The notes under the pieces: model-generated
What the model was told of the DNA's origin: nothing
What the model saw: the letters and a program-made list of their open reading frames with translations, nothing else
The model's database searches: none
Program-made: the position numbers and the translations under genes
NCBI GenBank assembly: GCA_919901855.1
Contig: CAKKQC010000057.1
Coordinates: forward strand, 1 to 37,645
From: a bacterium
GTDB taxonomy: Bacteria; Oederibacteriota; CAKKQC01
Direction of reading: 5' to 3'
DNA: 37,645 bases
Part shown: piece by piece, positions 1 through 37,645 of the stretch
How the letters are laid out: the number at the start of each line of letters is the position of its first letter
How positions within the stretch are numbered: position 1 is the stretch's first letter

Positions 1-38
1 TCGTCACGATCAGTTTTCTCGTCGTCATGACCGTTTTT

Positions 39-338
39 TCAGCGACCTGCTAGCCCCCTCGCGTACGTCGGATCGAACGAGCTTCCAATCGTGCCGTCAC
101 AGGCAACCCAAGCGTGAACAGTCGCAGGCACATGGAACCACAGAAAGGGATGGATATGCACGGTTTCCGCGACCTGGTCCATTCCCCTGTATGCCGATAC
201 GTCTATATCGCTGTACGGAGCTCCCGTCATCCCCACTCCCAGGAGAGTTACTTCGTCCAGAAACGTGTGTGTCCCCATGTCCATAGGCGTCATAGCGTAC
301 GAGCTCGGGGTGTCGGCGAGGGGATCCGAAGAGCTCAC
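39..338 (-). pseudogene. Out-of-frame continuation or fragment of an unknown protein downstream of the beta-propeller gene
   Basis: A minus-strand frame is open down to a TGA at 39-41. Read upstream of the GTG at 338 in the same frame, it stays protein-like to about position 450 and includes an HEFIHGW segment (an HExxH pattern). Farther upstream it becomes arginine-rich and stops looking like protein. This is where the beta-propeller gene enters a Gly/Ser/Ala-rich linker in another frame. Base composition here is visibly less GC-rich than in the neighbouring genes. The simplest reading is that a frameshift (biological or sequencing) near 440-455, in a GGC-rich run, separates this tail from the upstream gene; a separate truncated gene is also possible. 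I do not recognise the family, and one HExxH match does not establish a protease. Confidence 0.35.
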
Positions 339-2131
339 CCAAATATCACCTGTGAAGTTGGTGTCGATCGTGGAAGTCTGGTCAAATACTGTGACCCGTT
401 GTCGTGCGGCCCAACCGTGGATGAACTCGTGCCAGCTGACGTTCCGCCGCCGCTCTGCCCGGCCGCGGATGCACCGCCGCCGCTCGCCGGGCCCGCCAGC
501 GGTCCGGTCGTCGGCCCCGCGCCCGCGCCCCAGAGCACGGGAACCGCGCGCGCCTGCGCGTCCGTCTCGGCCGCCGCCGTCGCCTGCAGCGTCACCCGGT
601 ACACGCCCGGCTCCGCCGGCGCGCCCGTCCGGTTACGGCCGTCCCAGATCAGCGACCCCGCGCCCGCCGCCGCCGACACCGTCCGCTCGTCCGTGACCGC
701 GCGGCCCTCGGCGTCCACGACCACCCACGTGATCCGCGCCGTCTCCCGCAGGTCGAACGTGACCGTCAGCGTCCCCGTCCTCGGGTCCAGCGGCAGAGGT
801 CCCACTGCCAGCTTGCGCAGCAGCGGCTCGCCCTTCGCCAGCGTCACTTCCACGCTCTTCCCGCTCTCCGCCCCGTTCGCGGCGATCGCCGTCACCTGGT
901 ACCCGACCTCGCCCGCCACGAGCGGCTCGCCGAATCCCGGCGTCCCCACCGTGCCCAGCATGGCCACGCTCTGACCCCGGCGACGCCACACCCGGTACGC
1001 GCTGATCGGCGACCCGTTCGGCGAAGTCGCCGCCCACGTCAACCGGCTGTTCTTCCCGTCCTTGCCCAGCGCGAGCTGGTCCGGCGCGTCAGGCGCCGGC
1101 AGGAGCGATCCCACCCACGTCCCCGCCGTCACCAGCACCCGCCCGCCCGACACTCCCACCCCGTCGATCACGCCGTGGCCCGGCGCCGCGCTCCACAGCT
1201 TCGCGCCGTCGGTGAGCCGCAGCCCCACGACCGTGCCCTGCCGCGTCCCCACGTACACGACGTCGCCGGCGCCCGACACCGCGTTCGGCGTGCCCGCGAG
1301 CACCGTCTCCCAGACCTTGCCGCCGTCGGCGCGCGCGAGCAGCTTGACGCCCCCGTCCACGCTCGCCGCCACCACCCCGGCCTTCGTCACCGCGATCGGC
1401 GCCCACGCCGGCTTCAGCAGCTTCGCCGTCCACCGCACTCCACCAGCCCGGTTCACGGCCACGACCGCGTCGCCCAGCGCCACGTACGCTCCATCATCAG
1501 CCAACACCGGGACCGACCCGATCGCGCTGCCGAGATCCGTCGTGAACACCTTCGCGCCGTTTGCCGGATTCAGCCCCACGAGGCTCGACCCCGATCCGAT
1601 CAGCACGAGCGCGGCGTCCGCCGCCGGCAGTGTCAGCGGGCTGCCGAGCGCCACCTGCCACATCGCCTTACCGTCGAGCTGGTTGAACGCGTACAGCGTC
1701 CCCAGCGACGTCGCCACGTACACGACGTTCTGCCCCACCTGCGGCGTGTGGATCAGCGTCCCGTCCACGCGCTGCGTCCACCGCAGCGCCCCGGAGAGGG
1801 CGTCGTAGCACTTGACCTCGCGCAGATCACGCGGCTCGTCGTGCTTCCACGCCACGCTCCCGTCGGAAAGCTTCAGCGCCCAGACCTGGAGCGTCTCCGT
1901 GCACAGGTACGCGTGCCCGAGCAGCCCCGACACGATCGGCGCGCCCTTGAGCGGAGTCGGCAGCGTCGCCTCCCACTGGAGCGCGAACGGCGGCGCGAGA
2001 GCCTCTCCCGCGACGTAGCTCATCCGCGACAGCCCCGCGTACGCGGTCGTCCAGTCTTCGGCACCACATGGCGCGACAATGAGCGCGAGGACACCAGCCG
2101 CCAAGGCAGGCCAAGCGGTACGGGGTTTCAT
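335..2131 (-). CDS. Secreted PQQ-like beta-propeller protein with Fn3-like and FlgD-type Ig domains
   Basis: Predicted 598 aa. The ATG at 2131 is preferred over an upstream in-frame start (2293) because it begins a signal peptide: basic MKPR, then a hydrophobic stretch to about residue 20 and a probable cleavage after CGA. It also lies about 30 bp below a good promoter. Residues ~30-360 contain repeated strands of the type 'V.A.D...G...W' (for example LYAFNQLDGKAMW, VVGLRLTDGAKLW), typical of PQQ-binding-like eight-bladed propellers. A fibronectin-III-like segment follows (SPISAYRVWRR), then a FlgD-like Ig fold (LIWDGRNRTGAPAEPGVYRVTL) and a low-complexity Gly/Ser/Ala tail. It probably acts outside the cytoplasmic membrane; these propellers often serve as scaffolds rather than dehydrogenases, and no catalytic residues can be assigned. 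The last ~35 codons probably lie past a frameshift, so the annotated C-terminus may be wrong. Confidence 0.75.
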   Translation of the reverse strand: MKPRTAWPALAAGVLALIVAPCGAEDWTTAYAGLSRMSYVAGEALAPPFALQWEATLPTPLKGAPIVSGLLGHAYLCTETLQVWALKLSDGSVAWKHDEPRDLREVKCYDALSGALRWTQRVDGTLIHTPQVGQNVVYVATSLGTLYAFNQLDGKAMWQVALGSPLTLPAADAALVLIGSGSSLVGLNPANGAKVFTTDLGSAIGSVPVLADDGAYVALGDAVVAVNRAGGVRWTAKLLKPAWAPIAVTKAGVVAASVDGGVKLLARADGGKVWETVLAGTPNAVSGAGDVVYVGTRQGTVVGLRLTDGAKLWSAAPGHGVIDGVGVSGGRVLVTAGTWVGSLLPAPDAPDQLALGKDGKNSRLTWAATSPNGSPISAYRVWRRRGQSVAMLGTVGTPGFGEPLVAGEVGYQVTAIAANGAESGKSVEVTLAKGEPLLRKLAVGPLPLDPRTGTLTVTFDLRETARITWVVVDAEGRAVTDERTVSAAAGAGSLIWDGRNRTGAPAEPGVYRVTLQATAAAETDAQARAVPVLWGAGAGPTTGPLAGPASGGGASAAGQSGGGTSAGTSSSTVGPHDNGSQYLTRLPRSTPTSQVIFG

Positions 2132-2169
2132 GTTCTTCAGAATCGTCACTGCCAGTATGATGCGCCAAG

Positions 2170-2197
2170 AGTAGACCATCGGCAGGCAGCGTGTCAA
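2170..2197 (-). promoter_or_regulatory. Probable sigma70-type promoter of the beta-propeller gene
   Basis: On the minus strand a perfect -35 TTGACA (2197-2192) is followed after 16 bp by TCTACT (2175-2170), four of six matches to the -10 consensus. Transcription would start near 2163, leaving a leader of about 30 nt before the ATG at 2131. This suggests the propeller gene is expressed independently of the upstream modE operon. Confidence 0.5.
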
Positions 2198-2289
2198 GTA
2201 GGCACTTCGGACCACGTGGCTGCCTGTGCTGCCCTCCGGCCTGGATAACGCGGCGCGTTCGAGCCGCTCACGCCACACATGGGAGTGGA

Positions 2290-2325
2290 GCAAGGCCTTG
2301 ACCGGGCCCTACCGGAAGGCCTTGC
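2290..2325. repeat. 10-bp inverted repeat over the modE stop codon
   Basis: GCAAGGCCTT (2290-2299) and AAGGCCTTGC (2316-2325) are perfect inverted repeats around a 16-nt loop that contains the modE TAG (2309-2311). There is no T-run on the minus-strand side, so this is not a classical intrinsic terminator. It could act as a 3'-end stabilising hairpin for the long fdh/moco transcript. Confidence 0.4.
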
Positions 2326-2701
2326 GGAACCTCCGGTCGACGGCGGCATCGATGCCGGCGCGGAAGCTCCGGTAGCGGGCCAGGAGGGTGCGCGCGAGCG
2401 CCGTGAGCTCGGAGCGGCCGCCGCCCTTCCCGCCGGCGCGGCGAACCACGAGCTCACAGCCGAGCCGGCGCTCCATCTCCTCGATCTTCCCCCACGCCGC
2501 GCGGTAGGACATGCCCATCTGCGAAGCGGCGGCGCGAAGGCTTCCCGTCTTCCCGACCAACTCGAGCAGCCGCGCCTTGCCGTCCCCGAATACCGGCTTG
2601 CCGTCCACCTCGACCCAGACCTTGCTCTTCGCCTTGAGGCGAGGGAGAGGGGATCTCCCCGGTTTCGTGCCGACCGCTCGCGCCCCGGGCCCCGGACTCA
2701 C
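2309..2701 (-). CDS. modE: ModE-type LysR-like winged-helix regulator (DNA-binding domain only)
   Basis: Predicted 130 aa. The GTG at 2701 is chosen because its GTGA overlaps the TGA of the upstream Fic gene by 4 bp; a longer start at 2812 would overlap that gene by more than 100 bp. After a short Pro/Gly-rich leader, the family signature starts at LKAKSKVWVEVDGKPVFGDGKARLL and continues through the helix-turn-helix (LVGKTGSLRAAASQMGMSYRAAW) and wing (KIEEMERRLGCELVVRRAGGKGGG). This is the N-terminal domain of molybdate-responsive ModE. The two C-terminal Mop (molybdate-binding) domains of E. coli ModE (262 aa) are absent, as in many short ModE homologues, so direct molybdate sensing is not evident. 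Its place at the end of a formate dehydrogenase/molybdopterin operon makes control of molybdenum genes the likely role. No modABC transporter is present in the window. Confidence 0.85.
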   Translation of the reverse strand: MSPGPGARAVGTKPGRSPLPRLKAKSKVWVEVDGKPVFGDGKARLLELVGKTGSLRAAASQMGMSYRAAWGKIEEMERRLGCELVVRRAGGKGGGRSELTALARTLLARYRSFRAGIDAAVDRRFRKAFR

Positions 2702-3822
2702 GGCGCCTTTGCCGGTGGATTGCCGATAAATTGCCGATACTTTGCCGATAACCTGTAAGCCCTCCCGCGGTTGGACGTGTCGGTCGGAACGAGCCAGCCG
2801 TCGCCTGCCCATTTCTTCAGCAATAACCTGGCCATCCGGGAGGATAGGCCCAGAACCCCCGCGGCATCATTTGTCGTGATACGGTCCTGCCGGACGAACA
2901 TGGACAGAACGGTCCTCGCCCTGTGTTCCATCCGGCGCAGGAGCTCCGGCTCGGCCCGCACGCCCTTCTTCGCCATCTTCACCGTCTCGTCTCTCACCCG
3001 CGCGAACACTTCAGCCAGCAACCCGGTGAAGTACCCGACCCATGGAGTCAGATCGGCGCCCGCCCTGCCGTCGTAGTAATTGTGACGCTGATGCACCTCG
3101 AGCGCGGCGTAGTAGCCGGCCAGATCCCTCGCGTGATGTTCCTCCATCGAGAAGAAGCCATTCAGGCCGTAGCCGCCCTTCTGAAGGATGAAGGTGGCCA
3201 GGAGACGAGCGGTCCTGCCATTCCCGTCGTAGTAGGGATGAACGGTGACGAACTGATAGTGCACGAGTGCCGCGATGACGGGAACGGGAACGCGGTCTCC
3301 TTCCGCGCGGCGAACCCAACGTGCCAGCCCGGCCATGAGGCCGGGGACGTCCCTTGCCTGGGGCGGCAGATAGACGACGGCACCCGAGGCCGAGTCCCGG
3401 ATGACGTTCTGCCCCCCGCGATACGGCGATGATCCGGCCCGGGGGCCTCGTTCCACGATGGCGTGCAGTTTCCTGACCAGGTCTTCACTGAACACGACTT
3501 TCCTCGTCACCCAATTCTCCACGCGCAGAAGCGCATCCCAGTAGTTACTGACTTCGCTGACATCCCGTTCCCTGCCGTGGAACGTCCTCTTGCGCCTCTC
3601 GACAACTTCCCGGGCTTCCCTGAGGGAAAGCTTGTTCCCCTCGATTTGAGTCGAGAAGTGTGTCGATCTGAGCCGGGCCTTGTGACGCAACTCGGCTTCA
3701 ACGGCGGGCGACAAGGGGGTATTCTCGACGACCGCTCGGACGGCCTCGATGTCCATGAGTGTGCGGGCTATGCTGGGACTGATGGTATACGCGGGCTTCC
3801 ACACATCCCCCCGGTCCTTCAT
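2698..3822 (-). CDS. Fic family protein with N-terminal inhibitory motif and C-terminal winged helix
   Basis: Predicted 374 aa. Fic enzymes usually transfer AMP from ATP to target proteins. The canonical loop is intact: HPYYDGNGRTAR at residues ~195-206, with catalytic His195. The N-terminal STQIEGN (~57-63) fits the inhibitory (S/T)xxxE(G/N) motif, whose Glu obstructs ATP binding, so the protein is probably auto-inhibited. The last ~100 residues contain a helix-turn-helix-like segment (TTNDAAGVLGLSSRMARLLLKKWAGDGWLV), as in Fic/DUF4172-type single-chain proteins. The ATG at 3822 follows GGGAG by about 9 nt; a TTG at 3843 is an alternative. It lies 26 bp after fdhA and overlaps modE by 4 bp, so it is probably cotranscribed with formate dehydrogenase genes, an unusual setting. 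The target is unknown. A stand-alone toxin seems less likely given the built-in inhibitory motif. Confidence 0.85.
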   Translation of the reverse strand: MKDRGDVWKPAYTISPSIARTLMDIEAVRAVVENTPLSPAVEAELRHKARLRSTHFSTQIEGNKLSLREAREVVERRKRTFHGRERDVSEVSNYWDALLRVENWVTRKVVFSEDLVRKLHAIVERGPRAGSSPYRGGQNVIRDSASGAVVYLPPQARDVPGLMAGLARWVRRAEGDRVPVPVIAALVHYQFVTVHPYYDGNGRTARLLATFILQKGGYGLNGFFSMEEHHARDLAGYYAALEVHQRHNYYDGRAGADLTPWVGYFTGLLAEVFARVRDETVKMAKKGVRAEPELLRRMEHRARTVLSMFVRQDRITTNDAAGVLGLSSRMARLLLKKWAGDGWLVPTDTSNRGRAYRLSAKYRQFIGNPPAKAP

Positions 3823-3848
3823 TCGGCGATCTCCCGCTGACAAGTAGA

Positions 3849-6536
3849 TTACCCGGAGCCGGGCCCGTGGGGTCCGAGGCGGACGGCGCAGACCTTGAAC
3901 TCCGGGATCTTGGCGACCGGGTCCAGGGCGTCGTTGGTGAGCACGTTCGCCGCGGCTTCCTTGAAGTGGAACGGCATGAAGAGCGTGCCCTTGGGCGACC
4001 GCTCGGTGACCTCCGCGCGCGCGGTCACCGTGCCCCGCCGCGTGGTCAGCGCCACCATGTCGCCGTCCGCGATCCCGTCCCGCGCGGCGTCGTCGGGGTT
4101 GATTTCGAACGGCGCCGGACCGGCCAGCTTCTCGAGCCCCGCGGTTCGCCGGGTCATGGTGCCCGTGTGGAACTGCTCCAGGAGCCGCCCGGTAGTTAGC
4201 AGGTACGGGTACTCGGCGTCGGGCAGCTCCGCGGGCTCCCGGAACGGCGTGGGATGGAACTTGCCCGCCCCCCTAGTGAACGCCCCGTCCTGGTGCAGAT
4301 ACCCGGTCCCCGGGTCTTCGGGAGTCCGGCACGGCCACTGGAGCCCCCGGTCCTCGATCCGGGCGAACGAGATCCCGCCGTACGCGGGGGTCAGACGCGC
4401 CAGCTCGTCCATGACCTCGGAGGGGTGGGTGTACGGCATCGCGAGGCCCATCCGGCCCGAGATCTCGCAGATGATCCGCCAGTCCTCGCGCGCCTCCCCC
4501 GGCGGGTCCAGGGCCTTGCGGACCCGCTGGACGCGGCGCTCGGTGTTGGTGAAGGTGCCGTCCTTCTCCGCGAAGCAAGACGCCGGCAGGACCACGTCCG
4601 CGTACTCGGCCGTCTCGCTCATGAAGATGTCCTGGACCACGAGGAACTCGGCGTTCTCGAGGGCCCGGCGCGCGCGGGTGCTGTTCGGATCCGAGAGGGC
4701 GACGTTCTCGCCCAGGATGTACAGCGCCTTGATCTTGCCCTCCTCGGCCGCGTGCAGGACCTCTACCACGGTCAGCCCGGGCGCCGCCGGGAGCTTCACC
4801 CCCCAGGCCGCCTCGAACTTCCTGCGGGCGGCCTCGTCGGCGACCGGCTGGTACCCGGGGAAGACGTTCGGGAGCGCGCCCACGTCGCACGCCCCCTGCA
4901 CGTTGTTCTGGCCGCGCAGGGGGTTGACGCCGGTCGAGGGCCGTCCGATCTGGCCGGCCAGCATCGAGAGGTTCGCGAGCGTCAACACGTTGTCGGTGCC
5001 CGTCGTGTGCTGCGTGATGCCCATGCTGTACACGATCGACGCGCGGGCCGCCCCCGCGTAGAGGCGGGCCGCCGCGCGGATATCGTCCGCGGGCACGCCC
5101 GTGATCCCGGCCGCCAACTCGGGCGTCGCGGCCTTGACCGAATCGGCCAGCTCCGCGAACCCCTCCGTGTGCGCGTCCACGAACGTACGGTTGGCGAGCC
5201 CCTCGGCGATGATCACGTGCATCATGGCGTTCACGAGCGCGACATCGGTGCCGGACCGCTGGCGCAGGTGGAGGGCCGAGAGCCGGACCAGGTCGATCCG
5301 CCGGGGGTCCGCGACGACGAGCTTGGCGCCCCGGTGCACGGCATCCTTGATCCTGAGCGCGACGATCGGGTGCGCCTCCGTCGTGTTGGACCCGATGACG
5401 AAGATGCAGTCCGCGTCCGCGAGCTCGTCCATGGAGTTCGTCATGGCGCCGGACCCGAACGACTTGGCCAGCCCCGCTACCGTCGAGGCGTGGCACAGCC
5501 GGGCGCAGTGGTCGACGTTGTTGGTGCCGACCGCCCCCCGCATCATCTTCTGGAAGAGGTAGTTCTCCTCGTTCGTGGTCTTGGCGGAGGACAGCCCCGC
5601 GATCGCGTCCGGGCCGTGCGCCTCCCGGATGCCCCGGAGCCGGGAAGCGACCAGGTCGAGCGCCTCGTCCCACTCCGCCTCCTCGAGCTTGCCGCCCTTC
5701 TGCTTCCGGACGAGGGGCTTCCTGAGCCGGTCGGGCGACCCCACGAAATCCAGCCCGAACCGGCCCTTGACGCACAGGCTGCCGTGGCTGGAGGGATTCG
5801 TGATGTCGCCGACCACGGAGACGATCCGGCCGCCCTCGGTCCCGAGGACGAGCCCGCAGCCGCAACCGCAGTACGGGCAGGTGGTCCTGACCTCCCGCGT
5901 GGGCAGGACGGTCTCGGTCTTCGCCCAGAGCGCGCCCGTGGGGCAGACGTCCACGCACTCGCCGCAGGACTCGCAGCTCGACTCGCCGATCGGGAGATCT
6001 CCGAAGACGGCGATCCGGCTCTCGTAACCCCGGCTGGCGACATCGATGGCTCCCACGCACCGCAGCTCCTGGCAGGCGCGCACGCACCGGGCGCACATGA
6101 TGCAAAGGCGCAGATCCCGGAGGAAGAAGGGGTTGCTGTCGTCCCGGACAGGTTGCCGTTCGGAGGGCCGGAGCCGCTGCCCCGTTACCCCGATCGTGGC
6201 CGCCACCGCCTGGAGTTCGCACCGCTGGTTGGCCCGGCACGTTAGGCAGTCGAGCGGGTGGTCCGCGAGGATCATCTCGAACACGGACCGGCGGAGGCGG
6301 GTCACCGCCTCGGTCGAGGTCCGGACCACCATGCCCTCGGCCGCCTTGGTCACGCACGAGGCCGGGAACCCGCGCATCCCCTGCACCTCGACGATGCACA
6401 GCCGGCACCCGCCCCAGGGTTTGAGCTTGGGGTCGTGGCACAGGGTCGGAATCCGGATGCCGGCGCCCCGGGCGGCCTCGAGCACGGTCGCCCCGTCGCG
6501 CGCCTCGACCCGCCGGCCGTCGATCGTCAGGTGCAC
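3849..6536 (-). CDS. fdhA: Formate dehydrogenase, catalytic subunit with NuoG-like N-terminus (Cys type)
   Basis: Predicted 895 aa; catalyses interconversion of CO2 and formate, the first step of the methyl branch. The N-terminus carries a [2Fe-2S] set (C33, C44, C47, C61), a His/Cys3 cluster (H93, C97, C100, C106) and two [4Fe-4S] motifs (C145/148/151/155 and C188/191/194/198), as in NuoG or HydA-like subunits. The molybdopterin domain begins with its own [4Fe-4S] motif (C220, C223, C227, C255). The active-site segment ARLCHASTVAGL puts Cys348-His349 where FdhF has selenocysteine-His, so no selenium is needed. The C-terminal molybdopterin-dinucleotide-binding domain (LLTTGRLLEQFHTGTMTRRTAG) is complete. 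The start is GTG, one base after the stop of the NuoF-like gene. With the NuoE/NuoF-like subunits it should form a soluble NAD(P)-linked, possibly electron-bifurcating, complex. Confidence 0.93.
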   Translation of the reverse strand: MHLTIDGRRVEARDGATVLEAARGAGIRIPTLCHDPKLKPWGGCRLCIVEVQGMRGFPASCVTKAAEGMVVRTSTEAVTRLRRSVFEMILADHPLDCLTCRANQRCELQAVAATIGVTGQRLRPSERQPVRDDSNPFFLRDLRLCIMCARCVRACQELRCVGAIDVASRGYESRIAVFGDLPIGESSCESCGECVDVCPTGALWAKTETVLPTREVRTTCPYCGCGCGLVLGTEGGRIVSVVGDITNPSSHGSLCVKGRFGLDFVGSPDRLRKPLVRKQKGGKLEEAEWDEALDLVASRLRGIREAHGPDAIAGLSSAKTTNEENYLFQKMMRGAVGTNNVDHCARLCHASTVAGLAKSFGSGAMTNSMDELADADCIFVIGSNTTEAHPIVALRIKDAVHRGAKLVVADPRRIDLVRLSALHLRQRSGTDVALVNAMMHVIIAEGLANRTFVDAHTEGFAELADSVKAATPELAAGITGVPADDIRAAARLYAGAARASIVYSMGITQHTTGTDNVLTLANLSMLAGQIGRPSTGVNPLRGQNNVQGACDVGALPNVFPGYQPVADEAARRKFEAAWGVKLPAAPGLTVVEVLHAAEEGKIKALYILGENVALSDPNSTRARRALENAEFLVVQDIFMSETAEYADVVLPASCFAEKDGTFTNTERRVQRVRKALDPPGEAREDWRIICEISGRMGLAMPYTHPSEVMDELARLTPAYGGISFARIEDRGLQWPCRTPEDPGTGYLHQDGAFTRGAGKFHPTPFREPAELPDAEYPYLLTTGRLLEQFHTGTMTRRTAGLEKLAGPAPFEINPDDAARDGIADGDMVALTTRRGTVTARAEVTERSPKGTLFMPFHFKEAAANVLTNDALDPVAKIPEFKVCAVRLGPHGPGSG

Positions 6537-6537
6537 G

Positions 6538-8478
6538 TCAGGCCGCCTTCGCCGCGGCGGGCCGCTTCTGCTGCGGCTCCCGCCGGGTGAGGTCCCCGCT
6601 CTTCCGGTACACGGCCGCCGCCACGCCGGGACAAGCCGCCAGGCAGGACCCGCACTTCGTGCATATGCTCTGGTCGATGACGTGGAGCTTCTTCTTCTCG
6701 CCCCGGCACGCGCCGGTCGGGCAGGCTCGCGCGCACGCGCCGCACCCGATGCACCGGTCGGCCTCGACGAAGTAGCTGACCATGGCGCTGCACACGAAGG
6801 CGCGGCACGTGGACGCGTTCACGTGCTCCTCGTACTCCTCCCGGAAGCACTTGAGCGTCGTGAGGACGGGGTTCGGGGCCGTGCTACCCAGCCCGCACAG
6901 CGACGTCACCTTGACCGCCGACGCCACCTCTTCCAGCAGAGCCAGGTGCGCGGGCGTCCCCTTCCCCGCCGTGATCTCCTGGAGGACGAGGAGCATCTGC
7001 CGGGTCCCGAGCCGGCACGGCGCGCACTTGCCGCACGACTCCGTCCGCGTGAACTGGAGGAAGTACCGGGCGATGTCGACCATGCACGTGTCCTCGTCCA
7101 TGACCACGAGCCCGCCCGACCCCATGATCGAGCCCGCCTTCGCGAGCTGCTCGTAGTCCACGGGGAGCCCGAGCTGGGCCGCCGGGATGCACCCGCCGGA
7201 CGGGCCGCCCGTCTGGACGGACTTCAGGGGCTTGCCGCCCGGGACGCCGCCCCCGATGCCCTCGACGACCTCGGAGAGGGTCGTGCCCATCGGCACCTCG
7301 ACCAGCCCGCAGTTGCGGACCTTGCCGACGAGGCTGAACACCTTCGTGCCCTTGCTCGTCGCCGTGCCGATCCCGGCGTACCACTCGGCCCCCCGGGTCA
7401 GGATCGGCGGCACGTTGGCCCACGTCTCGACGTTGTTGATGTTCGACGGCTTGCCGAACAGCCCCCGCTGCGCCGGGTACGGCGGACGCGGACTCGGCGT
7501 CCCCCGCCGACCCTCGATCGAGGCCGTCATCGCGGTTTCCTCGCCGCAGACGAACGCGCCCGCGCCCTCCTTGATCTTGACGTGGAAGTTGAAGGTCGTC
7601 CCCAGGATGCCGTCGCCGAGCAGCCCCGCCGCCTCCGCGTCCCGGATGGCGGCGCCGAGGTTCTGGACCGCCAGCGGGTACTCGGCGCGCACGTAGATCA
7701 CGCCCTCGGCCGGGCAGATGCCGCCGGACATCGCGTACGCCCCGATCGCCATGCCCTCGAGCACGGAGTGGGGATCGCCCTCCATGATCGACCGGTCCAT
7801 GAACGCGCCCGGGTCCCCCTCGTCGCCGTTGCAGATCACGTGCCGCATCGTGCGGTCGGCCGCGTTCCGGCAGAGCGCCCACTTGTCCCCGGTCGGGAAT
7901 CCCGCGCCGCCGCGGCCCCGCAGCCCGGACTTCTTCATGGACGCGATGATCTCGTCGGGAGCAAGAGTCAGGGCCAGCGCGAGGGCCGCGTAGCCGTCCG
8001 CGGCCACGTAGTCTCCGAGGCTGTTCGGGTCGATCCGGCCGTTGTTGCGCAGCGCGATCCGGTGCTGTTTCGCGTAGAAGGGGATGTCCCGGTGCCGGGG
8101 GATCTTCTCCCCGGTGCGGGGGTCCTCGTAGAGCAGGCGTGCGACCGGCCGGTTCTTCCCGAACGTCTCCTCGAGGATCTCGCCGACGTCGCGGGCGCGG
8201 TCGCCCAGCCCGACGCCGCGGTAGAAGAATCCCTCGGGGTCCGCGAGCACGATGGGGCCCTGCTGGCAGAACCCGTGGCAGCCGCTGAGCTTGAGCTCGA
8301 CGCTGCGGTCGGGGGCGCCGTGCAGGGCCTTGGCGAAGTCCTCGGCCAGCTCGACGCTGCCGTTGGCCCGGCACCCGGTGCCGCCGCACACGGTCAGTTT
8401 CGGCTTCTTGGGATCGATCGCGGCCTGCAGCGTCTTCCGCCACCCGGCCAGGGCCGCGGGAGTCGCGAGGCGCGTCAC
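6538..8478 (-). CDS. NuoF/HydB-like diaphorase subunit of formate dehydrogenase
   Basis: Predicted 646 aa; binds FMN and NAD(P) and passes electrons to FdhA. Domain order: thioredoxin-like [2Fe-2S] (C31, C36, C67, C71); NuoF 51-kDa FMN/NAD domain (KSGLRGRGGAGFPTGDKW ~183-200, CNGDEGDPG ~216-224); SLBB region (~390-440); a [4Fe-4S] motif SCGKCAPCR (C482, C485, C488, with C528); and a C-terminal two-cluster ferredoxin (C576/579/582/586 and C606/609/612/616). This N- and C-terminal extension is typical of HydB/HoxF-type subunits of bifurcating hydrogenases and formate dehydrogenases, not of complex I NuoF. The GTG at 8478 is chosen because it overlaps the upstream stop as GTGA; open frame continues upstream but reads as arginine-rich shadow. 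Whether it bifurcates to ferredoxin cannot be decided from sequence. Confidence 0.9.
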   Translation of the reverse strand: MTRLATPAALAGWRKTLQAAIDPKKPKLTVCGGTGCRANGSVELAEDFAKALHGAPDRSVELKLSGCHGFCQQGPIVLADPEGFFYRGVGLGDRARDVGEILEETFGKNRPVARLLYEDPRTGEKIPRHRDIPFYAKQHRIALRNNGRIDPNSLGDYVAADGYAALALALTLAPDEIIASMKKSGLRGRGGAGFPTGDKWALCRNAADRTMRHVICNGDEGDPGAFMDRSIMEGDPHSVLEGMAIGAYAMSGGICPAEGVIYVRAEYPLAVQNLGAAIRDAEAAGLLGDGILGTTFNFHVKIKEGAGAFVCGEETAMTASIEGRRGTPSPRPPYPAQRGLFGKPSNINNVETWANVPPILTRGAEWYAGIGTATSKGTKVFSLVGKVRNCGLVEVPMGTTLSEVVEGIGGGVPGGKPLKSVQTGGPSGGCIPAAQLGLPVDYEQLAKAGSIMGSGGLVVMDEDTCMVDIARYFLQFTRTESCGKCAPCRLGTRQMLLVLQEITAGKGTPAHLALLEEVASAVKVTSLCGLGSTAPNPVLTTLKCFREEYEEHVNASTCRAFVCSAMVSYFVEADRCIGCGACARACPTGACRGEKKKLHVIDQSICTKCGSCLAACPGVAAAVYRKSGDLTRREPQQKRPAAAKAA

Positions 8479-8975
8479 TTGGGGTGGCTGCCGGGCTTGC
8501 GGAGCGAGTCGACGAGCCGCTCGGTCTTCGCGGGCGTCATCGCCCCGTGGACCTTGTCGTCCGTGACCACGACCGGCGCGAGCGCGCAGGAGCCCACGCA
8601 CGCCACCCGCTCGAGGCTGAACTCCCCATCCTCGGCGGTCTGGCCCGCCTCGATCCCGAGCTTGCGCGTGATCGCCTGGAGGATGGCCGCGCCGCCGCGG
8701 ACGTGGCACGCGGTCCCCTGGCAGACCTTGATCTTGTGCCTCCCCTGCTTCGTCAGGTAGAACTGCGCGTAGAAGGTCGCGACCCCGAAGATGACGCTCT
8801 CGGGCATGCGCAGGAACCGCGCCACCTCCCGCATCGAGTCCGGCGACAGGTACCCGAGCTCGCCCTGGACTTCTTGGAGGAGGGGGATGAGCTCGCTGCG
8901 CACCCCCCGGTGGCGGGCGAAGATCGCGACGAGCCGCTCGTCGGGTTTCCGGCGTTCCCCACCGCGTTTCTTCAT
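8475..8975 (-). CDS. NuoE/HydC-like [2Fe-2S] subunit
   Basis: Predicted 166 aa, normal length for the 24-kDa thioredoxin-like subunit of complex I-related diaphorases. The four cluster ligands are present as C85-x4-C90 and C126-x3-C130 (CQGTACHVRG and CVGSCALAP). The N-terminal helical region contains the family segment LLQEVQGELGYLSPDSM. The ATG at 8975 is preferred over 9020 because it leaves the moaA stop 5 bp upstream and has a GGGAGG sequence before it. It overlaps the NuoF-like gene by 4 bp (GTGA). Its job is to complete the NAD(P)-reactive module of the formate dehydrogenase complex. Confidence 0.9.
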   Translation of the reverse strand: MKKRGGERRKPDERLVAIFARHRGVRSELIPLLQEVQGELGYLSPDSMREVARFLRMPESVIFGVATFYAQFYLTKQGRHKIKVCQGTACHVRGGAAILQAITRKLGIEAGQTAEDGEFSLERVACVGSCALAPVVVTDDKVHGAMTPAKTERLVDSLRKPGSHPK

Positions 8976-8980
8976 CGCAC

Positions 8981-9988
8981 TCAGCCTCCCGTCGTCCACA
9001 TGGGTCGCTCCGCGCCGCACGGCGCCCCGGCCGCCGGCCGTCCGGCCGCGCGCTCGATCATGAAGTGCCGCCGCGGCTTGGCCGCGACCGCGGTCCGGAT
9101 CGCCCCGAACACCCGGTCCACGTCCCGCCCGGCGGCGAGACTCCTGAGATCGGCTTCATCGGCTCCGTCGAGGCACGTCACCAGCCGGCCTGCCGCCGTG
9201 AGCCTCAGCCGGTTGCACTCCGCGCAGAACCGGGCGGTCAGGGGAGCGATAAATCCGACCGAGCCGACCGCGCCCGGCTTCATATAATAGCGCGCCGGGC
9301 CGCCGCCCCGGGGCCACGCCGGCCTAGGCAGGGGCTCCAGCGGGGCCGCCCGTTCCAGCATTTCTGCGAACGGCACCATCCGCTCCGGCGCGAACCGGCG
9401 CGTCCCCCCCTGGGGCATGAGCTCGATGAACCGCACGTGCACGCGCAGCCGGGACGGCAGCTCCGCGAACGCCGCGATCTCGTCGTCGTTGACGCCGCGC
9501 GCCACGACGCAGTTGACCTTGACCGGGTCCAGCCCCGCCGAGAGCGCGGCCTCGAGCCCGGCGAGCACGGCGCCGGGCCCGTCCCGGCCCGTGATCTCCC
9601 GAAACCTCTCCTCCCGCAGGCTGTCCAGACTCACGTTGACCCGGCTCAGCCCCGCCCGGCGCAGGGCGCGGGCGGCGGGGGCGAGCCCGAGGCCGTTCGT
9701 GCTGAGAGCCAGGTCCTCGAGCCTGGGCAGCCGCGCGAGCCGGTCCACGAGCCCGGCCAGCCCGGGCCGCCGGAGCGGCTCGCCGCCCGTGAGCCGGACG
9801 CGCGTCACGCCCAGCCCGGTGAAGCACGAGACCAGGAACACGAGCTCGTCGTCGGTCATCTCCCCCGCCGGATCGGCCGGGACGGGCGCGACCCCCGGGG
9901 CCCGGCAATAGGCGCACGCGAGGTCGCAGGCCGCGGTCACCGAGACCCGGAGGTAGTCGAGCGTGCGGCCGAACCCGTCCTTAAGCAC
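8981..9988 (-). CDS. moaA: GTP 3',8-cyclase MoaA
   Basis: Predicted 335 aa; a radical SAM enzyme that, with MoaC, converts GTP to cyclic pyranopterin monophosphate, the first step of molybdenum cofactor synthesis. The SAM cluster motif CxxxCxxC is present at C21, C25, C28 (CDLACAYC). The C-terminal substrate-side cluster is FCAECNRLRL followed by the third Cys in RLVTCL. The chain ends in Gly-Gly (MWTTGG), needed for activity in known MoaA proteins. LTGGEPLRR and DLRSLAAGRD segments also fit. The GTG start overlaps the end of mobA by 8 bp. It lies with moaC, mogA, moeA and mobA in one operon serving the formate dehydrogenase. Confidence 0.95.
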   Translation of the reverse strand: MLKDGFGRTLDYLRVSVTAACDLACAYCRAPGVAPVPADPAGEMTDDELVFLVSCFTGLGVTRVRLTGGEPLRRPGLAGLVDRLARLPRLEDLALSTNGLGLAPAARALRRAGLSRVNVSLDSLREERFREITGRDGPGAVLAGLEAALSAGLDPVKVNCVVARGVNDDEIAAFAELPSRLRVHVRFIELMPQGGTRRFAPERMVPFAEMLERAAPLEPLPRPAWPRGGGPARYYMKPGAVGSVGFIAPLTARFCAECNRLRLTAAGRLVTCLDGADEADLRSLAAGRDVDRVFGAIRTAVAAKPRRHFMIERAAGRPAAGAPCGAERPMWTTGG

Positions 9989-10583
9989 GGGCGCGTCCCC
10001 CCGCCCGCGCCCAGGCCGCGCGCGTGTCGAGGTCCGTAAAGGAGGCGCCCCGGGGGTCCACCCGCCGGATCTCGCCCGCCCGCACGATCCGGGTGCGGAC
10101 CTCGTCAGCCAGACCCGTCATCCGCAGGCGTCCCCCCCGGATCATGCGTCGAATCGTTCCCCGGCACCGCCTGGCGTACACCGCGCACAGCGGCTGGAGC
10201 CGGCCTCCGAACTCGGGAATGACGGCGTCGTACCCGCGGCGGCGCGCCGCGAGCGCGCCCAGCAGGGCCGGCCGGAGGAAGGGCATGTCGCAGGCGGAGG
10301 CGAACGCGTACGGGGTACCGATCGCCCCCAGCCCCGTCAGCAGCCCGCCGAGCGCGTGCTGCTCCGTGAACCGGTCCGCGACGACCCGGACATTCGGCGC
10401 GCGGAGAAACGCGTAACGGGAAGGGTGCCGGGTGACGACGACGATGGACGGGAACACCGACGCCTGGATCGCGAGGACGCGCTCGATCATGGTCCCGCGT
10501 CCCCACGAGGCCAGCGCCTTGTCGGTCCCGAACCGCCGGCTCCGTCCCCCGGCGAGGACGATCCCGGTCAGGCGGCCCTTCAT
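9981..10583 (-). CDS. mobA: Molybdenum cofactor guanylyltransferase MobA
   Basis: Predicted 200 aa; transfers GMP to molybdopterin to make the bis-MGD type cofactor used by formate dehydrogenases. The nucleotidyltransferase loop LAGGRSRRFGTDKAL lies at the N-terminus, followed by VVADRF and the metal-binding SACDMPFL segment. The length fits the family. The ATG at 10583 overlaps the moeA stop as ATGA; a GTG 9 bp farther upstream is possible. Its presence next to fdhA agrees with FdhA being a DMSO-reductase family enzyme. Confidence 0.93.
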   Translation of the reverse strand: MKGRLTGIVLAGGRSRRFGTDKALASWGRGTMIERVLAIQASVFPSIVVVTRHPSRYAFLRAPNVRVVADRFTEQHALGGLLTGLGAIGTPYAFASACDMPFLRPALLGALAARRRGYDAVIPEFGGRLQPLCAVYARRCRGTIRRMIRGGRLRMTGLADEVRTRIVRAGEIRRVDPRGASFTDLDTRAAWARAGGRARA

Positions 10584-11794
10584 TTCAGCCACCGGAACTC
10601 GACGACGTCGCCCTTCCGGAGCGGTCTACCGCCCGCCGGATGGACCGCGAGCGCGTTCGCCCGGCAGGCCATGCCGATCATGCCCGACCCCTGCGGCCGG
10701 ACTATCCGGACGAGGAACTCCCCGTCCTCGCGCGTCACCTCGCAGAAGAGGTAGCGCCGGCGGTCCGTCTCCTTGGGGTAGTCGTTCACCACCGTGCCCG
10801 CGAGGTGGAACCCCGTGTGGCCCGCGGACTTGCTCTCGAGTCCCTCGAGCGCGGGCCGGACGAACTCGTCGAAGCACACGAGCACGGAGACGGGATTGCC
10901 CGGCAGCCCGAATACGAGCCGGTCGCCGGACACGCCGAAGAACAGGGGCTTGCCGGGCTTGATCGCGACCTTCCAGAAGACCTCGCGCACGCCCGCTTCC
11001 TCGAGCGCGGCCTTGCAGAAGTCGAAGTCGCCGACCGAGACGCCCCCGGACACGAGCAGGACGTCGGCCCAGCCCAGGTGGTCCCGGATCTTCCCCCGGA
11101 TGGCCTCGCGGTCGTCGCGCACGATCCCGCCGTCCCGGACCTCGAACCCGCGGCGCCGGAGCGCGGAGACGAGCGCGGGGCCGTTCGAGTTCCGGATCTT
11201 GCCCGGCGCGAGCGGAGCGCCAGCGGCCGCGAGCTCGTCGCCGGTGGCCAGCACGGCCACGCGGGGCCGCCGCGTCACGGCGACCTCGACCCGGCCCTGC
11301 GCGGCCAGGAGCGCGACCTCGTAGGGCCGGAGCAGGGCGCCGTCCGCGAGCAGGGACGCTCCCCGCCGCACGTCCTCGCCCGCCCTGCGGATGTGGTCCC
11401 CGGCCCGCGGCGCGTGCAGGATGGTCACGCGGCCCCCGGCCGCGGGGCGGGTACGCTCGACCATGACGACGGAGTCGGCGCCGGAGGGCACCGGGGCCCC
11501 GGTCATGATCCGGATCGCCTCGCCTGGCCCCACCGACACCGAGGGGAAGTCGCCGGCGCGGATGATGTCCCGTTCCGCGAGTTCGACCGGGGAGGCTTCG
11601 GAGGCCGACGCCAGATCCGCCGACCGGACCGCGTACCCGTCCATGGCCGAGTTGTCGAACGGTGGCAGGTCCTCGGTCGCCGTGACCTCCCCCGCCAGGA
11701 CGCGGCCGGCCGCGTCCTCGACCCAGACCGTCTCGGGCGGCAGTCGCCGGGCATGCTCCATGATCAGCCGCAGGGCTTCGGCCGGGTCGATCAT
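10580..11794 (-). CDS. moeA: Molybdopterin molybdenumtransferase MoeA
   Basis: Predicted 404 aa, the usual length. MoeA inserts molybdate into adenylylated molybdopterin. Family segments are clear: LPPFDNSAMDGYAV near residue 45, IRIMTGAPVPSGADSVVMVE, ATGDEL, the MPT-binding loop VSGGVSVGDFDF, and KPGKPLFFG followed by GLPGNPVSVLVCF. The C-terminal MoeA domain IV is present. The ATG at 11794 overlaps the mogA stop (ATGA); open frame extending farther upstream is shadow of mogA. It is tightly coupled to mogA and mobA. Confidence 0.95.
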   Translation of the reverse strand: MIDPAEALRLIMEHARRLPPETVWVEDAAGRVLAGEVTATEDLPPFDNSAMDGYAVRSADLASASEASPVELAERDIIRAGDFPSVSVGPGEAIRIMTGAPVPSGADSVVMVERTRPAAGGRVTILHAPRAGDHIRRAGEDVRRGASLLADGALLRPYEVALLAAQGRVEVAVTRRPRVAVLATGDELAAAGAPLAPGKIRNSNGPALVSALRRRGFEVRDGGIVRDDREAIRGKIRDHLGWADVLLVSGGVSVGDFDFCKAALEEAGVREVFWKVAIKPGKPLFFGVSGDRLVFGLPGNPVSVLVCFDEFVRPALEGLESKSAGHTGFHLAGTVVNDYPKETDRRRYLFCEVTREDGEFLVRIVRPQGSGMIGMACRANALAVHPAGGRPLRKGDVVEFRWLK

Positions 11795-12300
11795 GCGCCC
11801 TTCCCCCCGGCCGCCGCGTGACCTTCCCCCTGCATCATGGCGAGCGCGTGGGGGACGAGATCGATAATCGCCGCCGCGGACTCCTCCGCTCCCGCGGGAC
11901 TCCCGGGCAGGTTCACGACGAGGCTGCTCTTCCGCGTCCCCGCGAGCCCGCGGGAGAGGACGGCCCGGGGCGTGTGCTTGAGCCCCTCGGCGCGCATGAG
12001 GAACACGAGCCCGTCCGCCTGCCGGTCCAGGACGGCGGCCGTGGCCTCGGGGGTCACGTCGCGGGGCCCCAGCCCCGTCCCGCCCGCGGTAAGTATCAAT
12101 CCCGCGACCCCGCCGTCCGCCCATTCGCGGATCGCCGCCTGGATCCCGCCGGCCACGTCGGGCACGACCCGAAGCGCGGCCACGCGCCACCCGCGCGACT
12201 CCAGGAACGCCGCGAGCCGGGGGCCCGTCGTATCCTCGGCCTCCCCCCGCGAGCACCGGTCGCTGACGACGAGGATCGCGGCGGTAAGGGCGGGGGTCAC
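11791..12300 (-). CDS. mogA: Molybdopterin adenylyltransferase MogA/MoaB
   Basis: Predicted 169 aa. It adenylylates molybdopterin before MoeA inserts molybdenum. Diagnostic segments are LVVSDRCSRGEAEDTTGP at the N-terminus, LTAGGTGLGPRDVTPEA in the middle, and VNLPGSPAGAEES near the end. The start is GTG at 12300, overlapping the moaC stop by 4 bp (GTGA). MogA and MoaB cannot be separated with confidence by sequence alone; the neighbours support the cofactor role either way. Confidence 0.92.
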   Translation of the reverse strand: MTPALTAAILVVSDRCSRGEAEDTTGPRLAAFLESRGWRVAALRVVPDVAGGIQAAIREWADGGVAGLILTAGGTGLGPRDVTPEATAAVLDRQADGLVFLMRAEGLKHTPRAVLSRGLAGTRKSSLVVNLPGSPAGAEESAAAIIDLVPHALAMMQGEGHAAAGGKGA

Positions 12301-12767
12301 GGGCGGGGCCGCCCCGCCCGCGCGAACGTCCCCGACCGGCCGCCGGACTTGGCTTCGAGCCGCACGGCCTCAATCGTCATCCCGCGGTCCAGGGACTTGA
12401 CCATGTCGTACACGCAGAGCAGGCCCGCGGTCACGGCTGCCAGCGCCTCAATCTCGACGCCCGTGCGCGCCTCGGCCCGGACGCGGGCCCGCACCGTAAC
12501 CGCGCGCGCCCCGGGGACGATGTCCACCTCGACGGAGTCCAGGGGGACCGGATGGCACAGGGGCAGGGTCTCGCTGACGCGTTTCGCTCCCATAATAGAT
12601 GCAACCCGCGCGACGGCGAGAACGTTCCCTTTGGGAACCCGGCCGCTTCGGATCGCCCGGGCCGCCGCGGGACTCATCGTGATCCTTCCGGACGCCTCCG
12701 CCACGCGCACCGTGACGGGCTTCCCCGATACGTCGATCATTCGCACCCGCGCCGAGCTCGTCGTCAT
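12297..12767 (-). CDS. moaC: Cyclic pyranopterin monophosphate synthase MoaC
   Basis: Predicted 156 aa; partner of MoaA in making cyclic pyranopterin monophosphate from 3',8-cyclo-GTP. The conserved MIDVSGKPVTVRVAEA, PLCHPVPLDSVEVD (C71-H72), GVEIEAL and YDMVKSLD segments are all visible, together with the C-terminal KSGG motif. The ATG at 12767 overlaps fdhD by 4 bp. No moaD, moaE or moeB is present in the window, so the sulfur-carrying steps must be encoded elsewhere. Confidence 0.95.
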   Translation of the reverse strand: MTTSSARVRMIDVSGKPVTVRVAEASGRITMSPAAARAIRSGRVPKGNVLAVARVASIMGAKRVSETLPLCHPVPLDSVEVDIVPGARAVTVRARVRAEARTGVEIEALAAVTAGLLCVYDMVKSLDRGMTIEAVRLEAKSGGRSGTFARAGRPRP

Positions 12768-13561
12768 GGTGCCTCCCCCGCGATCCGCTCCGGGTGGGAA
12801 TAGACCGTGACCTCCCGCCCCCGGACGAACCCGCAGACCGTGATCCCGAGCCGCCTGGCTACGTCCACGGCCGACGCGGTGGGCGCGCTCACGGCCGCCA
12901 CCAGCCCGATCCCGCCCCTGGCCGCCTTGACGATCATCTCGAGGCTCACGCGGCCGGTCAGGAACGCCCAGTGCCCGGGGAGCTCGAGGCCGGTCAGGAG
13001 GGCGTGGCCGATGGCCTTGTCGAACGCGTTGTGCCGGCCCAGGTCCTCGAAGACGGCGGCCAGCCGCCCGCCCTTTCCCACGAGCGCTGCCGCGTGCGTC
13101 CCGCCGGTCTTCGCGAACAGGGGCTGGGCCTCCCGGACCTTCGCCGGAACGGCGTAGAGGTCCGCGAGCGGAACCACCAGGCCGGCAGGGACGGGGCTAA
13201 GCTCGGCGACGAGCGCGCCGGGATCGGGCCGGCCGCACAGCCCGCACGCCGAGACCACGGCCAGCGTGCGCGATTCCATGCCTTCGGGGACGCGGGCCAG
13301 CGTGACCCGGATCTCGTTCTCCTCGTCCGGCAGCCCGTCGATCGAGGCGATGTCGCCCTTCCCCAGAATCAGCCCCTCGGCGAGGAGGAATCCGGCGGCC
13401 AGCTCCCGCTCGTTTCCCGGCGTCCGCATGATCGTGAACGAGGGGCCTCCGGTCACCCGGATGACGAGCGGCTCCTCGCCGACGAGGACCCGGGGTTCCG
13501 CTGCCGGCCCGTTCCTGCCCGCCTCGAACCGGGTGACCTCGGCGTCCCGGAGCGCCTTCAT
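12764..13561 (-). CDS. fdhD: Formate dehydrogenase sulfurtransferase FdhD
   Basis: Predicted 265 aa. FdhD moves sulfur from a cysteine desulfurase to the molybdenum cofactor of formate dehydrogenase and is needed for its activity. The sulfur-carrying CxxC motif is CGLCG at C106/C109; GRHNAFDKAIG and the later TGRVSLEMIVKAARGGI segment are typical. It overlaps the DUF3786 gene upstream and moaC downstream, each by 4 bp (ATGA). Its place in an operon with fdhA supports the assignment of fdhA as a formate dehydrogenase rather than another molybdoenzyme. Confidence 0.95.
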   Translation of the reverse strand: MKALRDAEVTRFEAGRNGPAAEPRVLVGEEPLVIRVTGGPSFTIMRTPGNERELAAGFLLAEGLILGKGDIASIDGLPDEENEIRVTLARVPEGMESRTLAVVSACGLCGRPDPGALVAELSPVPAGLVVPLADLYAVPAKVREAQPLFAKTGGTHAAALVGKGGRLAAVFEDLGRHNAFDKAIGHALLTGLELPGHWAFLTGRVSLEMIVKAARGGIGLVAAVSAPTASAVDVARRLGITVCGFVRGREVTVYSHPERIAGEAP

Positions 13562-14229
13562 CCGCGTTTCCCTTCCGCCGCGTCGTGGAGCCGGGCCGCC
13601 ACCCGTTCGGCCAGCACGATGATGTCCTCGATGGGGAGCATGGAAAGCACGTCATCAGGATAGAGGAACGCGGCGTCCGGCGGAAACTCGTCGTCCGCCG
13701 CGAACCAGCCGACGGCGACGCGCAGCCGCGGGAATACGCGGAAGGAGAACCCCTCGTCGCCGACGGCGACGCGTTCCCCGCCCAGCGCGAGGCCCGCCCG
13801 GACGAACCCCTCCCGGTCCTTCCCCGCGGTCGAAACGATTCGGTCCAGCACCCGCTTGCGGAACACATCCCCGTAGACGCGGCCCTCGGGCAGGTCGCGG
13901 AACCCGACCCAGCGGGAGGATTCCACCGGCCCGGGACGCGCTAGCAGGTAGTGGAGGGCGATGATTCGCCATTCGATCCGGATTTCGGGTCCGTCAACGG
14001 CGCGGGTGACCGTGCGGTCCGCGGGATCGATCCGGAAGACCTCGCCCAGGACGGGCAGGTCGATGCATCCGGATTCCGAAGCTAAGGCCCCCAGCGCCGG
14101 AAGGTCCTCCCGGGCGCGCGCCACCAGGTCGTCGAAGGCCCGGTTGAGGGCGGTGGCGTATCCCGCGCTGCGCGCGGATGGCTCCAACCCCCCCATAGCA
14201 GAGTGCCCCGGGGGGACGCCCCGGGGCAC
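13558..14229 (-). CDS. DUF3786-type protein of unknown function
   Basis: Predicted 223 aa from a GTG at 14229 preceded by GGGAG at a 5-nt spacing. An ATG at 14196 (212 aa) is an alternative, and the residues between the two starts are encoded by a strong GC hairpin, so the shorter form may be the real one. The segments ALNRAFDDLVARA, LHYLLARPGPV, WVGFRDLPEGRVYGDVFRKRV and AVGWFAADDEFPPDAAFLYPDDVLSMLPIEDI resemble DUF3786 proteins, a family I associate with anaerobes that use corrinoid or CODH/acetyl-CoA pathways. No membrane segments, cofactor motif or catalytic residues are evident. It sits between acsE and fdhD and overlaps fdhD by 4 bp, so it probably works in corrinoid or formate metabolism. 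Its function is unknown. Confidence 0.75.
   Translation of the reverse strand: MPRGVPPGHSAMGGLEPSARSAGYATALNRAFDDLVARAREDLPALGALASESGCIDLPVLGEVFRIDPADRTVTRAVDGPEIRIEWRIIALHYLLARPGPVESSRWVGFRDLPEGRVYGDVFRKRVLDRIVSTAGKDREGFVRAGLALGGERVAVGDEGFSFRVFPRLRVAVGWFAADDEFPPDAAFLYPDDVLSMLPIEDIIVLAERVAARLHDAAEGKRG
14203..14229 (-). repeat. Perfect 11-bp GC hairpin between acsE and the DUF3786 gene
   Basis: GTGCCCCGGGG (14203-14213) pairs perfectly with CCCCGGGGCAC (14219-14229) around the 5-nt loop GGACG. It lies in the short acsE-DUF3786 gap and starts exactly at the upstream candidate GTG. It lacks a following T-run on the minus strand, so it looks like an intercistronic stability, attenuation or translation-control element rather than a full terminator. 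Confidence 0.6.
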
Positions 14230-14253
14230 GATATCTCCCGAACTCCTTAGAGG

Positions 14254-15060
14254 TCAGGGCTCGCCGGGTTTGGCTCCCATCTTGTACGCGTCGATGAACG
14301 AGTCGCAGTAGATCGTGCGCTGGAGCAGGAGCTCCGCGGCCACGAGCGCGTTCATGAGGTCCAGGTCCAGCGGATCGGCGATCAGGGCGTCCATGCCCGC
14401 CGACTGGGCCAGCGACATCATGGTCCGGTTGATGAGCTTGCGCTCGGTGCAGCCCTGCGAGACGTTCGACAGCCCGAGCACGAGGTGCGGCGGCGGGTCG
14501 CTGATCAGCTTGAGCGCGGCCAGCGCCGAGAGCACGGCCTTCGGGGTCGCGGGAGACACGTTCACGGGAATGATGATCGGGTCGATGAAGAGGTGGTTCA
14601 TCGGCAGCCCGGCCTCCTGGGCCTTGGCCGCGATGGTGGCACCCAGCTCGATCCGCTTCTCGGCGTCGGCGGGCACGCCCTTCTGGTCGATCGTGAGCCC
14701 GATGATGGACGCCTTGCAGTCCACGGCCAGCTTCAGGTACTTGTCGAGCTCGGCCTCGTCCGCCTTGCACGAGTTGATGATCGCGTGGCCCGGCACCTTC
14801 GGCACGATCGCGCTCATGACTTCCCACTTCGCCGTGTCGATCGCCAGCGGCGCGTCGGTCACCTCGCGGACGGCCTCGACGAGCCACATCATGGCGTCGA
14901 GCGGCTTGTCGCTCGCGGGCCCCACGTTGATGTCGAGCGCCTGCGCCCCGGCCTTGAGCTGGGCGAGCGCGACCTCCTGGACCACCTGCTTGTTCTTCTC
15001 GCCGATGGCGGCGCGCATGTTCTTGAACATCCCGTTGATACGTTCACCGATCAGGTACAT
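14254..15060 (-). CDS. acsE: 5-methyltetrahydrofolate:corrinoid/iron-sulfur protein methyltransferase
   Basis: Predicted 268 aa, close to the ~262 aa of Moorella MeTr. It moves the methyl group from methyl-THF to the cobalt of the AcsCD corrinoid protein. A pterin-binding TIM barrel is evident: IGERING at the N-terminus, GAQALDINVGP (~38-48), PLAIDT, INSCKA, GLTIDQKGVP, LFIDPIIIPV and VLGLSNVSQG. The ATG at 15060 has an AAGGA site upstream. It follows acsD by 22 bp. It is distinguished from MetH or MtgA-type methyltransferases by the stand-alone barrel and the acs neighbours. Confidence 0.93.
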   Translation of the reverse strand: MYLIGERINGMFKNMRAAIGEKNKQVVQEVALAQLKAGAQALDINVGPASDKPLDAMMWLVEAVREVTDAPLAIDTAKWEVMSAIVPKVPGHAIINSCKADEAELDKYLKLAVDCKASIIGLTIDQKGVPADAEKRIELGATIAAKAQEAGLPMNHLFIDPIIIPVNVSPATPKAVLSALAALKLISDPPPHLVLGLSNVSQGCTERKLINRTMMSLAQSAGMDALIADPLDLDLMNALVAAELLLQRTIYCDSFIDAYKMGAKPGEP

Positions 15061-15082
15061 AGCCGGTCCTTTCCTTTGTTGA

Positions 15083-16063
15083 TCAGGCGGCCAGCGCCTT
15101 CGCGCCCGCCACCAGTTTGTCGATCGTGTCCCGCACGAGCTTCACGGCCCCCGGATGCCGCATGACCAGGATGTCCCCCCCCGCCTGCAGGTAGTTCGTC
15201 GCGGTCAGCGTTTCCCACATAAGTGCGCGCTCCGCCAGCGGCCCGTACCCCGGCATGGAGTCGTCGCCGGCATTGGCTTCCTTCACCCGCCAGGACTCGA
15301 GCCCGACGTCGCAGAGCACGGGCTGCATCAGGAGCTGGTCTCCGCCGATCCCCGCCAGCCGTCCCCGTTCCATGATGCTGAGCACGTAGTCGAAGCCGTA
15401 GCCCATGGCCGCGGTCGTGGGGAACATGACGATGTTCTCCAGCGGGAACCCGGCGTCGTGCGCGAGGATGTTGACCTGCTTGGCGATGTTGATGTCCAGC
15501 GGCGACTCGGCGAGCAGCTTGTGACCGTCGGCCAGGCAGGACGCGACCAGCGTGCGGTAGTTCTTGTCCGTCGCGGTCCCGATCAGGCAGTTCTCGCCCC
15601 GCGCGGCCTCGCTGACCCGCGGCAGGACGATGTTGTCCTTCTCGGCTATGCCGCATCCCCAGATGATCAGCGGCAGGTCCACGGCCGCGAGCACGGACTT
15701 CACGAGGGCGACCGACTCGTCGGCCCCCCGGTCCCCGAGATCCGGGTGCGTGCCATCGAGCCTGAGGCAGATGAGGTCGGCGCCGAACTCGGCCGCCTTC
15801 TTCGCCCACGTCACCGTGTCCTTGAGCGCGTCGCCGTAGAGCGACTGCAGCCCCGCGGGCCAGGTCTCGCCGCGCGAATCCCATACCTCGAGCGCGATCG
15901 CGGGCCGGTTCCCGATGTCGCCCTCGTAGGACATCCAGGGGATGCACTTCGCCCCCCCGATGGTCACGACCTTGCCGCGCGTGCCCTTCTCGGCCGCAGT
16001 CGCCCCGATCGTGACCGTATTGATCGCCGCCGCCCAACGTTGTGCTGTCTCAGATGCTTTCAT
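15083..16063 (-). CDS. acsD: Corrinoid/iron-sulfur protein small subunit (CODH/ACS delta)
   Basis: Predicted 326 aa. AcsD forms the TIM-barrel half that holds cobamide with AcsC; the heterodimer carries the methyl group from AcsE to AcsB. Typical segments are VVTIGGAKCIPWMSYEGDIGN (~32-52), ICLRLDGTHPDLGD, PLIIWGCGIAEKDNIVLPRVSEA, NCLIGTATDKNYRTL, VMFPTTAAMGYGFDYVLSIMERGRLAG and GPLAERALMWE. A GAGG site precedes the ATG, and a strong -10 box lies about 45-50 bp upstream. It begins the acsD-acsE-fdhD-moco-fdhA transcript and, unusually, is about 11.6 kb from acsC. Confidence 0.93.
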   Translation of the reverse strand: MKASETAQRWAAAINTVTIGATAAEKGTRGKVVTIGGAKCIPWMSYEGDIGNRPAIALEVWDSRGETWPAGLQSLYGDALKDTVTWAKKAAEFGADLICLRLDGTHPDLGDRGADESVALVKSVLAAVDLPLIIWGCGIAEKDNIVLPRVSEAARGENCLIGTATDKNYRTLVASCLADGHKLLAESPLDINIAKQVNILAHDAGFPLENIVMFPTTAAMGYGFDYVLSIMERGRLAGIGGDQLLMQPVLCDVGLESWRVKEANAGDDSMPGYGPLAERALMWETLTATNYLQAGGDILVMRHPGAVKLVRDTIDKLVAGAKALAA

Positions 16064-16107
16064 GATCCGCCTCTCGGTTGTGCATGATATGTGTCAAAAC
16101 GAGGGTC

Positions 16108-16113
16108 ATTATA
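16108..16113 (-). promoter_or_regulatory. Consensus -10 box upstream of acsD
   Basis: A perfect TATAAT on the minus strand (16113-16108) sits in a locally AT-richer 135-bp gap between hypC and acsD, about 45 bp before the acsD ATG. No good -35 is seen 16-18 bp upstream, so an activator may be required. A TTGACA a few bases downstream of this box has no matching -10. Transcription would start near 16101. Confidence 0.45.
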
Positions 16114-16198
16114 CACTTACACCGCAATATCCGCCCTGTCCGATGTCGCTATCTAAGCCTTCGCCAGCAGCCAAGGATGCGCTGCTAGTCCAGGCACC

Positions 16199-16447
16199 TC
16201 ATGGCGGGGTATCCGCGTCGTCCAGCTCGCCGGCCTCCTTGAGATAGTCAAAAACCTTCCGAGCCTCCGCCGCGTCCAGGGCGCTGATCGCGAACCCGAC
16301 GTGGACATACACGTAGTCTCCGACGCCGGCCGCCGGCACGCAGGCCAGGCTGACCACTTTCGCCACGCCGCCGAAGTCCACCCGGCCGGCGCGGACCAGC
16401 CCCTCGCCGGTCACGCTCGTGATCCTCCCGGGTATCGCCAGGCACAC
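16199..16447 (-). CDS. hypC: Hydrogenase maturation factor HypC
   Basis: Predicted 82 aa. HypC is the chaperone that, with HypD, carries the Fe(CN)2CO unit to the hydrogenase large subunit. The essential N-terminal Cys follows the initiator directly (MCLAIPGRI), and the OB-fold segment AGVGDYVYVHVGFAISALDAAEA is typical. The start is GTG at 16447, two bases after the hypA stop, and it is the last gene of the hydrogenase module. HypB, HypD, HypE and HypF are not in the window. Confidence 0.93.
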   Translation of the reverse strand: MCLAIPGRITSVTGEGLVRAGRVDFGGVAKVVSLACVPAAGVGDYVYVHVGFAISALDAAEARKVFDYLKEAGELDDADTPP

Positions 16448-16449
16448 GG

Positions 16450-16836
16450 TCAGGCTCCCGAAGTCCCTGATGCAAGATCAACCTCCATCCGTTCCACCCC
16501 GCGCCCGCCCGTGAGAGCGCCCACCGTGCCGCAGCCGGGGCACGCCGCGCTCGGCAGGGGGTCATGTCCATCCACGCCGTCCCCGAACTCCGTGATGCGC
16601 CCGCACCCCTCGCACCAAAGCATCGCCGGCACGACCTCGAGGTCCAGCCTCGCCCCGTCGAGGATCGTGCCGCCACTGAGGGCCGAGAACGCCAGGACGA
16701 GCGCCTCGCGCGAGTGGAACTCCAGCGCGCCGATCCTGACCCGGACGGCGGCGACCGGACCCCGGACGACGCCCCGTTCCGCCAGCCCCCGGAGCACGCC
16801 GTCCACGAGGTCCTGGACCATGGCGAATTCGTGCAC
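16450..16836 (-). CDS. hypA: Hydrogenase nickel-insertion protein HypA
   Basis: Predicted 128 aa. The GTG at 16836 is chosen because it gives the MHEFAM N-terminus, whose His2 and Glu3 belong to the nickel site of HypA. Longer in-frame starts would bury this motif. The zinc domain is intact as two CxxC pairs (CEGCG and CPGCG). HypA delivers nickel to the [NiFe] large subunit. It starts 5 bp after the stop of the maturation protease gene. Confidence 0.93.
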   Translation of the reverse strand: MHEFAMVQDLVDGVLRGLAERGVVRGPVAAVRVRIGALEFHSREALVLAFSALSGGTILDGARLDLEVVPAMLWCEGCGRITEFGDGVDGHDPLPSAACPGCGTVGALTGGRGVERMEVDLASGTSGA

Positions 16837-16841
16837 GGCCG

Positions 16842-17333
16842 TTACCCCAGCGCCTCGCGCACGACCAACCGGCAGGCCCGGCCCACCGCGTCCGTCATCT
16901 GCACGGACAGGCCGGGCGCCACCTCGTCGGGGACGGCGGTAACCTGCGCGGCCACCACCGTGACCCGGACCCCGCACCGCTCGGAAAGCTCCCGCAAGAG
17001 GTCGACCGAGGGAGCCTGGTGAAGCGCAAAGTCGTCCCGCTTGACCGCCGGCAACTCCTCCACCCCGAGCGTAAAGACCTCTCCCGGCCCGCGGCTGGGC
17101 AAGAGCACCGCGTCCACGATCACGAGCTTCTCAGGCCGGGGTCCGCCCAGCGCGAGGTCGAAGAGGATCTCCCTCGCCCCGGTCCCGGCGTCCAGGACAG
17201 CGACGTCGCCCGGCAGGTCCCACTCCGACACCAGCCGCCCGGCCACTTCCGGACCGAACCCGTCGTCGCCGAACAGCACGTTGCCGCACCCGAGCACGAG
17301 CACCCGCTTGCCGAACCACGGGTGCCCCCCCAC
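16842..17333 (-). CDS. Hydrogenase maturation endopeptidase (HyaD/HybD/FrhD family)
   Basis: Predicted 163 aa. These proteases remove the C-terminal peptide of [NiFe] large subunits after nickel insertion. The family signature GCGNVLFGDDGFGPEVAGRL near the N-terminus, the DAGTGAREIL segment, the metal-ligand-type VIVDAVL and the His of DDFALHQAPS are present. The GTG at 17333 follows the mvhA stop by one base. Its neighbour MvhA keeps a 24-residue tail after the DPCxxCxxH motif, which fits as substrate. Confidence 0.9.
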   Translation of the reverse strand: MGGHPWFGKRVLVLGCGNVLFGDDGFGPEVAGRLVSEWDLPGDVAVLDAGTGAREILFDLALGGPRPEKLVIVDAVLLPSRGPGEVFTLGVEELPAVKRDDFALHQAPSVDLLRELSERCGVRVTVVAAQVTAVPDEVAPGLSVQMTDAVGRACRLVVREALG

Positions 17334-17334
17334 G

Positions 17335-18774
17335 TCAGTTCTCCAGCACTCCCACGATCTCTCCCGACGGGTTCCTGATCTCGATCCGGACCGCGACCTC
17401 CCCGAGCCGGTGCGTCGCGCACGAGAAACAGGGGTCGTGCGCCCGGACGGTCATCTCGATCAGATTCAGGACCCGCTCGTCGTAGTTGCCCTTCTTGATC
17501 AGGCTCTTCGCCGCGTGCTTGACCGACATGTTGATCGGCGCGTTGTTGTGCGTCGTCCCGACGATGATGTTCACGTTCTTGACCATCCCGTCGGCGTCGG
17601 TCTCGTAGTCGTGGATCAGCGTGCCGCGCGGCGCCTCCACCGAGCCGACGCCCCGCGCCGCCCGCGGCTTGACCGCGAGCCGGACGTCCGGCGAGGTGAT
17701 CGCGGGGTCCGCCAGCAGCTCGGTCAGGCGCTCGGCCGCGTAGACCGTCTCGATCAGGCGGGCCCAGTGGAAGAGCAGGGTGTTGTGCGCCGGCCGGCCG
17801 AACCGGCTGCGGAATTCCTCCAGCTCGGCCTGGGCCTTCGGGGTCCCGATCCGGTCGCAGACGTTGATCCGCGCAAGCGCGTTCGCGCGGTAGATCCCCG
17901 ACGGGTGCTCGAGGTCCATGGAAAACGGGCCCCACTTCTTGGCGTAGGGGAACTTGAGATACGACCACGGCTCCACGTGTTCGCCGATATGGTCGAGGTA
18001 TTCCGCCGGCGGGAAGTCCGCGAAGGCGCCGCCCGGCTCCATCAACCTCAGGTTCCCGTCGTACAGGTTCAGCACCCCTCCCGCCTGGACGGTCCCGATC
18101 GCCCCCGTGGGGAAGACCGCCACGGTCTTCACCTCGTCGAGGTAGGCGGGGAAGATCTGCGTCTTCGCGAACTCCATGGCGAAGAGGGAGAAATCCAGGC
18201 ACTCCTGCGCCATCCCCTTGAGCTCCGCCAGCTCCGCGGACGTGATCGGCTTGCTCCATCCTCCGGGCACCGCCACGTCGGGGTGGATCGCCTTTCCGCC
18301 CATCAGTTGCGTCATCATCTGCGCGAGGTACCGCACGCGCACGACGCGCGTCGCCACCTCCGGGACCTTGCCGATCACCCCGACCACGTTCCGCACGGCG
18401 AAGTCCGCCCCGGGTCCCATCACGAAATCCGGTCCCGAGAGGATGAAGAAGTGCAGGACGTGGCTGTGCAGGAAGTGGGCCATGTAGGCCGCCTCCCGGA
18501 TCTTCGCGGCCGCTTCGGGGATGGTCACGCCGAACACGGCGTCGCACGCCTTCGCCGAAGCCAGGTGGTGCGCCCACGGGCACACGCCGCAGATACGGCA
18601 GACTATGCGGGGCAGCTCCTCGACCGGCCGGCCCACGCAGAACCGCTCGAAGCCCCGCAACTCCACGACGTTGACGCGCGCGTCCGCGACATCGCCCTGA
18701 TCGTCGAGTTGGATCGTGATCTTGGCGTGTCCCTCTATCCTGGTGACCGGCTGAATGACGATGGTCTTGCCCAT
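17335..18774 (-). CDS. mvhA: [NiFe] hydrogenase large subunit, MvhA-like (group 3)
   Basis: Predicted 479 aa. It carries the Ni-Fe active site that oxidises or produces H2. Both metal-binding pairs are present: RICGVC (C62, C65) and DPCFSCATH (C449, C452, H455). The chain runs exactly 24 residues past His455, the size of the peptide removed by the maturation protease in related HoxH-type subunits. RIEGHAKI and HFFILSGPDFVMG segments are typical. An AAGGAGG site precedes the ATG. It follows mvhG by 10 bp. With MvhG and MvhD it should form an MvhADG module that donates electrons to HdrA. Confidence 0.92.
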   Translation of the reverse strand: MGKTIVIQPVTRIEGHAKITIQLDDQGDVADARVNVVELRGFERFCVGRPVEELPRIVCRICGVCPWAHHLASAKACDAVFGVTIPEAAAKIREAAYMAHFLHSHVLHFFILSGPDFVMGPGADFAVRNVVGVIGKVPEVATRVVRVRYLAQMMTQLMGGKAIHPDVAVPGGWSKPITSAELAELKGMAQECLDFSLFAMEFAKTQIFPAYLDEVKTVAVFPTGAIGTVQAGGVLNLYDGNLRLMEPGGAFADFPPAEYLDHIGEHVEPWSYLKFPYAKKWGPFSMDLEHPSGIYRANALARINVCDRIGTPKAQAELEEFRSRFGRPAHNTLLFHWARLIETVYAAERLTELLADPAITSPDVRLAVKPRAARGVGSVEAPRGTLIHDYETDADGMVKNVNIIVGTTHNNAPINMSVKHAAKSLIKKGNYDERVLNLIEMTVRAHDPCFSCATHRLGEVAVRIEIRNPSGEIVGVLEN

Positions 18775-18784
18775 GACAGCCTCC

Positions 18785-19717
18785 TTAACGCCGCGCCAGG
18801 GGGGGTCGCAGCCGCCCCTGGGCCCCGATGAACCGGTTGAATGTTGGTGCGCGGTCGGGGATCTCCTTCGGATCGAGCCCGATCGAGGACAGCGCGCTCA
18901 TCATGTCCACCATGGGGTTCGCCCCCGCCCGGATCGGCCCGAAGCACCCGCGGCAGGCCATCCTGGCCTTGATGCAGCGCGGGGTGTGCTGGGAGCCGCC
19001 GCACCCGCTGCGGGTCGCCGGACCCAGGCAAAGGAACCCCTGCTCCATGAGGCACCGCGCGTCCTCCCAGCGCCCGGAGGCCGGCAAGGCGGGAGGCTCC
19101 AGCGGCCGCTTCAGCTTCGTCACGGCCTTCTTCTCGCGCTTGAGCGGGCACTCGTCGCACACGCTGCGCTCGGGCAGGCTGAACGGCTTGCCCTCCAGGA
19201 GGGCGGTGAGCGCACCGGCGACCATTTCCGGCGTCGTGGGACAGCCGGGCAGTCCGACGTCCACCTTGACGACTTCCGAGACCGCCAGCACGCGGTCGGT
19301 GAGCGGAGGCAGGCCGTCCGCCGGCGTAGGCGCCGCGTCCGTGCTCGGCGATCCGCGGTAGGCCGCCCCGGTGATCTCGTCCACCGTGCTCAGGTTCCCG
19401 AGGGCGGGAATGCCGCCGAAGTTGGCGCACGATCCCACCGCCACCAGGACCTTGCACTGCCGGCGCATCTCCTCCGCCACGCGCTTGTTCTCCTCATTCC
19501 GGATCGAACCCGTGATGAGCCCCACCTCCGCCTTGGGGATCTCCAGAGCCCCGTCACGCTCGCCACGCTGGCCGAAGAACTTGTGGTCCATCAGCACGGG
19601 CATGTGGACGAACTCGATTTTCGGCAACAAACCGAGGAGCGGCTCCCCGATGTCCAGCACCGTCACCTCGCACCCTCCGCAAGTCGCCAGCCACTCCTCC
19701 GCGATTCTGACCGCCAT
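18785..19717 (-). CDS. mvhG: [NiFe] hydrogenase small subunit, MvhG-like
   Basis: Predicted 310 aa. The proximal cluster motif is CGGCE (C13, C16), with VGSCANFGGIPAL and VGLPGCPTTPE as the later ligands; further Cys-rich segments (CDECPLKRE, CLGPATRSGCGG, CIKARMACRGCFGP) provide the medial and distal [4Fe-4S] clusters. There is no Tat signal peptide, so the enzyme is cytoplasmic like other group 3 hydrogenases. The start has a strong AAAGGAGGG site. It lies 71 bp after mvhD; that gap shows nothing else recognisable. Confidence 0.92.
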   Translation of the reverse strand: MAVRIAEEWLATCGGCEVTVLDIGEPLLGLLPKIEFVHMPVLMDHKFFGQRGERDGALEIPKAEVGLITGSIRNEENKRVAEEMRRQCKVLVAVGSCANFGGIPALGNLSTVDEITGAAYRGSPSTDAAPTPADGLPPLTDRVLAVSEVVKVDVGLPGCPTTPEMVAGALTALLEGKPFSLPERSVCDECPLKREKKAVTKLKRPLEPPALPASGRWEDARCLMEQGFLCLGPATRSGCGGSQHTPRCIKARMACRGCFGPIRAGANPMVDMMSALSSIGLDPKEIPDRAPTFNRFIGAQGRLRPPLARR

Positions 19718-19788
19718 CTTCGCCCTCCTTTGCCGTCCCGTCCGAAATGCCTCGTGTCGCCGTCCGCCTCTTGATCAATACAAACCCC

Positions 19789-20457
19789 TCAGGTGACGCT
19801 CCCGCCGGGCGCGGGTCCCCCGGCCGCCCGGCGCGTGAACAACCGGATCCCGTCCCCCTCCGCCAGTTCCTGGACCTCGAAGCCCGCCTGCTCGTACTCC
19901 GTTCTGGCCCGGGCGGCCTCGGCCGCGTCGGCGTATGTCCGGGCGTCCCGGAAGAGCCGCCGGCCCGCGAAATCGCGCCCCGGCCCCGGCGCGGCCTCCC
20001 GGCCCGCCGCGTCCCCCCCGCCCGCTCCGCCGGGCCCCGCCTGGCCCCGGTACGGGCTCGGCCCCAGCGCCCGCACGGCCTCCGTCATCTCCCGCATGAC
20101 CTCCGCGAACCGGGCCCCCTCGGCGGCCGACACCCAGGCCAGCCGGAACCGTTCCGGCTCCAGCCCGAAATCCCCCAGCATGAGATCGATCGCCTCCTTG
20201 CGCTTCTCGGCCCTCAGGTTCCCTTCCAGGTAGTGGCAGTCGCCGGGATGGCAGCCGCAGATCACCACCCCGTCGGCACCGTGGGTCAGCGCGTCCATCA
20301 CGAGGTTCGGGTGCACCATCCCCGAACACATGACCCGGATGATCCGCACGTTGGGAGGATAGGAGAGGCGGGAGGTCCCCGCGAGATCGGCCCCCGTGTA
20401 CGAGCACCAGTTGCAGCAGAAGGCGATGAGCATCGGCTCGAACGGTGCCTCAGCCAC
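19789..20457 (-). CDS. mvhD: MvhD-like [2Fe-2S] linker subunit with C-terminal extension
   Basis: Predicted 222 aa. MvhD passes electrons from the hydrogenase to HdrA. The family core fills the first ~140 residues, with Cys in AFCCNWCSYTGAD (C14, C15, C18), VMCSGMVHP (C44) and ICGCHPGDCHY (C67, C69, C73). Typical MvhD proteins are about 140 aa, and the extra ~80 residues are unusual: a Gly/Pro-rich linker (~132-162) and a small domain (RDARTYADAAEAARARTEYEQAGFEVQELAEG). The GTG at 20457 overlaps the hdrA stop by 8 bp. This order fits electron flow from MvhA through MvhG and MvhD to HdrA. Confidence 0.88.
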   Translation of the reverse strand: MAEAPFEPMLIAFCCNWCSYTGADLAGTSRLSYPPNVRIIRVMCSGMVHPNLVMDALTHGADGVVICGCHPGDCHYLEGNLRAEKRKEAIDLMLGDFGLEPERFRLAWVSAAEGARFAEVMREMTEAVRALGPSPYRGQAGPGGAGGGDAAGREAAPGPGRDFAGRRLFRDARTYADAAEAARARTEYEQAGFEVQELAEGDGIRLFTRRAAGGPAPGGSVT

Positions 20458-23400
20458 GGGCGCCTCCCGGCAGCATCGCCTCGACCATCGCCGAAAGCTG
20501 CTCCAGCCGGAACCCCCGGACCGAGATCCCCTTCTTGGGGCACGTCGCCTGGCAGGTCCCGCACCCCTTGCAGAGGGTCTCGTTGACCTCGATCGTCTTC
20601 TTGACCGCCCCGTCGCTCGCGTACTCCAGGAGCGTCAAGGCCTTGTACGGGCACACCTCGACGCAGTACGCGCACCCGTCGCAATTCGCCTCGATCACCT
20701 CGGACACGCACGCCTCCAGGGACAACGAATCCGTCGCGAGCAGTCCCGCGACCCGGGCGGCCGCGGCGAGCGCCTGCGCCGAGGACTCGTCCACCGTCTT
20801 GGGCCCATGCGCCATCCCGCACAGGAATATCCCGTCCGCCGCGAAGTCCACCGGCCGCAGTTTCATGTGCGCCTCGAGGAAGAAACCGTTCACGTCCAGC
20901 GGCACCTTGAGCAGGCGCGCGAGCTCGGCCGCCCCGGGCCGCGGCACGATCGCCGGCGCGAGCACCACCCAGCCCGCTTCCAGCGCCACCTGGCGGCGGA
21001 CGACCGGCTCGAAGAACCGCACCAGCAGCGGGTCGTTCCGCGAACCTTCCAGCACCTCCGGCTTGCGCCCGGGATCGTAACGCGCGAAGACCACGCCCCG
21101 GCGCCGCGCCTCCGTGTAGGCGGCCTCCCGCAGCCCGTACGCCCGGACGTCCCGGTACAGGATGGTCACCGCCGTCCCCGGGCTGGCGCTCTTGATCCGC
21201 AGGGCGTTCTTGATCGCCTGACCGCAGCAGATCCGGCTGCAATACGGGTGGCGGGCGTCGCGGGACCCCACGCACTGGATCATGACGACGCTCGCGGGCG
21301 GAGAGGCGCCGCCGGCGAGTCTCTGCTCCAGCTCGCGCTGGGTGAGGACGGAGGGATTCGCGCCGTACCGGTACTCGGCCGGCCGTTCCTCCTGCGCCCC
21401 GGTCGCCACGATGATGGCGCCGTGCCGGATGCGCGCGGGCGAGCCGAAGGACACGAGCGTCGTCTCGAAGTTCCCGACGGAACCCGTGATGGCGCCGATC
21501 CGGGCGCCCGCGTACACCGTGACGCGGGGATGCCCCCGCACCTCCGCCGCCAGGCGGTCGAAGTGGGTGCGCGGGTCCTCGTGCGCGTCGATCAGGAACC
21601 GGAGCCAGGACAGGTTTCCTCCCAGGGCGGGTTCACGCTCCACCAGGTGCGTCTCGAACCCCTGGTTGGCCAGGCTCAGCGCCGCGGTCATCCCGCTCAG
21701 GCCGCCGCCGATCACGAGCACCTCCCGGCTGATCGGAACGGACCGCCGCACCAGCGGCTCGAGGAGTCCGGCCTTGGCCACGGCGGCCCGGACGAGATCC
21801 TCCGCCTTCGCCGTCGCGCGGGGGGGATCCCCCGCGTGCACCCACGCGTCCTGGTCGCGGATGTTCGCCATCTCGAACAGGTAGGGATTCAGCCCGCCCT
21901 CCCGGATGGTGCTCCGGAACAGCGGCTCGTGCGTGCGCGGCGTGCACGCGGCGACCACGACCCGGTTGAGCCCGTGTTCCCGGATCGCGTCCCGGATCTT
22001 CTGCTGGGAATCGGTCGAACAGGTGTACAGGAGGTGTTCGGCGTGCTCGACCCCGGGCAGGGCCCGGGCGTGATCCGCCACGGCCGCGACGTCCACGACG
22101 CCCGCGATGTTGGAGCCGCAGTGGCAGACGAAGACGCCGATCCGCGGAGCCTGGCCCCGGACGTCGGTCTCCGGCGGCGCCGCGACCTTCGCGGTCAGGG
22201 TATGGCGGGCGTCCGCCAGCAACTCGAGGCTGCGCGAAACCGCGGCGCCGGCCTGCATCACGGTTTCCGGTATGTCCCGGGGCGCCGTGAACGCGCCCGC
22301 GACGAAGACGCCGTCCCGCGGCGTGTCCACCGGGGCGGTGTCCCGCCCCGGAGAAAAGCCGTTCCGGTCCAGCAGGAGCCCGAAGGTCGCCGCCAGCGAG
22401 CGGGCCGCGCGGGGCGGCGCGAGGCCCGCGGCCAGCACGACGAGATCGTACTCGCCGGTCACCTTCCGGCCGTCCTCGGTGAGATACGCGACGCGCAGGT
22501 CGTGGCTCCCCGGCGCCTCCGCCACCCCGGCCGGCCGGCAGCGGACGTACCGGACGCCTGACGCCTCCGCCCGGGCCGCGTACTCCTCGAAGCCCTTACC
22601 GTAGGCGCGCAGATCCATGGCGAAGATGTCGCACGCCAGGTCCCCGCCCACGTGCTGCTTGGCCAGGAGGGCCTCCTTCGTCGCGGCCATGCAGCAGATC
22701 GACGAACAGTAGTCCCGCTGGTTGTCGCGCGAGCCCACGCATTGGATGAACGCGATGCGGCCCGGCGCCCTCCCGTCGGACGGCCGGGCGAGATGCCCCC
22801 GGGTCGGGCCGGAGGCGGACAGGAGCCGCTCGAGCTCGAGCGACGAGACCACGTTCGGCAACGCACCGTACCCGTATTCGGGCTTGAGCCGCGGATCGAA
22901 CAGGTCGAACCCCGGCGCCACGACCACCGCCCCGACGGCCAGATCCTCCCGGCTCTCCTTCTGGCCGAAGTCGACGGCCAGCGCCTTGCAGTGCTTCTGA
23001 CAGATGACACACGAGCCGGACTTGAAGTGCAGGCAGTGCGCCGCGTCGATCACCGCGGCGTTCGGAATCGCCTGCGGGAACGGGATGTGGATCGCCGGCC
23101 GGAAGGACAGCCCCCCGTTGAATTCGTCCGGGATCGGCTGCACCCGTTTGGGATCGGGGGATGGCTTGACCTTGCCCATCGCGCAGACCTGCATGCACGC
23201 CCCGCAGCCAGTGCACCGGGCCAGATCGACGTACCGGGGCCGCAGCTTGACCGTCGCGCGGAAGTCCCCCGGCTCGCCCTCGAGCCGCTCGACGTCGGCC
23301 AGCGTGTGCAGCTCGATGTCCGGGTTCCGGCTCACCTCCACCAGCCGGGGCGCCAGCGTGCACATGGCGCAGTCGTTGGTGGGGAAGGTCTTGTCGAGCT

Positions 23401-23545
23401 GCGCCATCCCCCCCCCGATCGCGGGGCCGTGCTCCACCAGGTGCACCTTGATCCCGGCCGCCGCGAGGTCCAGCGCGGCCTGCATCCCGCCGATCCCTCC
23501 CCCGACCACCAGGACCGCGCCGACCGGCATCCCGTCCGGACTCAT
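20450..23545 (-). CDS. hdrA: Double-length HdrA-like flavin/iron-sulfur protein
   Basis: Predicted 1031 aa, against ~650 for methanogen HdrA. Two HdrA-like units lie in tandem. The first has a FAD Rossmann loop GGGIGG (15-20), CAMC (59-62), CTGCGACMQVC (111-121), a Cys-rich segment (171-186) and CVGSRDNQRDYCSSICC (269-285). The second starts with the HdrA N-terminal VFVCHCGSNI (~471-480), has GGGLSGM (613-619) and CVGSRDARHPYCSRICC (758-774), and ends in two [4Fe-4S] motifs, CDGCAYCVEVC (955-965) and CKGCGTCQATC (992-1002). The layout also resembles QmoA and QmoB joined in one chain. It overlaps the QmoC-like gene upstream (4 bp) and mvhD downstream (8 bp). HdrA proteins are FAD enzymes that split or relay electrons. 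No HdrB is present, so the acceptor is not a classical heterodisulfide. Confidence 0.9.
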   Translation of the reverse strand: MSPDGMPVGAVLVVGGGIGGMQAALDLAAAGIKVHLVEHGPAIGGGMAQLDKTFPTNDCAMCTLAPRLVEVSRNPDIELHTLADVERLEGEPGDFRATVKLRPRYVDLARCTGCGACMQVCAMGKVKPSPDPKRVQPIPDEFNGGLSFRPAIHIPFPQAIPNAAVIDAAHCLHFKSGSCVICQKHCKALAVDFGQKESREDLAVGAVVVAPGFDLFDPRLKPEYGYGALPNVVSSLELERLLSASGPTRGHLARPSDGRAPGRIAFIQCVGSRDNQRDYCSSICCMAATKEALLAKQHVGGDLACDIFAMDLRAYGKGFEEYAARAEASGVRYVRCRPAGVAEAPGSHDLRVAYLTEDGRKVTGEYDLVVLAAGLAPPRAARSLAATFGLLLDRNGFSPGRDTAPVDTPRDGVFVAGAFTAPRDIPETVMQAGAAVSRSLELLADARHTLTAKVAAPPETDVRGQAPRIGVFVCHCGSNIAGVVDVAAVADHARALPGVEHAEHLLYTCSTDSQQKIRDAIREHGLNRVVVAACTPRTHEPLFRSTIREGGLNPYLFEMANIRDQDAWVHAGDPPRATAKAEDLVRAAVAKAGLLEPLVRRSVPISREVLVIGGGLSGMTAALSLANQGFETHLVEREPALGGNLSWLRFLIDAHEDPRTHFDRLAAEVRGHPRVTVYAGARIGAITGSVGNFETTLVSFGSPARIRHGAIIVATGAQEERPAEYRYGANPSVLTQRELEQRLAGGASPPASVVMIQCVGSRDARHPYCSRICCGQAIKNALRIKSASPGTAVTILYRDVRAYGLREAAYTEARRRGVVFARYDPGRKPEVLEGSRNDPLLVRFFEPVVRRQVALEAGWVVLAPAIVPRPGAAELARLLKVPLDVNGFFLEAHMKLRPVDFAADGIFLCGMAHGPKTVDESSAQALAAAARVAGLLATDSLSLEACVSEVIEANCDGCAYCVEVCPYKALTLLEYASDGAVKKTIEVNETLCKGCGTCQATCPKKGISVRGFRLEQLSAMVEAMLPGGARG

Positions 23546-24699
23546 CCGGGGACCGCGGCCTGCCGCCGCCGCGCCTCCTCCCGGACCTCGTACAACATGA
23601 TGGCAACCGGACGATACGCCTCGTGCGCGAGCTTGCCGAACGGGACCTCGACGGCGAGCATGGCCACCGACACCATGAGATGAACCGCGAACGTGGCACA
23701 GGTGGTGAGGGGCCAGTCCAGGTACCGGGCCACGTGCGTGACCAGCCCCGTCAGCGCGGTCAGGAGGATCAGGACCGGAAAGAGCCGGTCGCCGAACTCC
23801 GAGAACCGGTGAGCTTCCTCCCGCTTACGCCGCCGGCCCAGCAGGATATCGATGCTCACGACGGTCAGCACGGCCGTCGCGTAGTACCCGAGCAGGCGCT
23901 GCGGGTGGGTCCAGGGCAGGATCGCATCCGTCTGAAACCACGGAAGGAAGAACACGACGAGCACGAACATGACCACGAATCCGGACACCAGCAGGAGGTG
24001 CTTGATCCACCGGCCCAGATGGGCCTTGCCGCAGTCCTTGATCCACGACTGGGTGAAGAAATGCCAGAGGAAGACGCCGAGCGACCGCCCCCACGCCCGC
24101 ATGCTGATCCCTTCCCCCCGCACGTCGCGGATCGCGAAGAAGACCAGCCGCGCGACGTTGGACGCCACGAGCGCCGCGAGGGCCGCCACCAGCCAGGTGT
24201 CGTACCGCTGGATGAGACCCACCGAGTGGGACCGGCCGAGAACGAAGAACGTGCTGATGTCCACATCCCCCTTCAGAATGCGCCAGTGAAACCACAGGCC
24301 CAGCGCCGCCACGACGGAGGCGACGATGCCGAGGGCGGCGAGCCGCCAGGCGCGGGAGCGGTAGAAGAGGGCCGTCAGGCCCGTCCAGTCGTACTGGGCA
24401 CTCAGGTACTTGCGCAGGGTCATGAGCGATTCCCCCGGCTCGGCCTGGCGGGGGCACCGTTCGGAGCAGTCGCCGCAGTAGTGGCACAGCCAGGGATCGA
24501 GACTCCCACGGACGGATTCGCGCAGGCCGAGTTGGACGAGCCGGATCGCGCGGCGCGGCAGGAGCAGGGCGTCGCGGGCGAGCTCGCAGGCCAGCGCGCA
24601 CGTACCACACGTGAAGCACGCATCGGTGTCGAACCGGCCGAACGCCCGGATCTCGGACAACAGTTTCGGATCGGCGACCTCGCCGATCGTCCCGTTCAT
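23542..24699 (-). CDS. QmoC/HdrE-like membrane protein: HdrC-type ferredoxin domain plus cytochrome b-like domain
   Basis: Predicted 385 aa, the size of QmoC. The N-terminus has two [4Fe-4S] motifs, CFTCGTCALAC (C28, C31, C34, C38) and CHYCGDCSERC (C72, C75, C78, C82), as in HdrC. About six hydrophobic segments follow (approximately 118-138, 167-190, 231-253, 268-288, 306-325, 333-352), with His residues near or in several (H234, H265, H322, H340) that could bind haem b. In Qmo and Dsr-type complexes such proteins exchange electrons with menaquinone. Here it is the first gene of the hydrogenase module and overlaps hdrA by 4 bp, so it probably tethers HdrA-MvhADG to the membrane. The direction of electron flow is not fixed by the sequence. 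Confidence 0.85.
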   Translation of the reverse strand: MNGTIGEVADPKLLSEIRAFGRFDTDACFTCGTCALACELARDALLLPRRAIRLVQLGLRESVRGSLDPWLCHYCGDCSERCPRQAEPGESLMTLRKYLSAQYDWTGLTALFYRSRAWRLAALGIVASVVAALGLWFHWRILKGDVDISTFFVLGRSHSVGLIQRYDTWLVAALAALVASNVARLVFFAIRDVRGEGISMRAWGRSLGVFLWHFFTQSWIKDCGKAHLGRWIKHLLLVSGFVVMFVLVVFFLPWFQTDAILPWTHPQRLLGYYATAVLTVVSIDILLGRRRKREEAHRFSEFGDRLFPVLILLTALTGLVTHVARYLDWPLTTCATFAVHLMVSVAMLAVEVPFGKLAHEAYRPVAIMLYEVREEARRRQAAVPG

Positions 24700-24832
24700 C
24701 TTGTTTCCCCGGCTGACCGTCCGCCCGTTCGCGAAGGTTCACTTGCCGCCGCGAGGTGGGCCCCTGAAATGCGCCGGGTCATGGCCGTGAATCCCGGAAA
24801 ATAAGTTCCTCGATTGCGCATCATCATGGGCA

Positions 24833-24860
24833 AGCATAACAGAGGCCCGGAAGGGGACAA
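24833..24860 (-). promoter_or_regulatory. Possible promoter of the Hdr-hydrogenase operon
   Basis: On the minus strand TTGTCC (24860-24855) and TATGCT (24838-24833) are separated by 16 bp, each matching four of six consensus bases. It would give a leader of about 125 nt before the ATG at 24699. The rest of the 268-bp gap between this operon and cooC (24700-24967) shows no gene and no clear terminator. Confidence 0.3.
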
Positions 24861-24967
24861 TGATCCGGCTCAACCGTGGAGATGTCTCAGTCTCCGAAAC
24901 GCAACGAGGCAGATCATGCGGACCGTCCGGCTTTGTCCTCCTGCCGTGCTGTCGTCCGGCTAGGCGT

Positions 24968-25765
24968 TCAGCCGCTCACCCCGCACGCGGCCATGAGTTC
25001 TCCGGCTCCCTCGGGCAGTCCCCCCTCCAGAACGCTGTCGGTCTCCCCGGACCGGCCGGCCAGGTCCGCGGAGTACGGAATGCTGACCGACGCGTCGAAC
25101 AGGCCGGCGGGAACGACGCCGGCCGCCGCCGCGGGGACCCCGGCGGGGCCCACCTTGTTCCACACGAGGACGCGCTTCCCGACCTTCACCGGCAGGCTCC
25201 GCGCGAGCTCCGCGATCTTGACCGCCGTGCGCGCCCCCACCATCGTCGGCTCGGACAGCACGAGCATGCACGAGATGTCGTCCGTGTTCATGCGCGAGAG
25301 ATGCTCCATCCCCGCCTCGTTGTCGACGATCGTGACGGGGTAGTTCCCCCGGAGCTTCTCGAGCGCCTCCCGGATGAGGTTGTTGACGTAGCAGTAGCAG
25401 TCCGGCCCCTCCGGGCGGCCGATGGCGAGGAAGTCGAACCCGGTCGCCTCGACCAGGAGCTCGGCCATCTTGGCGTCCATGAGCCGCTCCTTCGGAATCC
25501 CGGACGTCCGGGATTTCTCGTCCATGACCTCCTCGCGGATGTCGCTCACGGCGGGACCGGGCTCCAGCCCGAGCAGCGGCGCGAGCGTGCTCGCGGGGTC
25601 GGCATCCACGGCCAGCACCGGCCGGATGCCCCGGGCGACCAGCATCCGCACGAGCGTGGCGGCGACCGTCGTCTTGCCCGTCCCGCCCTTGCCCGTTACC
25701 GCGATGAGCCGGCCTGCATGCCGGTGCCCTTCCCCGTGATCGTGCTCGTGCGCGTGGTCGTGCAT
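24968..25765 (-). CDS. cooC: CODH/ACS nickel-insertion ATPase CooC/AcsF with His-rich N-terminus
   Basis: Predicted 265 aa. CooC-type MinD-like ATPases use ATP to load nickel into CODH or ACS. The P-loop GKGGTGKTT (residues ~25-33) is of the deviant Walker A type, and the metal-binding CxC motif is C123-Y-C125, followed by VNN. The N-terminus MHDHAHEHDHGEGHRH holds seven His plus acidic residues and probably stores or captures nickel, as in some HypB and CooJ proteins. The Shine-Dalgarno GGGAGG lies inside the last codons of acsV, and the ATG is 3 bp after its stop. It is the last gene of the CODH/ACS operon. A second cooC lies at 33492. Confidence 0.92.
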   Translation of the reverse strand: MHDHAHEHDHGEGHRHAGRLIAVTGKGGTGKTTVAATLVRMLVARGIRPVLAVDADPASTLAPLLGLEPGPAVSDIREEVMDEKSRTSGIPKERLMDAKMAELLVEATGFDFLAIGRPEGPDCYCYVNNLIREALEKLRGNYPVTIVDNEAGMEHLSRMNTDDISCMLVLSEPTMVGARTAVKIAELARSLPVKVGKRVLVWNKVGPAGVPAAAAGVVPAGLFDASVSIPYSADLAGRSGETDSVLEGGLPEGAGELMAACGVSG

Positions 25766-25768
25766 GGT

Positions 25769-27712
25769 CTACCTCCCTCCGCCGGACTTGCGGCCGGCCG
25801 ACGGAAACTCCTCGAGATTCGTGTGGGGCAGGAAACAGGCGGAAGTGAACTCCTCCATGAACGACGGGATCGTGCTCAGCTCGAGGTACGTCATCCCGTC
25901 CGCGAACCTGCGCGTATCCTCGTAGCAGGTCCGGTCCACGGCGCACAGCTCGGCGCCGGCCAGCGACGTGTTGCCCGCGAACCGGAGCTTCCCCCGGTCG
26001 ATGTCGGGCAGGAGGCCGATCGCCACGGCCTTGTCCATGTCGAGGTGGGAACCGAAGGCGCCCGCGACCATGATCTCGCCCAGGTCCGCCGGGGCCATCC
26101 CCAGGGACTTGAGCATCATCTTGACGGCCGCGTAGACGGCGCCCTTGGCGCGCAGGAGGTTCTCGACGTCGGGCTGGGAGATGACGATGTCGTGCGTCGC
26201 GCCCCGTTCCCCCGCGGGCACGATCACGAACTCGGCCAGGCCGTCCGGACCCTGGCGCAGCCCCGCGCCCGCCTTGGCGGCGTTGAACCGGCCGGTCTTG
26301 TCGATGATCCCGAGGTCCAGGAGGACGGCGAGCAGGTCGATATAGGCCGTCCCGCACAGCCCCGCGGGCGGGGCATCGCCGATGACCGTGTAGTCGAACG
26401 CGTTCCCGTGCCGGCCCGTCACGTGGTCCACGGCCCCGCTCATCGCGCGCATGCCGTGCCGCGTCCCCGCGCCCTCGAACGCCGGACCGGCGGAGGCGCT
26501 GGCGCACATCATCCACTCGCGGTTCCCGATCACGATCTCGCCGTTCGTCCCGAGGTCCACGAGCATGCGCGGCGCCTCGGACTCCGCGAGCCCCGTCGCC
26601 AGCACGCCGGCGGTGATGTCCGCGCCCACGTACGCGCTCACGCACGGCAGGCTGTAAACCAGGCCGGCGGGCGCGATCGCGAGGCCCAGGTCCGAGGCGC
26701 GGACGGACGGCGGCTGGTAGACGCCGCCGATGTAGGGGTCGCGGCGGATCCAGGCGGGCTTGACCGCCAGCAGGAGGTGCGTCATCACCGTGTTGCCCGC
26801 CGCGACGGCGACGTCGATGCGGTCGGCGCCAACCCTGAGCCGGGTGGTGAGCTCCCCGATGAGCGCGTTGACGTCGTCCACGATGTGCTCCTGCAACTGC
26901 CGCAGCCCGCCCGGGTGGTTGTCGGTCCACAGGATCCGGTGGATCACGTCCGGCCCGTAGACGGCCTGCGAGTTGTACTTGGAGGCGCTCCCGAGCTTGG
27001 CGCCCGAGGCGAGGTCGAGGAGGCTCGCGACCACGCTCGTGGTGCCCACGTCCACGGCCAGCGCGAGGCCGCCTGCCGCGTCGCCGGGCACGACGTCCGT
27101 GATCTCGCGCCAGCCCGCGTGCCGGGCGAGCGTGACGGTCACCCGGTGGTTCCCCGCGCGGATGGCGTCCGGAATCCTGCGGATGACCTCGAGCCCGGCC
27201 TCGATCTGGCCGTCCCCGGCCGTCTTCGCGAGGGCCAGCTTCGTGCGCTCCAGGTCGGCCCGGTTGAACTCGAGCGAAGGCGGAGCCACGTCAAGCCCGA
27301 CCCGGGCCACGAGGGGGTCCAGCGCCGCGGGCTTCGAGCGCGTCGAGGCGTTCCGGACCCCGGCCCGGTCCGCGGGGTCGAAGGAGACCACCGTCCCGCG
27401 GACGCGGGCCTCGTCGGGGACCTCGATCGTGAGGGGCCCCACGACCCGGGCCTGGCAGGCCAGGACGTAGCCGGCCTTGATCTCGGCCGCGTCCAGGAAG
27501 GGGGACTCCCCCCCTTCGGCGGTCCCCTTCCGCACGATGGCGCGGCACTTGCCGCAGATGCCTTCGCCGCCGCAGAAGGTGTCGATGAAGACGCCCGCGG
27601 ACCGCGCGGCGTCGAGAATGGTGGTTCCGGCGGGGACCTCGGCTGCGAGCTCGTCCGGCAGGAACTCTACGCGGTGGGCTTCTTGCCTCCGGGGACCGCC
27701 TACGGTTTCCAC
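25769..27712 (-). CDS. acsV: Corrinoid protein reductive activator (RACo-like, AcsV)
   Basis: Predicted 647 aa, close to the ~630 aa of Carboxydothermus RACo. It uses ATP to return oxidised Co(II) in the AcsCD corrinoid protein to active Co(I). The N-terminal plant-type [2Fe-2S] ferredoxin motif is C47-x5-C53-x2-C56 with C86. The C-terminal ASKHA-type ATPase part is recognisable from LALAVDVGTTSVVASLLDL, AAGNTVMTHLLL, VDLGTNGEIVIG and IMVAGAFGSHLDMDKAVAIGLLP. The GTG at 27712 overlaps the acsC end by 13 bp; no closer start precedes the ferredoxin domain. Its position between acsC and cooC matches known acs clusters. Confidence 0.92.
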   Translation of the reverse strand: METVGGPRRQEAHRVEFLPDELAAEVPAGTTILDAARSAGVFIDTFCGGEGICGKCRAIVRKGTAEGGESPFLDAAEIKAGYVLACQARVVGPLTIEVPDEARVRGTVVSFDPADRAGVRNASTRSKPAALDPLVARVGLDVAPPSLEFNRADLERTKLALAKTAGDGQIEAGLEVIRRIPDAIRAGNHRVTVTLARHAGWREITDVVPGDAAGGLALAVDVGTTSVVASLLDLASGAKLGSASKYNSQAVYGPDVIHRILWTDNHPGGLRQLQEHIVDDVNALIGELTTRLRVGADRIDVAVAAGNTVMTHLLLAVKPAWIRRDPYIGGVYQPPSVRASDLGLAIAPAGLVYSLPCVSAYVGADITAGVLATGLAESEAPRMLVDLGTNGEIVIGNREWMMCASASAGPAFEGAGTRHGMRAMSGAVDHVTGRHGNAFDYTVIGDAPPAGLCGTAYIDLLAVLLDLGIIDKTGRFNAAKAGAGLRQGPDGLAEFVIVPAGERGATHDIVISQPDVENLLRAKGAVYAAVKMMLKSLGMAPADLGEIMVAGAFGSHLDMDKAVAIGLLPDIDRGKLRFAGNTSLAGAELCAVDRTCYEDTRRFADGMTYLELSTIPSFMEEFTSACFLPHTNLEEFPSAGRKSGGGR

Positions 27713-29037
27713 TGGTTCTTGAGGAACGGCACCAGCCCCGAGGCTTCCTTGGGACCCACGATGGCCTCCAGACCGGATTCGTCCTCAACCCCGCCCTTGA
27801 GCACCGCCACCAGGCCCGGCAGCACGATCTTCTTGTGCTTGACCTTCGTGTCCATGCCGCTGGACTTGTACGTCGCGGCGATGGTCTTGGCGTTCAGCTT
27901 GTCGGCGGCCCAGGCGGTGAGCACGCTCGTCCCGTCCGTGTTGACCGCGAGGATGTACGAGGGGATCCGGGACATTTGGACCTCGGCCTCGACCGAGCAG
28001 TAGGACAACGCGAAGTTCGTCGTCACCAGCACCGGGGAGTCCGGCCCCGCCTCGCCGATCACGTGCACGCCCGCCTCGACCTGCACCGGCACCTGCGGGT
28101 CCGTGTAGACGTCGCCGCGGGTCGTCAGGATGCCGAGGATGTGCTGGGAGGCCACGGTGTCCACGACGACGATGCCGGCGTACTTGAGGACGTACGAGCA
28201 CGCGTCGATGACCGCCTTGCCCTCGTTCTCGCCGAGCGACATCATCGCCACGGGGTAGCCGACCGGGCGGTGCTTCTTGAGGATGGCGCCCCGCCGCGTG
28301 GCCGTCAGGAACATGAGGCCCTCCGCGAGGTTGACGGTGCCGGGCGAGAGTATCAACTGCTTGAGCCCCTCCGCACGGGCTTTTTCCGCCAGCGCGTTGA
28401 CGTCCTCGAATCCCTTGGCCTCCAGCACCAGGGGCAGCCCGAGCTCCTTCGCAACCGCGATGGCCTCGGCGCCTTTCCCGTCCAGCGGCCACAGGAGCGG
28501 ATGCTTGTCCTTGAGGGCGGCGCCGGCCGCCTTCAGGGACTCTACGTGGCCGCTCATGAGGATGAGCGCCCGGTCCGCCACCTCGGAGGCCGTCTTCGCC
28601 GCTGCCGTAAACTTCGCCGCGTTGCCGTCCGCGTCGTGGACCGCGACGAGATTGACCTTGAGCACGCTCCGCATGCGCTCGAACTCGATGCCGGCGATGC
28701 GCTTGCACCGCTCGCGCAGCGCCGCGTCGTCGAGGGCGGAGCTCACGCGCACCGCCACCGCCGTGGGCCGGTGGAACTTCTCCTCGTGCCGGAAGAGGAC
28801 AGTCTCCTGCCCGATGCTCAACGCCTGTCCGCCCTCGCCGATCGTGACGAGCTGCTGGGGCGGCGCGCTCGCCTCGCTCAGCGCGGCCTTGCCCTCGGGC
28901 TTCAGGTGCTTGCAGTCGTCGAGCGACGCCTGGCCCGCGGCCACCTTCATGGCGAACGCCAGACAGGTCGGCACGCCGCAATCCTTGCAGTTCGTCTTCG
29001 GCAGGTGCTTGTAAATCGCGAGCCCGGACAACGCCAT
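27700..29037 (-). CDS. acsC: Corrinoid/iron-sulfur protein large subunit (CODH/ACS gamma)
   Basis: Predicted 445 aa, the usual size. AcsC carries the [4Fe-4S] cluster and caps the cobamide shared with AcsD. The cluster motif is NCKDCGVPTCLAFAMKV with ligands C17, C20, C25 and C42. The TIM barrel (about 95-310) and the C-terminal cobalamin-binding domain (SYILAVNTDGTSVLTAWAADKLNA, VLPGLVAVLKGGVEDESG) are complete. The ATG has an AAGGAGG site and follows acsB by 19 bp. Its usual partner acsD is not adjacent but starts at 16063. Confidence 0.94.
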   Translation of the reverse strand: MALSGLAIYKHLPKTNCKDCGVPTCLAFAMKVAAGQASLDDCKHLKPEGKAALSEASAPPQQLVTIGEGGQALSIGQETVLFRHEEKFHRPTAVAVRVSSALDDAALRERCKRIAGIEFERMRSVLKVNLVAVHDADGNAAKFTAAAKTASEVADRALILMSGHVESLKAAGAALKDKHPLLWPLDGKGAEAIAVAKELGLPLVLEAKGFEDVNALAEKARAEGLKQLILSPGTVNLAEGLMFLTATRRGAILKKHRPVGYPVAMMSLGENEGKAVIDACSYVLKYAGIVVVDTVASQHILGILTTRGDVYTDPQVPVQVEAGVHVIGEAGPDSPVLVTTNFALSYCSVEAEVQMSRIPSYILAVNTDGTSVLTAWAADKLNAKTIAATYKSSGMDTKVKHKKIVLPGLVAVLKGGVEDESGLEAIVGPKEASGLVPFLKNQWKP

Positions 29038-29056
29038 GTTCTTGTCCTCCTTGAAG

Positions 29057-31234
29057 TTAGACCAGCGGATCCATCGTCAACGCCGGATGCCCGACCTTCT
29101 CCAGGTGCTTGAGCAGGCTCTCGGCGTCCGTCGCGATGGTCTCGTCACCGATCATGTCGACAAAACCGGGGATGCCGAACTCCTTCGCCCGCTCGTCCAG
29201 CTTGGCGCGGTTGGCGTCCTTGAGCGCCTTGGGCAGCCACACCAGCCGCTTGAGGCCGCCTTCGGCCGAGATGAACTTCTTCGAGCTGAGGTAGAGCCGG
29301 CCCACGCCGATGAACCCCGGTGTCTGCGCCCCGCCGCCGACCGAGCCGGCCAGCGTGCTGAACCGCATCCCGATGGGCGTGTCGCCCGCGTACTCGCGGT
29401 TGACCGCCATGACGCCGTTCGCCTCGGGGATGATCCCGACGATGACCTCGAAACACCCGCAGGAGGTCATCACGTTCTGCATCATCGAGTAGGCCGAGAA
29501 CCGCGACACCGAACGGTTGGAGTGGGTGTACACGAACTCGTTCACGCCCTCCCACTCGCCCGCCTTCTCGTCGATGGCCCGGCCCTTCTTCACGGGCTGG
29601 TTGTGCCCCGTGGGCTTGATCTCGTAGGACGCCTGCCCGTCGAGCCAGTTGTAGGCGCCGCACAGACCGAGCCGCTCCGGCGTGATCATGCAGACGTGGT
29701 TGGGGGCGAAGGACTGGCAGAGCGTGCAGGAGTAGAAGGTGTCCGTGGACTCGTCCGTCATGCCGGCCACGCGCGAATCGCGCGCCGCGAACACGGGCGT
29801 CGCCTCGGCCAGCACCGCGGCCACCTTCGCCGGGTCGGTGTAGATCTTGACCTGCACCTTGTCGACGATCCCGCCGTACTCCTCGTGGAGCATGGCGTGC
29901 AGGATCGTTCCCATGTGCTTGAGCCGGAAACCCGACTTGAGGGCGTCCTTGCTCACGCGCACCCAGATCTGGTCGCGCTGGGCCGTGTGCATGACGCCCA
30001 TGGCGTGGTTCAGGTACCGGTGGATCTGGCGTTCGAGGATGCCCTCGAAATCCGCCCGCATCTTCCGGCCGGCGACCTCGATCACGATCGCGAGGTCGAT
30101 CGCGCCGCCCTCCTTGACCGTGTCGATGTCCGGCCCGAAGACCTCCGTGCGCGCGTCCTCGACCGCGTCGGCCTCCAGCGTCTTGAGGAACTCGACGCCC
30201 TTGGAGAACTTGCTCCCGAACTGGACGTGCATGTCCTCCTTGCGGACGCGCTCGCCCTCGAAGGCGGCCGCGTACGACACGGGGATGTCGATCTCGGCGA
30301 CCTTGACCTTGACACCCCGGACCTCGACGGCGCGGGGCACGATCTTCTTGTAGTCGAACTCGGTGACCACGTGCTCGTAGGTGCAGATGCCCGTCGGCTT
30401 GATCTCGGGGATGTGCGTGTCGGCGATGACCGGGAAGCCCATGTCGATCGCGCCCGCGGCGGTCGCGTACTTGAGGTCGTCGACCTCGCCCAGCGCCAGC
30501 GCGAAGGCGAAGACGCGATCCTTGCAGTAGAGCAGGCACTGCTTGGCGTTCCCCTTCGAGATGCCGCCGAACGTGAGGGCCGACCGGATGGCCCAGTTGA
30601 GCGGGAAGATCGTCGAGATCGTGTCCCGGCCGAACGGCACGATGTAGTTGTCCCAGCCGGTCTCGACGTTGGCCTCGGCGAGCTGGTCGACGATGCTCTT
30701 CCCGTTCGAGCTCGCGCCCGCGAATACGAGGAGGCTGCGCTTCTGGCACTCGCGCACGATCGCCACCGCGGTCTCGGTGTCGGGCGCGGCGCCGAGGATG
30801 GCCGCGAACCCGGGCATGCGGCCGTCCACGAGCTGGATCCCGAGCTGGCGCATCTGGGTGTCGCTGAAGAAGCCCTCGCAGCCCTTCTGCGGCTCTTCCT
30901 TATAGAGGTATCTCAGGACGGCGATGACCTCCTCGGCCAGGAGCGTCGCGATGCCGCAATCGAGCGCGTCGCCGAGGTAGGGCAGCCAGACCTTGTCGGA
31001 CGGGACCTTGCGCACGAGCGACCGGGCCTCGGCCAGCACCGGCTTCATCTCCCCGATGGTCTTGACCTCGAGCCCCATGAGGGCGCACGCCATCGGCAGG
31101 TAGAACGCCGTCTCCGGGAACTCGACCTTCTGGCCCTCGCCCTTGTCCTGGCGCGCCCGCTCCCAGAACTTCTCGGCCTCGCCCACGATCTGCTGGGTCC
31201 CCCGCATGACTCCGCTCGCGATTATCTTTGACAC
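29057..31234 (-). CDS. acsB: Acetyl-CoA synthase catalytic subunit
   Basis: Predicted 725 aa, matching bacterial AcsB with its N-terminal CODH-docking domain, which archaeal CdhC lacks. It joins CO, the methyl group from AcsCD and CoA into acetyl-CoA. The A-cluster ligands are all in place: C503, C506, C515, C525 for the [4Fe-4S] part, and C592-G-C594 for the distal nickel, a shift of about three residues from Moorella numbering. AGASSNGKSIVDQLAEANVE and the GRLYLSSKKFISAEGG segment are typical. The start is GTG with AAAGGAGG upstream. It follows cooS by 54 bp and precedes acsC. Confidence 0.95.
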   Translation of the reverse strand: MSKIIASGVMRGTQQIVGEAEKFWERARQDKGEGQKVEFPETAFYLPMACALMGLEVKTIGEMKPVLAEARSLVRKVPSDKVWLPYLGDALDCGIATLLAEEVIAVLRYLYKEEPQKGCEGFFSDTQMRQLGIQLVDGRMPGFAAILGAAPDTETAVAIVRECQKRSLLVFAGASSNGKSIVDQLAEANVETGWDNYIVPFGRDTISTIFPLNWAIRSALTFGGISKGNAKQCLLYCKDRVFAFALALGEVDDLKYATAAGAIDMGFPVIADTHIPEIKPTGICTYEHVVTEFDYKKIVPRAVEVRGVKVKVAEIDIPVSYAAAFEGERVRKEDMHVQFGSKFSKGVEFLKTLEADAVEDARTEVFGPDIDTVKEGGAIDLAIVIEVAGRKMRADFEGILERQIHRYLNHAMGVMHTAQRDQIWVRVSKDALKSGFRLKHMGTILHAMLHEEYGGIVDKVQVKIYTDPAKVAAVLAEATPVFAARDSRVAGMTDESTDTFYSCTLCQSFAPNHVCMITPERLGLCGAYNWLDGQASYEIKPTGHNQPVKKGRAIDEKAGEWEGVNEFVYTHSNRSVSRFSAYSMMQNVMTSCGCFEVIVGIIPEANGVMAVNREYAGDTPIGMRFSTLAGSVGGGAQTPGFIGVGRLYLSSKKFISAEGGLKRLVWLPKALKDANRAKLDERAKEFGIPGFVDMIGDETIATDAESLLKHLEKVGHPALTMDPLV

Positions 31235-31288
31235 GCCACCGCCTCCTTTATGCCTTGCAGCCGCGGAAGATTACCGATTCGTATGTCA

Positions 31289-33226
31289 TCAGACCGCCAC
31301 CGCCTCGCGGGCCCCCGCCTCGCCCTTCGGGGCGTACATCGCGGGAGGAAGGCCGAGCGCCTTCCGCTTCGCGTCGATGTGGTCGATCATGAGCCGCGCG
31401 GACTTGATGGGATCGGACTCGAAGGCGAACTTGCCGCCGAACACCTTCTCGATCCCGTTCGTCAGGTAGTCGAGCACCCCCGGCCCGCCCTCGATGGGGA
31501 GCGGGCTCCCGAGCACGGTGTAGATCCCCGACGCGATGACGTAGAAGCCGATCGCCACCGCCTTCTCGCTCATCCACTCCGGCGCGACGCCGGCCACCGG
31601 CAGGTCGACGATGCTGGTTCCCAGCCCGCCCTCCTTCACGATGTTGGTGGCGACCATGAGGACGCGGCTGATGTCCACGCAGGCCCCCATGTGCAGGACC
31701 GGCGGAATCCCGACCGTCGAGCAGACCTCGCGGATGCCCTCGCCCCCCCACTCTTCCGCCGCCTCCGGCGTCAGCAGCCCGACCTTCGCCGCGGCGATGG
31801 CCGCGCAGCCGGTGGCGATCACGATCACGTCGTTGCGCAGCAGCTCCTTGATGATCGCGACGTGGCCCGCGTCCTGGCACTGCTTGGGGTTGTTGCACCC
31901 CACGACGGCGACCGCGCCCCGGAACCGCCCGCTCATGACCGCGTCGTTCAGCGGACGGTAGGTCGCCCGGTACTTTCCGCCCAGGAACGTGGCGATGTTC
32001 TCGGCCGTGAACCCGGCCACCATGTCGGACCGGACGTCCGGGACCATGGCGCGGCCCTTGCGGTTCGGGTAGTTCTCGATGCCCGCCCGCACGATCTTCT
32101 TCGCCGACTCGAGCGCGCTGGACTCCTCGAACTGGATGTGCTCCGTGGTCGCGAAATGCGCCATCTTCGAGGTGCTGATGAACTTCGTGTGGAACGTGGT
32201 CCCGAGATCGCCCAGCCCGGGCATCACGCACTGGACGTCCACGATCATGGCGTCCACGACGCCCGTCGCGACCGCGAGTTCCTGGTGCAGGAAGTTTCCG
32301 GCCACGGGAACCCCATGGCGCATGAGGATCTCGTTCGCCGTGCAGCAGATACCGGCGAGGTTGATCCCCGTCGCGCCCTTGGACTTGGCCAGCGCGATCA
32401 GCTCGGCATCCTGGCACGCAATGACGATCATCTCCGAGAGCAGGGGCTCGTGGCCGTGGACGAGGATGTTCACCATCTTCGCGTCCAGGACCCCGAGGTT
32501 GACCCGCGACCGGATGGGATCGGGCGTCCCGAAGAGGACGTCCGAAATCTCGGTCGCGATCATGGACCCGCTCCATCCGTCGGCCAGCGCGGTGCGGACG
32601 CCCTGGTGGAGGATGCTGTGGAACTCGCTGTCCACGCCCATCGTGGTGCGGTGCATGATGTCCACGACCTCGCGGTCCATGCCCCGCGGCACGACGCCGT
32701 TCTCGCGCCACCGCTTGAGCTGGTCGGCCGGCGCGCGCAGCGCGAACACGACCTCGCCTTCCTGCTGTCCGTACTGGGCCGACACCGCCAGCGCGACGCC
32801 CTTGGCGACCTCGAGGACGGGCTTCCCCTTCTCCACGACGCCGAGTTCGCGGGCCAGACCCCGCAGCTTGACCTCGTCCCGGATCTTGTAGTCGCCCTTG
32901 CCTTCGGCGGCCATGAGGAGGGTGTGGGCCACGCCCCGGCCGTGGTCCGAGTGCGCCGCGGTGCCCGCCGCGATCATGCGCACGAGGTTACGCGCCGCGA
33001 TCGTGTCCGCCGTCGCGCCGCAGATGCCTACCTTGTTCTTGCCGGCCGGATTGATCCGGCACGGACCCATGGTGCAGATGCGGCAGCAGATTCCCTGCAC
33101 GCCGTAGCGGCACTGGGGCATCATGGTCGCGACGCGATCCCAGATGAGATTCACGCCAGTCTCGTGACAGGCGTCGATCATGGCGCAAGCTGCCGGATCC
33201 GCACTACACTGGCTGCTGTTGCTCAT
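31289..33226 (-). CDS. acsA: Ni-dependent carbon monoxide dehydrogenase catalytic subunit
   Basis: Predicted 645 aa; interconverts CO2 and CO for acetyl-CoA synthesis. The cluster ligands are complete: D-cluster C39 and C47; B-cluster C48, C51, C56 and C69; C-cluster H259 (VHGHEP), C295 (AGICCTANE), C333 (VDVQCVMPG), C444 (VVGCNNPK), C474 (ATGCAA) and C516 (MGACVD). The numbering is nearly that of Carboxydothermus CooS. The ATG follows GGTGGAG, and a strong promoter lies about 60 bp upstream. It is the first gene of acsA-acsB-acsC-acsV-cooC and would form the usual AcsA2B2 complex with acsB. The alternative symbol is cooS. Confidence 0.95.
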   Translation of the reverse strand: MSNSSQCSADPAACAMIDACHETGVNLIWDRVATMMPQCRYGVQGICCRICTMGPCRINPAGKNKVGICGATADTIAARNLVRMIAAGTAAHSDHGRGVAHTLLMAAEGKGDYKIRDEVKLRGLARELGVVEKGKPVLEVAKGVALAVSAQYGQQEGEVVFALRAPADQLKRWRENGVVPRGMDREVVDIMHRTTMGVDSEFHSILHQGVRTALADGWSGSMIATEISDVLFGTPDPIRSRVNLGVLDAKMVNILVHGHEPLLSEMIVIACQDAELIALAKSKGATGINLAGICCTANEILMRHGVPVAGNFLHQELAVATGVVDAMIVDVQCVMPGLGDLGTTFHTKFISTSKMAHFATTEHIQFEESSALESAKKIVRAGIENYPNRKGRAMVPDVRSDMVAGFTAENIATFLGGKYRATYRPLNDAVMSGRFRGAVAVVGCNNPKQCQDAGHVAIIKELLRNDVIVIATGCAAIAAAKVGLLTPEAAEEWGGEGIREVCSTVGIPPVLHMGACVDISRVLMVATNIVKEGGLGTSIVDLPVAGVAPEWMSEKAVAIGFYVIASGIYTVLGSPLPIEGGPGVLDYLTNGIEKVFGGKFAFESDPIKSARLMIDHIDAKRKALGLPPAMYAPKGEAGAREAVAV

Positions 33227-33288
33227 TGCTTCTCCACCTTTTTCATGATAGGCGTTCGATGCCGTTTGCTGAGTTTTTCCGCGAAGGC

Positions 33289-33317
33289 AATATAACCTTA
33301 CCCCGCGGGGGTGTCAA
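33289..33317 (-). promoter_or_regulatory. Near-consensus promoter of the CODH/ACS operon with palindromic spacer
   Basis: On the minus strand TTGACA (33317-33312) is followed after exactly 17 bp by TATATT (33294-33289). The spacer includes the perfect palindrome CCCCGCGGGG (33301-33310). Transcription would start near 33282, about 55 nt before the acsA ATG. A palindrome inside the spacer is a common place for MerR-type or repressor control, but no such regulator is seen nearby. Confidence 0.75.
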
Positions 33318-33346
33318 GGACCTGCCTCATGGTTTGACGGCGGGAA

Positions 33347-33405
33347 CGGTCACGAAAACCGTTCGCCACGGCCTCCCGGCGCCGCACCGGTCACGAGCAT
33401 CGTTC
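33347..33405. promoter_or_regulatory. Two 18-bp operator-like repeats in the divergent acsA/cooC2 region
   Basis: Two copies of CGGTCACGAnnAnCGTTC lie at 33347-33364 and 33388-33405, identical at 15 of 18 positions and 41 bp apart, close to four helical turns. The first copy also forms an inverted repeat GAACGGT-N7-ACCGTTC (33344-33364). They sit upstream of the acsA -35 and upstream of cooC2, where an activator serving both operons could bind. The bound protein is unknown. Confidence 0.5.
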
Positions 33406-33491
33406 AGGCGCTCGGGCATGAGGTATCATCGATGAATGAAACCCGTGGCCCGTATGCCAAGTTCCATGCCCCGCTGCACGGGTGAACCCGC

Positions 33492-34262
33492 ATGAAGATC
33501 GCGGTCACGGGCAAGGGAGGCGTCGGAAAGACAACGCTTTCCGCGCTGCTCGCCCGGGCCATCGCCGAGGACGGCAAGCCCGTGATCGCCATCGACGCCG
33601 ACCCCGCCGCGAATCTGGCCTCCGCGCTCGGGCTCCCCGTCGCCGAGTGGCCCGAGGCCATCAGCCGCATGAAGCGCCTGATCGCCGAGCGGACGGGCGC
33701 CGAGGAGGGCTACGGCAAGTTCTTCAAGCTCAATCCGGACGTCGCCGACCTGCCGGCCAAGTACAGCAAGACCATCCACGGCGTCCGCGTCCTCGTCCTC
33801 GGCGGAGTCTCGACCGGCGGCAGCGGCTGCCTCTGCCCCGAGAACGCCCTGCTCCAGGCGCTCGTCACCCACATGCTCCTGAAGCCGGACGAGACCGTGA
33901 TCCTGGACATGGAGGCCGGCATCGAGCACCTGGGGCGGGGCACCGCGGACGCCGTATCGATGATGATCATCGTCGTCGAGCCCGGCGCCCGGAGCATCCA
34001 GACGGCCGCGACCATCCGGCGGCTCGCCGCGGATATCAGGATTCCGCGGCTGGGCATCGTGTTCAGCAAGGTGCCCTTGGACGCCCCCACCCCCAAGGCC
34101 ACCGGCGCGCTCGAAGGCCTGCCCGTGCTGGGGCGGATTTCGCTCGATCCCGGCCTCGTCCAGGCCGAGATCGAGGGAAAGCCCGCCTGGACCGGCCGGG
34201 ACCCCCAAAGGTCCGAAGTCCAGGCGATTCTCTCTGCCGTCCGCGCGACCCCAACATCCTGA
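33492..34262 (+). CDS. cooC: Second CooC-type nickel-insertion ATPase
   Basis: Predicted 256 aa. The deviant Walker A motif GKGGVGKTT (residues ~8-16), IDADPAANLASALG, the metal-binding C113-L-C115 motif (GSGCLCPEN) and DMEAGIEHLGRGTA are all typical of CooC. Unlike the copy at 24968 it has no His-rich N-terminus. It is transcribed divergently from acsA and 12 bp ahead of folD. One copy may serve CODH and the other ACS, or the copies may act at different nickel levels; sequence alone does not decide. Upstream, TATCAT at 33424-33429 is a possible -10 without a good -35. Confidence 0.9.
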   Translation: MKIAVTGKGGVGKTTLSALLARAIAEDGKPVIAIDADPAANLASALGLPVAEWPEAISRMKRLIAERTGAEEGYGKFFKLNPDVADLPAKYSKTIHGVRVLVLGGVSTGGSGCLCPENALLQALVTHMLLKPDETVILDMEAGIEHLGRGTADAVSMMIIVVEPGARSIQTAATIRRLAADIRIPRLGIVFSKVPLDAPTPKATGALEGLPVLGRISLDPGLVQAEIEGKPAWTGRDPQRSEVQAILSAVRATPTS

Positions 34263-34274
34263 TCGGAGGAGACC

Positions 34275-35162
34275 ATGTCGGCAAAGATCATTGACGGAAC
34301 GAAGATATCGGCGGAGATCCGGTGCGAGCTGAAGGAGGAGGTCGCGGGGCTCAAGGCCCAGGGCGTCGTTCCGGGTCTCGTCGTCGTGCTCGTCGGGGAC
34401 GACCCCGCCTCGGCCGTCTACGTGCGCAACAAGGGCAAGGCGTGCATCGATATCGGGATGGCGAGCGAGACGATCACGCTCCCCGCCTCCACCACGGAGG
34501 CCGATGTCGTCGACCTGGTCAAGAAGCTCAACGCGGACCCCCGGTGGCACGGCATCCTCGTCCAGCTCCCCCTGCCCAAGCAGATCGACGAGTCGAAGAT
34601 CATCAACGCCATCGACCCCGCCAAGGACGTGGACGCCTTTCATCCGTTCAATGTGGGCAAGATCCTGATCGGCGAGCCCATCTTCATGCCCTGCACGCCC
34701 TTCGGCGTCCAGGAGCTCCTGACGCGCAGCGGGAACGACCCCGAGGGCAAGCACGTGGTCATCTGCGGCCGGAGCAACATCGTGGGAAAGCCCCTGGCCG
34801 CCATGCTGGTCCAGAAGCGCAAGGGCGCCAACGCCACCGTCACGATCGTCCACACCCGGACGAAGGACATGGCCTCCTACACGCGGCAGGCCGACATTCT
34901 CGTCGCCGCGGCCGGCTCCCCGCGCATGATCAAGGCCGACATGGTGCGCGAGGGCGTGGTGGTCATCGACGTGGGCACGAACCGGGTTGACGACCCGACC
35001 CACCCCAAGGGCTGGCGGCTCGTCGGCGACGTCGACTTCGACGCGGTGAAGGAGAAGGCGTCGGCCATCACGCCCGTGCCGGGCGGAGTTGGCCCGATGA
35101 CGATCACGATGCTCCTCAAGAACACGGTTAAGGCCGCAAAGATGCGGTCCGAAGGCCGGTAG
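34275..35162 (+). CDS. folD: Bifunctional methylene-THF dehydrogenase/methenyl-THF cyclohydrolase
   Basis: Predicted 295 aa, normal for FolD. It catalyses the two middle steps of the methyl branch, methenyl-THF formation and NAD(P)H-dependent reduction to methylene-THF. Diagnostic segments are VGDDPASAVYVRNKGKAC (catalytic Tyr and Lys), GILVQLPLPKQID, PCTPFGVQELL, GRSNIVGKPLAAML (Rossmann loop) and TPVPGGVGPMTITMLL. The start has GGAGGAG at a good distance, 12 bp after cooC2. It ends in the intrinsic terminator at 35241. FchA, formyl-THF synthetase and MetF are not in the window; FolD makes FchA unnecessary. Confidence 0.95.
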   Translation: MSAKIIDGTKISAEIRCELKEEVAGLKAQGVVPGLVVVLVGDDPASAVYVRNKGKACIDIGMASETITLPASTTEADVVDLVKKLNADPRWHGILVQLPLPKQIDESKIINAIDPAKDVDAFHPFNVGKILIGEPIFMPCTPFGVQELLTRSGNDPEGKHVVICGRSNIVGKPLAAMLVQKRKGANATVTIVHTRTKDMASYTRQADILVAAAGSPRMIKADMVREGVVVIDVGTNRVDDPTHPKGWRLVGDVDFDAVKEKASAITPVPGGVGPMTITMLLKNTVKAAKMRSEGR

Positions 35163-35193
35163 CAGCGGTCGTAAGAACGCCCCACGAGTTTCC

Positions 35194-35231
35194 GCGTCCG
35201 CGGGAACTCGCAGGCGTCCGTCCGCGGACGC
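35194..35231. repeat. 10-bp inverted repeat just after folD
   Basis: GCGTCCGCGG (35194-35203) pairs perfectly with CCGCGGACGC (35222-35231) around an 18-nt loop. It lies between the folD stop and the intrinsic terminator and could protect the 3' end of the mRNA. Confidence 0.45.
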
Positions 35232-35240
35232 ACACGAGCA

Positions 35241-35271
35241 CCGCACGGATCCCCGTGCGGGTTTCGTTTTT
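35241..35271 (+). terminator. Intrinsic terminator of the cooC2-folD operon
   Basis: A perfect 8-bp stem CCGCACGG/CCGTGCGG (35241-35248 and 35253-35260) with loop ATCC is followed by GTTTCGTTTTT. This is a classical Rho-independent terminator about 80 bp after the folD stop. Confidence 0.85.
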
Positions 35272-35273
35272 CC

Positions 35274-35418
35274 AGGCGGGCTCGCGACTTCGTGCGCGAA
35301 ATGGACTCGGCCGCGAGCTCGCTCGCCTCACCAACTTTTCGGTCTCGAGGGCACGACGGGGTGCCCAAACGGCGCTCCCGAGTCGAAAAGCTGGTGAGAA
35401 TAGGGGCGCGCTCGCCCC
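35274..35418. other. Hairpin-rich intergenic segment, possible structured RNA or mobile-element remnant
   Basis: Four hairpins follow one another: GCTCGCG/CGCGAGC (35280-35286, 35312-35318) enclosing TTCG-TGCG-CGAA; a 15-bp pair with one mismatch (35327-35341, 35384-35398); inside it GGGCAC/GTGCCC (35349-35354, 35361-35366); and GGGGCG-CGCT-CGCCCC (35403-35418). Short open frames cross the region on both strands, but their arginine/proline-rich products look like shadow. I see no tRNA or known riboswitch. The dense, nested pairing suggests a folded transcript or a palindromic repeat unit. Confidence 0.45.
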
Positions 35419-35444
35419 ATCAAAGAGCACCAGCGTGACAGGTC

Positions 35445-35560
35445 AGTGCTCCTGCCCGACCCGACCGCCAACCCCGCCCTCACTCGTATCGCACTCGCTT
35501 CACTTTCGCGGATCGGGAACTCGATGACCGACACCTTCCCCGCCCCGAAACAGGAGCACT
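35445..35560. repeat. Perfect 10-bp inverted repeats about 96 bp apart
   Basis: AGTGCTCCTG (35445-35454) and CAGGAGCACT (35551-35560) are exact inverted repeats flanking a stretch without a gene. They could be terminal repeats of a small non-autonomous element or the base of a larger fold. No flanking target-site duplication is obvious. From 35561 to 35696 I see only a small GCCC-GCAA-GGGC hairpin (35598-35609). Confidence 0.35.
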
Positions 35561-35696
35561 AAGGTTGCTGGCTGATTGTCCGCCTCCGGACCCACGCGCC
35601 CGCAAGGGCTTTCGCGCCTCTCCCCCCGACTCACCAACTCCCTCACCAATGCCCCACCCCGACCTCCGGCGACTCCTGGAGGGCTAGAATGCCCCT

Positions 35697-36539
35697 ATGG
35701 ACGTCTGGTATGTCGGCGTGCTGGCCTTCCGCGAACAGGTCCTTATGGTACGCGCCAAGACCGCCGAGGGAGCCGGCAAGTGGTCGTTGCCGCGGGAGTT
35801 CGTGCGGCACGGCGAGAAGGAGGACGACGCCATCATTCTCACCCTCCGGCAGGATACTGGGTTCGAGACGGTTCCCAATCGGTTCCTCTACGAGACCGAG
35901 CCGACTGGGGACGGCAGTCTCACTCGCTGCTACCTTCTCGTCTTCGATCGGGCGGAAGGAGCCCCGCGAGACGCCGCCGATCTGAACGTCGCCCTGACCA
36001 ACGGCAGCCCGACTAGAGAATACCGCTGGTTCCCGCTCGGCAAGGCCCGCGAGGATCCCGAGGTCGCCCGCGCAATCCCCCTCCTGGCATGCAAGGTGGA
36101 CAATTGGCCCGCGGCCCATCCACACAACTGGGTCAGCATCCCTGACAAGGAGCGGGAGCTGGAGCATCGCACCCGCCGCGCACAGAGGTACTTCACGATC
36201 CCGGAGCCGCCCGAACCGGAACCGGACCCGCTATACCAGGCGCTGTTCAAGATCGCAGATCACATACCTGAACGGCATGGGCTGGTATGGGATTTCGTGC
36301 GCCGATTCGGCGGCCACCCCTCCGAGCGCGTCCGTGTCGCCCTCGCCGTTTGTCTGCTCGAAGACCTGCTGCGTGACCACTTCGACCGGATCTTCCCGAA
36401 GGTCGAGCTTCTAGCCGGGCAAGATCCGGCCTTCGCCGACTGCTTCTGGCACTGCTGGGATGTTGGCCAGGCCTCCCTGCCGGGCAATCTGGAGCGCTTC
36501 CGCGCTCTCCAAGCGAGACTTGGCCGCAACCCCGAATGA
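35697..36539 (+). CDS. Nudix-like fold protein with C-terminal helical domain, function unknown
   Basis: Predicted 280 aa. The first ~140 residues resemble a Nudix hydrolase: strand VGVLAFREQVLMVRAKTA, then GKWSLPREFVRHGEKEDDAIILTLRQDTGFE and later YRWFPLGKA. The Nudix box (Gx5Ex7REUxEExGU) is degraded: the REUxEE portion reads RQDTGF, so metal-dependent hydrolysis is doubtful and a sensor or binding role is possible. Residues ~185-275 form an unrelated, probably alpha-helical domain (HGLVWDFVRRFGGHPSERVRVALAVCLLEDLLRDHFDRIF) that I cannot name. It is convergent with the putative defence genes at 36602-37645, ending 62 bp from them, and may belong to the same accessory island. No clear promoter is visible. 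Confidence 0.65.
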   Translation: MDVWYVGVLAFREQVLMVRAKTAEGAGKWSLPREFVRHGEKEDDAIILTLRQDTGFETVPNRFLYETEPTGDGSLTRCYLLVFDRAEGAPRDAADLNVALTNGSPTREYRWFPLGKAREDPEVARAIPLLACKVDNWPAAHPHNWVSIPDKERELEHRTRRAQRYFTIPEPPEPEPDPLYQALFKIADHIPERHGLVWDFVRRFGGHPSERVRVALAVCLLEDLLRDHFDRIFPKVELLAGQDPAFADCFWHCWDVGQASLPGNLERFRALQARLGRNPE

Positions 36540-36601
36540 TCCGAATTGCCCCCCAAAGACGCTAGGTATTGTGGCGGTCCGATCTCTCTGATCGAGCCCG
36601 G

Positions 36602-37429
36602 CTACTTTCTTGGACGCCGCCGCTTCCGCCCGGGGGCGCTCTTCCTACCTACTCGCCAAGCACGATCGATCCCGTCCCGCATCAGCCAGTGTAACCACCC
36701 TGGCAGAGGCGGAGCTTTCGCAAGTTCACAATCGTACCGAGCCATGACCAAGACAGCATCCGGCACACATAGCGAAGGTCTGTTGACAATGAACCCAGCC
36801 CGCTCGTAGACCGCTTGGGATTCTGCGGCAAGACGCGCATAGGAAGAATAGAAGCTGGCGAACGTGCCTGCCGCGAAGAAGACGACAAGCGCAGAGAAGA
36901 CTGCCGGGACAGCTTCCCCATCTCCGCCGAGACCAAGCCTAAGAGCAGTTACGGCGCCGCACACGGCAATCACCGTACCTATGACAACGACCGCGCCGTA
37001 GAGTAGCGAAGCAACCTGCGCCAGCTTGCCCGTGTAGAAGGCGCTCTCTTGGACGATCTCTGCAACTCGCCGCCATCCAAAGGGTAGTCGCGACCTGAAG
37101 TAGCTCTCTCGATTCCTCGGTCCCAGGTTGCCCAAAATACTGGGCTCATCGCGGAATAGGACCCTAGCCTCGTCGGCACCTGCTCCTTTCCCAAGTCCGT
37201 CCCAGAGTACCAACTGCCGCCTAAGCCTCTCTCCTTCGGAATAGAGCCTCTGCGCCTTAAGCCTCAGGAAGTAGACGCCAACAGGAGCCGCGATGACAAG
37301 CACGCTCACGACGATAAGGCCCCATTCCGAGGGTGAAGCGTATTGAGCCACCGTGGCGACCAGCACGACCGCCTGGATCGTCAGGATCACACGCCAGTAC
37401 GTTTTCGATGCCGCGTGTCGCCTTGACAT
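36602..37429 (-). CDS. Four-TM membrane protein, probable S-4TM/SLATT-like CBASS effector
   Basis: Predicted 275 aa. Two hydrophobic segments near the N-terminus (~12-31 and 37-55) and two in the middle (~138-164 and 175-195) flank a polar region containing RESYFRSRLPFGWRRVAEIVQESAFYTGKLAQ. The C-terminus has DCELAKAPPLPGWLHWLMRDGIDRAW and a strongly basic tail. This pattern resembles 4TM proteins encoded next to CD-NTases, thought to form pores when a cyclic nucleotide binds, but I assign it from memory of the pattern, not by alignment. The ATG at 37429 is used; a GTG at 37447 (281 aa) is possible. It starts about 20 bp after the stop of the upstream gene, so the two are probably cotranscribed. 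Confidence 0.6.
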   Translation of the reverse strand: MSRRHAASKTYWRVILTIQAVVLVATVAQYASPSEWGLIVVSVLVIAAPVGVYFLRLKAQRLYSEGERLRRQLVLWDGLGKGAGADEARVLFRDEPSILGNLGPRNRESYFRSRLPFGWRRVAEIVQESAFYTGKLAQVASLLYGAVVVIGTVIAVCGAVTALRLGLGGDGEAVPAVFSALVVFFAAGTFASFYSSYARLAAESQAVYERAGFIVNRPSLCVPDAVLVMARYDCELAKAPPLPGWLHWLMRDGIDRAWRVGRKSAPGRKRRRPRK

Positions 37430-37449
37430 TCCGCCAACTAGGTCCACGT

Positions 37450-37645
37450 CTATGCCTTCGGGAAGTAGTTGTTGAAGACAATGTCCCACTGGCGATAGGC
37501 CTCTTCCAGATCCCCGCCCGCCTCCGCGTTGACCGCGGCAGCGGCATGGTCCAGCGAGGAGCCGACAGTTTGAAGGGCACGTTCGCGCATGTGTGGGGTG
37601 ACGCGAAAAGAATTCCGGTTGAGGTAGCCGAGCAGGGCTGACATA
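37450..37645 (-). CDS. C-terminal end of a probable CD-NTase (SMODS nucleotidyltransferase), cut by the window edge
   Basis: About 65 codons are visible, ending at TAG 37450-37452. The sequence RALQTVGSSLDHAAAAVNAEAGGDLEEAYRQWDIVFNNYFPKA looks like the typical C-terminus of CD-NTases, where a helix with alternating Ala is followed by 'A...W..vF...FP'. An ATG at 37644 is available, but a free-standing 64-aa protein with this ending is less likely than a truncated long gene. CD-NTases make cyclic di- or trinucleotides that activate the effector encoded next to them. The catalytic GS..DxD motif would lie outside the window, so the assignment is provisional. Confidence 0.5.
   Translation of the reverse strand, partial: MSALLGYLNRNSFRVTPHMRERALQTVGSSLDHAAAAVNAEAGGDLEEAYRQWDIVFNNYFPKA

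Follow-up and report, generated by a model that had tools for sequence, protein, structure and literature searches.

A cassette of five closely packed genes encodes a hydrogenase of the Mvh type, a double-length HdrA (hereafter HdrAA) and a membrane subunit with HdrC-type clusters, in a bacterial genome in which no HdrB was found. It lies in a stretch of 37,645 nucleotides, analysed here as a whole and called the window. We propose, with a probability of about 0.5, that electrons from H2 would pass through MvhAGD to HdrAA and there be split between ferredoxin and, via the membrane subunit, quinone. The parts are known, while the combination of Mvh, a double HdrA and a membrane subunit appears to be unreported: a literature search, with subscription papers mostly outside its coverage, returned no description of an MvhADG–HdrAA–QmoC arrangement. 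More tentatively, at somewhat less than even odds, the cassette would represent a previously undescribed class of bifurcating hydrogenase with a membrane quinone as high-potential acceptor, in a host with the Wood–Ljungdahl pathway, an aa3-type oxidase and no RnfC, so that a single complex would divide H2 between CO2 fixation and respiration.

The cassette and its surroundings

The five genes run along the minus strand from 24699 to 17335 and are followed by two genes for hydrogenase maturation:

23542-24699, minus strand: QmoC/HdrF-like membrane subunit, 385 aa (QmoC model, E 4.4e-49)
20450-23545, minus strand: double HdrA (HdrAA), 1031 aa (HdrA2 model, 945 bits, in three stretches)
19789-20457, minus strand: MvhD, a separate gene for the iron–sulphur subunit linking hydrogenase to HdrA (FlpD model, E 8.5e-54)
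18785-19717, minus strand: MvhG, [NiFe] hydrogenase small subunit (E 2.4e-66)
17335-18774, minus strand: MvhA, large subunit (VhuA model, E 1.8e-133)
16842-17333, minus strand: hydrogenase maturation protease, HyaD/FrhD type
16450-16977, minus strand: HypA nickel chaperone (homology from about 16836)

All five cassette frames are intact, with the coordinates given in a preliminary description of this DNA, and the intergenic distances are -4 (membrane subunit/HdrA), -8 (HdrA/MvhD), 71 (MvhD/MvhG) and 10 (MvhG/MvhA). Both nickel-site motifs of MvhA are preserved (L1, RICGVCPWAHH; L2, DPCFSCATH); with the L1 RxCGxCxxxH and L2 DPCxxCxxH ligands in place and mvhD and mvhG linked, the enzyme belongs to [NiFe] group 3c (Mvh).

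The cassette lies between acs genes, inside a Wood–Ljungdahl (acs) cluster. The upstream block (24968-33226, minus strand) comprises:

33226-31289, minus strand: CODH
31234-29057, minus strand: AcsB
29037-27700, minus strand: AcsC
27712-25769, minus strand: RACo
25765-24968, minus strand: CooC-like ATPase (CooC by sequence reading)

The downstream block (3849-16063, minus strand), which also holds DUF3786, FdhD, MoaC, MoeA, MobA and MoaA, includes:

16063-15083, minus strand: AcsD-like protein
15060-14254, minus strand: AcsE-like protein
8709-6538, minus strand: NuoF/HylB-like protein
6536-3849, minus strand: formate dehydrogenase of the NuoG–FdhA type

The link between cassette and pathway is positional only. 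The preliminary description had pictured an H2:quinone or bifurcating complex feeding the Wood–Ljungdahl pathway; its H2-linked HdrA complex with a haem/quinone-type subunit in place of HdrB stands, and the ligands for bifurcation are intact.

The double HdrA

By alignment to HdrA, the first half of HdrAA (half A, about residues 9-447) consists of an FAD domain with an inserted 2×[4Fe–4S] ferredoxin and lacks the N-domain; its ligands are C62, which aligns to position 197 (Cys197-type), and the ferredoxin cysteines C111, 114, 117, 121 and C171, 179, 182, 186. The second half (half B, about 465-1025) carries the N-domain (C474, 476, 509, 534), an insert-free FAD domain and a C-terminal 2×[4Fe–4S] ferredoxin. 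The halves are thus complementary, one having the N-domain and the other the Cys197-type ligand. HdrAA retains the Fe–S ligands common to fused HdrA proteins, among them all eight cysteines of the inserted ferredoxin and C62, along with K317, and several of the ligands that it keeps are missing from QmoA and QmoB: QmoA is without the inserted-ferredoxin cysteines and QmoB without the four cysteines of its TrxR domain. Judged from these residues, the protein has every Fe–S ligand needed for bifurcation, an activity that it may be predicted to have.

This layout had been taken for QmoA and QmoB joined, an idea that phylogeny contradicts. Half A falls inside a set of fused HdrA proteins (node value 97) and half B inside another (99), with QmoA and QmoB outside both, and AU tests reject a clade of half A with QmoA (p = 2.9e-7) as well as one of half B with QmoB (p = 3.0e-4); neither half is QmoA or QmoB. 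On sequence grounds, HdrAA is instead a fused HdrA of the BamE/Moorella/ANME type, and its doubling is not unusual. The contrast with Moorella drawn in the preliminary description was mistaken, as the HdrA of Moorella MetFV–HdrABC–MvhD is likewise double, with two FAD (PMC9012536, PMC5861303).

The membrane subunit

The membrane subunit begins with an HdrC-type domain containing two [4Fe–4S] sites (C28, 31, 34, 38 and C72, 75, 78, 82), and the remainder is a helical membrane domain resembling NarI and EtfD. His234 and His359 are invariant, and His340 is shared with QmoC and HdrF; the subunit probably binds haem. Fold comparison gave Z 10.5 for EtfD (219 aligned residues) and Z 7-8 for NarI, middling values that lie above most of the helical background, while Foldseek alone matched only HdrC and left the membrane domain unrecognised. 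The fusion of HdrC-type clusters to a cytochrome b-like membrane domain, noted from the outset, is in line with the two cluster sites, the conserved histidines and the EtfD/NarI-like fold.

Against the QmoC model, the protein scores 168 bits, below the cut-off of 300, and in the tree it is sister to the HdrF membrane domain (99/99, with a single HdrF sequence included), outside the QmoC of sulfate reducers. Sequence comparison places it closest to the HdrF membrane domain (39-40% identity), then to QmoC, although at 385 aa it has none of the HdrB-like CCG part found in HdrF.

Host genome and recurrence

In the window's genome, which is 93.5% complete, a search for HdrB returned only two CCG proteins, one GlcF-like and the other an EtfD-like membrane Fe–S oxidoreductase. 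Together with the gene models and intact frames, this upholds the original view of a hydrogenase with a duplicated HdrA and a QmoC-like subunit but no HdrB. A mis-binned contig as the cause was considered and set aside, since the GC content of the window (0.67-0.71) and its tetranucleotide profile lie inside the range of the genome – a weak test, as some foreign contigs do so too. A search of the same genome gave no true RnfC. AprAB, the partner of QmoABC, gave no match there, nor did it in the control genomes. The presence of an aa3-type oxidase implies a respiratory chain, but a check for menaquinone synthesis, as the preliminary description had advised, came out negative: MenD, MqnA/D and UbiE/MenG were not recognisable above cut-off in this genome, which yielded only divergent MenA-like proteins.

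The same cassette occurs in five genomes from two phyla, namely the window's genome and four Elusimicrobia, and this recurrence of gene order argues against a chance assembly. Acetyl-CoA synthase (ACS) is absent from all four of the latter, in each of which MenD and UbiE were also below cut-off. The cassette is thus a portable unit that is not tied to the Wood–Ljungdahl pathway, whose supply with ferredoxin cannot be its general purpose. Two further loci combining Mvh with HdrAA (L034 and L078) were rejected as the same system because of an FrhB-like protein, in-frame TGA codons, the lack of a membrane subunit and distant branching; so were clusters of split QmoA/B-like proteins with QmoC in other Elusimicrobia and in G019 and G020, which have no adjoining hydrogenase and form clades of their own.

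Proposed mechanism and alternatives

We infer a membrane-bound [NiFe] group-3c hydrogenase complex, similar to Mvh–Hdr, in which a cytochrome-b/quinone site would replace the disulfide site of HdrB; that its subunits assemble, that it binds haem, uses quinone and bifurcates, and that it runs in this direction are all predictions. MvhAG would oxidise H2 and MvhD would pass the electrons to the C-terminal ferredoxin of half B, with bifurcation at a flavin of HdrAA. On the low-potential branch, electrons would reach soluble ferredoxin (which CODH/ACS would use here) by way of half A and its inserted ferredoxin; on the high-potential branch, they would cross the membrane subunit from its HdrC-like clusters to haem b and enter the quinone pool, for a putative net reaction of 2 H2 + Fd(ox) + Q -> Fd(red)2- + QH2 + 2 H+. 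This proposal is favoured by the MvhA motifs, the ligands and complementary halves of HdrAA, the membrane subunit, the absence of HdrB and RnfC, the recurrence of the cassette, the aa3 oxidase and the acs neighbours; the missing MenD, Mqn and UbiE, the ACS-less Elusimicrobia, the middling fold scores and a Foldseek match to HdrC only speak against it.

Some of these points would suit an uptake hydrogenase that faces the cytoplasm and acts as a linear H2:quinone oxidoreductase, with HdrAA a mere wire from MvhD to the membrane subunit that reduces no ferredoxin. The aa3 oxidase offers a possible respiratory sink, ACS, which is among the main users of low-potential ferredoxin, is missing where the cassette occurs in Elusimicrobia, and the membrane subunit resembles the quinone-reactive EtfD and NarI. 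Yet a plain wire would not need the inserted-ferredoxin ligands, all of which are kept, or the Cys197-type ligand, whereas Qmo has lost several of these; we consider a linear path unlikely, if worth serious attention. Flow in reverse, with reduced ferredoxin from an oxidative Wood–Ljungdahl pathway and quinol confurcating to H2 as a sink for surplus electrons, seems more doubtful still. Group 3 hydrogenases are reversible, the CODH/ACS and NADH-type formate dehydrogenase of the cluster could run oxidatively, and no RnfC was found for reoxidising ferredoxin; but only at a very low H2 level would the transfer of quinol electrons to H2 not be strongly uphill, and the aa3 oxidase would be a better sink.

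It is improbable, too, that bifurcation proceeds as proposed with a partner of the membrane subunit other than a lipid quinone, such as an unknown lipid carrier or a cytochrome c in the periplasm. In the window's genome, none of the known quinone pathways was recognised in full, and the Elusimicrobia agree as far as MenD and UbiE are concerned; however, the genomes are incomplete, the aa3 oxidase, EtfD-like protein and MenA-like proteins imply some quinone, and the QmoC, NarI and EtfD relatives are quinone users. A true Qmo derivative, in which QmoA and QmoB from sulfate reducers were fused and joined to a hydrogenase, is very improbable and already largely refuted: the order FAD, then N-domain–FAD–ferredoxin, and the E-value of the QmoC-like subunit look Qmo-like, but the rejected clades, the ligand losses of QmoA and QmoB, the grouping with HdrF and the sub-threshold QmoC score all oppose it.

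If bifurcation to quinone does take place, the cassette would do with H2 what FixABCX does with NADH, namely reduce ferredoxin and quinone. Respiring bacteria would then gain a simple route from H2 to low-potential ferredoxin that dispenses with Rnf, Ech and CoM/CoB chemistry, and it becomes testable how the HdrA module of a bacterium lacking HdrB hands on its high-potential electron.

Comparison with known systems

MvhADG–HdrABC of methanogens, the H2:CoM-S-S-CoB, ferredoxin reductase (PDB 5odc, 8rvu), shares MvhA, MvhG and MvhD with the window, as well as the HdrA FAD, inserted and C-terminal ferredoxin modules and the HdrC-type cluster domain. Here, by contrast, HdrA is doubled in one chain, HdrB is absent and the HdrC domain is fused to a membrane domain. 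The lack of HdrB is also what links the cassette to 'Ca. Symbiobacter mobilis', whose bacterial group 3c hydrogenase is accompanied by HdrA without HdrB or HdrBC; that HdrA has an NADH-binding domain, and no membrane subunit is described there (PMC4053972).

QmoABC of sulfate reducers also has two HdrA-like FAD modules, and its HdrC-type clusters likewise share a chain with a cytochrome-b-like membrane domain, but the FAD modules form a separate clade short of several Fe–S ligands, and there is no hydrogenase. HdrF, found with HdrL and MvhD in Desulfobacterium-type sulfate reducers (PMC2702500), has the membrane domain most like the window's, but bears an extra HdrCB (CCG) part and works with an HdrA of the NAD-binding HdrL type.

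The fused HdrA proteins of Moorella, ANME archaea (HdrA3/4) and Bam-like clusters (BamE-like) have two FAD modules per chain and the same complementary N-domain and Cys197-type ligand, are 45-50% identical to HdrAA over their full length and likewise go with a separate MvhD; in ANME, the halves come in reverse order (PMC9012536, PMC5861303). Their partners are MetFV, HdrBC or BamB–I-like proteins, whereas those of the window's HdrAA are MvhAG and a membrane subunit.

The cassette and its genomic setting

The window is the entire contig C57 of a 4.68-Mb genome (completeness 93.5%), with whose remainder its composition – a weak test – is compatible. The features discussed here, in order of transcription for the window, are:

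Before the cassette, minus strand: CODH, AcsB, AcsC, RACo and CooC-like ATPase (CooC by sequence reading)
Cassette, minus strand: QmoC-like membrane subunit, HdrA (1031 aa), MvhD, MvhG, MvhA (these five at 24699-17335), then maturation protease and HypA
After the cassette, minus strand: AcsD-like, AcsE-like, DUF3786, FdhD, molybdopterin genes, NuoF/HylB-like, NuoG-FdhA-type formate dehydrogenase
Contig C6, 295000-309000 (locus L175, 3115-6510 and 6258-7361): COX1-COX3/COX4-COX2-CtaB cluster

As the cassette genes overlap or are almost contiguous (widest internal gap 71 bp), with 268 bp separating them from the next gene upstream and 386 bp from the next one downstream, the cassette looks like a discrete unit inserted among the acs genes. 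A LysR-type HTH protein and a Fic/DOC protein are encoded at window positions 2309-3843, immediately downstream of the formate dehydrogenase genes.

In profile comparison, MvhA, MvhG and MvhD matched the methanogen Vhu/Mvh families, and both nickel-binding motifs of MvhA are intact; by sequence, the hydrogenase is of the group-3c type, with its own protease. The absence of HdrB, as stated in the preliminary description, was borne out, the only two CCG proteins found in the genome being GlcF-like and EtfD-like. There is a single HdrA copy; RnfC was not found (control genomes were positive), nor did a search run without a positive control match APS reductase. From the COX1-COX2-COX3-COX4-CtaB cluster on C6 we infer that an aa3-type oxidase is encoded in the same genome as the Wood-Ljungdahl cluster; aa3 oxidase and CODH/ACS in one MAG are an unusual pairing, whose joint origin depends on the assembly.

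The double HdrA

When the protein is aligned with the solved methanogen HdrA, residues 11-397 correspond to the FAD domain with its inserted ferredoxin. Residues 465-643 correspond to the N-domain and the opening stretch of another FAD domain, and residues 885-1025 to the C-terminal part, including its ferredoxin. C62 aligns with HdrA position 197, so that the first half (A) has Cys197 and lacks the N-domain, while the second (B) has the N-domain and lacks Cys197. The same complementarity has been reported for the fused HdrA of ANME and for Moorella MetFV-HdrABC-MvhD, whose HdrA binds two FAD (PMC9012536; PMC5861303), and the contrast with Moorella drawn in the preliminary description was therefore wrong.

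Among about 85,000 species genomes scanned, 548 relatives turned up. Almost all of the best 80 are full-length double HdrAs, many of which look, from gene sizes and HylB/MvhD neighbours, to sit in Bam benzoyl-CoA-reductase-type clusters (the Bam label follows what is known of BamB-I). Identity of at least 50% was reached among these 80 only by Elusimicrobia GWA2_69_24 (63%) and an incomplete Chloroflexi copy, L087 (50%).

The preliminary description had also likened this protein's layout to QmoA and QmoB joined, a reading that the evidence contradicts. In a phylogeny built from 96 FAD domains, halves A and B each group with four Elusimicrobia homologues (100*, 96*), nested inside the fused-HdrA sets (97*, 99*), with QmoA and QmoB apart in a group of their own; forced topologies placing half A with QmoA (p-AU 2.9e-7) or half B with QmoB (p-AU 3.0e-4) were rejected. 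Because QmoB branches are long, Fe-S ligands were compared as well. The window protein and fused HdrAs retain all 8 inserted-ferredoxin Cys, K317 and the TrxR-domain Cys (two sets of four), whereas K317 and most of the second ferredoxin Cys set are missing from QmoA, and QmoB has none of the four TrxR-domain Cys. With these ligands in place, the window's HdrA would keep a low-potential exit route lost in Qmo – the strongest sequence argument for bifurcation over a simple relay.

The membrane subunit and quinones

The first ~105 residues of the membrane subunit are HdrC-like, with eight invariant Cys, and the rest is helical in an AlphaFold2 model (mean pLDDT 82.8). Re-examined Foldseek candidates aligned it to mycobacterial EtfD (219 residues, Z 10.5) and to NarI (Z 7-8), which are both cytochromes b linked to quinones; as Foldseek by itself recognised only HdrC, this fold likeness is suggestive. 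Across 22 sequences, His234 and His359 do not vary, and His340 is common to the window subunit, QmoC and HdrF. In the tree, the subunit joins four Elusimicrobia proteins (98/98), then the Desulfospira HdrF membrane domain (99/99), with sulfate-reducer QmoC outside. HdrF, an Hdr with membrane helices, was reported from Desulfobacterium autotrophicum (PMC2702500). The 793-aa HdrF of Desulfospira joergensenii (L113, 7480-14883) is a QmoC-like membrane domain fused to HdrCB, in a locus that also encodes MvhD and an HdrL-type HdrA with a GltD/NfnB-like insert.

MqnA/D was not found in the window's genome, which has a divergent MenA-like protein and neither MenD nor UbiE above cut-off. Across all five cassette genomes (G000, G048, G279, G260 and G327), MenD and UbiE/MenG fall below cut-off and MenA-like prenyltransferases are present; a divergent quinone pathway is possible.

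Distribution

A close membrane subunit (47-51% identity) occurs in 4 of 295 Elusimicrobia-phylum genomes, each time adjoining a double HdrA (61-64%) and MvhD; MvhG, MvhA and the protease follow in three, and the contig of the fourth breaks off close to MvhD. The cassette is real, conserved and probably functional. It was not found in other genomes of the window's phylum (45 genomes). In the sole same-family genome (L013, 9700-14199), a double HdrA and MvhD form one fused protein; the gene for an HdrCB (HdrD-like) protein comes next, and a ferredoxin-type gene lies upstream.

Related arrangements were also seen. Many Elusimicrobia and two genomes of the window's phylum (L141-L151, L014, L015) encode, without hydrogenase, a QmoC-like protein, HdrA split into a pair of proteins (about 440 + 605 aa), and an MvhD-like protein from which the usual Cys pair seems to be missing; their HdrA and QmoC-like proteins form their own clades in the respective trees. 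Loci L034 (8815-17124) and L078 (9518-17216) combine FrhB-like and MvhG/MvhA genes with a double HdrA and MvhD, both with an in-frame TGA, likely selenocysteine; this is a second, independent association of Mvh with a double HdrA, lacking the membrane subunit.

Proposed mechanism and comparison with known systems

Beyond gene content, ligands and fold, the mechanism is drawn by analogy with MvhAGD-HdrABC. Electrons from H2 would pass through MvhAG, MvhD and the half-B ferredoxin to FAD, whence one branch would lead via the half-A inserted ferredoxin to soluble ferredoxin, and the other via the HdrC-like clusters and haem to quinone. With H2 at -414 mV, ferredoxin at about -450 mV and menaquinone at about -75 mV, the overall reaction would, on these textbook potentials, be clearly exergonic. 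In the window's genome, ferredoxin could feed CODH/ACS; as acetyl-CoA synthase was found in none of the four Elusimicrobia cassette genomes, it must there serve something other than ACS.

The component parts are known, and their combination is apparently undescribed in the literature searched.
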